Source of the DNA: an uncultured Lewinella sp.
GTDB lineage: Bacteria > Bacteroidota > Bacteroidia > Chitinophagales > Saprospiraceae
NCBI GenBank assembly: GCA_913057785.1
Contig: CAJXPD010000006.1
Coordinates: 23,276 to 87,275, forward strand
DNA: 64,000 nucleotides
Direction of reading: 5' to 3'
The notes beneath the pieces are model-generated. The model was not told the DNA's origin, searched no databases, and saw only the letters and a program-made list of their open reading frames with translations. Of the stretch, positions 1-64,000 are shown one piece after another. A program made the position numbers and the translations under genes. The first letter of the stretch is position 1. The number at the start of each line of letters is the position of its first letter.

Positions 1-951
1 ATCCAAAAGTTACGCCAACAACTGCTCGATTTTGCCAGTCTCATCGAACTAGAACTCGATTTCTCCGAAGAAGACGTAGAATTCGCCGATCGCACCGAAT
101 TGAAGAATTTGGTCAAGAAGATCCAAACCTATATCCACGCCCTGGTACAATCCTTCGATCTCGGCAACGCCATCAAGCACGGCATCAACACCGTTATCGC
201 TGGCCGTCCCAATGCTGGCAAATCCACCCTCCTCAACGCCCTGTTAAACGAGGACCGAGCCATTGTTTCCGACATCGCCGGCACCACCCGAGATACCATC
301 GAGGAAGTGCTCAATATTGAAGGCATCCAATTTCGCTTAATCGACACCGCTGGCATCCGCGAAGCTAGTGATCAGATCGAAGCCATCGGCGTCGAAAAGA
401 CGATGGAAAAAATCAGCCAATCCGCCCTCCTCATCTACGTCTTCGACGTCATCCAAACGCAGCCGGAAGAAGTCCGCCAAGACCTCGCCAAACTGGTCAA
501 GCCTGATATGCATTTGCTCGTCATCGCCAATAAGATGGACTTGAATCCGCATACAAAGTTTGAGCATTATTTTGAGGAGACAGAAGACAGGGGACAGACG
601 ACAGACGATTCCGATTTCCTTTCCACTGTTTCAAAAGCTCAGTGGGTACCGATTTCCGCCCTAGAAAAAATGAATATCGGCTTTCTCAAAGAGAAACTCT
701 ACCAATCCGTCCTCACCGAGCAAGTCCAGGTCGACAGCACCATCGTGAGCAATGCCCGCCACTTCGAAGCCCTGAAAAAGGCCAGTGAAAGCCTGGACGA
801 TGTCCTGCACGCCATGGACTCCGGCATCACCTCAGATTTCGTGGCGATGGATATTCGCAGATCCTTGGCCTTCCTGGGAGAGATCACCGGTGAGATCTCC
901 ACGGATGATTTGCTGGGAAATATTTTTGGGAAGTTCTGTATTGGGAAGTAA
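1..951 (+). CDS. mnmE: tRNA uridine-5-carboxymethylaminomethyl(34) synthesis GTPase MnmE, C-terminal part (5' truncated by window edge)
   Basis: Frame open from base 1 (IQKLRQQLLDFASLIELELDFSEEDVEFADR...); GRPNAGKSTLLNALL G1, DIAGTTRDT, DTAGIR, NKMDL, and terminal FGKFCIGK motif typical of MnmE. Confidence 0.97.
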   Translation: MQKLRQQLLDFASLIELELDFSEEDVEFADRTELKNLVKKIQTYIHALVQSFDLGNAIKHGINTVIAGRPNAGKSTLLNALLNEDRAIVSDIAGTTRDTIEEVLNIEGIQFRLIDTAGIREASDQIEAIGVEKTMEKISQSALLIYVFDVIQTQPEEVRQDLAKLVKPDMHLLVIANKMDLNPHTKFEHYFEETEDRGQTTDDSDFLSTVSKAQWVPISALEKMNIGFLKEKLYQSVLTEQVQVDSTIVSNARHFEALKKASESLDDVLHAMDSGITSDFVAMDIRRSLAFLGEITGEISTDDLLGNIFGKFCIGK

Positions 952-987
952 CTATAAATCTCGTCATCACACATACAGCTTGAGCAA

Positions 988-1998
988 ATGCTAACAAATG
1001 GAATCATCCTTATCATGGCATCAATGGGGCTTGCTCAAGGACTTTTCCTAAGTTTTTACTTATTCTCTCTGAAGAATGGAGATAAAAAAGCGAATGTTCT
1101 TTTAGGGTTAATTATACTGGGGCTAACCATGCGAATAGGTAAATCAGTCTTAAATTACTATATCCCCTTGGAAGAATGGCAAAAGAATATAGGGACCTCA
1201 GGTATATTCTTCGCCGGTCCAGCTTTATTTCTTTATGGCCTAACGCTGCTTGAAAAAAGAAAAATATTCAGTCGTTCTGATTACCTCCATTTCGTCCCTT
1301 TCGGTTGCTTCCTTTTTCTGATTCCATTCGTTCCGAGAAACGGAAACTTCGAATCCTTTTGGAACTACGGGCTTGTCGTATTTTTCTTATTGATTTACTT
1401 GATACTTTCTTTTTCCCTGTTACGTAGAAGTCGTACTAGCGCTTCAAAGGAGCTACTGCAATGGTATCGACTAATATTGCTAGGTGCTACCTTAATCTGG
1501 TTTTACTATTTAGGTAACCTCTTCGAACTCACTCCCCACTACATTTCAGGCCCTATTTTCTACAGCTTTATGATATACTCCTTTACCTACCTTTTTTTGA
1601 ATCGTCATAAGTTTAGTTTGGAAAAGTACAGTCATTCAAAAATGGATGCCCGGGGTTCGAAAGAATTGTATCAAAGGATAAAAACACTTTTCGAACTGGA
1701 AGAATTTTTTCTACAGGATGGACTCAACCTCCAAGTCGTTGCGGAGAAACTGGGGGTCAACACTAGACTCATTTCTCAGGCCATCAATGAAAATAGACAG
1801 CAAAACTTCTCTGAGTTTGTGAACTACCATCGCGTGGAAAAGGCTAAAAAGCTATTGGGAGCACCAGAACACAAAACGGATAAGATTGCCACGATCGCCT
1901 ATGAAGTGGGTTTTGGCAACGTAACCTCCTTCAATGTCGCCTTTAAGAAGGAAACGGGAATAACTCCTTCCGCCTACCGGAGAAACGTAAATTCCTAA
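988..1998 (+). CDS. AraC-family transcriptional regulator with N-terminal multi-TM region
   Basis: Several hydrophobic helices followed by a C-terminal AraC HTH (NFSEFVNYHRVEKAKKLL...IAYEVGFGNVTSFNVAFKKETGITPSAYRR). Confidence 0.9.
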   Translation: MLTNGIILIMASMGLAQGLFLSFYLFSLKNGDKKANVLLGLIILGLTMRIGKSVLNYYIPLEEWQKNIGTSGIFFAGPALFLYGLTLLEKRKIFSRSDYLHFVPFGCFLFLIPFVPRNGNFESFWNYGLVVFFLLIYLILSFSLLRRSRTSASKELLQWYRLILLGATLIWFYYLGNLFELTPHYISGPIFYSFMIYSFTYLFLNRHKFSLEKYSHSKMDARGSKELYQRIKTLFELEEFFLQDGLNLQVVAEKLGVNTRLISQAINENRQQNFSEFVNYHRVEKAKKLLGAPEHKTDKIATIAYEVGFGNVTSFNVAFKKETGITPSAYRRNVNS

Positions 1999-2098
1999 TG
2001 CTGCTTTTTCTTCCAAAATCGTTTAAAGAAACATGTTCTTTAAAGAACCTTTGTAGCTGATTGTCGATTATTGCTGCCTAATCAAATACTTCATTACA

Positions 2099-2545
2099 AT
2101 GACCAAAGCAGCAACCTTTCTTGTTGGATTCGCAATGATCTTCCTACTTGCTTGTGAGCAAAAATCTGCCCACGGGGCAAACCTTGATGCATCCAGAACC
2201 CAACAAAACACTGATCAAGTACAACCCCTAGAGGTAGTCAATGCGAGAATGGATTTTTTCAATCAACATGATCTCGCTGCCTTCTTAAAATGCTACCATG
2301 AAGATGTCAAAGTTTACACCTATCCATCTAAGTTATTAGGCAAAGGTTCTCAAAGGTTAGCCTCGATTTTTGAAGCTGATTTCAAAGAGAAAAATGTCCA
2401 TGTAGAAATTATTAATCAGATCACCAATGGAGCGTATGTCATCAACCACGAAATTGTAACTCGCGCTGAAAAGGAAACTAAGTATGTCTCTATCTATGAG
2501 GTGAAAAATGGATTAATTACAAGCGTGCGCTTTGTGCGGGATTGA
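2099..2545 (+). CDS. nuclear transport factor 2 / SnoaL-like family lipoprotein
   Basis: Lipobox-like FLLACEQ; NTF2-like EVVNARMDFFNQHDLAAFLKCYHEDVKVYTYPSKLLGKG. Confidence 0.75.
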   Translation: MTKAATFLVGFAMIFLLACEQKSAHGANLDASRTQQNTDQVQPLEVVNARMDFFNQHDLAAFLKCYHEDVKVYTYPSKLLGKGSQRLASIFEADFKEKNVHVEIINQITNGAYVINHEIVTRAEKETKYVSIYEVKNGLITSVRFVRD

Positions 2546-2810
2546 TAATCAAAGAAACGTGAAATCTGATAGAATCTGTCTGGTGTTCCCTTGTTGTTGC
2601 ATGTCAAATTGACGAGGGTGGCACCAGGACTAGCCTTACATTGAGTCAAAGCTCTTCAACAGTCCTCTAGCTACCTATTCCTTCCAATACACCTATTTTG
2701 GGGTTTAGATGAGGTTCCATAAATAGAGCTACCTACATTAGCATATTAAGAGAGATTTACTGGTGAATATCCCTGAGCAGTTTGCATTCGCAAATAAGCC
2801 TCCATTCCAA

Positions 2811-4514
2811 CTAATAACCCGGATTTTGCCTCAATACATCCACCCCCTGCAAATCAATCTCCGCCTGAGGAATAGGCAGATACTCACTTTTCCCTGCGGT
2901 AAAATCAGCTCCTGCAAAAGGTGGTTTTAAAAATTGGTCTTCATGTTGCAGATAGGCATCCAGTTCCGCCTTGGCGATACCCCAACGCACCAAATCGTAA
3001 AAGCGATGTCCCTCGCCTGAGAGTTCTAGTTTTCGTTCTAGACGAACAGCCCTCCTTCCGGCGGCCTGGTTGGCAAAAGGCGGATAAATTGCCATAACAT
3101 AACGAGCTTCAGCCTCGGGTAAAGGAGAATTCATTGCGCGAATTCTTACTCGATTAATGTATTCTCGCGCTTGATCCAGATTGTTGAGTTCTATTTCCGC
3201 TTCGGCAGCCATCAACAGAACATCGGCAAAACGGATCAGATTATAGTTTACGGCAGTGTAACCTCGGGTCCAACCCGACACATCATTTTCAACCCCTACT
3301 CCCTCTTTATAGTAACTGAACTTCTTGGGGGAATAAGGACCGCTATAGGGTTGAGCTCGAACCCAGGTGGCACCAGGGTGTAAACCCCAGTCTAGATACG
3401 GAATACCCCTGCGGCCTATCGCATGATCTAATCTAGGATCGATATTTCCAGCATCAGGCGTAAAAGTATCTAAGGCCGTAAGTCCTAGGTCCGTTTTCAA
3501 GGCATGGTTAGCCTCATTGTAGGTGCGGCCGGGTAAAGGTAAACCAGCCGCATCGGTACGAAAGGAATTAGCTAAGTCTAGGCTTGGTGCAAAGAAGCCG
3601 CAACAGCCGCCGGGAACATCTTGCCCACCCATCGGAAAATTCAAAAGCATAGCTGGGTTCGCATTGGTCAAAGCTCCAGTTCCAACAGCGGCTTGAACCG
3701 CAAAGACTGATTCTTCATTATTATCATGAGTGGATCTAAAGATATCGGCGTAGTATGGCAACAAGCCATAGGGTTTGCCCCCAGCCGTTACACCTTTAGT
3801 GATGGCTTGATCCAAGAGCAATTGAGCTGCAGAATATTTATTTTGAAACAGATAGGCTTTGGCCAAATAGATACCCGCTGCCCACTTGTTTGCCCGACCA
3901 ATCGCTGCTTGTATTTCTGGTAAATGATCAAAAGCAAATTGAAAATCTGCCTCAATAAAAGGCCAAAGATCTTGATCATTTTGGATAGGCGTCACTTCAT
4001 CCCAATACTCATCCACATAAGGCGTATTGTTAAAATTCTTCTTCAAATCGAAGTAGAAATGTCCCCTTAAGAAACGAGCCTCGGCCTCTATCCTGATTTT
4101 ATCCGCTTCGGATACATTTTGCTGAGCCACAAGCAGCAAACGCAATGTCCCATTCGCTCGAGCGATACCTTCATAAAGCACCCTGTACTTCCATAACAAA
4201 GCCTGATTGCTGGGCTGCACAGCAAAGGTCTGTATTTCGTTAATGAAAGGGGCATCTCCTTCCTCTGAGCCTTTATTAGCATCACCACCGCGTATGGAAC
4301 CCCATATCCAATTAGTCGCGCCAGAAAAAGGATCTGCTCGGCCTAGCAACATGCTGTATGCACCAATTAAGGTCCCTTCGATTCCTTCTAAAGATGATAA
4401 CTCGGTCGAGCCCAGCGAACCGGTGGGAGCCACGTCCAGAAAACTATCTTTGCACGCCATTAGGACGAAAGCCAGGATGCACACCAGACTGATATAAGTA
4501 TTAGTTTTTTGCAT
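2811..4514 (-). CDS. RagB/SusD family nutrient uptake outer membrane protein
   Basis: Lipoprotein start MQKTNTYISLVCILAFVLMACKDSFLDVAPTG at 4514; the ORF track start at 4724 overlaps the SusC gene so the internal ATG is preferred; C-terminal VRLERKLELSGEGHRFYDLVRWG. Confidence 0.95.
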   Translation of the reverse strand: MQKTNTYISLVCILAFVLMACKDSFLDVAPTGSLGSTELSSLEGIEGTLIGAYSMLLGRADPFSGATNWIWGSIRGGDANKGSEEGDAPFINEIQTFAVQPSNQALLWKYRVLYEGIARANGTLRLLLVAQQNVSEADKIRIEAEARFLRGHFYFDLKKNFNNTPYVDEYWDEVTPIQNDQDLWPFIEADFQFAFDHLPEIQAAIGRANKWAAGIYLAKAYLFQNKYSAAQLLLDQAITKGVTAGGKPYGLLPYYADIFRSTHDNNEESVFAVQAAVGTGALTNANPAMLLNFPMGGQDVPGGCCGFFAPSLDLANSFRTDAAGLPLPGRTYNEANHALKTDLGLTALDTFTPDAGNIDPRLDHAIGRRGIPYLDWGLHPGATWVRAQPYSGPYSPKKFSYYKEGVGVENDVSGWTRGYTAVNYNLIRFADVLLMAAEAEIELNNLDQAREYINRVRIRAMNSPLPEAEARYVMAIYPPFANQAAGRRAVRLERKLELSGEGHRFYDLVRWGIAKAELDAYLQHEDQFLKPPFAGADFTAGKSEYLPIPQAEIDLQGVDVLRQNPGY

Positions 4515-4549
4515 GATTGTTAATTTTGAATTCGCCAAGGCTTCTTGTT

Positions 4550-7500
4550 CTATAAATCCAGATTTACACCAAATACCCAATTGCTCGTCATCGGGTAATT
4601 GCCCTGATCTACGCCAAAGTTCGTGTCTCTCCAACCGCCTACACTTGGATCTAAACCACTGTATCTCGTAATGGTAAAAGCATTGTTGACTGATACGTAT
4701 AATCTGAATTTTTCTAGCCCCCATTTGCCGATGGTTGCTTTCGGCATCAGATAGGACAAAGTGATGTTTTGCATTCTGAAATAAGAGCCGTCCTCTACGT
4801 AATAGGAATTGGATTCGGTATTGGTACTAAAATTAGAGACGTTCTCAAATATCGGGATTTCCCCTCTCGGGTTATCAAAGGTCCAGGATTCCTTCACACG
4901 CTCAGCAATGGCCGAGCCAGCAGTATAAAAGTCGGTAACACGCTTAGAAAGATTATACACTTCATTCCCAATGGAAGCAAAGGAATAGGCTTCCAATTTC
5001 CAATTTCGAAAGCCTAGCCTTACGGCAAACCCACCTGTAAAGTCTGCAATAGGATTCCCCAGCTTGGTACGATCTTGTTGATCGATCACACCATCTGCAT
5101 TGATATCACGGTATCGAAAACGTCCTGGTGCGGCTCCATCCTGTGTGGCTGCAGCATCGACTTCGGCCTGGTCTTGAAACAAGCCCTGTACCTCAAAGCC
5201 ATAAAAGGTAGACAATGGTTGTCCTACCTGATTGAGAATCGGCCGAATACTTCCGTAGACACTACTGCGATTGGGCAAGTTTTCAATGCCTGGCGCCAGG
5301 GTTACGATCTCATTGTGCAAAAAACTGCCATTAAGAGTGATCTGATACCTTATTCCATTGGTTCGCCCCTTGGAAGTAACCGTAAAGTCAATCCCTTCAT
5401 TCAGCATTTCCCCTACATTGACAAAGGGGTCTGCAGCAAAAAAGCCACTCTGCACCGTTACGGGCATCCGAAATAAGAGATCTTTTGTGCGCTTTCGCCA
5501 AAACTCTACGCCTAGGTCAAGTCTACCGTTAAACAGTAGCATGTCCAAGCCAATATTTGCCGTAATAGCCTGTTCCCATTTGGCAGTAGGATTACCAATG
5601 CGGGTTCGATAAAAACCTTCCACTGTACTGGTATTAGTGCCGTCAATATCATAGCTGGAAGCCTCCAGACTGGAACTAAATAGACTGTATTGATTGTTCG
5701 GATCTACATTATTGGAGTTACCCATGACACCAAAGCCTCCTCGCAATTTTATATCATCAATGAAAGTAAATTTTTGCATAAATCGCTCTGACGAAATCCG
5801 CCAGGCGGCAGAAAACGCGGGAAAGAATCCATAGCGATTATTTTGACCAAAGCGAGAAGAACCATCCCGACGAAGCACTGCAGATACCATGTACTTATCG
5901 GCATAGTCATAATTTATCCGGCTGAAATAAGAAGCAAACCTCACGCCATTAAAAGGGGCTCCTTCGACCGTACGGTTGGATAGGGTAGTTAATCCAATGT
6001 AGTCAACATTTTCAGAAAAGGGGTCAAGACCGAAGCCACTAATCGTAAAACCAGATCCTTGATCCAATACTTCTTGCCCCAGCAATAAGTCCACAGTATT
6101 ATACCCTATAGTCTTCCTGAAATTGGCTGTGCTCGTCCAGACCCATTGGGAAGTATAGCTTGAAAATTGACTAAAGGCAGGGGTTATTCGCTTGTTGATA
6201 CTATGGTAAGTCGTTTTTAGGTACTCGCGGCTATTAGCTGTACTGAACTGTCCACCAAAACTGCTCCGCAAAATTAATCCTTTGATCGGCTCTAATTCGA
6301 TATAAAAGTTTCCAAAGGCTTGGACAGTAAAGTCTCGATTATCCTTTAAATTTTCCGCGTCTGCCAATGGGTTAGACCAGTTGACCCCAACCCCTGGAGC
6401 CGCGTTACCAGCATAACCGCCAAACTCATCATAAACGGGGATGATCGGATTGGTTAAACTGCTATTTACAAATGTCCAGGTGTCCGCAGAACCTATTCCA
6501 CCAGCTGCTCCTTCAAGTAGTCTAGTTGAGCGATAGGTTCCTTGGAAATTTTCTCCAATCTTTAAGAATGGTAGGAGGTCAAATGCTGTGTTGACCCGAA
6601 AAGAATAACGGGAAAACTGCTGGTTCCTGACGATCCCCTCCTGTTCTTGCATCCCAACTCCCACATAATACTGGCTGGCTGCTCCGGCGCCTGAGATACC
6701 TAGATGATGACGTTTCAGCAAGGCATTGCGCATCACCACATCATACCAGTCAGTACCTTCTTTATTAGCTTTTACTACCTGATAGATAGGGCCTGCATCA
6801 TGATCAATGTTATACAACTGACGTTGTGTCGCTAAATCAACCGACCCTATCACACCTGCCTCTTGCCCTACCAACAGATAATCAGGTAATACAGGCGTAG
6901 CTCCATCGCCATACTGGGGGTGAGAAAACTCGGGTATTTCCCCTCGGGAAATCGCTGCATTTCTTATAGCCGCCCAGGTCCAGTCTGCCTGGTCCTGTGA
7001 GTTCATCATAGAGAGTCCAGCCCCAGGAGTTGTTAGCCCGAACATACCATCATAACTGATTGTCAATTCTTGCTGTGTCCTTTTCCCTTTTTTGGTGGTA
7101 TAAACAATCACTCCTCCGGCTGCTCGAGCTCCATAAATAGAAGCAGCCGTTGCGTCCTTCAGAATTGTCACACTAGCAACATCCCCTGGAGTAAGGAAAT
7201 CTACAGAATTAACGGGTACTCCATCCACAATGTAAAGCGGTTCATTCCCTCCCAAAGCCCCATACCCCCTTACTCTTACTTGACTAGTCGTCCCAGGTTG
7301 TCCATTGGTTATCACAGTCACCCCCGCCACTCGCCCTTGTAGCTGTTGCTCGATATTTCCAGATGGAGCAACCTGTATATCCCTAGCCGGAACCGTGGAG
7401 ACGGAGCCTGGGATTTTTCTTCGAGCATCGACAGAATATCCCGTGACTACAACTTCTTCCATGAGCAGTCCTGAAACCAAGTTGATGGAAAGATTGGTAG

Positions 7501-7783
7501 CGGCACCAATCACGATCTCTTGTCTTGTATAACCAATGAAAGAGCAAATGATGACATCTCCCTCGCTTGCAAACAGCATAAATCTTCCCTCCTGATCGGT
7601 GGTCGTGCCTGTGCTTGTACCGGAAATCAAGACGGAGACTCCAACTAAGGGTTCCTTCGTTTCACTATCCTTAATGACCCCACTTACTTGGGTGAAAATG
7701 GAAGTAGAAGAGACAAGTAAACAAAAGAGACCAAGTGCTATTGACCGCCACTTGGGCGAAAAATTGAATGTTGATTTTCCCAT
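4550..7783 (-). CDS. SusC/RagA family TonB-linked outer membrane protein
   Basis: CarboxypepD_reg-like N-terminal domain, plug with VRVRGYGALGGNEPLYIVDGVPV, DATAASIYGARAAGGVIVYTTKKGK; adjacent to SusD. Confidence 0.97.
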   Translation of the reverse strand: MGKSTFNFSPKWRSIALGLFCLLVSSTSIFTQVSGVIKDSETKEPLVGVSVLISGTSTGTTTDQEGRFMLFASEGDVIICSFIGYTRQEIVIGAATNLSINLVSGLLMEEVVVTGYSVDARRKIPGSVSTVPARDIQVAPSGNIEQQLQGRVAGVTVITNGQPGTTSQVRVRGYGALGGNEPLYIVDGVPVNSVDFLTPGDVASVTILKDATAASIYGARAAGGVIVYTTKKGKRTQQELTISYDGMFGLTTPGAGLSMMNSQDQADWTWAAIRNAAISRGEIPEFSHPQYGDGATPVLPDYLLVGQEAGVIGSVDLATQRQLYNIDHDAGPIYQVVKANKEGTDWYDVVMRNALLKRHHLGISGAGAASQYYVGVGMQEQEGIVRNQQFSRYSFRVNTAFDLLPFLKIGENFQGTYRSTRLLEGAAGGIGSADTWTFVNSSLTNPIIPVYDEFGGYAGNAAPGVGVNWSNPLADAENLKDNRDFTVQAFGNFYIELEPIKGLILRSSFGGQFSTANSREYLKTTYHSINKRITPAFSQFSSYTSQWVWTSTANFRKTIGYNTVDLLLGQEVLDQGSGFTISGFGLDPFSENVDYIGLTTLSNRTVEGAPFNGVRFASYFSRINYDYADKYMVSAVLRRDGSSRFGQNNRYGFFPAFSAAWRISSERFMQKFTFIDDIKLRGGFGVMGNSNNVDPNNQYSLFSSSLEASSYDIDGTNTSTVEGFYRTRIGNPTAKWEQAITANIGLDMLLFNGRLDLGVEFWRKRTKDLLFRMPVTVQSGFFAADPFVNVGEMLNEGIDFTVTSKGRTNGIRYQITLNGSFLHNEIVTLAPGIENLPNRSSVYGSIRPILNQVGQPLSTFYGFEVQGLFQDQAEVDAAATQDGAAPGRFRYRDINADGVIDQQDRTKLGNPIADFTGGFAVRLGFRNWKLEAYSFASIGNEVYNLSKRVTDFYTAGSAIAERVKESWTFDNPRGEIPIFENVSNFSTNTESNSYYVEDGSYFRMQNITLSYLMPKATIGKWGLEKFRLYVSVNNAFTITRYSGLDPSVGGWRDTNFGVDQGNYPMTSNWVFGVNLDL

Positions 7784-8119
7784 GGGTCAGAGTTAAAACT
7801 TAGTTGTAATTAGCGGAGAGCAGTAAGGGCTTACATGTATGAGATAGCTCAAGTTAGTGAAACTATAATTACAATACCTACCATCACTCCATTTCCTCGG
7901 AAAAGTCAAAATCAAGACCTTGAGACATATAAGTATCTGATTTTCAAACCAATGCCAATCACCCTTCGCTACCCCTGCAACGATATCTAATGTTTTTTCC
8001 CACTGAACCACCCTTTTCACCAAGGCTTCGGAACAAATTCAGTACCACACTAAAGCCTTTGGAACAATATCTAATTCACCATCCCCCCGTGGCCTGCACC
8101 TTTGTCATGACTTCAGCGC

Positions 8120-8149
8120 TGAAGGATTTCTCAACCATAAAATCCTTCA
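8120..8149 (+). promoter_or_regulatory. perfect 10-bp hairpin immediately upstream of the aspartic protease start codon
   Basis: TGAAGGATTT-CTCAACCATA-AAATCCTTCA; ends 4 nt before ATG at 8154. Confidence 0.6.
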
Positions 8150-8153
8150 AATC

Positions 8154-9068
8154 ATGGCAAACTTTAAACTATACATCGCTCTCTTCTTAATGGTATCCTT
8201 TAATAATATCCTGCTAGGGTCTTATGCTACTATTCCCTTCCAGGTCGAGGGCAAACTAATCATCATAGAGGCAATTGTAGACGGACAGAAAGGCAACTTC
8301 ATCTTAGACACTGGAATTTCCGAGCTGCTTCTGAATAACAGATATTATGTAGGACATCAATCCTCAAAGCATTACTATGGCTTAAACGGCCAAGGAGGTA
8401 CTATGGAACTAGGCCGTCCTACCGTCCAAATCGGAGAACAGAGCTGGGGAAGAGTATATGCTCAGATCGTACCGATGGTAGCCATAGAACGTTCGAAGGG
8501 CATTCGTATACATGGCCTATTAGGTACGGAAGTGTTCAAGAAACATACCTTAATGATTGATTATCGCAAACGTGAACTTCGGTTGTACCCCTTAGATCGC
8601 AATGGTGAAAACAGCTCTTTTGCACAAGGGCCCCTGCCGGATGAAGTACTGACCTTCAAATACAAAGGAGGAACCCCCCTCATTAATCTTCGTGTTGGCG
8701 ACAAGAAACTGAAGCTGGCCGTAGACACTGGAGCAGAGGTCAATCTTTTCGCCAACAAATATCTGGAGCAGTTGGCATCTTTCATCAAGCGTCGCCGTCA
8801 GCAGCGCTTCCACGGCTTCGGCAATAAGGGTCAGAAGACAACTTTTGCAAGCCTTTCCGGGGTGCAAACTACGCTAGGGGAAGTAGCGGAAATGAATACC
8901 GCCTTTGCCAATCTTGACCACTATAACCGACATGTGGTTGGGCCTAAGACTGATGGTATCATAGGTTATGAATTCCTGCAACAATTCCGCGTGGCATTTA
9001 ACTTTAAGAAGCGTGAAGTGTATCTCTGGGAGAAAGAAGATAGATTATTCGTGAGCACCGATAAATAG
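8154..9068 (+). CDS. retropepsin-like aspartic protease family protein (clan AA), exported
   Basis: Two DTG motifs: NFILDTGISELLL and KLAVDTGAEVNLF; N-terminal hydrophobic signal. Confidence 0.85.
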   Translation: MANFKLYIALFLMVSFNNILLGSYATIPFQVEGKLIIIEAIVDGQKGNFILDTGISELLLNNRYYVGHQSSKHYYGLNGQGGTMELGRPTVQIGEQSWGRVYAQIVPMVAIERSKGIRIHGLLGTEVFKKHTLMIDYRKRELRLYPLDRNGENSSFAQGPLPDEVLTFKYKGGTPLINLRVGDKKLKLAVDTGAEVNLFANKYLEQLASFIKRRRQQRFHGFGNKGQKTTFASLSGVQTTLGEVAEMNTAFANLDHYNRHVVGPKTDGIIGYEFLQQFRVAFNFKKREVYLWEKEDRLFVSTDK

Positions 9069-9121
9069 GTTTGGAGGAGGAGGGTAAGGTGGTCCGACCG
9101 CATGCAACGGTGAGCATCAAG

Positions 9122-12100
9122 CTATCCTCTGGGCGCCTTGTAAAAACTCGGTGCCCTGCCAAACTCCTTCGTGAATTCCTGGGTGAAATGACTGGGGTTA
9201 TCATACCCAATGGCGTACCCGACTTCCGATACGTTCAACTCGCTCTGTTGTAGGAGTTCTTTCGCCCGTTGCATACGGATCATACGGATCACCTGGGTGG
9301 TTGTCTTTCCCGTCAGGGCCTTGAGCTTGCGGTGAAGTTGTGACCGACTAACCCCCATCTCTCTACATAAATAAGGGATAGTGAACTCTCCATCTTCCAA
9401 CAGAGATAAGATGGCTTCCTTTAGCTCTTGTACATAGCTATCTTGCTGGGCTTCTATTGGAGTAGTGGGTATGCCCAGGGGGGTAAGCGTACTGTAACGC
9501 GCGCTAAGCTGCTGCCGAATTTCAATCAGCTTCCGCAAGCGCACTTCTAGCTCTTTCTTTTCAAAAGGCTTGGATAGGTAGGCATCCGCGCCTTGTTCCA
9601 AGCCTTCCAAGCGGGAATCCAAATCCGCCTTAGCAGTTAGTAGAATGATTGGGATGTGGCTGGTGCGCACATCTTTTTTCAGGGTTGCTACCACTTCAAA
9701 ACCATCTTTTTCAGGCATCATCACATCACTGATGATGATGTCGGGTACTAGATTTATAGCTTTTTCAATCCCCTCTAGGCCATTCCTTGCCTTTTCTAAA
9801 CGATACTGCCCTTGAAGACAGGCAGAGAGATATTGTAAGACATCCTTATTGTCTTCGACTAATAGGGCTAAGGGCAAATCTGTATTTTCTATCATTGTCT
9901 CAGCTGCCAATGTTGATCCCTCAGGTATCAAGTCCACCATTGGCTTGAAGGACGGAGTGTCTGATATGGCAGTCCTCTGCTCTGCTTTCCTGCTTATTGG
10001 TAGAAAAATCGTAAATGCTGTACCCTCTTCTTCTTGACTTTCCACTTCGATCCTTCCCCCCAATAATTTGACCAACTCCTTCGTCAACGCCAAGCCAATA
10101 CCAGTGCCCTCACCTTTCCGGGTACTGGAATCGTCTACTTGATAGAACCGGTCAAAAATATGTGGTAATTGGTCCGCTGGAATCCCCATTCCGTTATCCT
10201 TTACCTTCAACTCCAAATTAGCCCCATGCTCCGGGTCTAGTGATTCTGATACGGTGATGTAGATGTCTCCACCCTCCGGAGTAAACTTGATCCCATTTCC
10301 TACTAGATTTAAGAAAATCGTCTGGATTTTCTCTGGATCAAAGTCCATCTGCACTGCTCGTACTCCTGGTAAAAAGTGCAAGCGAATGTCTTTGCTTTCG
10401 GCATACGAATGCATGGACTCTGCAAGGTATTTGAGGAATCGAACAATGTCGTCCTGAATGAAGTGAATGGGTAGATTTCCTCCCTCTAGTTTGGAAAGGT
10501 CTAACATTTGGTTGATCAATCCCAGCAATTGCCCACTGTTGCGTTTGATCATTGAGAGGCCTCTGCGGAACCAGTCCTCGGGGTTTTCCAGTATCTGATC
10601 AGCCATACCGGAAATCACGGTAAGCGGGGTTCGGAATTCATGCGTAATGTTGGTATACAACTGGGTCTTCACCTGGTCCAGTTCCTTTAATCGTTCAGCC
10701 TCCTGCTGTTCTAGTTGAAGTTGATGCTCTAGCAACCACTGTCTTCTACGATAGGCCGACCAGCCATAAAAAATAGCCGCCAGTAAAAAGCCAAAACCAA
10801 GGTAAGCCCACCAGGTTTGCCACCAGGGAGAACGAACAACAAATGATATGGAAGTCCCATTTCCCGTCCAAATACCATCACTATTAGCCGCCTTCACTTG
10901 AAAAGTATATCGCCCCGGATCCAGATTAGTATAGCGGGCAGAACGTTGGTTGCCGCCATTGATCCACTTATCGTCATAAGGAATCAGCTTATATTGGTAT
11001 TTATTGTTTAAAGGATCACTGTAATGCAAGCCTACAAATGCAAAATGGAAATCGTTTTGTTGGTGGGGCACTGTAATCTGATCTTCTTCATCTTTCGGTA
11101 ATTCAAAGGGTTCACCTGACACTTCTAGACCGGTTATCAGAACTTCTGGGGGAAACGGACTACCTTTTACCTCATCTGCATAAAAAGCATACATCCCTGA
11201 ATTTCCACCAAAAAACAATTGACCATCCTTGCCTTGAAATGCAGTACGAAAAACAGGGTCCTCAGGTAAGCCGGTTCGGTCAAATTGCTTTGACACCGGA
11301 TCAAATTTCACCAAACCCGATAGGGTCGCAACCCATAAGATGCCATTGGAGTCTTTCCTAAAGTTAGCTACTTCATTAGCAGGTAGCCCGTCGCCTATCG
11401 TATACTGTTCAATACTGCCATCAGCGTGATTGTAATGCAATAATCCCTTGTCAAAGGTTGCCATCCAAAACTCATCTTTGGTTTCTTCCAAGATTGCCAT
11501 GGCTTGATACCCTCGCAGGAACGGGTCAAAGCTATCTGTCCTTCGATTGTATCGATATAAGGTTTTATGGGTAAAATCAAGAGCCCAAAGTGTTTCTCCA
11601 TTGATATCATCAGGCATAAAGATTCTAGAATCCTCCTTGGATTCGCTAAAGGCATATCGTTTGAAAGACTCATTTTGCTTATCGAAACGAAGTAATTCGT
11701 CATGCCTGATCGCTAGCCACAAGTAACCCGCTTGAACCTCGGAAATGGCATAAACTGTATGGCTAAAATCGCTTGTATCATCCCTCTGTATATCATAGTG
11801 AATGAATTGATTGGTTTGACGGTTCAAGCGTGCCAGTCCACCGTCCCCGTTTTCTCCAATGGTCTGGATACCTCCTGTTCCCAGTCCTACCCAGATCGTC
11901 CCATCTTCATCTTCATACACTGCACGGACGGAATTGTTAGCAATGCTGCCCTTGTTCCGTTCGTCGTGTAGGAATGAAGTGATAGCACCCGTTTTAATAT
12001 TCAGCTTATGGAGGCCTTCTTTAAAAGTGCTGAGCCAAAAAATGCCTGGCTCTATCTTCGATTGACAGCTTTGTTCTACAGATTTTAAGGCTGGATAAAA

Positions 12101-13282
12101 ACTAAATTTTCGGGCAAACGCATCCAATTTCCAAAGGCCCTCACCTCCATTAAGGTAGGTCAACCATAAATGACCTTGCCGGTCCTCATACAGCGTCCAA
12201 AGCCAACTAAATCCTCCTTTTGAAGGATTGATGAAGCTTAATTTTTCTTCCTGCGAATTAAAGTGGTTAAGGCCAACGCCCAAGGTACCGACCCAATAAT
12301 CGCCGCGCTGATCTTGATGAATGATTTGTACAAAGGGACCATCTCCAAATCCAACTACCTCGTCACAGGGTGCATGGAGTGCATGAGGATTATTAGCATC
12401 CGGAAGCATCCTCGTAAAATCTTCCGTATCCGGATTAAATTGATGAAGACCACATTGATAGGTACCGACCCAAATCTTCCCTTCTTCATCTTCCAAAAGG
12501 GCACTTACCCTATTATCCAGCAAACTATTCGAGTCTAAGGGATCATGTTTAAATCGCTTGACCTCACCGGTTGAAGGCTTAAATCGAATCAACCCACCAC
12601 CATATTCAGGTAAGCCATAGCCCGTACCAATCCAAATGTTTCCATTCTGATCTGCCAATAACACACGCACAATATCTTTGGTAAGGGAATTAGGATCCGC
12701 TGGATCATCCAGATAGCGAATGAATTGATCATTAACCCTATCATATCGATATAGGCCTCCCCCCTGCTGTCCTACCCATAAGTTCTGGTCCTGATCTTCC
12801 GTAAAAACCTGGACAATAGTCGATAGTAGCCCTCCTGGTGTCAGGTCATTCGGTTCAAAGAAATAATGTTTAAAACAATCACAGTCGGCCACGTACCTGC
12901 TTACTCCTTCTGACATGCCTATCCAAAAGGAGCCGCTTTGGTCAACATAAAATCCTTCTGTGCCACCGGGCAATAGTGATGTCGTATCGTCGGGAATATG
13001 TTTATAGACTTTGACCTCATATCCATTATACTTGAGCAGTCTTCCCTTATTCGTATTTATCCAAAGAAACCCATCCTCATCCTGGATTAGGTCTTTGAAG
13101 AGCGATATTTTTTCGCCATTTACTTCTAGATGAACTTCTTCAAAACCAATAGACGAAACTTGGGCCAGTAGAACAGCACCAGGAAGGAAACAACATAGGC
13201 ATACACTCACTAAACTCAACTTTGCCACTCTAGGGAAAGAAAAACCGACACGGGTCCAATGATTTGATTTAGTTTCTAACAT
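9122..13282 (-). CDS. hybrid two-component system sensor histidine kinase/response regulator (HTCS: two-component propeller repeats, Y_Y_Y, HisKA-HATPase, REC, AraC HTH)
   Basis: Repeated DqnGNIWIGT-type propeller motifs; ITHEFRTPLTVISG; GTGIGLALTKELV; REC IIISDVMMPEKDGFEV; C-terminal AraC HTH. Confidence 0.96.
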   Translation of the reverse strand: MLETKSNHWTRVGFSFPRVAKLSLVSVCLCCFLPGAVLLAQVSSIGFEEVHLEVNGEKISLFKDLIQDEDGFLWINTNKGRLLKYNGYEVKVYKHIPDDTTSLLPGGTEGFYVDQSGSFWIGMSEGVSRYVADCDCFKHYFFEPNDLTPGGLLSTIVQVFTEDQDQNLWVGQQGGGLYRYDRVNDQFIRYLDDPADPNSLTKDIVRVLLADQNGNIWIGTGYGLPEYGGGLIRFKPSTGEVKRFKHDPLDSNSLLDNRVSALLEDEEGKIWVGTYQCGLHQFNPDTEDFTRMLPDANNPHALHAPCDEVVGFGDGPFVQIIHQDQRGDYWVGTLGVGLNHFNSQEEKLSFINPSKGGFSWLWTLYEDRQGHLWLTYLNGGEGLWKLDAFARKFSFYPALKSVEQSCQSKIEPGIFWLSTFKEGLHKLNIKTGAITSFLHDERNKGSIANNSVRAVYEDEDGTIWVGLGTGGIQTIGENGDGGLARLNRQTNQFIHYDIQRDDTSDFSHTVYAISEVQAGYLWLAIRHDELLRFDKQNESFKRYAFSESKEDSRIFMPDDINGETLWALDFTHKTLYRYNRRTDSFDPFLRGYQAMAILEETKDEFWMATFDKGLLHYNHADGSIEQYTIGDGLPANEVANFRKDSNGILWVATLSGLVKFDPVSKQFDRTGLPEDPVFRTAFQGKDGQLFFGGNSGMYAFYADEVKGSPFPPEVLITGLEVSGEPFELPKDEEDQITVPHQQNDFHFAFVGLHYSDPLNNKYQYKLIPYDDKWINGGNQRSARYTNLDPGRYTFQVKAANSDGIWTGNGTSISFVVRSPWWQTWWAYLGFGFLLAAIFYGWSAYRRRQWLLEHQLQLEQQEAERLKELDQVKTQLYTNITHEFRTPLTVISGMADQILENPEDWFRRGLSMIKRNSGQLLGLINQMLDLSKLEGGNLPIHFIQDDIVRFLKYLAESMHSYAESKDIRLHFLPGVRAVQMDFDPEKIQTIFLNLVGNGIKFTPEGGDIYITVSESLDPEHGANLELKVKDNGMGIPADQLPHIFDRFYQVDDSSTRKGEGTGIGLALTKELVKLLGGRIEVESQEEEGTAFTIFLPISRKAEQRTAISDTPSFKPMVDLIPEGSTLAAETMIENTDLPLALLVEDNKDVLQYLSACLQGQYRLEKARNGLEGIEKAINLVPDIIISDVMMPEKDGFEVVATLKKDVRTSHIPIILLTAKADLDSRLEGLEQGADAYLSKPFEKKELEVRLRKLIEIRQQLSARYSTLTPLGIPTTPIEAQQDSYVQELKEAILSLLEDGEFTIPYLCREMGVSRSQLHRKLKALTGKTTTQVIRMIRMQRAKELLQQSELNVSEVGYAIGYDNPSHFTQEFTKEFGRAPSFYKAPRG

Positions 13283-13638
13283 GACTATTTTTAGCTGCGG
13301 CGCGGTTCAAGAATGGTCATGAAAAATAAGTATGGCCTTAACAGTAGGCACAATTGGATGAATATACAAAAAAACCGCTATCGGGCTGGATGTGACTTGG
13401 AGTCAGACTGCATTAGAACCATCCACACCTCAGCAAAAAACCACCTGATTATTAGCACTTTACCTCCTTTTTTCTTACCTTCAGTACGTACGTCTCATAG
13501 TACTCCTACCAAAAACAAGCCTCACACATTCATTCAGTGAGGAGTTCACAGCAATGTTGAAACTGATTTTGGCCCTGCTTGGAATGTCTGCTATTTCAGC
13601 ACATTCATATCATTTCAACTTTTCCCAACCTATCAAAT

Positions 13639-14178
13639 ATGAGTACTATGAAAAAAAATCTCAATCTCGGCGTATTGATCCCTTTCTTGCTGCTAGCCTT
13701 CACCGTTCACCTACAAGCGCAAGATAATCCCGTATCCTACAAGGATGTAGTCGTAGAAAACCCTGAACCTGAAGTCGACATGAAGGTCGTGGTCGACTAT
13801 GTGAATTTCTGCGTAAATGGCAAATTGGATGAGCTCAAGGCCATTCTGTCTGACAACTACATAGCCTACGGCCCAGGTCCGAAAGACTCCGTCAACACGG
13901 AACAGTTAATCAACCAGTGGAAAGAAAACTATAAGGTACAATCCAATAGAAAGGTAAATCAAATCACTCAGACTTTCCGGGTATTATCCGGTAACCTCCA
14001 GGGAGATTGGGTAAACCTCTGGGGGACCTATAGTTTTACACAAAATGGCAAGGACCTATCCCTTCCCTTTCAGCTAACCGCGCAGGTTAAAGATGGTAAA
14101 TTAGAAAGAAGTACCATTTATTATGATCAGGTACCCGTTCTACTGGAGCTGGGCTTTACTATCACGCCTCCAAAATAG
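13639..14178 (+). CDS. exported nuclear transport factor 2 family protein
   Basis: Signal peptide MKKNLNLGVLIPFLLLAFTVHLQAQ; NTF2-like fold pattern VVDYVNFCVNGKLDELKAILSDNYIAYGPGPKDSVN; ORF track start at 13579 is upstream of the likely ATG. Confidence 0.7.
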   Translation: MSTMKKNLNLGVLIPFLLLAFTVHLQAQDNPVSYKDVVVENPEPEVDMKVVVDYVNFCVNGKLDELKAILSDNYIAYGPGPKDSVNTEQLINQWKENYKVQSNRKVNQITQTFRVLSGNLQGDWVNLWGTYSFTQNGKDLSLPFQLTAQVKDGKLERSTIYYDQVPVLLELGFTITPPK

Positions 14179-14217
14179 AAGTTCAATGAACCAAATTATT
14201 GGTTAACAACAGATTAA

Positions 14218-14252
14218 AGTGGCCTAAGACTTGAACAAATTCTTGGGCCACT
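14218..14252 (+). terminator. candidate hairpin terminator downstream of the NTF2-like gene
   Basis: AGTGGCCTAAGA-N11-TCTTGGGCCACT, 12-bp stem with one T-G position; no clear U tract. Confidence 0.45.
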
Positions 14253-14583
14253 ACTTGAATCAAAGAACACGAAAATAGCTTTAGGAACACTCCCCGCGTC
14301 TATTCCCAGCTTAGCATTACCCATCTCATATCTCTGGCCTAAAGCAAGCGACAAGCAATTCATGATTGAACAACTATCAACTTACCCGCACCATATACCT
14401 CACTATTCACCCCCAAAAGACAGCGGCTAAAACGGCTCCTCCACAGATAAACCCTATCATCAACCAATTGCTACCTAGAAAATACTGCTATTCTGTTAAA
14501 TCAGAATCTCTTCAGCATTCCTTTTGAACTCTATCTCTGCTAAAGCATTTTATTTAGAGTCTTAAATAGTAAGTACTACATAA

Positions 14584-15693
14584 ATGGACATTACAAAAAA
14601 TCACCTACAAGTCACCTTGACCCTCTTTTGCCTATCCTTAATTTTCCTCTTACCAGCTTGTTCCAAAACTGACGAGAAAAAGGCGGAACCCAAGACTGCA
14701 GCAGCGGCGGCAGCACCTCCCAAAGCAAGGGCTCTACCTGTGCAAGGGCTGGTCGTGGAATCCAGGACTTTGGAAAAGAGCATTGGGGCCACCGGAAGTC
14801 TCATCGCCTATGAAGCAGTAGATATACGCCCCGAGCGCACTGGTAAATTGATGCAACTCAACTTCAACGAATCCTCCTTTGTAAAGAAAGGAAGATTGTT
14901 GGCCAAGATTGACGACAAGGAGCTCCAAGCGGAACGCAAACGCCTGGAAGTGAGTTTGGATCTAGCGGAAAAAGAAGTAACGCGGGGCAATGAATTGCTA
15001 AAGATCCAAGGGGTAAGTGCAGAAGAGATGGATCGGCTGAACAATCGCGTGGAGGCGATCAAAGCTGAAATGGCCGTGCTCGATGTCCAGATAGAAAAGT
15101 CAAATATTGTAGCTCCTTTCTCTGGACTGGTTGGCTTACGCCAAAAAAGCCTTGGCGCCTACGTCACCCCTAACGATATCATTGTGGATCTCAAGCAAGT
15201 GAATCCCTTGAAATTGGAGTTTGAGGTGCCAGAGAAATACATCAGCCAGGTCCGGGCCAACCAGGCCCTTAGCTTCACCGTTGTGGGCTTCGATCAAACT
15301 TTTCGCGCTAAAGTGTACGCTACTGATTCTGAAATCGCTCCTGAAACGCGCACTTTCCGAGTTCGAGCTACCTGCGCCAACCCAGGCAATCGACTAAAGC
15401 CTGGCCAGTTTGCCAAGGTAAACCTAGTCACTGATAAAAATAATGAAGCTATCATGGTGCCAACCGATGCTGTTATTCCGGTCCTGGACGGCAAGCAAGT
15501 GTTTGTCTATAAAGGAGGGAAGGCCGTAGCAACGCCAGTAATTGTGGAGGATCGGCGAGCACAACTGGTAGAGGTTACTACTGGGGTTTCTCAAGGAGAT
15601 ACCATCATTGTGAGCGCATTAATGTCACTCACCAATGGTGCGCCAGTGAAAATTCAGGAATTAGTTGAACCCGTAAATGATCTTGCAGAATGA
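14584..15693 (+). CDS. efflux RND transporter periplasmic adaptor subunit (HlyD/MFP family)
   Basis: Lipobox LLPACSK; GATGSLIAYEAVDIRPERTGKLMQL; IVAPFSGLVGLRQKSLGAYV; overlaps next gene by 4 bp. Confidence 0.95.
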   Translation: MDITKNHLQVTLTLFCLSLIFLLPACSKTDEKKAEPKTAAAAAAPPKARALPVQGLVVESRTLEKSIGATGSLIAYEAVDIRPERTGKLMQLNFNESSFVKKGRLLAKIDDKELQAERKRLEVSLDLAEKEVTRGNELLKIQGVSAEEMDRLNNRVEAIKAEMAVLDVQIEKSNIVAPFSGLVGLRQKSLGAYVTPNDIIVDLKQVNPLKLEFEVPEKYISQVRANQALSFTVVGFDQTFRAKVYATDSEIAPETRTFRVRATCANPGNRLKPGQFAKVNLVTDKNNEAIMVPTDAVIPVLDGKQVFVYKGGKAVATPVIVEDRRAQLVEVTTGVSQGDTIIVSALMSLTNGAPVKIQELVEPVNDLAE

Positions 15694-18600
15694 GTTTATC
15701 ATCCACTAGTATCGAACGACCGGTGCTGGCAACGGTCATTTCTATTGTCATTATTCTATTTGGCGCCATTGGTTACACCTACCTAGGCGTAAGGGAGTAT
15801 CCGGTAGTGGACCCACCGATTGTATCCGTTTCTACTAGCTATGTGGGTGCCAACGCCCAGGTGATTGAATCCCAAATCACGGAGCCACTGGAAGAGACGG
15901 TCAATGGTATTGCGGGAATCCGCTCTTTATCTTCCATTAGTGCCGATGGTCGAAGTACGATTACGGTTGAATTCGAAATTGGGACCGACCTGGAAGCTGC
16001 CGCTAATGATGTCCGCGATAAGGTCTCTCAAGCACAAAGAAGACTTCCTCCCGACGCTGACCCGCCCACTGTTTCCAAATCAGATGCCAATGCAGGGACT
16101 TTAATGGCCTTGACCATCCAGAGTGAAAATCGAGACCTACTTAGTCTTACCGAATTAGCCAATAATATCTTTAAGGAACGCCTGCAGACTGTAGCTGGCG
16201 TGTCCAATATCAGAATTTGGGGATCGAAGGAGTATGCGATGCGGATCGAGATGGACCCCAACAAGCTCTCCGCCTACGGCCTAACACCACTGGATGTGCG
16301 GACGGCTTTACAACAGCAAAATCTGGAATTACCTACTGGGAAAATCGAAGGCAATCGGACAGAGTTGACCATCAGAACTTTTGGCCGCTTGACTACCCCC
16401 GAGGAGTTTTCCGAAATGGTAGTTAGAGAAAGGGATGGCGTGATCGTGCAATTGAAAGATGTGGCTAACGTGGCTCTTAGACCACGGAATCTTAACACGT
16501 CTTTACGTGGGAAAGGCGTTATTAAGATGGTCGGCTGTGCCATTACGCCCCTACCTGGCTCCAATCTGATTGATATAGCGGATGCGGTGTATGTGAGAGT
16601 GGAACAAATCAAGAAGGACTTACCGCCAGATCTTAAGGTAGGTTATGCCTTTGACAATACACGATCGGTACGAAAGGCCGTGAATGAGGTGCAAGATACC
16701 ATCATGATCGCCTTCGGCTTAGTAGTGATTGTCATCTTCCTGTTCTTACGGAATTGGCGCACTACCTTGATTCCAGTCATCACCATTCCGATTTCTTTGA
16801 TCGGCACCTTCTTTGTGATGTACATTTTTGACTTTTCTATCAATGTACTTACGCTATTAGGTATTGTATTAGCGACAGGACTGGTGGTGGATGATGCCAT
16901 TGTAATGATGGAGAATATCTACCGACGGATTGAACAGGGAGTGGAACCCATTAAGGCCGGTTTTGAAGGAGCGAAAGAGATCTATTTTGCCATTATTGCA
17001 ACTAGTATCACCCTGGTGGCCGTGTTCTTGCCCATCATCTTCCTGCAAGGATTGACGGGTCGGTTATTCCGTGAATTTGGCATTGTGGTGTCGGGGGCCA
17101 TTGTGATTTCCACCTTGGTATCGCTGACTTTAACCCCGATGCTGAGTGCTCGTTTTTTGAGGAAAAGCCGTCGACAGTCCGCCTTATTTAGGTTTACTGA
17201 AAATATACTGGAAGGAATTAACCATTTATACAATGCTAGTCTAAAAGGCTTTTTGAAAATCAGGTGGCTGGCATGGCCGCTGTCCGCAGCTTGTATTGCG
17301 GCCATTTATTACATCATCCAGCTGCTACCTACAGAGATTGCCCCCTTAGAAGACAAGAGCTCTTTCCGGGTTTTTGCAACAGCTCCCGAAGGAACCACCT
17401 TTGAAGTCATGGACAATTATATGACGGATCTGCTGGATATTTTGGATACCATTCCAGAGGCGAGGGCATACATTTCTGTTACCTCTCCTGGTTTTGGATC
17501 TAGTACTGCTGCCAACTCCGGCTTTGTCTTTTTCACCGTGGTGGAACCCGATGAAAGAGAAAGAAGTCAATCCGAAATTGTGCAATCCCTATACCCAAAA
17601 GTTAGGGGCTTGAATTATGCGCGGGCCATTATCACCCAACGGCAAACGATAGAGGTGGGACGCAGATTTAGAGGCCTTCCCGTACAATATGTAATTCAGG
17701 CACCAGATTTTGATCGCTTGAAGGAGGCACTTCCACGCTTTGTAGAAGAGGCTGAAAAGAATCCAGCTTTCTCCGTGGTTGACTTGGATTTAAAATTCAA
17801 CAAACCTGAATTACATATCGAAATTGATCGAGAACGAGCTAGAAGTCTAGGTGTAACGGTACGTGATATAGCGGAAACTTTGCAGCTATTTTATAGTGGA
17901 CAGCGATTTGGCTATTTCATTAAAAATGGAAAGCAATACGAGGTAGTGGGAGAAGCGTCTCGGCAATACCGCAATGATCCAGGTGATCTCGCGGGAATCT
18001 ATGTTCGTAATCGAGATGGAGAGTTGATTCAGCTCTCCAACCTGGTGTACTTTAGCGAAGAATCTAACCCACCGACGCTCTATCGCTATAATAGATATAT
18101 CTCTGCTACCGTATCCGCTGGTTTGGCGGATGGCTACACCATAGGGGATGGCATCGAAGCCATGGATCAGGTTAAAAGAGAGGTACTAGATGAATCCTTT
18201 AGCTCTGCTTTGTCTGGGGCTTCCAAAGACTTTGTAGAAAGTTCAGGGGGGCTATACTTCGCCTTCTTTTTAGCATTGATCCTAATCTATTTGGCCTTGT
18301 CAGCCCAGTTTGAGAGCTTCCTTGATCCATTGGTCATTATGTTTACTGTGCCACTGGCCATTACTGGTGCGTTGCTTGCCCTCTGGATGGGCGGACATAC
18401 CATCAATATCTTTAGTCAGATTGGCGTAATCGTATTGATTGGAATCGTTACCAAGAATGGAATTTTGATTGTGGAATTCGCCAATCAAAAGATGGAAGCA
18501 GGGCTTACAGCCAGAACCGCGGTACTAGAAGCAGCTACCCTACGATTACGGCCCATTCTGATGACTAGTATGGCCACTATACTCGGGGTACTGCCCATCG

Positions 18601-18734
18601 CCATGGCCTTTGGATCTGCCTCTACCAGTCGCATCCCCATGGGAGTCGCCATCATTGGAGGGCTAATTTTCTCGCTCTTCCTTACATTGTACGTTATACC
18701 ATCTATCTACACCTATTTTAAGCGAAAATCATGA
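15690..18734 (+). CDS. efflux RND transporter permease subunit (HAE1/AcrB-like)
   Basis: IERPVLATVISIVIILFGAIGY; ATGLVVDDAIVMMENIYRR; LVGIVTKNGILIVEFANQ-type motif; 1014 aa. Confidence 0.97.
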   Translation: MSLSSTSIERPVLATVISIVIILFGAIGYTYLGVREYPVVDPPIVSVSTSYVGANAQVIESQITEPLEETVNGIAGIRSLSSISADGRSTITVEFEIGTDLEAAANDVRDKVSQAQRRLPPDADPPTVSKSDANAGTLMALTIQSENRDLLSLTELANNIFKERLQTVAGVSNIRIWGSKEYAMRIEMDPNKLSAYGLTPLDVRTALQQQNLELPTGKIEGNRTELTIRTFGRLTTPEEFSEMVVRERDGVIVQLKDVANVALRPRNLNTSLRGKGVIKMVGCAITPLPGSNLIDIADAVYVRVEQIKKDLPPDLKVGYAFDNTRSVRKAVNEVQDTIMIAFGLVVIVIFLFLRNWRTTLIPVITIPISLIGTFFVMYIFDFSINVLTLLGIVLATGLVVDDAIVMMENIYRRIEQGVEPIKAGFEGAKEIYFAIIATSITLVAVFLPIIFLQGLTGRLFREFGIVVSGAIVISTLVSLTLTPMLSARFLRKSRRQSALFRFTENILEGINHLYNASLKGFLKIRWLAWPLSAACIAAIYYIIQLLPTEIAPLEDKSSFRVFATAPEGTTFEVMDNYMTDLLDILDTIPEARAYISVTSPGFGSSTAANSGFVFFTVVEPDERERSQSEIVQSLYPKVRGLNYARAIITQRQTIEVGRRFRGLPVQYVIQAPDFDRLKEALPRFVEEAEKNPAFSVVDLDLKFNKPELHIEIDRERARSLGVTVRDIAETLQLFYSGQRFGYFIKNGKQYEVVGEASRQYRNDPGDLAGIYVRNRDGELIQLSNLVYFSEESNPPTLYRYNRYISATVSAGLADGYTIGDGIEAMDQVKREVLDESFSSALSGASKDFVESSGGLYFAFFLALILIYLALSAQFESFLDPLVIMFTVPLAITGALLALWMGGHTINIFSQIGVIVLIGIVTKNGILIVEFANQKMEAGLTARTAVLEAATLRLRPILMTSMATILGVLPIAMAFGSASTSRIPMGVAIIGGLIFSLFLTLYVIPSIYTYFKRKS

Positions 18735-20047
18735 AGTGGAGTCGATTAGGTTTACTTTTTCCAGCTGTTTTACTATGCTTTCCTGTCTTTGGACAGGACT
18801 TATTGACGCTGAAAGAGGCCATTGAAGTGGGCTTGGAAAACAACTATGGCATTAAGATTCGTAGAAATCAAGAAGCCATTGCCGCAAATAACAACAATAA
18901 GGGGAATGCAGGTATGCTACCGACCGTCAACACTAATGGAACGGTATCCTACACGAGTAATAATACAAGACAAAAGTTTTTCTCTGGGGATGAACGATCG
19001 GGAACAGGTGCAGGGAATACGAATCTCCGGCTAGGGGCATCCCTAAACTGGACAGCTTTCGATGGTTTCCAGATGTATGCACGTAAGGAAAGATTGGAGT
19101 TAGATCAAGTACAAAGCAAGGTGTTTACCAAGCAAGCCATGCAAGATCTAGTGTCTCAAATACAGACACTTTATTACGGGCTAGTACGGATTAATCAGCA
19201 GATCGATATCACTCAGCAATCCATTACTCTAAATGAAGATTTAAGAAACCTAGCATCTGGCAAGCTCCAGATTGGTACGGGGACGAACCTGGAAGTCCTT
19301 CAAACGCGAAACCGGGTAAATACGGATAGTTCTACCCTCTTAAACTTAGAGAATACCTTTCGGCAGAACCAGATCGCAATGAACCGACTCATGGGTAGGA
19401 CGGTAACTATCGAATTTACGGTCCCATTGGACATTCCAGAAACGCTCCTTCCACAGCTACAAGAACTTTCTGCCTTGGCCGTAGAGCAAAATTACGATAT
19501 GCGCTTGCTAAAACTGGATGAGCAAATCGCATTGACGCAAATTCGCGAAGCTCGATCCGCCCTCTACCCTACCGTTTCTGTGAACCTGGGTTACAATTAC
19601 AATTTCTCCCGTGCAGAAGTTGGTTTCCTACTTTCTAATCGCACCTTTGGCCCGACTGGTGGCCTCAGTTTCAACTACGACCTTTTCCCCGGAAGGAATA
19701 TCCGCAGAGACATCGACAATGCGACCATTTTGCAAGAAAACATCCAATTGACACAAGCCGATCTAAAGCAAAATATCGAAGCTTCCCTCTCCGAACAATA
19801 TCAAAACTATCAGGCCTTGGTCGGCTTAGAAGCTGTAGAACGCAAGAGTCTAGAAATCGCGGCACAAAACACCGCCCTCTCCCGGCAGCTTTACCGCTCC
19901 GGCCGCGCCACCAACTTCGATGTACGCGAAGCCATCCTCTCCGAAACACAAATTAAGGACCGCATTAGTGAAGTGATCTTCCGAAAGAAGTTGACGGAGA
20001 TTGAGATTAAAAGATTGGCGGGAATTCCGATGGAGGGGGTGGAGTAA
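18731..20047 (+). CDS. TolC family outer membrane efflux protein
   Basis: Signal peptide; LTLKEAIEVGLENNYGIKI and coiled-coil OEP repeats; overlaps RND permease by 4 bp. Confidence 0.94.
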   Translation: MKWSRLGLLFPAVLLCFPVFGQDLLTLKEAIEVGLENNYGIKIRRNQEAIAANNNNKGNAGMLPTVNTNGTVSYTSNNTRQKFFSGDERSGTGAGNTNLRLGASLNWTAFDGFQMYARKERLELDQVQSKVFTKQAMQDLVSQIQTLYYGLVRINQQIDITQQSITLNEDLRNLASGKLQIGTGTNLEVLQTRNRVNTDSSTLLNLENTFRQNQIAMNRLMGRTVTIEFTVPLDIPETLLPQLQELSALAVEQNYDMRLLKLDEQIALTQIREARSALYPTVSVNLGYNYNFSRAEVGFLLSNRTFGPTGGLSFNYDLFPGRNIRRDIDNATILQENIQLTQADLKQNIEASLSEQYQNYQALVGLEAVERKSLEIAAQNTALSRQLYRSGRATNFDVREAILSETQIKDRISEVIFRKKLTEIEIKRLAGIPMEGVE

Positions 20048-20256
20048 GTATACAGGAGTTCATGAGGTGGCCATCATTAGAATAGTTCCACTTCTTGATT
20101 CTCCCCTATAAAAAGAGATTTTCGCTTCATACCAAGCAAGTCCTTTTAGGCCTATATCAGTAATTTTCATACGATTATCAGCAATTACCATAACTTATTG
20201 AGCTTATTAAAGTTGATTTTTGCTATCAAGTTTTAACATCTAGAAATTATTTAGAA

Positions 20257-20661
20257 ATGAAACATGATCACGTAGCAATCCTTACCAGTGACTTTGAAAA
20301 GCTAACTTCATGGTACACTCAAAAACTTGGTTTGGAAATCACTAAGGAATGGACAGTGGAATTCATGCCCGGAATGCGTCTTGCATACTTAGGCAAAAAC
20401 GACTTTAAGATAGAAATCATTGGGAATATCCCTGCTTTAGGATCATCAGGTAAAAGTTTAAACCCGATGGAAAACCTTAATCCTGGGTACAATCATTTTG
20501 GAATTAAAGTTGAAAATATTGAATCCGTGTTGGAAAATTTAAAACAAAAAGGAGTTGAAGCAGCAGCTCCAGTAATGGATATACCGCAAGCAGGAATAAA
20601 AGCAGCAATCATTACAGATGTTGATGGCAATGTCATTGAGTTGATTGAGGAAAAGAAGTGA
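20257..20661 (+). CDS. VOC (glyoxalase/bleomycin resistance) family protein
   Basis: MKHDHVAILTSDFEKLTSWYTQKLGLEI ... GYNHFGIKVENIESVL ... DVDGNVIELIE. Confidence 0.92.
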   Translation: MKHDHVAILTSDFEKLTSWYTQKLGLEITKEWTVEFMPGMRLAYLGKNDFKIEIIGNIPALGSSGKSLNPMENLNPGYNHFGIKVENIESVLENLKQKGVEAAAPVMDIPQAGIKAAIITDVDGNVIELIEEKK

Positions 20662-20748
20662 AGTGTTTTGGCAAAAAACTGAAATCTAAACGCCATAATT
20701 TCACATTTACGATCTTCTGTTTATAGTATTCATCTAACTTTGTCTTAC

Positions 20749-21663
20749 ATGCCAAAGACGATACACATAAAGTCGATTAGTCAATTTAGACAATTAGCTG
20801 GCTTAACTAAACCAAAGCATCCCAAGGTTAGCATTGACTACGGACTAGGTTGGCAGAACATGTCCGATTTAATTGGGAAAAAAATTGCTTCTGACCTGTA
20901 CTTTATAGTCTTTAAAAGTGGTAACTGTGGGCATCTGATGTATGGCCGAAACTCATATGATTTCGAAGGCGGAACCTTGTTATTTTTTGCCCCTGGACAA
21001 ATCATGCAATATGATGGTAATCCAGAACAAGACTTTGATCATAAGGAAGAATGGAGATTAGCCTTTCACCCAGATTTGATTCGAGCATCTGAGCTATCCA
21101 ATCAGATTAATAGCTATTCATTTTTCAATTACGATACACATGAAGGGCTCCACGTCTCTGAAGATGAAAAACACACCATTGAAGAAATCTTATCGAAGAT
21201 TCTTAAAGAATATAATCAACACATTGATAAACATAGCCAACGAATCATAATTGCAAATATTCACTTGATCTTAGACTATTGCCTCAGATTCTATGATCGT
21301 CAATTTTACACTAGAACGAATTTAAACTCTGATATTCTTTCTAAGTTTGAAAGGTTGCTAAATACTTATTACGGAACAGACAAGGTGCAAGAATTTGGTA
21401 TTCCCACCGTAAACTTTTGTGCTTCAGAATTGAACCTTTCAACAAATTATTTTAGTGATCTACTTAGAAAAGAAACGGGAAAATCTGCTCAGGAACATAT
21501 CCACTCTTTTATCATAGACAAAGCAAAAAATAGACTCCTAAATTCTTCCAATAAAGTAAGTGAAATTGGTTACTCTTTGGGGTTTGAGTACCCCTCTAAT
21601 TTTAGCAATTTATTCAAAGCCAAAACAGGTCTTAGTCCCAAGGAATTCAGGAATTCCAGCTAA
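20749..21663 (+). CDS. AraC-family transcriptional regulator
   Basis: C-terminal AraC HTH (LNLSTNYFSDLLRKETGKSAQEHIHSFIIDKAKNRLLNSS...YSLGFEYPSNFSNLFKAKTGLSPKEFR); ATG at 20749 preferred to TTG at 20740. Confidence 0.93.
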   Translation: MPKTIHIKSISQFRQLAGLTKPKHPKVSIDYGLGWQNMSDLIGKKIASDLYFIVFKSGNCGHLMYGRNSYDFEGGTLLFFAPGQIMQYDGNPEQDFDHKEEWRLAFHPDLIRASELSNQINSYSFFNYDTHEGLHVSEDEKHTIEEILSKILKEYNQHIDKHSQRIIIANIHLILDYCLRFYDRQFYTRTNLNSDILSKFERLLNTYYGTDKVQEFGIPTVNFCASELNLSTNYFSDLLRKETGKSAQEHIHSFIIDKAKNRLLNSSNKVSEIGYSLGFEYPSNFSNLFKAKTGLSPKEFRNSS

Positions 21664-21772
21664 CTTTCTTATACTCCATAATAATTACCTATCAACTCTT
21701 TTATTTGCTTTGTACTGCCGACAGCCGTACGTTCCACACTGCTTTCCTAAAAGCTATGTAACGTACATGTAA

Positions 21773-22132
21773 CTATTTAAAGGCATACTTCTGGGAAACA
21801 TAAGAAATAAGAAAGAATATCATTGCTAGCAAGGCATTGAGATGATTACCTGTACTGATGGCAAAGTGAGCCACTAGTGATAAGGTAAGATTGAAAAAGA
21901 ATCCAGCATACGCCCACTCTTTTAACCAATTAATTTTCCTATACCAAATTGCAATTAAACCTAAAGACTTCGCAACGACGAGAGGGTATACGAGGTAAGA
22001 AGGGTAACCTAATTTTAGGAAACCAGCACTAAATTTTTCGTACTGGGTGAGGTAAAGAACAATAGAACCGATAATAATAAATGAGAACAAAGCTGTGGAA
22101 ATCCAATAGACCAATTTGATATTTTTCCCCAT
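21773..22132 (-). CDS. DoxX family membrane protein
   Basis: Four TM helices; ISTALFSFIIIGSIVLYLTQYEKFSAGFLKLGYPSYLVYPLVVAKSLGLIAIW. Confidence 0.85.
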   Translation of the reverse strand: MGKNIKLVYWISTALFSFIIIGSIVLYLTQYEKFSAGFLKLGYPSYLVYPLVVAKSLGLIAIWYRKINWLKEWAYAGFFFNLTLSLVAHFAISTGNHLNALLAMIFFLISYVSQKYAFK

Positions 22133-22258
22133 GATTAAGATTTTTTTCGAACAATAATTTTTGTAAAACTATACAAGGGGATATAAATTTGCTACTAAGT
22201 ATAGAAAATATAGTGGTTTCCTTTAGTAAACCACCTTTTGACATTAAATTCATCTCCC

Positions 22259-22615
22259 ATGAAGAAAATGGCGAATGCTTGTTCAAATCCAGATTGTGGA
22301 AAACAATTAATGGCTATTAGAGATGCCTTGGAAGTGTTGGGTGGCAAATGGAAAATTCCCATCATCTGCGTCTTGGCTTTTTATAAAAAGCAAGGATTCA
22401 AAGAATTGCAACGGGAAGTTGTAGGAATTACTTCCAAAATGTTGTCCAAAGAGCTAAAAGATTTAGAAGCCAATTTACTGGTTAAGAGAACGGTCTTAGA
22501 CACTCGTCCTATTACAGTAAAGTATGAGATTACACCTTATGGAATCTCTACTACTGCGCTTATCACAGAATTATACCAATGGGGAGTGGCTCATAGGAAA
22601 AAGGTGATGAGCTGA
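22259..22615 (+). CDS. HxlR-family winged-helix transcriptional regulator
   Basis: LEVLGGKWKIPIICVLAFYKKQGFKELQREVVGITSKMLSKELKDLEANLLVKR; divergent from DoxX gene. Confidence 0.94.
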   Translation: MKKMANACSNPDCGKQLMAIRDALEVLGGKWKIPIICVLAFYKKQGFKELQREVVGITSKMLSKELKDLEANLLVKRTVLDTRPITVKYEITPYGISTTALITELYQWGVAHRKKVMS

Positions 22616-22627
22616 TACCCCTTTACT

Positions 22628-23317
22628 TTAAGGTGTAGAACTTTGAATTGTCTCCGGATCCTCATTCCATAAGACAATAGTAGACACGATAAAGAAGAGA
22701 ACTAGTATTAGATTGAAATGCCCCCCCATAATGATGGTCCAAGTTTTGCCCGACAATACTTTGCTAATCACCAGTTCGAAAAAAACCAAGGTAGTCAGTG
22801 GGTAAGCCAATAGTATCCACCTTGGGTACAGGGTCTTACGTTTCCAAACTTGCCCCATGAAAAATAGAGAAACGACACCAAAAATAGGGTACACAAATGC
22901 ACGAAGTACATCATTGGCCTCCCGGGCAAGTGCAATGCTTTGCTCTAAGTCTAGTTGATGATCTGTAGCTAATTTTGCGGAAGTAGCGATCGCCACAAAA
23001 GCCCCATGAATAACGCCATAAGCTATGAAAATACTACCAAACCCTAGGACAATGCCCTTGCGTATCGCTGGCTTTGCAGGACTGAAAGCAAAGTTTAGAT
23101 GAGGTAATCCTAACACATAACACCAGCTGGACAATAAGGCAGTGACGGTACTGGCCTTGATTCGAAAATCGGAGGCTTGACCCATATTCTGGACTAGATC
23201 TGTACTTTCCCCATTGAAATAAAACAACATATCTCCTGTGAATAAAATCAGCCCACCTAGTAATCCGAAAATCCCAGAAGTTCTAATCCACCATTTGTTG
23301 TTTTCCATATTGAACAA
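22628..23317 (-). CDS. uncharacterised multi-pass membrane protein
   Basis: ORF with several hydrophobic helices; DUF4386-like topology not confirmed. Confidence 0.7.
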   Translation of the reverse strand: MFNMENNKWWIRTSGIFGLLGGLILFTGDMLFYFNGESTDLVQNMGQASDFRIKASTVTALLSSWCYVLGLPHLNFAFSPAKPAIRKGIVLGFGSIFIAYGVIHGAFVAIATSAKLATDHQLDLEQSIALAREANDVLRAFVYPIFGVVSLFFMGQVWKRKTLYPRWILLAYPLTTLVFFELVISKVLSGKTWTIIMGGHFNLILVLFFIVSTIVLWNEDPETIQSSTP

Positions 23318-23428
23318 TTTAGTGCTGAATTGGCCTACATCCTAAGCTAAGTTAGGAAAAAAGGCTATTTAGTTTCTGAATGGCAGAACCTTGCTTATAT
23401 TTCTAGGAATACTTCCTGAGGGTGAGTA

Positions 23429-24367
23429 TTGAGAACGAGATGTCAAGGTTCTAAAACAATCGGAGCAGGGTTTACATACAACATTGACAAATTATTCAGG
23501 CAAAACCAACAAGATATGTACCAAGAATTTCAACTGTCAAAACCAATACCAGGAAAGGTAGAATTTGTAGAGATGCCTGATGGCACGCGTATCCATACGA
23601 TTACCTCAGGAACTGGCAAAACCACCGTCCTACTGGCCCATGGTTACGGATTCAGTCACATTGAGTGGAATGTTATTGTAGAAGGTCTGAATCAATTAGA
23701 TTATCGAACAATAGTATTTGACCAGAGAGGGCATGGGAAATCAAGCATTGGTCAGGATGGGATTAGTTCAAGGTCAATGGCATCAGATTATAGAGGACTC
23801 ATTGAATACTTCAATTTAGAAGACTGCATACTGGTCGGACATTCCATGGGTGGATTCTTAGCGATGAAATTCTTGATTGATCATCCAGACATGCAGCAGA
23901 AGCACATTAAAAGTTGCGTGCTGATGGCCACTTTTGCGGGAGATGTGAACAAAAACAATTTTCAAAACCGTCTACAAATCCCATTGATTAAATCCGGAAT
24001 ATTGCTAAAGCTCATTAAATGGAAACCCATAGGAATAGGATTTGGGAAATCGCTGATAGGAGAAAATCCTGACCCTGAAATAGTACGCTCAATTCTTGAA
24101 ATTTTTCCACAGCAAGACCACTCAAAACTTGTCCCCATTTTAAAGGCCTTTGCAGATGAAAGTTATTACGATAGATTGAAAGGAATAAGCATTCCCTGTG
24201 CTGTGGTGATTGGGGATAAAGATGCCACCACACCCCCTTTTCATACCGACAATATCGTACAAGAAATACCGAACACTACCCGAATAGATATCCCAGGAAA
24301 GGGGCATTGTCTGAATTTCGAAGCACCGGATGAGATCATTAATGCCATTCAACTAATGGATAGGTAA
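23429..24367 (+). CDS. alpha/beta fold hydrolase
   Basis: LVGHSMGG nucleophile elbow; DQRGHGKS; C-terminal PGKGHCLNFEAP. Confidence 0.92.
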   Translation: MRTRCQGSKTIGAGFTYNIDKLFRQNQQDMYQEFQLSKPIPGKVEFVEMPDGTRIHTITSGTGKTTVLLAHGYGFSHIEWNVIVEGLNQLDYRTIVFDQRGHGKSSIGQDGISSRSMASDYRGLIEYFNLEDCILVGHSMGGFLAMKFLIDHPDMQQKHIKSCVLMATFAGDVNKNNFQNRLQIPLIKSGILLKLIKWKPIGIGFGKSLIGENPDPEIVRSILEIFPQQDHSKLVPILKAFADESYYDRLKGISIPCAVVIGDKDATTPPFHTDNIVQEIPNTTRIDIPGKGHCLNFEAPDEIINAIQLMDR

Positions 24368-24414
24368 CACAAGGTACAGCAAAGGCTGAAATCCATTGAA
24401 TACAATTTCAAGAA

Positions 24415-24900
24415 ATGATAACGAAACACTTAGTACTAGGTTTTGTATTTGGCGTATCTATGTCGATGATTTCATGGATAGTAGGGATGATCCTGAATAG
24501 TCTACTGATGAAGACTGAATACTATAAGAAACTGTCTAATCTAAATTTCGTCACAAGCAAAGTCTGGAACAAACGTCTCGGAATCAAATACTTCAAGTGG
24601 ATCGTCAAAAACACTTTTTTCAAGTTCTTCAATCAAGCCATTAAGGTACCCAGTAGGAAAACAGACTTGACCGAAATACGATATCAAATGACACTTTCTG
24701 AAATAAGTCATTTAATCGGATTTGCCTTTGTAACGCTTGTTGCCATCTATCAGAGTTTTAGAGTAAGCTTAGTATTCGGACTAATGATGATGATTGGCAA
24801 TTTTCTACTGAATCTATACCCTTCCCTATTGCAGCAAGAGAATAAAAGGAGAATTGATAAACTGATGGAAAGACAAAAGTCAGTAAACAACAATCCATAA
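24415..24900 (+). CDS. small membrane protein, possibly CrtO-like (glycosyl-4,4'-diaponeurosporenoate acyltransferase family)
   Basis: C-terminal GLMMMIGNFLLNLYPSLLQQENKRRI resembles the family motif NLYPxLLQxYNR; multi-pass. Confidence 0.5.
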   Translation: MITKHLVLGFVFGVSMSMISWIVGMILNSLLMKTEYYKKLSNLNFVTSKVWNKRLGIKYFKWIVKNTFFKFFNQAIKVPSRKTDLTEIRYQMTLSEISHLIGFAFVTLVAIYQSFRVSLVFGLMMMIGNFLLNLYPSLLQQENKRRIDKLMERQKSVNNNP

Positions 24901-24983
24901 GTACAAGTAGATAAATTCGCCAAAAATTGAAATTATATATCGTAAGAAAGGGATATCTTTAGCAAAAACAAACCCAGACAGTC

Positions 24984-25871
24984 GTGCTAAAATTTTTCCG
25001 AAGGATAAGACGAAAACTACTTGACAATGGAAATTTGAAGAACTATCTCGCTTATGCAGTTGGAGAGATAGTCCTGGTCGTCATTGGAATTTTGATTGCG
25101 CTACAATTTAACAATTGGAATCAAGCGAACAGTGACGAAACCAAACTCGTCTCCTTACTACACGAATTAGCGGTAGATCTTGCCTTAGAAGTAGATGAAA
25201 GTGAGTGGGTCTTGGATTCCTACTTTAAGAAGGACTCCTTGATTGCGCTTAACTTAGCCGGAAAGCTGAAGGAGGAAGACATCCAGGCAATTTGTCCGGA
25301 ATGTCCAAGATTATTACTTCTAAACTATCCTAGAATTCCCTTCAATACAATCGCTTACGACCAGGTCAAATCAATGATCGATCGCATTCCAAAAAAGTAT
25401 GAGTATTTAATCAGTCAAATCAAACAACTGTATGAGGTCGATATCAAGACAGTGCTTGATAAGCAAGCAAGCATTGAGCTTCGAACCGGCGACTTCAAAA
25501 AATCACTCATATCTAGTTATCCTTGGTTTAGACAAATTCCGCACAGGCAATTGAGCCCAGAAGCAGTGGACTTTTTCCTGAATGATCCCATCTACATGAA
25601 CCGCTTGGCGGATTACCAGAATAGCGCACAAAATTTTTGGAGCTATGTGAATCAGTTCAGAGGAAGAGCGATTCATATCCTGCAGTTAATTTCTCAAATT
25701 GAGGATACGAATATTGCACAGATACTGGATGGCAAAGCCTACTTTCTAGACATCGATCAAGCCAAAAGAATTACTGGAAGTACAGCATCCAAAAATCCAA
25801 CAATCTTGAATTTGAGATTGAAACAGATCAATCTCGGATGTATGCCAATGGTCTTCAGGAGGATCGTGTAG
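24984..25871 (+). CDS. DUF6090-type membrane-anchored protein (probably frameshifted near 25778)
   Basis: MLKFFRRIRRKLLDNGNLKNYLAYAVGEIVLVVIGILIALQFNNWNQ N-terminal signature; see frameshift finding. Confidence 0.75.
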   Translation: MLKFFRRIRRKLLDNGNLKNYLAYAVGEIVLVVIGILIALQFNNWNQANSDETKLVSLLHELAVDLALEVDESEWVLDSYFKKDSLIALNLAGKLKEEDIQAICPECPRLLLLNYPRIPFNTIAYDQVKSMIDRIPKKYEYLISQIKQLYEVDIKTVLDKQASIELRTGDFKKSLISSYPWFRQIPHRQLSPEAVDFFLNDPIYMNRLADYQNSAQNFWSYVNQFRGRAIHILQLISQIEDTNIAQILDGKAYFLDIDQAKRITGSTASKNPTILNLRLKQINLGCMPMVFRRIV

Positions 25872-25999
25872 AATTAGTTCCGCAATCTGATTCTGTGTTT
25901 TATTTTACGCCCAGGTTCATCAAATTTAAATTCAGTAAGGAGTCCTTGTTCTTAGTAGGTTCGGACGGTTCGACCTTTACATTTGAAAAAATAGAGTAA
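25777..25999 (+). pseudogene. out-of-frame C-terminal segment of the DUF6090-type gene (DUF3471-like tail)
   Basis: In the other frame reads ...SIQKSNNLEFEIETDQSRMYANGLQEDRVELVPQSDSVFYFTPRFIKFKFSKESLFLVGSDGSTFTFEKIE*. Confidence 0.6.
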
Positions 26000-26108
26000 A
26001 TGAAGCATGGAGCATAGAAAACTCATTCCCACTACTCTACCGCTTTGTAAAGTAGATGGGAAGTCTTAATCCTCTAATCTCTTGTAACAATTACCCATCA
26101 AGTTCGTC

Positions 26109-27863
26109 ATGAGGAAAACGGAACTCATGACTAGAAGCCATCTATTACTCCTTATTACTGTTTTACACTCCTTCCTACCTGCACTAGCTCAAAATGATTT
26201 AGGTCAAAGACTCATCCAAAAGACACAAAGTCTGATCGAAGAAAAAATGGAAACGGAAAAAATTGTAGGAGTGAGTGCAGCTATCATCCTGAATGATTCT
26301 ATTCTTTGGGAGAAGGGCTTTGGATATGCCGATATAGAGAAGCAGGTAGCCATGGATGAAAATACCGTTGTCCATATCGGCTCTATTACAAAACCAGTTA
26401 CAGCTCTATGTGCCATGCAACTTCAAGAGCGGGGCTTACTTGACATTAATGAACCCATTACTACCTACTTACCTCAATTCGATCCGCACAACCAATTCGG
26501 AGATAATAGCGAAATCACCGTGAAACATTTGATCATGCATGCTGCGGGTTTGCAGGGAGATATTTTCAAAAACAGTGACCTAGCATCAGGGAAGTATACC
26601 GATGTGGTGGATTTCATAAATAAAACACAGGTGTTGTATCCCCCCGGCCGTCTGGAGTATTATTCTAATGCAGGCTACAACATTCTAGGGCATATTATCA
26701 GACAAGTAAGTGGCGTAGATTATGCTCAGTATGTGCATGAGCATATTTTCAAGCCTTTAGGTATGACCCAATCGGGATTCTATATGGATTCTTTAGCGAA
26801 TAGTACGAAAATTTATGATAGAAATGGCCAGCAGGTCATAGACTACCCATTGCGAGATATCGCTTCCGGAGGCATTTACTGTAGTATCCATGATTTGGCC
26901 CTTTTAGCCCAGGGGATCATCAATTCCTATCACGGCCAGTCTCCTGCTCTTGTGGATAGCACCACGATGAGACAAATCTTTACGCTTCAAAATAAAGCGG
27001 TAGGTTATGTCATCGGAAGGAACAAACGGGGGTTGGGCTGGTATCTATTTGAAAACGAGGACGGACTGGCTGCTAATCATACCGGATCCGCGGGATATGC
27101 TTTTGCACATCTGATGGTTTTCCTCAAGGATAAAGCAGCCATCATGCTGCTAACCAATTCTCCCAATGGTAGAGCACTAGCTGAAAATGCGGGTTACAAC
27201 CTCCTTGAAGACTTTGGCCTAGCAATAGCTGATGTATTCCTGCCCCAACTGATAGATGAAAAAAAGGAGATCTACGATGAGCCTATTACCGTATCAAAAG
27301 AGATATTGAAAGCATACGTAGGAAACTATGGAGAGGCGATATCCTACTCAAGGGTTTTTCTAGAAAACGATACCTTACAAATCACTAGAGGCGCTGAATC
27401 ATTCAGTTTAATTCCGAAAAGTTCTACCTCTTTTGCTCCAGTAGATAGCAATGGAAATGAAATACAAGGCACATTTTACCATTTCAAGGATATAGGTCCT
27501 TTCCCTTGTTTGGTACTGAAGCGTGATCAGACAGAACGAGTATTGGGATATAAATTTGCCCCTGTTAATAGCAAGAAATGGCAAGAGAAAGTCGGAAGGT
27601 ATGAGCATTTTGGCTATCAATTGAAGGCCGGAGATATGAAATTTGAAAGCATCGAACTCAAAATCACTGAGGACGATGTACTGCTTGCGGTCATCTATGC
27701 CTCAGGGAATATTCAATATCCTATGCCGATTGATCTCATCTCGGAAAAATATGGGAAAACAGCAGGTTTACTAGCCGGCTATGGTTGGACTTTAACTTTT
27801 ACGGAAAACGATACATATTATCTTGTCGATTTCGCAGGCTTAACTTTTAGGAAAGAAAAATAG
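26109..27863 (+). CDS. serine hydrolase (beta-lactamase class C / penicillin-binding protein-like)
   Basis: VHIGSITKPVTALCAMQL (SxxK), YSNAGYNILG (YxN), HTGSAGYAF (HxG). Confidence 0.95.
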   Translation: MRKTELMTRSHLLLLITVLHSFLPALAQNDLGQRLIQKTQSLIEEKMETEKIVGVSAAIILNDSILWEKGFGYADIEKQVAMDENTVVHIGSITKPVTALCAMQLQERGLLDINEPITTYLPQFDPHNQFGDNSEITVKHLIMHAAGLQGDIFKNSDLASGKYTDVVDFINKTQVLYPPGRLEYYSNAGYNILGHIIRQVSGVDYAQYVHEHIFKPLGMTQSGFYMDSLANSTKIYDRNGQQVIDYPLRDIASGGIYCSIHDLALLAQGIINSYHGQSPALVDSTTMRQIFTLQNKAVGYVIGRNKRGLGWYLFENEDGLAANHTGSAGYAFAHLMVFLKDKAAIMLLTNSPNGRALAENAGYNLLEDFGLAIADVFLPQLIDEKKEIYDEPITVSKEILKAYVGNYGEAISYSRVFLENDTLQITRGAESFSLIPKSSTSFAPVDSNGNEIQGTFYHFKDIGPFPCLVLKRDQTERVLGYKFAPVNSKKWQEKVGRYEHFGYQLKAGDMKFESIELKITEDDVLLAVIYASGNIQYPMPIDLISEKYGKTAGLLAGYGWTLTFTENDTYYLVDFAGLTFRKEK

Positions 27864-27908
27864 ACAGGATTAATAGCATGCATAAGCTGTAGCTATATAA
27901 ATTGCAGT

Positions 27909-28967
27909 ATGAACAAAATCTTCGAATTCTTTCAGAACTCTGTCGAGGAGGCTGAGGAATGGCTCCACAAAATAACGCGCCAATTCAAGGGAGATGATCC
28001 CATCATAATCCTCCCCTATCGAGGATATGCCAATGAGAAGCAACTTTTCTTAAAAGGCAGAGTCTTAGAGGACGAAAGCTTTTGGGAACACAGGTCTAAA
28101 GGAGAACTGAGCAATTTAATGGCCAGTTTCAAGCGATTTGATACGGATGAAATACCTTTTGCCAAGGTCTCTATTCAAGTGGGAGAGCAGATTTTCGATG
28201 TACAAGCAGATCATGAAGGCTATTTCACCTTGGATACAAGCTGGGAACAACCCGCGACTCAGTCAAAAAACCATTGGCTAGAAGCTGATCTGCAATTGAC
28301 CGAACCTGCAAGTTCGAATGCCAGCACCCCTGTGATTAAGGCACGGGGAGAAATCTTTGTTCCTTCTCCTTCCGCTAGCTACGGCGTGATTACAGATGTG
28401 GACGACACCGTGCTACAAACGCATGTTACTTCACGCCTACGCTTCAAGATGTTGTATGCTACCTTCATGCAGAATGCAGCGCAACGCTTGCCCATGGAGG
28501 GTGTGGTGGAATTGTTTCAAGCTTTCGCAAAAGGAGAAAACGGCGCAAGGAGTAACCCAATCTTCTACGTCTCCAACAGTCCTTGGAACTTGTATGATCT
28601 CTTGGAAAAGTTCATGGCGTTCCAAGAATTACCCAAAGGCCCCATTTTCCTTAGGGATTATGGCATTCGCCCGGCCGGAGAGTTCTCGCAGCACAAACTG
28701 GCTACGATTAGTCGGATATTGGATACCTATCCGGACTTGCCCTTTATTATGCTGGGGGACACGGCGTCCAAAGATGCAGACTTCTACATCCAACTAGCAG
28801 AGCAATACCCGGGAAGGATTAAAGCCATTTATATCCGCTTGACCAAAAACAATAAAAATGCCCAAAGGGTCACCGAACTTATCGAGGCTAAATCCAGCAC
28901 CAATGCGGTGTTGGTTCGCACCTCTCAAGAAATTCGCACCCATGCGCAAAGTATTGGTTTACTGTAG
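27909..28967 (+). CDS. App1 family / DUF2183 phosphatase domain-containing protein
   Basis: YGVITDVDDTVLQTHVTS DxDxT motif; FYVSNSPWNLYDLLEKFM; FIMLGDTASKDADFY. Confidence 0.92.
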   Translation: MNKIFEFFQNSVEEAEEWLHKITRQFKGDDPIIILPYRGYANEKQLFLKGRVLEDESFWEHRSKGELSNLMASFKRFDTDEIPFAKVSIQVGEQIFDVQADHEGYFTLDTSWEQPATQSKNHWLEADLQLTEPASSNASTPVIKARGEIFVPSPSASYGVITDVDDTVLQTHVTSRLRFKMLYATFMQNAAQRLPMEGVVELFQAFAKGENGARSNPIFYVSNSPWNLYDLLEKFMAFQELPKGPIFLRDYGIRPAGEFSQHKLATISRILDTYPDLPFIMLGDTASKDADFYIQLAEQYPGRIKAIYIRLTKNNKNAQRVTELIEAKSSTNAVLVRTSQEIRTHAQSIGLL

Positions 28968-28994
28968 CTCTAATAATTCACTAATCATTCAAGC

Positions 28995-29993
28995 ATGAAA
29001 ACCACCTACTTCAACATTTGCTTATTGGGCATTGTCCTCTCGTCCTTTTACCATTGTACCCCAAGCCCATCTCCCAATGAGCCCCAAGCAAAGCAGGTTA
29101 GCCTCATAGAAACCCATCATCAGGTTACGGACTTGAAGATCGCAACGCTATCGACGATGCTAGCCAATCGCGGAATTGGTGAATGGGGATACGCTGCTCT
29201 AGTGGAAGCGGACGGGCGTCAACTGCTCTTTGATACGGGCCAGCGTCCGGAAACGGTATTGAAAAATGCGGAGGAATTAGGCTTTGATCTACACGAGGTA
29301 GAGGATGTTTTCCTTAGTCACAATCACGGTGATCATACCGGGGGATTACTGAGTCTGCGCGAAAAACTAAAGGTATTGAATCCTAAGGCCATGTCCAGAG
29401 TACACGTTGGCAAAGGGATATTTGCTCAAAGGATTAATGGTGGAAATCGGATGCAAGAGATGAAACAGCAATTGGAAGCGGATGGCGTTGAGATCATTAT
29501 TTATGAAAAACCTACGGAGCTGTTTCCAGGGGTTTGGATTACTGGCCCTGTGGAAAGGATTCATGATGAGAAGAATTACGGGCAAGGAGGTCGCATCTAT
29601 ACTGAAGACGGAGAAATTGTAGATAATATTCCTGAGGATCAATCCCTGGCCATTAATACCGATAAAGGCTTCGTAGTCCTCGCCGGCTGTGGTCATGCGG
29701 GGATCATCAACACCTTGGATTACGTCAAATCTACCATACAGGACAAGAACATTTTTGCCGTGGTAGGTGGCTTTCATTTGGTATCTGCCAGCGACGAACA
29801 TCTGGCATGGACAGCCAAGCACCTACAGGACTTTGACGTAGAAAAGATTGTCGGTGCCCATTGTACCGGACTGCATGCCCTCTACAGTCTTAAAGAATCA
29901 TTGGCCCTTAGTCGTGAAGATGCCGTAGTGGGTTCCGTTGGCGATTATTTTGACCTGAAAGATGGCATCCATGCAGGGATTATTGCACGATAG
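28995..29993 (+). CDS. MBL fold metallo-hydrolase, exported
   Basis: LSHNHGDHTGGL (HxHxDH); lipoprotein-like signal; VLAGCGHAGIINTLDYV. Confidence 0.94.
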   Translation: MKTTYFNICLLGIVLSSFYHCTPSPSPNEPQAKQVSLIETHHQVTDLKIATLSTMLANRGIGEWGYAALVEADGRQLLFDTGQRPETVLKNAEELGFDLHEVEDVFLSHNHGDHTGGLLSLREKLKVLNPKAMSRVHVGKGIFAQRINGGNRMQEMKQQLEADGVEIIIYEKPTELFPGVWITGPVERIHDEKNYGQGGRIYTEDGEIVDNIPEDQSLAINTDKGFVVLAGCGHAGIINTLDYVKSTIQDKNIFAVVGGFHLVSASDEHLAWTAKHLQDFDVEKIVGAHCTGLHALYSLKESLALSREDAVVGSVGDYFDLKDGIHAGIIAR

Positions 29994-30053
29994 GTATTGC
30001 AGGTTCAGGTTGAAGCCTTCCTCACCGGGCAATTCCTATCAAAAGCTATCAAT

Positions 30054-30512
30054 ATGAAAGAAATGGAAGGAGATTTAATTCAACTAGCTTTAGCGGGTGA
30101 GTTTGACGTGATCATTCATGGTTGCAATTGTTTCTGTACTATGGGAGCAGGAATAGCCTTATCTATTAAGCGTATTTTCCCGGAGGCTTATCAAGCAGAT
30201 CTAGCTACCGAAGCCGGGGATCGATCGAAATTAGGAACCATTAGTTGGGCCAAACATACAAAGGATGGAAGGGAACTAATTATTGTCAATGGGTATACTC
30301 AATATAACTGGAAAGGGAGAGGCGTAAAGGTAGATTATGAAGCCGTAGAACAAGTCTTCCAGCTGGTCAAGGAAGTATTTACGGGTAAAAGAATCGGTTA
30401 TCCTGCCATAGGGGCAGGTTTAGCCGGCGGAGATTGGCAGAAAATCGAAGGGATTATCAAAGAGGCCTTAGCAGGTGAGGATCATACCTTTGTGAAGTAC
30501 AAACCAAAGTAA
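30054..30512 (+). CDS. macro domain-containing protein
   Basis: MEGDLIQLALAGEFDVIIHGCNCFCTMGAGIALSIKRIFPEAYQAD; IGYPAIGAGLAGGDW. Confidence 0.93.
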   Translation: MKEMEGDLIQLALAGEFDVIIHGCNCFCTMGAGIALSIKRIFPEAYQADLATEAGDRSKLGTISWAKHTKDGRELIIVNGYTQYNWKGRGVKVDYEAVEQVFQLVKEVFTGKRIGYPAIGAGLAGGDWQKIEGIIKEALAGEDHTFVKYKPK

Positions 30513-30522
30513 GCCAAATTCA

Positions 30523-31944
30523 ATGCGGGAGAAATCCAACAAGACCAAAACGGAGTACATCAAACGCATAACTGATGTACTAGATTTCATTGAACAGAAT
30601 TTGGATGCTGATCTATCACTTGAGAAGCTATCAAAAAAAGCTTGCTATTCCTCCTTTCATTTCCATAGAGTATTTTCTGCGGTAGTTGGTGAAAATCTAA
30701 ACCAATTCGTCACTCGAAAAAGAGTGGAACGAATAGCATCCATCCTTCTTGTTTATACGGACAAGTCCATCAAGGAACTCGCCTATACTTACGGATTCAA
30801 TAGTGAAAGCTCATTTTCAAGAACGTTCAAACAATTTTATGGGGTCACCCCTACCATGTTTAAGTCCAAGGGGAAAAACGCACTTAGCAAGATCGGTATA
30901 GACCCATTTTCATTGGAAGAATACATTTGTAGCATTGATGAAACGCAAAAATGGTTACACATGAATGCTCAAATAGAGGTAAAACAGCTACCGGAAATGA
31001 ACCTGCTTGGTATCATGCAAATTGGAGAATTTGAGAAAATGGGTAGTCTCTTCGAAAAGTTGATGAAATGGGGTACCCAAAAGGGAATCTTGAATCCCTT
31101 TGGGTTTAAAGCGATTACCATTTACCATGACAACCCAAACGTCACGCAACTGGAAAAATCAAGATTTAGTGCCTGCATTACTGTGGATCAGGAGACGGAA
31201 GGGGAAGGAGAAATTAGAACTCTTAAAATTTCAAAAGGTAAGTACGCCGTGGGGCACTTTGAAATCGATGCAACTGATATCCCAAAGGCTTGGCAAAGTA
31301 TGCTAGTGTGGGTCATGGAGAATGATTACAGGTTTAGGGACGGAGACTTTTTCGAGGCCTACCTAAATGACCATACAACTCATCCCGAACAGAAGTTCAT
31401 CCTAGAGATCAGCATTCCCATCGAAGGGGAAGGCAGGGCCGAAGTTGACACGGTGAATGAAGGGATCAAGGAGCAGGTCCCAAATTGTGACGCCCCAAGC
31501 GGAGAAGACCAAGGACCAATAGATTATGGTCAGGCCATCACATATATGAAGGCCTTGCGGCTATTCTTTCAAAAAACATATGGTACCCTCTTCAGCTATG
31601 GCGCCATTTATCTTGGTAATCCGGATTTTTCCTACTTCTCCCTAACTCCAGCTGCATTGAAAAAACTAAAACTGAAATTCGTCATCGTATGTGATCATAA
31701 AGCGTCGCAATTCACAATCTGCCTGTCTGGTCAAAACAAGGATATCCGCAAAAAATACTGGAAGCTATTCAAAGGTAGTGACTGGGATAAGTACGAGGTG
31801 GTCGAATCTATTGAAAAAAGTCTATCCATTATCGACCACCCTCTACTTATAGGACCTAATCTTCAAGACCCAGACGTATTGACCAAGCAGATCGAAACCG
31901 AATCGTTGAAGTTTATGGATGAAATTACTGCGGTTCTGCAATGA
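30523..31944 (+). CDS. AraC-family regulator with GyrI-like domain and a further conserved C-terminal domain
   Basis: N-terminal AraC HTH (LEKLSKKACYSSFHFHRVFSAVVGENLNQFVTRKRVERIA); GyrI-like middle; C-terminal IDYGQAITYMKALRLFFQKTYG... Confidence 0.9.
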   Translation: MREKSNKTKTEYIKRITDVLDFIEQNLDADLSLEKLSKKACYSSFHFHRVFSAVVGENLNQFVTRKRVERIASILLVYTDKSIKELAYTYGFNSESSFSRTFKQFYGVTPTMFKSKGKNALSKIGIDPFSLEEYICSIDETQKWLHMNAQIEVKQLPEMNLLGIMQIGEFEKMGSLFEKLMKWGTQKGILNPFGFKAITIYHDNPNVTQLEKSRFSACITVDQETEGEGEIRTLKISKGKYAVGHFEIDATDIPKAWQSMLVWVMENDYRFRDGDFFEAYLNDHTTHPEQKFILEISIPIEGEGRAEVDTVNEGIKEQVPNCDAPSGEDQGPIDYGQAITYMKALRLFFQKTYGTLFSYGAIYLGNPDFSYFSLTPAALKKLKLKFVIVCDHKASQFTICLSGQNKDIRKKYWKLFKGSDWDKYEVVESIEKSLSIIDHPLLIGPNLQDPDVLTKQIETESLKFMDEITAVLQ

Positions 31945-31989
31945 TCGTTTTGTTTAATAAAGGCACCTCAGCCGCACTATCTGTGCACA

Positions 31990-33282
31990 TCAAAAACTTC
32001 TATACTTCGAAGACAACAGCAAATTCGCCTCCGCTTGCTTAAACTGCGAGGTCTCATTCTTCCAATGCAAGGTTTTGTTGGGGAAGCGATTGGCTACCAC
32101 GCCTAGCAAAATAGCTTCTGATAGGCGAGCCGCGTAAGAAAATGGAGCACTGCATTCATCCTTCCCAAGACAGGCATCTACGAACTGATGATAGTGATTG
32201 TGTTTTTCTAATTCTGGAAAGTCAATCTCTTCGTATTGGCCATTGACAATCAGCTTGGGGTAATCAATATGCGGTAGCAGTAGACGCCCCTTTTCTCCGA
32301 TAAACATCGCCCCTTGTCCAGGCAATTTATCTCCATTGGGCATGCGCAAATCCTTGTGCGTGTCCGGAGCGCCAGGGCCATCATACCACACCCACTTGAG
32401 TCGCTTAGTCGTATATTCTGTTCCTGGAAACTTATAGGTAACCACATTATTCTCCGGATGGCCGAATCCATTGGGTTGTCGACATTCAGTCTTGATGGTT
32501 TTCGGGACATCTAACGCCAGGGCTGTGTAGGGCGTGTCAAAGATATGAACGCCCATATCCCCTAAAGTGCCGCAACCGTAATCCAGTAATTTTCGCCAAT
32601 TTCCTGGATGATATATCTTGTCTTTGTAAGGGCGTTCGGGTGAAGTGCCCAGCCATAGATTCCAATCTAGATGCTTGGGTATGGGATCGCTACCCTGCGG
32701 CGCTGGACCATTATACCCCCAGTTCTTATTGGACCAAGCTCGTACCGTTTTCACCTTTCCGATCAAGCCGGATTGAATGAGCTTCACCGTGCCGCGATAC
32801 TGATTCCAGGAGTGGATCTGAATACCCATCTGCGTAACGAGCTTATTATCGGCAGCCAGTTTTCGCATGGCCCTGGCTTCAGATACATGATGCGTCAGTG
32901 GCTTCTGGCAATAGACGGGTTTACCCAATTCCATGGCTCGAATCGAGGCGGGAGCATGCGTATGATCAGGAGTAGAAACGATTACGGCATCAATCTCACT
33001 CCCCATTTCATCAAAAAGCTTCCTGTAATCGGTATATGTCTTAGCTCCAGGATGTTTTTTCTTAGCTGCTGCTAAGTTCTTGGCATCTACATCACATAGC
33101 GCCGTCACTCTTACCAACTCATGAGTCGAAATAGATTTTAAATCCGCATTACCCATTCCGCCTACCCCAATGTGCGCGGTTCTCAAATGGGTGTTTTTTG
33201 TCAAAGCCCAAACGGAGGAGGGAAGAAAGGTAACGGAAGAGGCTATGATAGCCGACTTTTTCAGGAAATCTCTTTTTTTCAT
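31990..33282 (-). CDS. Gfo/Idh/MocA family oxidoreductase with N-terminal export signal
   Basis: MKKRDFLKKSAIIASS signal; HIGVGGMGNADL; STPDHTHAPASIRAMELGKPVYCQKPLTHHVSEAR. Confidence 0.95.
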   Translation of the reverse strand: MKKRDFLKKSAIIASSVTFLPSSVWALTKNTHLRTAHIGVGGMGNADLKSISTHELVRVTALCDVDAKNLAAAKKKHPGAKTYTDYRKLFDEMGSEIDAVIVSTPDHTHAPASIRAMELGKPVYCQKPLTHHVSEARAMRKLAADNKLVTQMGIQIHSWNQYRGTVKLIQSGLIGKVKTVRAWSNKNWGYNGPAPQGSDPIPKHLDWNLWLGTSPERPYKDKIYHPGNWRKLLDYGCGTLGDMGVHIFDTPYTALALDVPKTIKTECRQPNGFGHPENNVVTYKFPGTEYTTKRLKWVWYDGPGAPDTHKDLRMPNGDKLPGQGAMFIGEKGRLLLPHIDYPKLIVNGQYEEIDFPELEKHNHYHQFVDACLGKDECSAPFSYAARLSEAILLGVVANRFPNKTLHWKNETSQFKQAEANLLLSSKYRSF

Positions 33283-33591
33283 GTCTTGCCTTGCTTAAAG
33301 TGGTTGATCTAGAAGGTAATTAGAGCCTAAACAGACTCTAGCACTAAAAGTACATATTTGCGCCTTAGGGCTGGTTATGCAAAGGCAGAAAAACGACGGT
33401 TCATTTTTATTGACATCAGGGAAATGTGCCAGCGAACGCAGGTGTACGATGTAGGTATAGCAAACTAAAAAGCTGTAGTAATGCCTTGTGTTAATTTCTC
33501 TCCTTCAATCCCTTGTGTATCAAAAGATACCGTCTTTTATAGTCAGGCTGTTTAATTTTATAGAACAACAAAACAATTAAAACCGATAATT

Positions 33592-33840
33592 ATGACAGCT
33601 TCTAACAACCTTACCACTGCTCAAAGAGATATTGCTAAAGTAAGAACTCATGATGCCATCGTTGGCCTTCTGTATTTAGCCTCCGTTAGTTTGGCCTTCC
33701 AGTTTGGGATACAATGGCTCTATATTGCGCTGGCCGTTGGTGTGTTGCAAATCATCAGTCCATTCACAAAATTCTGTCCGGTATACGCAGTATTAAATAA
33801 ACTCATGCCAGACTCAACGCCCATGCAGAACGGGAAATAG
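33592..33840 (+). CDS. YgaP/DUF2892-type small inner-membrane protein
   Basis: Two TM helices; LAVGVLQIISPFTKFCPVYAVLNKLMP. Confidence 0.8.
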   Translation: MTASNNLTTAQRDIAKVRTHDAIVGLLYLASVSLAFQFGIQWLYIALAVGVLQIISPFTKFCPVYAVLNKLMPDSTPMQNGK

Positions 33841-33906
33841 CCTATGTTTTAGTAGGAATCAAGCATATTAAAGACGATCTTTAGTATTCATGAACCCCTA
33901 CTAGCT

Positions 33907-34533
33907 ATGACCCTAAACCAACTTAATCTTGAAAAAGAGCTCATCGAAGAACTCCACAACTGTCAAATCATTGTTGTAGACGAACAGGTCGTCTTGGCCG
34001 AGTCTGGAAAATACATGAAGATGATTCCTTTGGTACTGGACGGCCTGATCCGAGTCTTCCGTAATGATTACGACCGGAATAGAGAAATACTCCTTTATTA
34101 CATTCCCGCAGGACAGACTTGTATGATGTCTTTGGTAGCTAGCTTTGCCGAGATGAAAAGTCAGGTACACGCCATCACGGAAAGAAAATCTAAGCTATTA
34201 CTGATTCCTACTACCAAGGTGAGAGAATGGCAGATCAAATATTCGAAATGGAATCAATTCATCATTAATACCTTTCTTGGGCGATATACGGAGTTGTTAA
34301 ACACCATCAATGACCTTAGTTTCAAGCACATTGATGAAAGAGTATACAATTATCTCGTTCAATATCGCCATCGCTATGGCGAGAATCGAGTGAAACTGAC
34401 CCACCAGAAATTAGCCAATGAACTAGGAACCACTCGGGTAGTAATATCGAGAATATTAAAAGATCTCGAGAAGCAAGGTCAGATCAAATTAATGAGAGGG
34501 GAGATTCAACTCACCCATTTGGTGGCGAAATAA
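33907..34533 (+). CDS. Crp/Fnr family transcriptional regulator
   Basis: cNMP-binding-like N-terminal domain; HTH KLTHQKLANELGTTRVVISRILKDLEKQGQIKL. Confidence 0.92.
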   Translation: MTLNQLNLEKELIEELHNCQIIVVDEQVVLAESGKYMKMIPLVLDGLIRVFRNDYDRNREILLYYIPAGQTCMMSLVASFAEMKSQVHAITERKSKLLLIPTTKVREWQIKYSKWNQFIINTFLGRYTELLNTINDLSFKHIDERVYNYLVQYRHRYGENRVKLTHQKLANELGTTRVVISRILKDLEKQGQIKLMRGEIQLTHLVAK

Positions 34534-34576
34534 CAAGATTATTTAGGACCAGACTGAAACTAGCAACTTGAGCCTA

Positions 34577-34738
34577 TTATTCCTCCTGAGCTGCCGTATT
34601 CAATTGCGAAGCAGCTTGCTCTTGTATCTTACTAATCAGTGCAAAGACTTGCTTGAAGGGCTGATTGCCTAGCGCTTCCAATATTTGATTGGTTTCCTCT
34701 ACGGTTAGAACTAGTTTAATCTCTTTTTTGATTTGCAT
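34577..34738 (-). CDS. short conserved Bacteroidota-type small protein (53 aa)
   Basis: Reverse strand MQIKKEIKLVLTVEETNQILEALGNQPFKQVFALISKIQEQAASQLNTAAQEE*; below the size cut-off of the ORF track. Confidence 0.6.
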   Translation of the reverse strand: MQIKKEIKLVLTVEETNQILEALGNQPFKQVFALISKIQEQAASQLNTAAQEE

Positions 34739-35266
34739 GCTTTGAGTTTTTAAGAATTCGATTCACGGCATTCAAGACGCTTACTTTACAAAGGTAATGT
34801 GCTTCTCCTTCCCTTCTTCCACATCTTAATGTGGCTCCCTACCCGCTGTACATAGATCCGGCATCTTAATGATCTTGGTGCGGTATCTTTGGATTCTTCC
34901 CGCATATCAAATGGCAAAAGGATTCACACCAAAACCCATAACCCACTATAAACCAATTATCTACACAAAACAAGACTTGGTTTTCCATTTATAAACTCAC
35001 TTTTCTGTAATTGACCTACCGGAAAATTAATCACAAATTAGCCCTGCATACCAAAGCCTTAGTCAACAGAAACTGACGGCCTGTTGACTGCTTAGAAGAG
35101 CTAGAGGCTACCCCCCTGATTGTCCCCCCTATAGGAGTACGTTGAGACTGCCACCGGCAATTGTCCGGCGTACTCCCATTATTCATGCTTGGCATTTGCT
35201 TCAGCAGACGCCTAGCCTAAACCAGCTTTTTTGACATTATAATTCAGTAGGACCTCTTTAACAATC

Positions 35267-35329
35267 GTATTAATCCAGTGGTATTACAAGCGCTGTTTCG
35301 CTTGGATTTTATTTAGCCCGGATTAATAC
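35267..35329. other. nested inverted-repeat structure in noncoding DNA
   Basis: Outer GTATTAATCC (35267-35276) / GGATTAATAC (35320-35329), inner CAAGCG-CTGTTT-CGCTTG (35287-35304), all perfect. Confidence 0.55.
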
Positions 35330-35571
35330 TAAGTCTCGGCTGGTGGTAGGTCTTGAATTCGTATACGGAATCAGTTACTCCCACTAGCCTTTACTTTTTT
35401 CTTCGCTGGGGTTCAAGTAGGCGGAGGCATCCCCTGTCTAACAATACCTCCATATACCATATCCTGTCCTAAGTACCCCAAAATGCCGCTTTGGTCGAAA
35501 ATCAAGTCCTTTTGTCGAGCAAAGCGCCTTGATCTTGCTACTTTTATCATCGAAGAAGATCACCTGTACAC

Positions 35572-36465
35572 ATGAATATCTCAATCCAAGATCTAAATAA
35601 GGTTTACCCGAATGGGAATCATGCACTGAAAGATGTCAATATCGAGATCAATGAAGGCATGTTTGGACTCTTAGGGCCCAATGGGGCTGGCAAGTCAAGT
35701 CTAATGAGGATTTTGGTGACCCTGATGAAGCCCAGTAGTGGAAGGGTCTTGGTCAATGGAAAAGACACAGCCAAGCATCGAGATTATGTGCGCAGTATGT
35801 TGGGGTATCTCCCACAAGACTTTAGCTTCTTCTCTAATTTGAAGACCTACGAGTTTCTTGACTATGCTGCTCGATTATCGGGCATGAGTAGTGGTAAAAA
35901 GCGAAGGGCTGCGGTGGATAAGATGTTGGAGGAAGTAGCGCTCTTCGATGTGCGGAATCGGAAGGCAGGAAAACTATCCGGTGGGATGAAAAGAAGGCTC
36001 GGAATTGCCCAGGCCTTGATCAATGATCCCAAGATTGTGATCGTTGATGAGCCCACTACGGGATTGGACCCTGAAGAACGGATTCGTTTCAGAAACTTGT
36101 TGGCACGCATTAGTTCACAGGATGTAATCATCATTCTCTCTACACATATTGTTGCAGACATTTCGAGCACTTGCGAACACATGGCTCTATTAAACCGGGG
36201 GCAGGTAGCCTTTACTGGATCTCCCGAAGAAATCATCCGACAAGCTGAAGGTCATGTTTGGTCGCTATATGTGGACGAGAAAGAATACGTAGAAGTCAAC
36301 CAGAAATACCAGGTCATTGCTACTGTCATGCAAAAAGATGGTTGGAAAGTGACGGTAGTGGGTGATGAGGTGCTCGGCTACGATGCCGAACCCGTAAGCC
36401 CAAACCTGGAACATGCCTATGTATATTTTGTGGAACATACACTCAAGAATCGAATTTTAGTATAA
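35572..36465 (+). CDS. ABC transporter ATP-binding protein
   Basis: GLLGPNGAGKSSLMRI Walker A; KLSGGMKRRLGIAQAL signature; VIVDEPTTGLDPEER Walker B. Confidence 0.97.
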   Translation: MNISIQDLNKVYPNGNHALKDVNIEINEGMFGLLGPNGAGKSSLMRILVTLMKPSSGRVLVNGKDTAKHRDYVRSMLGYLPQDFSFFSNLKTYEFLDYAARLSGMSSGKKRRAAVDKMLEEVALFDVRNRKAGKLSGGMKRRLGIAQALINDPKIVIVDEPTTGLDPEERIRFRNLLARISSQDVIIILSTHIVADISSTCEHMALLNRGQVAFTGSPEEIIRQAEGHVWSLYVDEKEYVEVNQKYQVIATVMQKDGWKVTVVGDEVLGYDAEPVSPNLEHAYVYFVEHTLKNRILV

Positions 36466-36827
36466 GCATTTATACTAGAAGAATCCCAAACCACGGCTAC
36501 ACTCAGTCGGAAAAAGTGTATTTTCCAAATCCTCCCGAGTTATCAAATCGCCGTCGGGAGGTCCGTCGAAGGCCTTAATGGAAGAAGGTCCTCGACCTGG
36601 ATTGGCGATAGAATTATCATTTTTGGAAGTGGAATCACATTAGGTAATAACTCAGTACTAATGAGTTGCTCCTATGGCGTTAGCTGTCGCATCGGCCACG
36701 CCTGGGCCATAGCTTAGTCCTCGAGTTCTCCCTAGTGGATAAGAGTTGTAGCTATTGTTGAAACAAGCAGTTACCTCTGGATCGTGCCGGTTAGGGCACC
36801 ATTGTAAATTATTTCAAACAATTACCA

Positions 36828-39800
36828 ATGGCATCTCCGATTAGGACAGTAGCCAAGTATGAGCGAAAAATCTTGATGAGAAGTTGGTTCTTCCGAATCT
36901 TCTCCGTGTTCTCTCTCTTTGTGCTCTTCGTATTCAACATGGGAGAGATCTCCGAAGTGGGAGATACTGAATGGGGTTATCGAGCGGTACCCTCTACCAT
37001 GCCTTATGCCTATATTTACCTACTAAATATGGCGCAGGCCATTATTGCAATCTTTTTATCCTCAGAGTTTATCAAGCGAGACCGGAAGCAAGATACCACG
37101 GAGGTCATCTACGTGCGATCTATGAGTAACGGCTCTTATTTGCTCGGTAAAACTTGGAGTATTCTCTCTATTTTCCTAATCATCAATGTAGCGGCCCTGG
37201 GCCTAGGGCTGATCTTCAACCTGCTGGGTCAAAATACATACGTGGACTGGCAGGCATATCTTTACTATCCGCTCCTTATTTCATTACCGAGTATACTTTT
37301 CTTGATCGGCTTATCTGCTCTACTAATGTGCATCATGAGAAACCAAGCCTTAACTTTTGTGCTGTTAATTGGCTTGGTACTGTCGAGCATGATTTACCTA
37401 AAGACCTCCTACCATTACCTATTTGACTGTATGGCATTTTATCAGCCGTTGTTCCATTCTGATATCATCGGATTCGGACATTGGGACGATATTCTCCGGC
37501 TGAGAGGAATGTACGCCAGTTTCGGTGTTGGCTTCATTTTCACTTCGATCTTACTGATAAAGCGACTCCCCCAATCCAGGCTAATGAATGGTGTCTCTCT
37601 CATCGTTGGCTTGGCAGGAATCGGCCTAGGTACCTGGCTAGGTTACCAGCATATACAGGAATATAATGCCAATACTCAACTCCCCAAGGACATCATAGCC
37701 TTGAATAATTCCTATCTGGATCAAGCTAGAATAGACATTGCGCGGCATACTATTGAGTTAGAGCAAAAGGAAGACGGTGTTGTAGCCACATCAAAAATCC
37801 AGGGCCAAGCTGTCCAATCGGCCAATGAGTACGTTTTTACCTTAAACCCAGGTCTCGCCGTCAGCGCTGTACAGGACGGACAAGGAGCACTTTCCTTCGA
37901 AAGAAAGATTAACCTTCTCCTAATCCAACCAAGAACTCCTTTGGAGGCTGGTCAAGAGATCAATTGGACCATCACCTATGAGGGTAATATTAATGAAGAA
38001 GCTTGCTTTCTAGATGTTTCCAGCGATTTGAAATATGAACGCTATCAAGAAATGGTCTGTAATCTGGATCAACGGTATGCGTTTACTGAACCAAACTTCC
38101 TCTTGCTTACTCCAGAAGCACAATGGTATCCAACAGCTGGCGTCGGATACAGTGATGCTTCCCCACTTTGGTATAGAAAGGATTTTATCGATTACCAACT
38201 AACCGTCAAAACACTTCCGGGGCTAACCCCAGTTTCCACTGGAACCACGGTAGAACAAGGCCCAGATACCTATACATTCGATCGTCCCTACAAGATTGCC
38301 CACCTGGCACTATCCATTGGTAATTACAGAACGGCATCATTGGAAACGGATAGTCTAACTTTCCAAGTCTACTATATTGACGAACATGATTACTTCAAAA
38401 ATGCCTTCCCAGACATCCGCGACACCCTAGTTTCGGTGATTCGGGAGCGCCTAGGGGACTTTGAACGAAAATCAGACCTTAAATATCCTTTCTCCACCTT
38501 TTCACTGGTGGAAGTCCCAGCCCAATTCAAGTCCTTCGATCGAACCTGGACCTCCATTCATGAAACGACGCAGCCAGGACTCGTCTTTATCCCGGAGCGG
38601 GGCATGCACACCCGCAATTACGATTTTGAGGGTATGGTAAAGCGGCGAAAACGCTGGAGTCGAAACAGGGACCGCACCGATGAGGAACTGCAAATGATGG
38701 GGCTGAATAGCTTCTTGCAAACCTTTTTCGAGTTCAAAGATGTCAATACATCCTTCAATAATCAAAGGTTCACTGTTGATGAAAGGATTAATCCCTACTA
38801 TCAGTTCGTGCAGCTCTATGAAATGTGCAATAATCTTGAATCCGACGAATGGCCGGTACTGAATCGCATTTTCGAATCCTATCTACGCAGTGAAGGCAGT
38901 GAGCAACCGGAATGGTTGAGGCGAAATACAGGTAGCACGCAGTATGAGTTAGCCAACATGGTGCTCCAGGAGAAATCCTTCGCGGAAATCTTGACCCTAA
39001 AGGAAAATCAGAGCTTAATCGATAATGTGATCGAACTCAAGGGAGATCTGTTGTTTTCTATGATCCAAGCGCAAGCAGATACGGATCGTTTTCGGGAATT
39101 CATCACAGGTATGCTGGCAGAAAGGCGTTTTGAAAACCTCAGTTTTGAGGACTTCAATAGCATTTTGCAGGAAGAATTCGACATCGATCTTTCTTCCGTC
39201 ATGGCCAAGTGGTTCCACGAAATAGAGCTACCCCGCTACCTTATCTCCACTCCAGTCGCAGAAAAGGTGCTAGCAGATGACCGAGAACTCACCCGTATCC
39301 GGATGAGCATCTCCAATCAGGGTACGGCCGAGGGAGTAGTAAAGATCACACTTAGACCAGGGGAAGAAGTACAACGCCTCGTTTACCTTGACCCCAATCA
39401 AACGAAGGAGCTATACTACCTGACGGCAACCGAGCCCACCGGCTTGGAAATCAATACCCTGGCATCAGGCAACCTGCCCAACCAGATCGAATACAACTTT
39501 GATCAAATCGATGAAACCGGTATCAAGAATGCCAGAGAAACCCAACGCACAGTAGACAAAGCCATCGTGCTGGTTAATGAAGGTGAAATTATTGTGGATA
39601 ATGAAAGCGCCGACTTTGACTATTCCATTTTTGAGGAAGTAAGTCGTCTCCGAAAATGGTTAAAGCCCGAAAGTCAGGAAGAATTCAAATACCAAGGTAC
39701 CAGAGTATGGAGACCTCCTTTTAACTGGACGGCAACTACGGATGATAAGTTCTTTGGAGAATTTGTGCGTTCGGCCTTGTACATCAAAGCGGGTGACGGA

Positions 39801-40103
39801 TCAAAAGCCGCTACCTGGAGAATTCCCATTCCTGAATCGGGGCGATACGAGGTATTCTATCATGTATTTAAAGATGATTCCTTCCGTTGGAATCGTAACC
39901 AGAGGGGTAACTACCGCTTCACCATACCACATGAAAATGGCACGGATGAGCCGACAGTGGAACTACATCGGGATACACCAGAAGGTTGGACTTCCCTGGG
40001 AGATTACAGCTTTACTGCCGATACCCTGACCGTTTCTCTGAGCAATGAGACGCGCTTGCGGGCAGTCTTCGCCGATGCGGTTAAGCTGGTTCGAATGGAT
40101 TAG
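36828..40103 (+). CDS. ABC-2-type permease fused to M1-peptidase-like extracytoplasmic region and golvesin/xanthan-lyase-like C-terminal domain
   Basis: N-terminal ABC-2 TM helices (~250 aa), long M1-like middle without a visible HExxH, C-terminal GSKAATWRIPIPESGRYEVFYHVF...VFADAVKLVRMD. Confidence 0.85.
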   Translation: MASPIRTVAKYERKILMRSWFFRIFSVFSLFVLFVFNMGEISEVGDTEWGYRAVPSTMPYAYIYLLNMAQAIIAIFLSSEFIKRDRKQDTTEVIYVRSMSNGSYLLGKTWSILSIFLIINVAALGLGLIFNLLGQNTYVDWQAYLYYPLLISLPSILFLIGLSALLMCIMRNQALTFVLLIGLVLSSMIYLKTSYHYLFDCMAFYQPLFHSDIIGFGHWDDILRLRGMYASFGVGFIFTSILLIKRLPQSRLMNGVSLIVGLAGIGLGTWLGYQHIQEYNANTQLPKDIIALNNSYLDQARIDIARHTIELEQKEDGVVATSKIQGQAVQSANEYVFTLNPGLAVSAVQDGQGALSFERKINLLLIQPRTPLEAGQEINWTITYEGNINEEACFLDVSSDLKYERYQEMVCNLDQRYAFTEPNFLLLTPEAQWYPTAGVGYSDASPLWYRKDFIDYQLTVKTLPGLTPVSTGTTVEQGPDTYTFDRPYKIAHLALSIGNYRTASLETDSLTFQVYYIDEHDYFKNAFPDIRDTLVSVIRERLGDFERKSDLKYPFSTFSLVEVPAQFKSFDRTWTSIHETTQPGLVFIPERGMHTRNYDFEGMVKRRKRWSRNRDRTDEELQMMGLNSFLQTFFEFKDVNTSFNNQRFTVDERINPYYQFVQLYEMCNNLESDEWPVLNRIFESYLRSEGSEQPEWLRRNTGSTQYELANMVLQEKSFAEILTLKENQSLIDNVIELKGDLLFSMIQAQADTDRFREFITGMLAERRFENLSFEDFNSILQEEFDIDLSSVMAKWFHEIELPRYLISTPVAEKVLADDRELTRIRMSISNQGTAEGVVKITLRPGEEVQRLVYLDPNQTKELYYLTATEPTGLEINTLASGNLPNQIEYNFDQIDETGIKNARETQRTVDKAIVLVNEGEIIVDNESADFDYSIFEEVSRLRKWLKPESQEEFKYQGTRVWRPPFNWTATTDDKFFGEFVRSALYIKAGDGSKAATWRIPIPESGRYEVFYHVFKDDSFRWNRNQRGNYRFTIPHENGTDEPTVELHRDTPEGWTSLGDYSFTADTLTVSLSNETRLRAVFADAVKLVRMD

Positions 40104-40148
40104 CGGTTTCAAAAAATGTAAAAAATTGCACTCTATAATAGTAGAATA

Positions 40149-41633
40149 ATGACCAATATGAATACGATCAAAAGCCTGGCAATGATGATGGCGGTGTGTT
40201 TTGCTAGCTTCAGTGCCTTCAGCCAGACCACGCTCACCTTAGAGACAGCCATGGCGATCGCAGAGACGGGAAGCCCTAGTATTCAGCGTTCCCTGATGAA
40301 TATTGAGCAATATCAATATGATCTACAGGCCGAACGAGCCTCCCTGAAATCTCGTTTTTCGCTTACTGCTGAACCCTTTAACTTCAGCAATAATCGGAGC
40401 TTTGACACTCAGTTTTCCCAATGGTTTACCAACATTTCGATGTATACCTCTGGGACCTTCCGGGTGGATCAACCCATTTTAGCAACCGATGGTACGGTGG
40501 CACTCATCAACACTTTCAGTTGGCGAAGCAATGAAACTGAAATTGCCAACTTCGGCGAGAACTCCAACCGTGCCTTCTACAACAACCTCTACCTCGCCGT
40601 TAACCAACCGATCTTCACCTTCAATCGCCGAAAAGTGCAATTGAATGAATTGGAGCTCAATTATGAGAACGCTAGTTTACAATACGCCATTCAGCGTTTG
40701 ACCTTAGAACAGACCATCACCAGCCAGTTCTTCGATGTGTATTTGGCACAACTCAACCTAGATATTTCTAAAGAGGAGTTGGCCAATACTACTCAGAACT
40801 TTGAAATCGTGAAAAACAAGGTAGAAGCGGGTCTGCTGGCAACAGAGGAATTGTATCAGGCCGAACTCAATTTCGCCAATGCGCAGCTTTCTGTCCAAGA
40901 TAATGAGCTAGCCCTGGCTAATGCCGAAGAACTCTTCAAACGTGAAATCGGTATGACCTTGACCGAAGAGATCCAATTGGTCGCCGCGCTTGAAGCACAA
41001 CCAGTAGTCGTAGACCTGGATAAAGCCATTGACTTTGCCCTGAAATCGAGAATGGAATTGCGACAGCGGCAGATCAATATTGAACGGGAATCTTACAATC
41101 TACTACGAACTAAATCACAGAATGAATTTCGAGCTGACCTACAGCTAACCCTGGGTATTTTTGGGGATAATGAAGTACTAAGTAAAATCTATGCTACTCC
41201 TACCCGTAACCCCAGTGTTGGCCTAAGCGTGAACATCCCGATTTTCGATTGGGGCGAACGCAATGCTAGAATTGAATCGCAAATGGTCTCTATGCGGACC
41301 CAGCAACTGGAGCTAAGAGAAGATCAAAAGCAAATTCGACTGGACATTCGACGAGCATTCCGAAACGTGCAGACACAAATGCCACGAATTGAAATCGCCA
41401 AAAAGAGTGTAGAAAATGCCGAACGGACTTATGAGATCAATAGAGAACGCTATATCAATGGAGACCTTAGTGGTATCGAATTGAACCAGTTTCAAAGTCA
41501 GCTTTCTACCTCGAGAATCGATTACGCCAGAGCCCTGATCAACTATAAAACACAATTATTAGAACTCAAAATTTTAACGCTCTTTGATTGGGAAAAACAA
41601 CAGCCCGTATCCGTGGCACTGCCTAATCAATAG
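40149..41633 (+). CDS. TolC family outer membrane protein
   Basis: Signal peptide; LTLETAMAIAETGSPSIQRS; OEP coiled-coil repeats. Confidence 0.94.
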   Translation: MTNMNTIKSLAMMMAVCFASFSAFSQTTLTLETAMAIAETGSPSIQRSLMNIEQYQYDLQAERASLKSRFSLTAEPFNFSNNRSFDTQFSQWFTNISMYTSGTFRVDQPILATDGTVALINTFSWRSNETEIANFGENSNRAFYNNLYLAVNQPIFTFNRRKVQLNELELNYENASLQYAIQRLTLEQTITSQFFDVYLAQLNLDISKEELANTTQNFEIVKNKVEAGLLATEELYQAELNFANAQLSVQDNELALANAEELFKREIGMTLTEEIQLVAALEAQPVVVDLDKAIDFALKSRMELRQRQINIERESYNLLRTKSQNEFRADLQLTLGIFGDNEVLSKIYATPTRNPSVGLSVNIPIFDWGERNARIESQMVSMRTQQLELREDQKQIRLDIRRAFRNVQTQMPRIEIAKKSVENAERTYEINRERYINGDLSGIELNQFQSQLSTSRIDYARALINYKTQLLELKILTLFDWEKQQPVSVALPNQ

Positions 41634-41738
41634 AAGAGTGATTATTTGATAAATATCACTTGGTAGCTTACTGCTACAAACAGCATCCTTCAGAGGGTGA
41701 CCAACCAATCAATACCAAGTACTTAAAATAGAAGATTC

Positions 41739-42794
41739 GTGAAAAAACAACTTTCTCTCAGCGTCCTAGTCCTGCTAACACTATGGGCTTGTAATCAACC
41801 GGAAGAAGAAAGTCCTTCCATCGACCTAGCAGCACCTGTTTCCGTCATTGACGTGGCGACCTCTTCCCTCTCAAGGCATACCATCGCCACCGGTAATGCC
41901 ATGGCTGAAAAAGAGATGGAAGTCACTTCGCAGATTGCAGGCAAATATAAGATCAAGAATCACCCCTCCTACAATCGTCCATTCAAGCTGGGTGATCGGG
42001 TCAAGGCAGGTCAAGCTTTTGTAGAGATCGAGGACAAGGAATACGTCAACGGAATCAGCTTGGAGTCCAAAAAGATGAACTTGGACCTGGCTAAGCAGGA
42101 ATACGAAAAGCAAAAATCCGTCTATGACAAAGGTGGGGTTACCTTAAGGGAATTACGGAATTCTGAACTGCAAATGACCAATGCCCAGAATGAACTCGAG
42201 AACGCAGAGATCCGCCTCGAAAAAATGAAAATAGACATTCCCATCTCTGGCGTGATCGTTACCCTACCCCACTACACGCCCAATAGCCAAATTCAACAGG
42301 GAAGTTCCTTGGCTACCATCATGAACTATTCTAGAATGTATGTCGACGTGAGTTTACCTGAAAACACGATGACTGAGATCAAAACGGGGCAAAAAGTGCA
42401 GATTACGAACTACAGTCTCCCCAATGATACCTTGATTGGAACCGTAACGGAGATCTCACCAGCCATCGATGTCAACACGCGTACCTACCTCGGCAAAGTT
42501 CGTTTCTCGAATCCGAAACTCTTGATTCGGCCAGGTATGTTCATCAAGACGCTCATCAAAGTCAACCAGCGGGACGACATCATCGTGATTCCAAAAGAAG
42601 TCATCATTTCTGATCAAAGGGGTAAACGTGTTTTTATAGTAAAGGAAAACACCGCCTTTGAGCGAATCATAGAAACTGGTATTGAAAACGAAGACATGAT
42701 AGAGGTTGTCTCTGGGCTGGAAGTCAACGAACGCTTAGTGACCAAAGGTTTTGAAACCCTTCGTGATAAGTCCAAAGTGAAAGTACTGAAATGA
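41739..42794 (+). CDS. efflux RND transporter periplasmic adaptor subunit
   Basis: Lipobox LLTLWACNQ; adaptor hairpin and lipoyl-like segments (GDRVKAGQAFVEIEDKEYVN); overlaps next gene by 4 bp. Confidence 0.93.
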   Translation: MKKQLSLSVLVLLTLWACNQPEEESPSIDLAAPVSVIDVATSSLSRHTIATGNAMAEKEMEVTSQIAGKYKIKNHPSYNRPFKLGDRVKAGQAFVEIEDKEYVNGISLESKKMNLDLAKQEYEKQKSVYDKGGVTLRELRNSELQMTNAQNELENAEIRLEKMKIDIPISGVIVTLPHYTPNSQIQQGSSLATIMNYSRMYVDVSLPENTMTEIKTGQKVQITNYSLPNDTLIGTVTEISPAIDVNTRTYLGKVRFSNPKLLIRPGMFIKTLIKVNQRDDIIVIPKEVIISDQRGKRVFIVKENTAFERIIETGIENEDMIEVVSGLEVNERLVTKGFETLRDKSKVKVLK

Positions 42795-45700
42795 AAAAAT
42801 TGACCCAATTTGCCGTTAACTATCCCGTAACTGTACTTATGGCGATCCTCGCCATTGGGATATTAGGCTATATATCTTATTTCCGTTTAGGAGTAGATCT
42901 CTTCCCTGATCTCAACTCTCCCCGCCTATTCGTGGAGATCGAGTCAGGAGAGAAGGCACCCGAGGAAATTGAAAAGCAGTTTGTTGAGCAGATCGAAGCC
43001 TTGAGTATGCGCCAGGGTGGCGTAACACAAGTGGCTAGTGTAACAAAAATCGGTTCTGCTCAAATTACCGTGGAATACAGCTGGGAGAAAGACATGGATG
43101 AGGCCTTCTTGGATTTGCAGAAAGCCTTGAATGACTTCAATCAGGGAGGTGAGCTGGATCGAATCACGGTGACCCAATATGATCCTAATAGTGCACCCAT
43201 CATGCTCCTTGGCGTATCACACAATAGTATCGATGACCTCAACGAATTGCGGAAGGTCTGTGATAACTATGTGAGTAAGGAACTCGTGCGCTTAGAGGGA
43301 GTGGCACAGGTATCCCTATCCGGTGACCAAGAACAGGAAGTGATCATCAATACCGCTCCTTATAAACTGGAAGCCTATGGTTTGAGCCTGGACAACATCA
43401 GTCAGAAGATCCAGAGCTTTAACCAGAACGTTTCTGGCGGGACCGTCCAGGAGTTGGGCCTGCAGTATACCGTAAAGGGGGTGGGGATGTTGAAAACGGA
43501 GGATGATTTCGACAATCTGATTGTTGGGTACAAAGAAGAAAAAGCTGCTGCCAACTCAGCTAATGCCCAATCCCAGGAATCAACTCAGCAGGCCAATGCA
43601 CCCGCTAGAAATCGTGCTCCGATCTATCTGAAAGATGTAGCGGTAACCACCTTTACGAATAAAGATCCGGAGAATATAGTACGGATCAATGGCCAGCGCT
43701 GCATTGGTTTATCTATCTACAAAGAAAACCGGTTCAATACAGTAAAGGCAGTCGAGGAGATTAGTGAAGCCCTGGAAGATATCCGACAGGCCTTGCCTGG
43801 CTATGAATTTGAAGTCATCTCTAATCAAGGCGTATTCATTCAAAATGCTGTAGATGAAGTACAGGAAACAGCCTTAGTTGGAGTCTTGCTGGCAGTAGTA
43901 GTACTTTTTCTTTTCTTACATCGCTTTGGTACTACGCTCATTATCAGTATCGCAATACCTATTTCCATCATTGCCACCTTTACCCTCATGTATTTCAATG
44001 GTCTTACCATTAATATTATGACCTTGGGGGGCTTGGCCTTAGGTGCAGGAATGCTGGTAGATAATGCGATTGTGGTATTAGAAAATATATTCCGGAATCA
44101 CGAATCGGGTGCCGATGCCAAGACGGCCGCCATCAACGGTACTGCCGAAGTGGGCGGAGCGATTACGGCTTCCACCCTAACTACCATTATCGTTTTCTTA
44201 CCGGTTATTTACTTGCAAGATGCAGCGGGAGAACTCTTCAAGGACCAAGCTTGGACCGTAGCCTTTTCCCTACTATCCTCCTTGTTCGTGGCTATTTTCG
44301 TGATCCCCATGTTGTATCATCGCTTCTATCGCAAGCGCACAGCGCCAGCTCAGGCTCGTTCTCTGCAATTGCGTTCCTATGGTCGCTTTCTATTGGGCGT
44401 TTTGCGTTTTCGTTGGATCGTAATCCTGTTAGCTGCTTTATTGATCGGAGGTGCCTATTACATCTACCCCTCCATCGGTACGGAATTCATGCCCGCGGCT
44501 TCCAGCAAGAAATTCAGCATCGATGTGCGCCTGCCTGAAGGAACGGTCTTAGAACGTACTTCCACCACTACCGAAAATGTGGAAAGTATCGTACAGGATG
44601 TGTTGAAGGATGATCTAAAGTTTGTCTACAGTCACATCGGACCAAAATCGGCTATCGAGGAAAGTCAGTCCGCCGTTTTTCAAGGAGAGCACACGGCTAC
44701 GGTAGAAGTAGCCTTGATAGATAGTACCAGATTAGGTACGCAGAAGGTAATGGCGGCACTGGATGAAGTTACCTCCGGCATTTCCGGGGTGGAACTATCC
44801 TTTTCTCCAGAGGTCTCTTCCCTAAACAGCATTTTGCGAACGGAGGAAGCCCCTTTGGTCGTAGAGATCAAGGGACAAGACCTGGAAACCATCGAAAGCA
44901 TCACCCAGGAGGTTCGCTCCCTCATGGCAGAGATGCCAGAATTGATCAATATCCAGACGTCCATTGAGCAAGGTGCGCCAGAGGTGGAGGTTTTGTTCGA
45001 CCGCTTCAAGCTGGGCTTGTACAATTTGGATATGAACAATGTGATCACCCAGATCCAAGATCAATTAAAAGGAAAGAGTGCCGGCAAACTCGAGCAAGCT
45101 GGCGAAATGATTGATATCCAGCTGAAGACGCCAGAACAAGGCATCGCTACCTTCGAGAACATGTTGATCCAGGGCGGGGACAAGATCTATCGCTTGCACG
45201 AGATCGCTAGTCTAAAGCAGTCAGCGGCTCCGAGAGAAATCCATCGAAGAAATCAAAGCCGCCTAGGTAAAGTATATGCCCAGACGGACGAAAGTATTCC
45301 TTTAGAGTTTGTTGCCAATAAGATTCGTGATGCTGTTCAAACAATTGAGCTTCCTGCTAACTATAGTATTAAAGTGGCTGGAGATGAGGCGCGTCGCCAA
45401 GAATCGCTGCAAAGTCTGACCTTCTCCTTGATCTTATCCGTGACCTTGGTCTACATGGTGATGGCCTCGCAGTTTGAATCGCTACTTCATCCCTTTACGA
45501 TTCTACTCACGATTCCACTAGCCGTGGTAGGTACTATCGCTACCTTTTATTGGCTCAATGCGCCTTTGAATATCATGGCCATAATTGGGATTATCATGCT
45601 GGTGGGTATAGCCGTAAATGACGCCATCATACTGGTGGATCGGATCAATCAATTGAAGCGGGGCGGCTTACCCCGCTTTGAAGCGATAGCTCAGGCAGGA

Positions 45701-45922
45701 CAGCAAAGGATCAGGCCCATTCTGATGACTTCAATGACCACAGTCTTGGCCTTGCTTCCCCTGACCTTTGGCTTCGGGGAAAGCGCCTCCCTACGTGCGC
45801 CCATGGCTTGGGCAGTAATTGGGGGATTGGTCACTTCTACCCTATTGACCTTAGTAGTGATCCCTTGCGTATATGCAGTCATTGACTTTGGTGGTAGAAA
45901 GAAAAGTGCTGAGGTAGTGTAG
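42791..45922 (+). CDS. efflux RND transporter permease subunit
   Basis: VNYPVTVLMAILAIGILGYISYFRLGVDLFPDLNSPRL; LGAGMLVDNAIVVLENIFR; VGIAVNDAIILVDRINQLKRGG. Confidence 0.97.
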   Translation: MKKLTQFAVNYPVTVLMAILAIGILGYISYFRLGVDLFPDLNSPRLFVEIESGEKAPEEIEKQFVEQIEALSMRQGGVTQVASVTKIGSAQITVEYSWEKDMDEAFLDLQKALNDFNQGGELDRITVTQYDPNSAPIMLLGVSHNSIDDLNELRKVCDNYVSKELVRLEGVAQVSLSGDQEQEVIINTAPYKLEAYGLSLDNISQKIQSFNQNVSGGTVQELGLQYTVKGVGMLKTEDDFDNLIVGYKEEKAAANSANAQSQESTQQANAPARNRAPIYLKDVAVTTFTNKDPENIVRINGQRCIGLSIYKENRFNTVKAVEEISEALEDIRQALPGYEFEVISNQGVFIQNAVDEVQETALVGVLLAVVVLFLFLHRFGTTLIISIAIPISIIATFTLMYFNGLTINIMTLGGLALGAGMLVDNAIVVLENIFRNHESGADAKTAAINGTAEVGGAITASTLTTIIVFLPVIYLQDAAGELFKDQAWTVAFSLLSSLFVAIFVIPMLYHRFYRKRTAPAQARSLQLRSYGRFLLGVLRFRWIVILLAALLIGGAYYIYPSIGTEFMPAASSKKFSIDVRLPEGTVLERTSTTTENVESIVQDVLKDDLKFVYSHIGPKSAIEESQSAVFQGEHTATVEVALIDSTRLGTQKVMAALDEVTSGISGVELSFSPEVSSLNSILRTEEAPLVVEIKGQDLETIESITQEVRSLMAEMPELINIQTSIEQGAPEVEVLFDRFKLGLYNLDMNNVITQIQDQLKGKSAGKLEQAGEMIDIQLKTPEQGIATFENMLIQGGDKIYRLHEIASLKQSAAPREIHRRNQSRLGKVYAQTDESIPLEFVANKIRDAVQTIELPANYSIKVAGDEARRQESLQSLTFSLILSVTLVYMVMASQFESLLHPFTILLTIPLAVVGTIATFYWLNAPLNIMAIIGIIMLVGIAVNDAIILVDRINQLKRGGLPRFEAIAQAGQQRIRPILMTSMTTVLALLPLTFGFGESASLRAPMAWAVIGGLVTSTLLTLVVIPCVYAVIDFGGRKKSAEVV

Positions 45923-46015
45923 AAGTTTGCGATAAACCAATTGTCCTGACTTCAGGCAAAAGATGAATTCAATGAATCAACATCATTATAAAAAGATAAA
46001 CAGAATCAGCTGCTC

Positions 46016-49000
46016 ATGATGACCCAACTTATACATCGAAAAGTGGCGATCTGTATGGTCTTTATAGGTTTGACCCTCTTAGGGTATCTCTCCTATAAAC
46101 AGCTACCGGTAGAATTACTACCCAATGCGGAGCTTCCTATGCTTTTTGTTCAAGTGGCCTCTCCTACCCAGGTGAGTCCACAATACCTGGAGCAGCAGGG
46201 AGTCCTACCCGTTGAAGGGGCCATAGGCACCATGGAAGGGGTGGAAAGAATAGAGACGCAGATCACAGGCAATCGAGCAACCATTCGGGTAAGCTTTGAA
46301 CAAAACACCCGTTTCAAATACGCCTTTCTCAAACTCCAACAGAAAATCGATGCCGTAAAACCCGATCTCCCCACCGATCTTTTTGTCCAAGTAGCTAAGA
46401 TCGACCTTCAGCAACTGACCAATCAGTTCTTAGAATTACAGGTGCGCGGTAGTGGAGGAACGGATAGATTGCGGAATGTCACAGAAAAAGACATTCGGCC
46501 GGCCTTTGAAAACCTTGATGGTATAGCCTCTATCAGCATCTTTGGTGGCCGACAAAAGAACCTAGAAATTCTACTAGACAAGCAAGCCGCTGAACCACAT
46601 AATATCACTCCGGAAAGCGTGCGTTCTAGACTGACGCAAAACTCCGGCAGCAGAACCCTAGCAGGATTCCTCTACGAAGGAGACAGACGCTTCTTTATAC
46701 GCACCGCCTCTGAATATGCGGAGGTTACAGAGATTGAAAACATCGTAATGGCACCCGGGCCCATCTTACTCAAGGATGTGGCGAAAGTCTCCTTTGGGGT
46801 AGACGAGGAGGAATCAATGAGTAGGGTAAACGGGAAAGATGCCATTTCTCTTACGGCTACTAAAGAATCGCAGGTCAATATTATTGATCTCTCTCGCCGC
46901 TGTCTTACCCTAATAGATCAGCTCAATGAGCAGCTTGCACCGAAGGACGTCCAGATCACCGTCCAGCGGAACCTGGCCCAGAATATGGAGAACAATATCA
47001 ATCAAATCATTGATTTGGCGTTGATTGGGGGCTTGTTGGCGATCTTTGTATTATGGATTTTCCTGAAGGATCTCCGACTTATTTCGGTAATTGCGGTTTC
47101 TATCCCCATCTCTGTTTTTGCAGCTTTCAACCTCTTCTATGGAGCAGGCATTAGTGTAAATAGCTTGACCCTCGTCGGAATGGCACTAGCCATAGGTATG
47201 CTACTCGATAATAGTATCGTAGTATTGGAAAACATCTACCGGCTGGTGGCAGAGGGGGCTATCATGGAAAAGGCAGTATCAAAGGGGGTAACGGGCGTGG
47301 CTAAAGCCATACTGGCTGCTACCTTAACTACGGCTACCGTATTCGTACCCTTCTTGTTTTTTGGAAACTACCTGATCGCACTGATCGGGAAAAATATAGG
47401 GGTTTCTATCATTTCAACCCTCACCGTTTCTCTTTTAGTAGCCTTGCTGTTGATACCGGTACTAGCTGCCTTTGTCTTGGGTTTTTATCGAAAGAAAAAA
47501 TCCAAAGCCTTCGCCGCTTCAAAAGCAAAAACACGTACGGAACGCTTATATCTAGTGCTGTTGAAAAGTAGTCTGCGCCATCCAGCAAGAACCATCATTG
47601 CTGGTTTGGTCCTATTCTTTCTGACCACTTTTGCGGTCCTAGCCATGAATATCAATGCCCAGGAAGAGGTTGAGTCTGAGCAGATTGATGTCTTTGTCAC
47701 CATGGCTAAAGGTAGCACGCTAGACAATACCGATAAGATTGTCCGTGAGATAGAGACCAAAGTGGATGGGATCAAAGAGAAAGAAGATGTCAGTAGTCGA
47801 ATTCGCGAAGAAGATGCAGTAGTAAGTATAAAATTAAAGGAGAACTTCGAAGACATTGACAAGCGCAATTACTTTGAAGTGAAAGCCAATGTGGATCGCT
47901 TGATCCGTGAAATTGGTGGTAACGCACGTATCAGCTTGACCGAGCAGAGTCGCGGAGGTGGCGGCGGCGGTGGTGGAATTGGTGGCATGGATGCCCTGGG
48001 TTCACTGCTAGGTTTTGGTGATAATCAGGAAAAATTGGTTATTAAAGGCGAGGACTATGCGGTACTGCAAAGAGTTTCTCAAGATCTACTCTATTATTTG
48101 CAGAGTCTGGATGACACGGAAGATGCAAGTCTAAGTTCAAGAGGTAATCGCCCAGAAGTGCTTTTGCGCTTCGATCCCCTGACACTTGCCCGGAAAGACA
48201 TCACGCCCGAAAACATCATGCTATCCCTCCGGGATTTTGGGCAGGATGCACCAACGAATTCTACCTTCCAATATGCGGACGAAGAATACAATATAATTAT
48301 TCGAGAAAAGGAGGTTCAGAACTATGAAGAACCTGAGCCCAAAAGCATGGATGACTTGCGACGTCTAGAGGTAGCGGACCAATCTGGCGGGATGCATGAG
48401 ATGGCCACCTTTACCAGTATCCAAACTGGCCAAGGGATGGACGATATCCAACGGATTAATCAGCAAAAGCAGATTGAGATCACCTACCGTCGATCTCAAC
48501 AGGCCATGCAATCGAAAGAAATCCTGGAAGCGCATAAAGAAAGTATTAACCAGTTGGTAGCCAATTATCCGGCTCCTCCTGGCATTGCGATAGAGATCGT
48601 AGAAGCGCAAGATCAACTGAAGGACTTCAAAGTATTAGCGGGGGCCGCTATTCTCTTGATCTTTATGATTCTTGCTTCTGTTTTCGAATCGCTCTCAGCA
48701 CCTTTTGTGCTAATGTTCTCCGTGCCCTTAGCAGCCACGGGAGCATTGCTGGGACTCGCTATCACGGGCAACAGCCTCTTCAACGCCAACACCTTAACGG
48801 GCTTCCTAATCCTTCTCGGCGTAATCGTGAACAATGGCATCATCATGATCGATTATGTCAATTCACTGAGGCGGCAAGGATATCGGAAGACGCGAGCCCT
48901 GATGACCGCGGGCTTGCACCGCTTACGCCCCATTTTGATCACCGCTATCACTACAATTGCAGCCATGTTCCCTCTAGCCTTGGGAACAGCAGAATATGTT

Positions 49001-50719
49001 AGCTTAATTGGGGCACCCTTCGCCATCACCGTTATTGGAGGTTTGGCACTCGGAACGCTCTTGACACTGGTATTGATCCCCACCGTTTATTTGGGCTTAG
49101 AAAATGCCATCAGTTGGTTTAGAGAATTGCCTTGGTGGGTCCGATTGATCAATCTAGCACTTTGGCTAGGCGTAGGCTTGTATATATACTTCAAGCTTAG
49201 CTCACTCCTTTGGCAATTAGTAGATTGGTTGCTGCTCTTCTTCTTGGTTCCGGCCGTAACTTACTTCATTCAGGTGAGTCTGAAGCGAGCCAGAGCAGAT
49301 GTGATACCAGAGGATCAAGCCCTAGAAATTGAAGTTCAGAATTTGGTCAAAATATACAACCGCCCCGGCCGTTTGACCCGGGAATGGTCCGGTAGCAAAG
49401 CCTTAGCAGATTTTCACCAATCTGGGCTTAGAGGTATCAAATGGGGTTTACTACTGCGGGAGTTCCTTTGGCAACTTCCCCTCTTGGGTTTCATGGTCTG
49501 GTTTACCTACTCTTTCTTGCGTTCAGGATTTTGGATGACGCTTTTAGCAGTGGGCATATACCTATTGATCCTAGAGATCTGGTTCCCAATTGGAACTGCC
49601 CTGACTAAAGGAGAACCTAAACGTTGGAAGAAGTTGATAAAGGCCTTCGGCTGGTTACTATTCTGGTTAAGTCCAATTGTGCTGGTCCTGCAATTGAACG
49701 AGAGATGGGAACAATGGGGCTTTTCGGTATTCGTTGGCGTTGTGTGGTATTTGATATTGATCATCTATAATTCTTCCAACTATATCCATCGCAATAGTAT
49801 TAACATTGAACGAATCAAAGGGAGGCTCCGTCGCTTCTACTATAGAATGATCATCAATATTCCCGTCATTGGAAAGCGGAAGTTACCCTTCAAAGCCCTG
49901 AACGGGGTGTCATTGAAAATCGGTACGGGTATGTACGGTTTATTGGGACCGAACGGGGCGGGTAAATCTACTTTAATGCGAATCATCAGTGGGGTATTTG
50001 AGCAGAGTTACGGGAAGATTTGGATTAATGGCGTGGATACCCAATTGAAGCGGGAGGAATTGCAAGGCTTAATTGGCTACCTACCGCAGGCCTTTGGTAG
50101 TTATGAACACATGTCTGCTTGGAGCTACTTAGATTACCAAGCCATTCTGAAGGGCTTAACCGATAATAAGGAGCGTAAGGAGCGCCTGGAATATGTGCTG
50201 TCTTCGGTGAATATGCTGGATCGAAAGGATGAAAAAATTGGTTCTTTCTCCGGAGGGATGAAGCAGCGGATTGGAATTGCTCAAATTCTATTGCATCTGC
50301 CTCGCATATTGATCGTTGATGAGCCTACCGCTGGGCTGGATCCCAGAGAACGAATCCGCTTCCGGAATCTATTGGTGCAATTAAGTCGGGAACGAATCGT
50401 CCTATTTTCTACCCACATCATTGAAGACATCGCTAGTTCTTGTAACCAATTGGCGGTAATCAATAAGGGATCTGTCCGTTATAAAGGGTCTCCCCAAGAT
50501 ATGCTGCAGCATGCAGAAGGTTTAGTTTGGGAATATGTAATTCCTGCTAGTGAGTTCGAACAAGCCGAAAGCGAGCAAGTAATTGTGAATCACATGCGAG
50601 AGGGAGATAATATTAGAGTACGCTGTATCTCCTCCACCCAACCCACCGAGGCTGCAGTGGAAACCGAGCCTGTTTTGGAAGATGCCTATTTGTGTCTCTT
50701 GAAAAACATTCAGAAATAA
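46016..50719 (+). CDS. RND-family permease fused in frame to additional TM helices and a C-terminal ABC ATPase domain (1567 aa)
   Basis: RND: IHRKVAICMVFIGLTLLGYLSYKQLPVELLPN, IGMLLDNSIVVLENIYR, GVIVNNGIIMIDYVNSLRRQGY; ABC: GLLGPNGAGKSTLMRI, SFSGGMKQRIGIAQ, LIVDEPTAGLDPRER, all in one open frame. Confidence 0.95.
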   Translation: MMTQLIHRKVAICMVFIGLTLLGYLSYKQLPVELLPNAELPMLFVQVASPTQVSPQYLEQQGVLPVEGAIGTMEGVERIETQITGNRATIRVSFEQNTRFKYAFLKLQQKIDAVKPDLPTDLFVQVAKIDLQQLTNQFLELQVRGSGGTDRLRNVTEKDIRPAFENLDGIASISIFGGRQKNLEILLDKQAAEPHNITPESVRSRLTQNSGSRTLAGFLYEGDRRFFIRTASEYAEVTEIENIVMAPGPILLKDVAKVSFGVDEEESMSRVNGKDAISLTATKESQVNIIDLSRRCLTLIDQLNEQLAPKDVQITVQRNLAQNMENNINQIIDLALIGGLLAIFVLWIFLKDLRLISVIAVSIPISVFAAFNLFYGAGISVNSLTLVGMALAIGMLLDNSIVVLENIYRLVAEGAIMEKAVSKGVTGVAKAILAATLTTATVFVPFLFFGNYLIALIGKNIGVSIISTLTVSLLVALLLIPVLAAFVLGFYRKKKSKAFAASKAKTRTERLYLVLLKSSLRHPARTIIAGLVLFFLTTFAVLAMNINAQEEVESEQIDVFVTMAKGSTLDNTDKIVREIETKVDGIKEKEDVSSRIREEDAVVSIKLKENFEDIDKRNYFEVKANVDRLIREIGGNARISLTEQSRGGGGGGGGIGGMDALGSLLGFGDNQEKLVIKGEDYAVLQRVSQDLLYYLQSLDDTEDASLSSRGNRPEVLLRFDPLTLARKDITPENIMLSLRDFGQDAPTNSTFQYADEEYNIIIREKEVQNYEEPEPKSMDDLRRLEVADQSGGMHEMATFTSIQTGQGMDDIQRINQQKQIEITYRRSQQAMQSKEILEAHKESINQLVANYPAPPGIAIEIVEAQDQLKDFKVLAGAAILLIFMILASVFESLSAPFVLMFSVPLAATGALLGLAITGNSLFNANTLTGFLILLGVIVNNGIIMIDYVNSLRRQGYRKTRALMTAGLHRLRPILITAITTIAAMFPLALGTAEYVSLIGAPFAITVIGGLALGTLLTLVLIPTVYLGLENAISWFRELPWWVRLINLALWLGVGLYIYFKLSSLLWQLVDWLLLFFLVPAVTYFIQVSLKRARADVIPEDQALEIEVQNLVKIYNRPGRLTREWSGSKALADFHQSGLRGIKWGLLLREFLWQLPLLGFMVWFTYSFLRSGFWMTLLAVGIYLLILEIWFPIGTALTKGEPKRWKKLIKAFGWLLFWLSPIVLVLQLNERWEQWGFSVFVGVVWYLILIIYNSSNYIHRNSINIERIKGRLRRFYYRMIINIPVIGKRKLPFKALNGVSLKIGTGMYGLLGPNGAGKSTLMRIISGVFEQSYGKIWINGVDTQLKREELQGLIGYLPQAFGSYEHMSAWSYLDYQAILKGLTDNKERKERLEYVLSSVNMLDRKDEKIGSFSGGMKQRIGIAQILLHLPRILIVDEPTAGLDPRERIRFRNLLVQLSRERIVLFSTHIIEDIASSCNQLAVINKGSVRYKGSPQDMLQHAEGLVWEYVIPASEFEQAESEQVIVNHMREGDNIRVRCISSTQPTEAAVETEPVLEDAYLCLLKNIQK

Positions 50720-51420
50720 TGGGGAACGCACTTTTATTATTAAGCAAACTAGTTCGCTACAACTTGAAGATCATCTTTGCAGGTCGGTTCATCTGGTTCC
50801 TCCTGGCCGCCTTAGGATTCTATATATTCTTTATGGTGATCAGTGTCTTGGATAATGATGAGATCAATATTGGCTCTATCTACTCCTTGACCTTTTTTCC
50901 CGCCATTTTGCTAATCTTTTATCCGATGGTCTTTGGCATACAGCGCGATGATGATGCTCGCATGCTTGAGATTTTGTTTGGAATCCCAGATTATCGATAC
51001 AAAGTTTGGCTGGTGCGCCTCGTTTTGATCTTTGTCCAGATCTTTATCCTGTTAATCCTATTTGCATCGATCGGTTCCTATCTGTTGTACCCCGTCAATC
51101 CACTGGTCATAGCCTCTCAGCTGCTATTCCCCATTTGTTTTCTGGGTAGCTTAGCTTTCTTATTTGCCACACGTATCAAGAATGGAAATGCTACGGCAGT
51201 GATCATGATCCTACTGGGAATAGGCTTAAGTATTTTTAGTGAAATCCTAGAGGATACCTTTTGGAACATCTTCCTCAATCCGTTTGACCCTGAGCGTGGC
51301 TTCAGCGAACTCGCCTGGCAGCAAATTGTTTGGAAAAACCGGGTATTCCTCTGCGTGGGGAGCATCGTTTTCATTTTGACGGCCCTGATCAATTTGCAGA
51401 AGCGGGAGCGATATATATAA
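50719..51420 (+). CDS. ABC-2-type transporter permease
   Basis: Six hydrophobic helices; ATG overlaps preceding stop (TAATG); YSLTFFPAILLIFYPMVFGIQRDDDARMLEILFGIPDYRYKVWLVRL. Confidence 0.85.
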   Translation: MGNALLLLSKLVRYNLKIIFAGRFIWFLLAALGFYIFFMVISVLDNDEINIGSIYSLTFFPAILLIFYPMVFGIQRDDDARMLEILFGIPDYRYKVWLVRLVLIFVQIFILLILFASIGSYLLYPVNPLVIASQLLFPICFLGSLAFLFATRIKNGNATAVIMILLGIGLSIFSEILEDTFWNIFLNPFDPERGFSELAWQQIVWKNRVFLCVGSIVFILTALINLQKRERYI

Positions 51421-51436
51421 GTAGTGTCATTTGGTC

Positions 51437-51478
51437 GGTGAAAAAACTATCTGGCGCTATACAGATAGTTTTTCCACC
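51437..51478 (+). terminator. hairpin terminator at end of the RND/ABC cluster
   Basis: GGTGAAAAAACTATCTG-N8-CAGATAGTTTTTCCACC, 17-bp inverted repeat with one mismatch; T-rich right arm. Confidence 0.75.
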
Positions 51479-51533
51479 CAAAATTCACGGCTGAAACGAC
51501 ATTTTTCGATACAAAGACTAGTGCAAAAACCGC

Positions 51534-52457
51534 TTACTTGTTCGTAGCAGCATAATCCACCTCACGATAGGCTTGAATGACAGCCATTTCTCCTTCTTTG
51601 CCTTCTTTCGAATTGCCGTGTTCCATACCTAGGATACCGCGATAGCCTTTTTCATGAATGTACTTGAAGACATTCTTATAGTTGATTTCTCCTGTGGTCG
51701 GTTCCTTGCGGCCTGGGTTGTCGCCAATCTGGAAATAGCCGATCTCTTCCCAGGATTGCTCAATATTGGGAATCAAATTACCTTCTTGAATTTGCTGGTG
51801 GTAAATATCAAAAAGGATCTTGCATGCCGGGCTGTCCACTGCCTTACAAATCTGATAGGCTTGTGCGCTTTTGGTTAGGAAAAGGCCGGGGTGATTGAAG
51901 AAATTCAGAGGTTCAAGCACCATCACGAGATTATGGGGTTCCAGAATAGCGGAGGCGCGTTTGAGTACCTCAATCACATTGGCTGTCTGATATCCCATAT
52001 CTTGTTTCAAATCTAAGTACCCCGGTAGCACAGTCATCCAGGTGGCATTAACGCGTTTGGCTGCATCGACTGACTCCCTGACTCCCTTTAAGAATTCCTC
52101 TCGGATTGCTTCATCCTTCAGTACCAAGGTGGGTTTGTTGGTCCGGATTCGCCCACCAACAAAGACCCCCATTTCCATATTGAGTTGGGCCAGCTTAGAA
52201 CCAATTTTGTCTTGCATACTGGGTTCCCGTCTTTTAAGGTAATTATCTTCAAAAGCAGTAAACCCCTGATCTGCCATAAATTGAATCTCATCCAGTGGCG
52301 CTTCACCGGCATGATGCTTGAACATACCCGTGTGTGGAGCAAACTTCATGGCAAACTTAGGGGCCGGAGCAGATGAATCAGAAGGAAGATGTGGGCTCGT
52401 TGAGGCTACTGCGCCTGCAGCCCAAACGCTACTAGCGATGAAGGTTCTACGTTTCAT
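51534..52457 (-). CDS. hydroxypyruvate isomerase-like sugar phosphate isomerase/epimerase (TIM barrel), exported
   Basis: MKRRTFIASSVWAAGAVAS signal; VMVLEPLNFFNHPGLFL; CKILFDIYHQQIQEGNL; GILGMEHGNS. Confidence 0.92.
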   Translation of the reverse strand: MKRRTFIASSVWAAGAVASTSPHLPSDSSAPAPKFAMKFAPHTGMFKHHAGEAPLDEIQFMADQGFTAFEDNYLKRREPSMQDKIGSKLAQLNMEMGVFVGGRIRTNKPTLVLKDEAIREEFLKGVRESVDAAKRVNATWMTVLPGYLDLKQDMGYQTANVIEVLKRASAILEPHNLVMVLEPLNFFNHPGLFLTKSAQAYQICKAVDSPACKILFDIYHQQIQEGNLIPNIEQSWEEIGYFQIGDNPGRKEPTTGEINYKNVFKYIHEKGYRGILGMEHGNSKEGKEGEMAVIQAYREVDYAATNK

Positions 52458-52638
52458 GTTGTGGTTTTTTCGTTTTGAATTGTTGACAGTAGTAGATCTA
52501 TAGTTACTACTTCTTCTAAAGATCGCGAATAAGTTACATACTTTCTTGAAGACACATACCGAGAAATAACATTAAAGCTTTAATTTGAGGTCGGAATATA
52601 GCACGATCAAGGTTTCACTAATTCGAAAATCTACCCTT

Positions 52639-53775
52639 ATGAAATCCTACAGCTTACTGCTGCTAGCTGGCTTGCTATCTCTAAGCGTCTGGTCTCAACA
52701 GACAATAAACGCTTCCCTGACACACGATGGCAAAGACCGAAGCTATATTCTGTATGTACCGGAGTCCTACAATGAAGATACGCCAGTTCCACTAGTACTC
52801 AATTTCCATGGTTACACCAGCAATGCCAATGACCAAATGTGGTACGGTGATTTTCGTGCCATAGCGGATACTGCTGGATTTCTCGTCGTACATCCCCAGG
52901 GTAGCCTGTTAAATGGAATAACACATTGGAACGTAGGGGGTTGGACATTGGGCAGCACCACCGATGATGTTGGATTTACGGAATCCTTATTAGATGAGTT
53001 GTCCAGCAATTACAATATTGATCAGAAGAGAATTTATTCGACGGGGATGTCCAATGGTGGCTTTATGAGTTTCTTATTGGCCTGCCAGCTGAGTGATCGC
53101 ATTGCTGCCGTTGCTTCAGTTACGGGCTCTATGACACCTGAGACGTATATCACCTGTGATCCCCAGCACCCCACCCCAATCATGCAGATACATGGCGTTG
53201 TGGATGGTGTGGTTCCCTATTTTGGGGCCAATTGGACCAGATCTATTGCTGATGTCTTAGCTTATTGGAGAGACTATAACAATTGTTCCACGGAACTCAT
53301 CAAGACGGATGTTCCCAATACCAATCTACTCGATGCTTCCTCTGCTTCCTATCAAGTTTACTTAGATGGTGACAATGGGAGTACAGTTGAACACTTCCGA
53401 ATAAGCGGTGGTGGACATACCTGGCCCGGCTCCTTCCCTAGCCCGGGAACCAATCAAGATTTTGATGCTTCCTTGGAAATTTGGAAATTCTTTTCCCGTT
53501 ACAATCTGGATGACTTACGAGGGTTAACTTCAGTTGACGAGCAGCCTTCCCCAGGCACTAGCCTTCAAATCTTTCCTAACCCTAGTAAAGGGCTAGTGAC
53601 GGTAAAATCTAAAGGTGCAATGGGAAACCCTTATCAAATTCATTCCATCCACGGCCAGTTGATGAAAGCAGGGATTTTAGTAAGAGAAAGGGAAGAATTA
53701 GATCTGGCGGAACTCCCTAAAGGAATCTATATTTTTAGCGTCGGCAAAAAAGGATTCAAGATTATCAAGGACTAG
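52639..53775 (+). CDS. PHB-depolymerase-family / LpqC-like esterase with T9SS-type C-terminal sorting domain
   Basis: LVLNFHGYTSNANDQ, YSTGMSNGGFMSFLLAC; C-terminal LQIFPNPSKGLVTVKS...GIYIFSVGKKGFKIIKD. Confidence 0.92.
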   Translation: MKSYSLLLLAGLLSLSVWSQQTINASLTHDGKDRSYILYVPESYNEDTPVPLVLNFHGYTSNANDQMWYGDFRAIADTAGFLVVHPQGSLLNGITHWNVGGWTLGSTTDDVGFTESLLDELSSNYNIDQKRIYSTGMSNGGFMSFLLACQLSDRIAAVASVTGSMTPETYITCDPQHPTPIMQIHGVVDGVVPYFGANWTRSIADVLAYWRDYNNCSTELIKTDVPNTNLLDASSASYQVYLDGDNGSTVEHFRISGGGHTWPGSFPSPGTNQDFDASLEIWKFFSRYNLDDLRGLTSVDEQPSPGTSLQIFPNPSKGLVTVKSKGAMGNPYQIHSIHGQLMKAGILVREREELDLAELPKGIYIFSVGKKGFKIIKD

Positions 53776-53796
53776 AAGGTTTAGGGCGGTTAGCTG

Positions 53797-54543
53797 TTAT
53801 TTAACATGTCTGGTCACCACATCGAGGGTGGCTTGCACTCTAATTATATTGGTTAGCAACACCTCTTCAGCACCCTCTTGCATTATATTCAGCATCCCCT
53901 GAATTCGTTCTTCATCACCCCAACGCAATTGACCCGCATAGATAAGTTCTACTAAGGCATTGGTCAAAAAGCCCTTAACCAGGTCGTTTTCAGCATTAGG
54001 AACGATGGTTTCTAGGATATCCAAATCCGTGACTTCTGCTAATATTTTCACCTTCCGGCCAATAGCACAGATCATGGCCTGATCTTTTGTTCCCTTATAC
54101 TCTAAAATTAACTTTGGCCAAGGAATCAGCTTTTCCGCCATTTTCCGGGCTATATGGATCTTCATTCTGAAATTAGAAGCCAAACTCCGCATGCTGTTGG
54201 TTTGCTTAAATTGCTCAGACAGCATGGCCAGTTCTTTGCGGATTTGCTCCATAGGACACACCTGTTGAAAAGTCCCAATGGCGGAGTGCTGTATCTGGTC
54301 AATTATTTCCAGTATGGTAAAGGTGATTGAGTTATACTCTAGCTTGTAATCTTGCAAAGCAATGTGGCCTCGCAGTTTTTCCGCTTCTAGTTGGCGATAA
54401 CGAGCAGCTACATGATAGATCTCCGTAGTCATATGGTTGGTGGAGCCTTCGGTAAATTCAATTAGCTCTTCAATGACTTGACGGATATTTCCAAGAGAAA
54501 CGGATTTCTTGAGATGTTTAAGTTGAAGATTTGATTTTGTCAT
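53797..54543 (-). CDS. protein with N-terminal effector-associated domain 11 (EAD11)-like region
   Basis: VSLGNIRQVIEELIEFTEGSTNHMTTEIYHVAARYRQLEAEKLRGHIALQDYKLEYNSITFTILEIIDQI matches the EAD11 pattern (GxxxxAIexLl..., arYxxlexekrxGxIsxedyxxexNrIxxaLLxlid). Confidence 0.7.
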   Translation of the reverse strand: MTKSNLQLKHLKKSVSLGNIRQVIEELIEFTEGSTNHMTTEIYHVAARYRQLEAEKLRGHIALQDYKLEYNSITFTILEIIDQIQHSAIGTFQQVCPMEQIRKELAMLSEQFKQTNSMRSLASNFRMKIHIARKMAEKLIPWPKLILEYKGTKDQAMICAIGRKVKILAEVTDLDILETIVPNAENDLVKGFLTNALVELIYAGQLRWGDEERIQGMLNIMQEGAEEVLLTNIIRVQATLDVVTRHVK

Positions 54544-55026
54544 GATGCGTCGGATTGTCTAATGTCAGCTCTACGGTGTGATGCTGATCGCTCACAATTA
54601 AATTGGACTTCCCAGAACGGAAAGACCATTTGTTATAAAGATATTTTGAGAATGTGGGGGACTGACAACAATCTTACTGAAGATTACATATTACCAAGAT
54701 AATTAAATAGACTAATAATAACAACCGTACTGCACTGATTTTCATTGACTGAGGACGTCAATACTGGATAATATAAACGAGCATTATTTGACCTATTAAG
54801 AGAATGCCTTGAAACGGACTCGAAAAATCCAAGTCTTGATCCTGGTATAGCTCTACCAGCAAGAATCTGCAAACTAGTTTCCCGATAAATAGTCCTGATC
54901 AATCATCTGTATTATATTAGAGGAGTTCCAATGCCTAAACCCTGTGCAGGTTAAGTCCACTAATGATTTCATTTGAACAGGGACTAAGTCAGGCCAACTT
55001 TACCACAAAACTCAAAGCTTATAAGG

Positions 55027-56499
55027 ATGAAAAAACGAAAAACACAACCGCAACACTCCACTCGCAGGGACTTCATTAAGAAGAGTGCTATTGCCTCCTC
55101 TATTTTCATTGTGCCTAGGCACGTGCTAGGGGGCCCGGGCTACACAGCCCCCAGTGACCAGCTCAATTTAGCCGCCATTGGTGCCGGAGGAAAAGGAAGA
55201 AGCGATATTCGCAATGCTTCGGTAGGTGGAAGGGAAAGAGTAGTCGCCCTTTGTGATGTCGACTTTTCTGGCTCTGCCAAAAGTTCAGTAGAAGCATTCC
55301 CAAAGGCAAAGATCTACCACGACTATCGGGAAATGTTGGATAAGGAGAAAGACATTGATGCCGTTACGATTTCTACCCCTGACCACGTCCATGGACCGGC
55401 TGCAGCTTTTGCCATGCAAAGAGGCGTCCACGTTTACGTTCAGAAGCCTATGACACACAATATTCAGGAGGCTCGGTATTTGACAAAGCTAGCTCGGGAA
55501 AAGAAGATCGTCAGCCAAATGGGAAACCAGGGAGCGTCCAACCCACTCCTTAAAATGGTGCAAGGCTGGGTAGATTCAGGAAAACTAGGGAAAATCTCTA
55601 AGGTTCACGTATGGACCAATCGCCCTGTTTGGCCGCAAGGATTTGCTTTCCCAGAACCGGATGAAAGCGAGAAACCAGATGACCTCAAGTGGGATTTATG
55701 GCTTGGGCCTTCAAAAGCCATTCCTTACACGCCAAATATTCACCCCTTTAACTGGCGAGGCTGGTGGGAATATGGCACCGGTGCCTTAGGTGACGTTGGT
55801 TGTCACCTGATCGATATTCCATTCCGGACCTTAGGACTGAAGTATCCGACCGATGCCGAATGCAGTGTTGGAGCAGTATACACTAAGATGTGGAATGCCG
55901 AGTATCATCCCGAAGGATGCCCTCCTTCTTCCTTTATCACGCTTCATTTTGATGCCACTGAGAAAAGCAAGGCTCCGATTGAAATGACTTGGAGTGATGG
56001 AGGTATTCGCCCATCTCACCCCACTATTATCCCTGCCGATGATGATATCGGAGGAAAGAATAGTCAGAATGGAGTATTGATCATTGGTGAAAAAGGAATT
56101 ATTTCTACCAACATCAATGATAGTTCTCCGCTCATGCCGAAGTTGTATCTGAATGATGGTACCAAAGAGTTCGGTCCGGAAGAAGAAAACTTTGATGAGC
56201 CAGAATACGGACATCATAGACAATGGGTGGATGCTTGCAAAGCAGGCTTCGATAGCCCGGAGCATAAAGCCTTGACTTCCTCCTTTGATTATGCAGGTCC
56301 TATGACGGAGACTGTCCTGATGGGGAATCTAGCAATTAGGAGCTACATGCTTCGTCGAGAAAATGCCAAAGGCCGCACAGAATACTTTGGTAGGAAGAAG
56401 TTATTGTGGGATGGTGAGAATATGAAAATCACTAATCTCGTAGAAGCCAATCAATTTGTAGGCAGAACTTACAGAATCGGTTGGGATCTGCGTTCATAA
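55027..56499 (+). CDS. Gfo/Idh/MocA family oxidoreductase with twin-arginine-like signal
   Basis: STRRDFIKKSAIASSIFIVP; AIGAGGKGRSDIRNA; STPDHVHGPAAAFAMQRGVHVYVQKPMTHNIQEAR. Confidence 0.95.
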   Translation: MKKRKTQPQHSTRRDFIKKSAIASSIFIVPRHVLGGPGYTAPSDQLNLAAIGAGGKGRSDIRNASVGGRERVVALCDVDFSGSAKSSVEAFPKAKIYHDYREMLDKEKDIDAVTISTPDHVHGPAAAFAMQRGVHVYVQKPMTHNIQEARYLTKLAREKKIVSQMGNQGASNPLLKMVQGWVDSGKLGKISKVHVWTNRPVWPQGFAFPEPDESEKPDDLKWDLWLGPSKAIPYTPNIHPFNWRGWWEYGTGALGDVGCHLIDIPFRTLGLKYPTDAECSVGAVYTKMWNAEYHPEGCPPSSFITLHFDATEKSKAPIEMTWSDGGIRPSHPTIIPADDDIGGKNSQNGVLIIGEKGIISTNINDSSPLMPKLYLNDGTKEFGPEEENFDEPEYGHHRQWVDACKAGFDSPEHKALTSSFDYAGPMTETVLMGNLAIRSYMLRRENAKGRTEYFGRKKLLWDGENMKITNLVEANQFVGRTYRIGWDLRS

Positions 56500-56597
56500 A
56501 CAAGAATATTAGATTGGGGTGCGAATCCTGAGTGATGGCGCCCCAGTCAATTTCCTATACCTTCCAAAACAGCTGGGCTTTTTCCTTAAAAAATGGC

Positions 56598-56626
56598 AAA
56601 AAAAAAGAGAGCCCTTTTGGACTCTC
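56598..56626 (-). terminator. strong intrinsic terminator oriented on the minus strand
   Basis: Minus strand reads GAGAGTCC-AAAA-GGGCTCTC-TTTTTTTTT: 8-bp stem, 4-nt loop, 9-nt T tract. Confidence 0.75.
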
Positions 56627-56900
56627 CCTTGCAAATAACCTATTTCTATCCTCTGACAAATAGAGCATCTCCTGCTTGTAGCATCCTAACAGATGTGACG
56701 ATTTTATTCGAAACTTTTTCCAAATACACATCACCTCCGATTTAGGTCTTGACTCCAAGCATTCTAATACCCATTCCCAAAGGGACCTTTATTTTTAATC
56801 CTGATCTTTCTCTGAGGAGAGGAAGTTCAGTAGCGATTCTTTCAATATTTATTGTAAGTCATTTCTTACAGTACAAAGGTGCAGGAAAATGTTTATTCGG

Positions 56901-56980
56901 ACTTGGACTATTGTTTTTAAAACTTGGATTATTGTTTTAAAACTTGGACTATTGTTTCTAAAACTTGGACTATTGTTTAA
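56901..56980. repeat. four tandem copies of ~20-21 bp repeat ACTTGGAYTATTGTTTYTAAA
   Basis: Units start at 56901, 56922, 56942 and 56963 (the last truncated at its 3' end). Confidence 0.9.
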
Positions 56981-57205
56981 TCGCAAAAGAACAATCAATA
57001 CTCAACCAACTGTTAATCAGAGTATTAAAACTAATATTTACAAAAAAAACCAAGTAAACAGTGAGAAGGGACCAAATTATGTATCAATAGTATTTCATAA
57101 CTTGTGTTCTCAGTTAGAAACTTAGCGACTTGTTCCAAAATAAGGAGGAGTACGCTCACTCAGAAATCGTGGATTAGTAATAGACCTATTTGTCAAACCT
57201 ACCTT

Positions 57206-57673
57206 ATGCCAGCTAGAGAGATTTCCCTTCTGCTGATCGACTCCAATGAGCAGCATCAGGATGTCGTACAGGATCTCCTAGGAGACCGCTACGAGCTCTA
57301 CTTGGCTGGCAATGGCAGAGATGGAATTAAGCAAGCTCACAAACATATTCCTGACATTATCTTCATCAATAAAGAATTACCAGAAGGAAATTGTGCGGAG
57401 ATCTGTCAGCAACTAAAGAGCCATCAATTAAGCAGCCACATACCAATCTTACTTATCGGAAAACAGATCAATCCATTTCGTGCCAAGATCAAATATAAAG
57501 TAGATGTTTTTCTAGAATATCCCTATAGTATGAGACAGCTATTAGTACAAGTAAGGAAAATGATACAATTCAAAATTCGCCTGCAAGAAAGATATGCTTT
57601 GTTTGCCAAGAAGGATACCCGTTTGGTGTCTGAGGAAAGTGTCTTAAGCGATTTGATTCTTCGGCTACCCTAG
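57206..57673 (+). CDS. stand-alone degenerate response-regulator receiver-like protein
   Basis: ISLLLIDSNEQHQDVVQDLLGDRYELYLAGNGRDGIKQAHKHIPDIIFINKELPEGNCAEICQQL aligns with HTCS receiver but acceptor Asp is Asn. Confidence 0.8.
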   Translation: MPAREISLLLIDSNEQHQDVVQDLLGDRYELYLAGNGRDGIKQAHKHIPDIIFINKELPEGNCAEICQQLKSHQLSSHIPILLIGKQINPFRAKIKYKVDVFLEYPYSMRQLLVQVRKMIQFKIRLQERYALFAKKDTRLVSEESVLSDLILRLP

Positions 57674-57755
57674 ATCCGTCGGTGAACAAATATATTTTCA
57701 TTAACTTTCGATTTTTGATACCCCCTGCTGATTCTAAAAGCCATCATTTTCAAAA

Positions 57756-60700
57756 TTGGTTGAATTGATCCGTAGTATTCGCCATTGTCGTTGTGTTCTA
57801 GCCCTAGTTACTTGCCTTGCTTTAGCTGATATCAGTCAGCTTCATGGTCAACCTTTGTCCACCTATCAGCACTTTACTCAAAAACAAGGTCTTTCCAGCA
57901 ACTATGTTCTTTCCTTCATTGAAGATCACTTGGGGTTCATTTGGATTGGAACGGAGAATGGACTAAACCGATTCGACGGCACCCATTTCTTAGAATACCG
58001 TCATGATCCAGAGGATATTAGCTCCTTAAGTAGCAACTGGATTACCGCGATTTTTGAAGATAGTCGAAGAAACATTTGGGTCGGTACGCGAAATGGTTTG
58101 AACCGACTTGATCGACGTAGTGGAATATTTGAAAGAGTAGACTTGCGGAAAGCGGATGGATCGCTAGTTAAGGATGAGATCACCAGCTGTTTGGAAGACC
58201 AGGATGGCAATGTCTGGGTTTTAACACTAAGGAACGGCCTGTTTAGGGTACCGATGGGGAAAAATAGTTTACCCTATATTGGTGAGCACTTCGCCTACAA
58301 GAACTTCACATCAGCATCGGCAAATAGCTTAAGACTCTCTCATCTCATTCAAGTTCAGGAAGATTATCTATGGATAGCTACCACACAAGGTCTTGATCGG
58401 CTCCAGCTCTCTACTGGAGAAATCCTGAGCCGGCAGATTCCCAATTTTACGGGTTTCTTTCAAGGTGAAGTTGATTTTATCAAGAGTTTAGTCAATTCTT
58501 CAGGTAATATCATTCTTCAGCTAGGAGGACAACTTTACCGAATAGAAGATCAAGAAACCAATCCAAGTATAGTTCTAATTCCACGGGTTGGCTCCAATTC
58601 CTCTATGGATCGACTTTTGCGGCATATGATTTGGCAGGATGAGCAGACCTTGTTAGCTACGGATTTGGCACAGATTTATTCCATTGATCTCAGCAGTGGA
58701 GAACAGCGCCTTTTCTTTCCAGCCGAAACGCAGGCTAATTTATTTCGCAACCGAATCCTGCCCTTACTAGAAGATTCAAAAGGGAATCTTTGGGTCGGTA
58801 CCTCTGGAGGAGGGATTCACTTCTTGTCAGGTGAAAAACCGGTTTACAATTTCTATCAGCATGAATCTGATAACCCCAATTCACTCTCTGCTGGATCTGT
58901 CCGGAGTTTCACAGAAGACCGGCAAGGTCATCTCTGGATTGGTATTTTGGGTGGTGGGATTGAGCAATTTCAATATGCTCCTGAAGGCTCAAGAATCAAT
59001 AAATTAAAAACTATAAATACGGGTAATCAAGGCTTAAGCAGTGACCAAGTAATTAAGGTGATGCTCGATCAAGGAGAAGATGCGCTTTGGGTGGCCACCA
59101 ATGACAATGGCCTCAATCGAGTAGATCTTGTTTCGGGAAAAACCAAAGTATATCGCCATATAGAGAATGACCCTAATTCACTAGGCGGCAACCGTATCTG
59201 GGGCTTGAATCAAGATAAAGAGGGCTTCATCTGGGTAGGCACCTGGGCAGAAGGTTTGGCGCGCCTCAACCCTAAGGATGGTAGCATCAAGGACTTTTTT
59301 GCTACCCCAAATGGCCTCAGTAGTAACAGCATACGCTTTATTTATAGAGCTCCAGATGAGTCCTTTTGGATTGGAACTACCCGCGGACTTAATCGATTAG
59401 ATACGCAAACCGAAACCTTCGTCCCCTTCATTCATGACCCTGCTGATTCTTCAAGTCTTTCCAACAATCTCGTTTGGTCCGTTTTCAAAGATCGCCAAGG
59501 AGACCTTTGGGTGGGTACTGATGTAGGACTTAATCGACTTGATCCGGTAACCAACAGTTTTGAGCACTTTTATGAGGATGATGGTCTGCCCTCCAATACA
59601 ATTTTCGGTTTGGCCGAGGATCCTGAAGGGGTGCTGTGGGTAAGTACAGACAAAGGGGTAGCTAGAGTTATCCGGGGACTGGGGGAGATTTCCTTTCAGA
59701 AAATCAATGTTCAAGACGAATTGGGTAGCGTTTCTTTCATACCGAAGGCCCTATACCAAAGTCCTAATTCCGGGCAAATGCTCCTCGGAAATGCTAGTAG
59801 GATGGTCATGGTGGATCCGGACCTCATTGGACAAGACACCTTTAGTCATAATTTAACGATCCATTCTCTTTCTACTTTTCGCCTTGGGAATGGAAAAGGA
59901 AAAAAGGACGTAGATTACTTTATAGCCGATAAATCGGAAGAGATTCAACTGGGATATCAAGACCAATCCATTAGTTTGCAGCTTTGTGATCTGGCTTGGC
60001 ACGGCACACAGGAACGGCAATATGAATACCAATTGTTCGGATTTAACGGCCAGTGGATGAGCCTTCCGGAAAACATGGAGGTAACCTTTACAAATCTTGA
60101 TGCTGGTAAATATCAGTTTCTGGTTAGAACTAAAAGTGCTGGCAATATCGCCTCGGAGGCAGTTCAATTGCTTTCTTTACGAGTATTTCCTCCTTGGTGG
60201 GAAAGTACCATTGCCTATTTGAGCTACCTATTGCTTCTGGCTGGTTTTGGCTACCTCGTCTATCGATTCCAACTGAATCGACAGCTACAGATTCAGGAGA
60301 CCGAAAACCTTAAAGCCCTAGATGCTTTCAAGAATAAACTTTACACTAATATCACCCATGAATTCAAGACGCCCTTGACCGTAATCAGCGGAGTGATAGA
60401 GCAGGTACAAGGGCACGATAAAGTAAAGAAGCTGGTAAAGAGAAGTAGTTCCAACCTTCTAAATCTGGTGAATCAAATATTGGATCTAAGAAAGTTAGAA
60501 GAAGGACGTTTAAAATTAAAGTGGATTCAGGCTGATATAATTGAGTATCTACAATATTTATTGGCTTCTTATGAAGCCCTTGCAGGTTTAAAGAATATTC
60601 AACTACATTTTGTCCCGGACGACGAGGAAATCCTGATAGATTTCGATAAAGAAAAATTGCAAAGAGTACTTTCTAATTTGCTTTCCAACGCGATCAAGTT

Positions 60701-61901
60701 CACTCCTCCGGACGGCCATATCTACATCAGAGCCTCTAAGCGAGAAGTCGCAGGAATGGACCACCCCACCCTATCCTTGATCATTCAGGACACCGGCATC
60801 GGCATTCCACAGGAGGATCAAGAAAGCATCTTTGATCGATTCTACCAAGTAGGTAATGATGCCCCGAAAGTTAACTCCGCCCTGCAATATCGCGGCCCAG
60901 GTGGAGGCACTGGCATCGGGTTAGCCATGACAAAAGAGTTGGTCGAATTCATGGGAGGTAGTATTTCCGTCAAGAGTCAGCTGGGCAAAGGGAGTTCCTT
61001 TACTATTGTACTCCCTCTCCATCAAAACGCAACACTCGTTCCAATCAAAGAACTCACCCAAACGCCTATTCTTGCGCCCGAGATTCCATCTGAAGGAGCG
61101 GAGCTTTCGGCCGGTCCTTATACGGGGATGGTGAGTGGCAGCTTACAAAGTCTTCTCTTAATTGAAGACAATACAGACGTCATGCAATATCTCGTATCCT
61201 TGCTAGAAGACAAGTATGATCTTTATCTTGCTCGTGATGGCCAAGAAGGAATCGACCTAGCATTGGAGCACATCCCGGATTTAATCGTGAGTGATGTGAT
61301 GATGCCCATCAAGGATGGCTTTGAAGTTTGTAGTACCTTGAAAATGGATGAACGAACAAGCCATATTCCTATCATACTTCTAACCGCCAAGTCTAGTATA
61401 GATTCTCGATTGGAAGGCTTAGGCCGAGGAGCGGATGCCTACCTAGCGAAGCCCTTTGACCAGCGAGAATTGTTCATTAGACTTGAGCGATTGGCCGCCC
61501 TACGGCAGCAACTGAGAGAGCGTTATCAAGGCTTCGAACCGGTGGAGCCCGCGGAAGAAAGGAACCCTTATGCACAGGAGGATGCATTTATCCATAGACT
61601 CCAAGACGTCATTGTTTCCAAGATGAAAGACGCAGAGTTTGGTATTAACACCCTTTGCCAGGAAATGGGAATGAGCAGATCCCAGCTCCATCTCAAACTC
61701 AAGGCATTAACGAATCGATCCACTTCCCATGTAATCCGTGCCGTTCGGCTGCACAAAGCCAAGGAATTACTGCAAGGAAATTCCATGAACGTTACCGAGG
61801 TGTCCTTCGAAGTAGGATTCAATGATCCTGCCTATTTTTCAAGAAAATTTACAGAGGAATTCGGGATTAGCCCGAAGAAATTCATGGGCAACCTCTCCTA
61901 G
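57756..61901 (+). CDS. hybrid two-component system sensor histidine kinase/response regulator (HTCS)
   Basis: Propeller repeats (LGFIWIGTENGLNRFDG...), ITHEFKTPLTVISG, GTGIGLAMTKELV, REC LIVSDVMMPIKDGFEV, AraC HTH; TTG start probable. Confidence 0.95.
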   Translation: MVELIRSIRHCRCVLALVTCLALADISQLHGQPLSTYQHFTQKQGLSSNYVLSFIEDHLGFIWIGTENGLNRFDGTHFLEYRHDPEDISSLSSNWITAIFEDSRRNIWVGTRNGLNRLDRRSGIFERVDLRKADGSLVKDEITSCLEDQDGNVWVLTLRNGLFRVPMGKNSLPYIGEHFAYKNFTSASANSLRLSHLIQVQEDYLWIATTQGLDRLQLSTGEILSRQIPNFTGFFQGEVDFIKSLVNSSGNIILQLGGQLYRIEDQETNPSIVLIPRVGSNSSMDRLLRHMIWQDEQTLLATDLAQIYSIDLSSGEQRLFFPAETQANLFRNRILPLLEDSKGNLWVGTSGGGIHFLSGEKPVYNFYQHESDNPNSLSAGSVRSFTEDRQGHLWIGILGGGIEQFQYAPEGSRINKLKTINTGNQGLSSDQVIKVMLDQGEDALWVATNDNGLNRVDLVSGKTKVYRHIENDPNSLGGNRIWGLNQDKEGFIWVGTWAEGLARLNPKDGSIKDFFATPNGLSSNSIRFIYRAPDESFWIGTTRGLNRLDTQTETFVPFIHDPADSSSLSNNLVWSVFKDRQGDLWVGTDVGLNRLDPVTNSFEHFYEDDGLPSNTIFGLAEDPEGVLWVSTDKGVARVIRGLGEISFQKINVQDELGSVSFIPKALYQSPNSGQMLLGNASRMVMVDPDLIGQDTFSHNLTIHSLSTFRLGNGKGKKDVDYFIADKSEEIQLGYQDQSISLQLCDLAWHGTQERQYEYQLFGFNGQWMSLPENMEVTFTNLDAGKYQFLVRTKSAGNIASEAVQLLSLRVFPPWWESTIAYLSYLLLLAGFGYLVYRFQLNRQLQIQETENLKALDAFKNKLYTNITHEFKTPLTVISGVIEQVQGHDKVKKLVKRSSSNLLNLVNQILDLRKLEEGRLKLKWIQADIIEYLQYLLASYEALAGLKNIQLHFVPDDEEILIDFDKEKLQRVLSNLLSNAIKFTPPDGHIYIRASKREVAGMDHPTLSLIIQDTGIGIPQEDQESIFDRFYQVGNDAPKVNSALQYRGPGGGTGIGLAMTKELVEFMGGSISVKSQLGKGSSFTIVLPLHQNATLVPIKELTQTPILAPEIPSEGAELSAGPYTGMVSGSLQSLLLIEDNTDVMQYLVSLLEDKYDLYLARDGQEGIDLALEHIPDLIVSDVMMPIKDGFEVCSTLKMDERTSHIPIILLTAKSSIDSRLEGLGRGADAYLAKPFDQRELFIRLERLAALRQQLRERYQGFEPVEPAEERNPYAQEDAFIHRLQDVIVSKMKDAEFGINTLCQEMGMSRSQLHLKLKALTNRSTSHVIRAVRLHKAKELLQGNSMNVTEVSFEVGFNDPAYFSRKFTEEFGISPKKFMGNLS

Positions 61902-61924
61902 TAGTACTTCCACAAGCCTTACTT

Positions 61925-61955
61925 ATCAAAATGATCATTGTTTGTCCATTTTGAT
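61925..61955. terminator. hairpin between HTCS and dehydrogenase genes (terminator or operator)
   Basis: ATCAAAATG-N13-CATTTTGAT, perfect 9-bp inverted repeat. Confidence 0.45.
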
Positions 61956-62016
61956 GATAGAAATCTAGGAAAAAAGGTGAAAATTGAAGCTATCAATTCA
62001 CCAAGACAATTGTGTT

Positions 62017-62994
62017 ATGAAAGCATGGCAAATCAACGCCTATGGAGGTCCCGAAGTATTCAAGCTCGTTGATCTTCCCGATCCTAGTCCAAAATCAGGT
62101 CACATCCTAGTTGAAATCAAAGCCTTTGGTATTAATCGGAGTGAATTATACACCCGACAAGGTCATTCTGGGGATGCCGTCACCCTGCCTAGAGTATTAG
62201 GGATAGAATGTGTTGGAGTCGTAAAAGATAGCGGAGGTAGCGACCTCCAAATTGGCCAAAAAGTTGGAGCTGCGATGGGACATATGGGACGACTGTATGA
62301 TGGAGGTTATGCTGAAATGGCTTTGATTCCAAGATCCAATGTTTACCCCATCGATACAAGTCTGGATTGGGCAACTGTGGGGGCATTACCAGAAATGTAT
62401 CTTACGGCCTGGGGAGTGATCAAGGAAGCCATCGATTTGCCCAGGAATAGCTCCTTGCTAATCAGAGGAGGAAGTTCTTCCGTAGGGCTTGCCTGTGCCT
62501 CAATCGCCAAGGAAATGGGCTGCACCGTCTTAGCCACTACCCGAAAGGAAGAGAAGATTCCTATTCTGAAAGCGGCAGGGGTAGATCATGTTATCATCGA
62601 CGATGGACAAATCGCTTCTAAGGTCAAAGCCATTGTACCTGGAGGTGTGGCAGGCGTGGTAGAACTCGTTGGTATCGAAAAAACAATCATGGACTGCTTG
62701 CAATCTACGGCACCCAAAGGAACGGTTGGAATGGTGGGATTTCTCGGGGATACTTGGGATTATAAATTCTTTCCTTGGATGCCGTCCACAGTAAAACTTA
62801 CTTTATATAGCAGTGAAACCTTGAATACCGAATATGCCACCCCCGTCCTCCAAAGGGTAGTGGATCAGGTAGCTGCCGGAAAATATAAGTCGAATATTCA
62901 CCAAGTTTTTGGTTTTGGCGAGCTTCCGAAGGCGCATAAGATGATGGAGAGCAACCAGGCCGCAGGGAAGTTGGTCGTTTTGACGGAAAACTAA
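62017..62994 (+). CDS. zinc-binding dehydrogenase / quinone oxidoreductase-like (MDR) protein
   Basis: MKAWQINAYGGPEVFKLVDLPDPSPKSGHILVEIKAFGINRSELYTRQG; LLIRGGSSSVGLACASIAKEMG. Confidence 0.94.
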   Translation: MKAWQINAYGGPEVFKLVDLPDPSPKSGHILVEIKAFGINRSELYTRQGHSGDAVTLPRVLGIECVGVVKDSGGSDLQIGQKVGAAMGHMGRLYDGGYAEMALIPRSNVYPIDTSLDWATVGALPEMYLTAWGVIKEAIDLPRNSSLLIRGGSSSVGLACASIAKEMGCTVLATTRKEEKIPILKAAGVDHVIIDDGQIASKVKAIVPGGVAGVVELVGIEKTIMDCLQSTAPKGTVGMVGFLGDTWDYKFFPWMPSTVKLTLYSSETLNTEYATPVLQRVVDQVAAGKYKSNIHQVFGFGELPKAHKMMESNQAAGKLVVLTEN

Positions 62995-63021
62995 TGTGTA
63001 CACTATTTTGTATCATTGGGT

Positions 63022-63858
63022 ATGCGAGAGTATACCATTCCCAATCACTTGCTACAGGAAGGCCCCCCTCCTCCCATTGGTTTGATAGATTATCGAGCGG
63101 AAGGCAGTCCGGTGCGTAACCGGATTCTGTACACCCAGAATGTCATCAGCTTCATGATCCAGGGCTCCAAGGAGATTCATATGCAAGAATCGCCCCTAAG
63201 CTTTGATCAAAGCCATTTTGCTATCATTACTTCGAGTCGTTGCCTGATGACGGAGATCTCAGCTAATGGCCAGTATCGAAGCTTATTATTTTTTTTCGAT
63301 GATGAAGTCCTGAGAAGTATTTGGTTGAAACATATGGATGCCTTTCAAGAGATAGAAACTAAAGCAGAAGCACTATCTCTGCCCTATGATCCCTACCTCT
63401 TGCAGTTTCGCAATTCGCTTGAGCTACTATGCCGAACCAATTCGCCCAGCCTTGCCCTATTGACGGCCAAGCTGGAGGAGTTTCTCCTATATGTATTGCA
63501 AAGACGTCCACAGCAACTGATTGCTCTACTCAATAACAGCAAATCCAAAACAGAGGTGGATTTCAGAAATGTGGTGGAAAATAACCTGTTCAGCAACCTG
63601 AGCGTGGAAGAGTTAGCTTTCCTATGCAATATGAGTCTGTCCACCTTCAAACGACACTTCCATAAGTTTTATGAAACTTCCCCAAGCCGTTTTATTCAAG
63701 AACAACGGATGAAAATGGCCGGGCAGTTACTCCAAAAGAAAAAGCTTCCCTCTGAAATCTACAATCTGGTGGGATATGACTCCTATTCCAATTTTGCCCG
63801 AGCTTTCAAGCAATACCATCAGATGAGTCCACGGCAGTACCTCAACATGAACGATTAA
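63022..63858 (+). CDS. AraC-family transcriptional regulator
   Basis: C-terminal AraC HTH (LSVEELAFLCNMSLSTFKRHFHKFYETSPSRFIQEQRMKMAGQLL...YDSYSNFARAFKQYHQMSPRQYL). Confidence 0.93.
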   Translation: MREYTIPNHLLQEGPPPPIGLIDYRAEGSPVRNRILYTQNVISFMIQGSKEIHMQESPLSFDQSHFAIITSSRCLMTEISANGQYRSLLFFFDDEVLRSIWLKHMDAFQEIETKAEALSLPYDPYLLQFRNSLELLCRTNSPSLALLTAKLEEFLLYVLQRRPQQLIALLNNSKSKTEVDFRNVVENNLFSNLSVEELAFLCNMSLSTFKRHFHKFYETSPSRFIQEQRMKMAGQLLQKKKLPSEIYNLVGYDSYSNFARAFKQYHQMSPRQYLNMND

Positions 63859-63945
63859 GTATACTTATCGAACGAATTGATGTAGGTGGCGCCTCTTCAA
63901 TTCCTGCAATTTTGCCTTAAAATAATCTTCTCTGACAGTTTTTGT

Positions 63946-64000
63946 GGGCCTGTCCGGCTAACTAGACGGGCCTGTCCGGCTAACTAGACGGGCCTGTCCG
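63946..64000. repeat. tandem 22-bp repeat GGGCCTGTCCGGCTAACTAGAC, at least 2.5 copies, running off the window edge
   Basis: Identical copies at 63946-63967 and 63968-63989; partial 63990-64000. Confidence 0.95.

Follow-up and report, generated by a model that had tools for sequence, protein, structure and literature searches.

RND and ABC pumps are regarded as separate classes of transporter with separate energy sources. The relay residues of the RND permease AcrB are D407, D408, K940, R971 and T978 (PMC8277102), and the MdtB2C1 heterotrimer demonstrates that RND trimers of unequal composition exist (PMC7015380). In the stretch of DNA analysed here (the window, 64,000 nucleotides from an uncultured Lewinella sp.), the two classes meet in a single protein, since the frame at 46016-50719 on the plus strand is one uninterrupted ORF of 1567 codons containing an RND permease (RND2) and an ABC ATPase. 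The start used by the orthologues is the second Met (46019). The parts of the protein are:

46016..50719, plus strand: RND2::ABC fusion protein of 1567 aa with 18 predicted TM helices; the start that agrees with the orthologues is 46019
46019..49093, plus strand: RND permease part, aa 2-1026, 12 TM helices
49136..49258, plus strand: two extra TM helices (TM13-14), aa 1041-1081, C-terminal to the RND domain, placed by family-averaged hydropathy
49328..49363, plus strand: strand 1 with the A-loop of the ABC ATPase domain, IEVQNLVKIYNR, aa 1105-1116, placed by position matrix (PSSM)
49364..49885, plus strand: four-TM insert and conserved basic linker within the ABC ATPase domain, aa 1117-1290
49886..50716, plus strand: remaining ABC-2-type ATPase, from strand 2 (Walker A and B, Q-loop, signature, H-loop and C-terminal LEDAYL motif)

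Pfam places ACR_tran at aa 2-1026 (whole-protein E 1.5e-158) and, further towards the C-terminus, ABC_tran over aa 1295-1439 (E 3.1e-28). The full-length ACR_tran domain with its 12 TM peaks identifies the first part as an RND permease. All of the RND and ABC motifs quoted in the original prediction are located in this frame: LLDNS in TM4 (aa 396-400), VNNG (aa 938-941), Walker A (from 1311), the signature (from 1411), Walker B (from 1432) and the H-loop (from 1465). What that prediction did not contain is the membrane insert that splits the ABC domain, the two extra TM helices before this domain, the overlap of the small permease gene (50719-51420) with the fusion, and the neighbouring gene for an M1-like protein; it did suggest the ATPase at 35572 as a partner. 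The other members of the seven-gene cluster in which the fusion lies are:

35572..36465, plus strand: ABC-2-type ATPase encoded on its own, sharing about 40% identity with the fused one
36828..40103, plus strand: ABC-2 membrane domain with an M1-peptidase-like domain lacking HExxH and a golvesin-C domain, 1091 aa
40149..41633, plus strand: TolC-type outer membrane channel (OEP)
41739..42794, plus strand: periplasmic adaptor (MFP/HlyD family)
42791..45922, plus strand: RND1, the partner RND permease, 1043 aa, its start overlapping the MFP stop (ATGA)
50719..51420, plus strand: small ABC-2-like permease, 233 aa, its start overlapping the fusion stop (TAATG)

The order ABC ATPase, ABC-2/M1-like/golvesin, OEP, MFP, RND1, RND2::ABC, small permease is identical in G673, a genome of another class, and in every family locus long enough to show it. 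The exception is G349, where other genes lie between RND1 and the fusion but the fusion and the small permease are still adjacent; in that genome (L074:5557-11817) three frames, of 657, 361 and 344 aa, separate RND1 from the fusion. In two samples, of 198 and 199 genomes, the genes for the ABC-2/M1-like protein and the small permease are confined to those that bear the fusion. The TAATG overlap at 50717-50721 gives the small permease a length of 233 aa, as in its orthologues, and this and the ATGA overlap suggest translational coupling. Promoter and terminator scans returned sites no more numerous than in shuffled sequences. PADLOC matches, considered as a sign of a defence system, proved to be generic ATPase matches, and no plasmid record matched the query over 80% of its length.

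The window contains another RND tripartite cluster, an ordinary one, at 14584-20047, with a likely adaptor (14584-15693), an RND permease (15690-18734) and an OEP (18731-20047). Elsewhere in the same genome, L002:286-4587 (G000:C105) encodes a 1433-aa fusion of an RND permease with a C-terminal OEP domain. The window also encodes a large hybrid two-component regulator with propeller, kinase, receiver and AraC-type domains (9122-13282), a second such regulator that looks like it by sequence (57756-61901), a predicted protein that matches a retroviral-type aspartyl protease domain (8154-9068) and, on the minus strand at 2811-7783, a SusC-like receptor (TonB plug and carboxypeptidase-regulatory domains) paired with a SusD-like protein.

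The ATPase domain of the fusion is split. By family-averaged hydropathy 12 of the protein's 18 TM helices belong to the RND part, a pair follows at aa 1041-1081 and the last four span aa 1145-1251. Between this pair and the last four, the segment IEVQNLVKIYNR (aa 1105-1116) resembles an ABC ATPase's strand 1 and A-loop. A PSSM made from 18 ABC ATPases, mostly of other genomes, has its best site at this segment in 17 of the 18 orthologues that have it, and 0-20 of 1000 shuffles score as well; in the divergent copy of G314 it misses the segment, and the G542 copy is truncated upstream of the site. From the A-loop segment to Walker A there are 202-209 residues in the orthologues (about 206 in the window), compared with about 30 in ordinary ATPases of this kind, and strand 1 with its A-loop does not directly precede strand 2. 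It follows that the four TM helices lie inside the ABC domain, immediately after the A-loop. The C-terminus of the RND part is cytoplasmic, and the addition of two and then four helices would therefore leave the two ATPase pieces on the cytoplasmic side, as judged from the helix count. An ABC ATPase that accommodates a four-helix membrane insert after its A-loop would be a structural surprise in itself.

The insert and the extra helices have no convincing Pfam match (DUF5326 appears in three members, best E 0.0004) and no PDB match. The linker is conserved, with 47 of 273 alignment columns invariant. AlphaFold models of the C-terminal part and of the small permease reached only pLDDT 37 and 49, from an alignment that contained just the close relatives L009 and L010, and were discarded. 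Walker A, the Q-loop, the signature, the catalytic Glu of Walker B and the H-loop are invariant in all full-length orthologues. The nearest proteins to the fused ATPase in the PDB are ABCA-type, and its nearest NCBIfam models are GldA and DrrA.

The small permease contains the stretch RDDDARMLEILFGIPDYRYKVWLVR, which we take to be ABC-2-like. In Pfam it has a weak match to ABC2_membrane_2, in one member only (E 0.00077), and by hhalign its similarity to ABC-2 is not significant. Homology with the insert was considered and was likewise not significant by hhalign, nor was homology with the membrane part of the ABC-2/M1-like protein, though the two are collinear over the ABC-2 loop. The M1-like protein (36828-40103) is exactly 1091 aa long in nearly all family orthologues. 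In eight of eight orthologues HExxH and GxMEN are missing at the aligned site (the G324 protein has one unaligned chance HETNH), so that the M1-like domain is probably no peptidase.

The most economical reading of these features would be an ABC-2 exporter tethered to an RND pump. In the working model, with the MFP and the OEP, RND1 and RND2 would assemble as a heteromeric RND trimer, and the gene order fits two different RND chains per trimer, as in MdtBC. The ABC-2-type ATPase at the C-terminus of RND2, for which its own six additional helices would serve as membrane anchor, would pair with the adjoining small permease as a tethered ABC exporter, probably joined by the stand-alone ATPase and the ABC-2/M1-like protein. 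The two ATPases and two ABC-2-like membrane proteins encoded would be enough for one heterodimeric ABC unit. Two RND2 chains per trimer, a speculative stoichiometry, would bring together two ATPase domains able to dimerise. ATP hydrolysis would raise the substrate, taken from the cytoplasm or from the inner leaflet, to the periplasmic leaflet next to the entrance of the RND pump. The M1-like domain (with no catalytic motif) and the golvesin domain would bind it or guide it, and the proton-motive force would let the RND part push it through the MFP and OEP.

What the sequences show directly is the fusion and how well it is conserved, along with catalytic motifs that are intact, an ATPase sequence that is split and a gene set that does not vary; from these we infer complex formation, the direction of transport, the hand-off of substrate and the coupling of energy. 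As a whole, the proposal of a single two-motor exporter that spans the envelope, in which an ABC-2 exporter is tied to one of the protomers of a heteromeric tripartite RND pump, is our tentative preference, with a little under an even chance. The stronger proposal, that one polypeptide couples ATP hydrolysis and the proton-motive force to a single export path, is possible but somewhat unlikely; the A-loop would be linked to the rest of the ATPase core only via the membrane, directly connecting nucleotide binding with the helices. The suggestions made with the original prediction, a ‘dual-energised pump’ or an ‘ABC exporter recruiting an RND trimer’, are consistent with the conservation of catalytic residues on both sides of the fusion.

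A different role for the ATPase would be regulatory. Transmission of mechanical force across the membrane is known for FtsEX or MacB, and the fused ABC module may itself move no substrate, its binding or hydrolysis of ATP gating or assembling the RND pump from the cytoplasm while the RND part does all of the transport. In favour of this, the ATPase is wired to the membrane on both sides of the A-loop, an unusual coupling of nucleotide state to TM helices, and the TM4 Asp is kept in both RND chains, RND1 and RND2. However, the overlapping small ABC-2-like permease is always present and a pure gate would not need one. This explanation is judged unlikely, if one to be taken seriously.

The distribution of the fusion bears on whether the two halves work together at all. 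A search with the linker and insert as query, in 348 genomes of 112 genera of the same family, Saprospiraceae, gave matches in 18 genomes and 11 genera; these genome sets are samples and the prevalence is approximate. There are 12 complete fusions within the family (1560-1570 aa), which with G673 makes 13 full-length proteins, down to 48% identity. The alternative raised with the original prediction, that orthologues are always two separate genes, is contradicted by these genomes: every junction-spanning orthologue is fused, there are no split cases, and all remaining family copies end at contig ends. This includes the two candidates for an unfused orthologue, G388 and G395, whose short RND2 frames stop at contig ends, as the partial fusions do.

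The two halves might nevertheless be independent transporters that share one chain, the tether ensuring equal amounts or a common place without energetic coupling. The motifs are intact in each half, and the RND-OEP protein of L002 shows that an RND permease has been fused to another efflux part in the same genome. But the lack of any unfused form among junction-spanning orthologues over class-level divergence, the strict co-occurrence of the genes and the conservation of the linker itself count against a mere tether, and independence is judged improbable.

A further alternative concerns the RND part, in that RND2 may serve chiefly as structural support, with little or no proton coupling. ATP would then drive the pump, and RND1 and RND2 would form a periplasmic conduit. 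In its favour, the positions of AcrB D408 and K940 are both Asn (N399 and N939), because of which proton coupling may be altered. Against it, D398 at the AcrB-family D407 position is invariant, as are the TM11 Arg and Thr (R969 and T976, at the positions of AcrB R971 and T978). Asn at the K940 position is also found in RND1 and is common in other RND proteins of the window genome, so that the missing Lys alone is no argument against proton coupling. A chiefly structural RND2 is judged very improbable.

The arrangement can be followed beyond the family. In a phylum sample of 346 genomes, G673, from another class, has a full 1576-aa fusion that is 48% identical over its length; 197 genomes from its class gave no other real match, and G992, of that same class, was rejected as a second case (weak match, E 1.3e-4, no fusion present). 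The corresponding identities of RpoB and GyrA are 59% and 57%, and the fusion identities, both within the family and to G673, scale with those of these two proteins, so the divergence between the two fusion lineages is about that between the classes. The presence of the fusion in two classes would be explained by descent with many losses or by an old transfer. With an RND2 profile, no other RND protein in 180 family genomes reaches E 1e-150, and RND2 therefore stands as a lineage of its own. In a small tree built from this genome's RND proteins it forms a fully supported group adjoining RND1, the join having 88/88 support. Every segment, the junction included, has a pN/pS of 0.015-0.123 against the nearest relatives, values that are rough because synonymous sites are near saturation. 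By these comparisons the RND::ABC arrangement is old and conserved.

The same junction is intact in the independently assembled relatives L009 and L010 (94-95% identity) and in G032/G045 (68-71% identity; contigs >300 kb, 100% complete, 0% contamination). Although the genome assembly that holds the window is fragmented, with 548 contigs, and has 7.93% contamination, the chance that an assembly or sequencing artefact fused two genes is negligible, and is ruled out by these comparative data, given the identical junction in many independent assemblies at 48-95% identity and under purifying selection. The open frame, the Pfam domains and the intact junction in relatives establish as real the single-ORF fusion of RND permease and ABC ATPase originally predicted.

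Searches of the open-access literature for such fusions or for this set of genes brought up no RND-ABC fusion, and the PDB contains no RND-ABC fusion chain, in agreement with the original statement that no characterised example is known. The domains are known ones in a conserved arrangement for which no precedent was found, and databases may well contain uncharacterised proteins built in this way. A conserved natural fusion provides a direct test of whether RND and ABC transport can be coupled, and of how an ATP-driven step at the inner membrane passes its substrate to an envelope-spanning pump.

Among described systems, MdtABC and MuxABC resemble this cluster in having one MFP and two different RND permeases per gene cluster. 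However, no ABC part is described for MdtB or MdtC, and the fusion scores far under the cut-offs of the MdtC and MdtB models (252.7 against 1774 bits and 245.5 against 1584 bits). The fused ATPase is like that of DrrA/GldA-type ABC-2 exporters, matching both models and having a C-terminal LEDAYL-type motif, but it lies under the model cut-offs, is fused to an RND permease and is interrupted by four TM helices. MacAB-TolC (PMC8277102) also combines ATP-driven tripartite export with an ATPase fused to a permease; in MacB, however, the ATPase is N-terminal to its own permease domain, which is not an RND permease, and there is no proton-driven part. The RND-OEP fusion of L002, in the same genome, likewise has an efflux component at the C-terminus of an RND permease, but there the added part is an outer-membrane channel domain and not a second motor.
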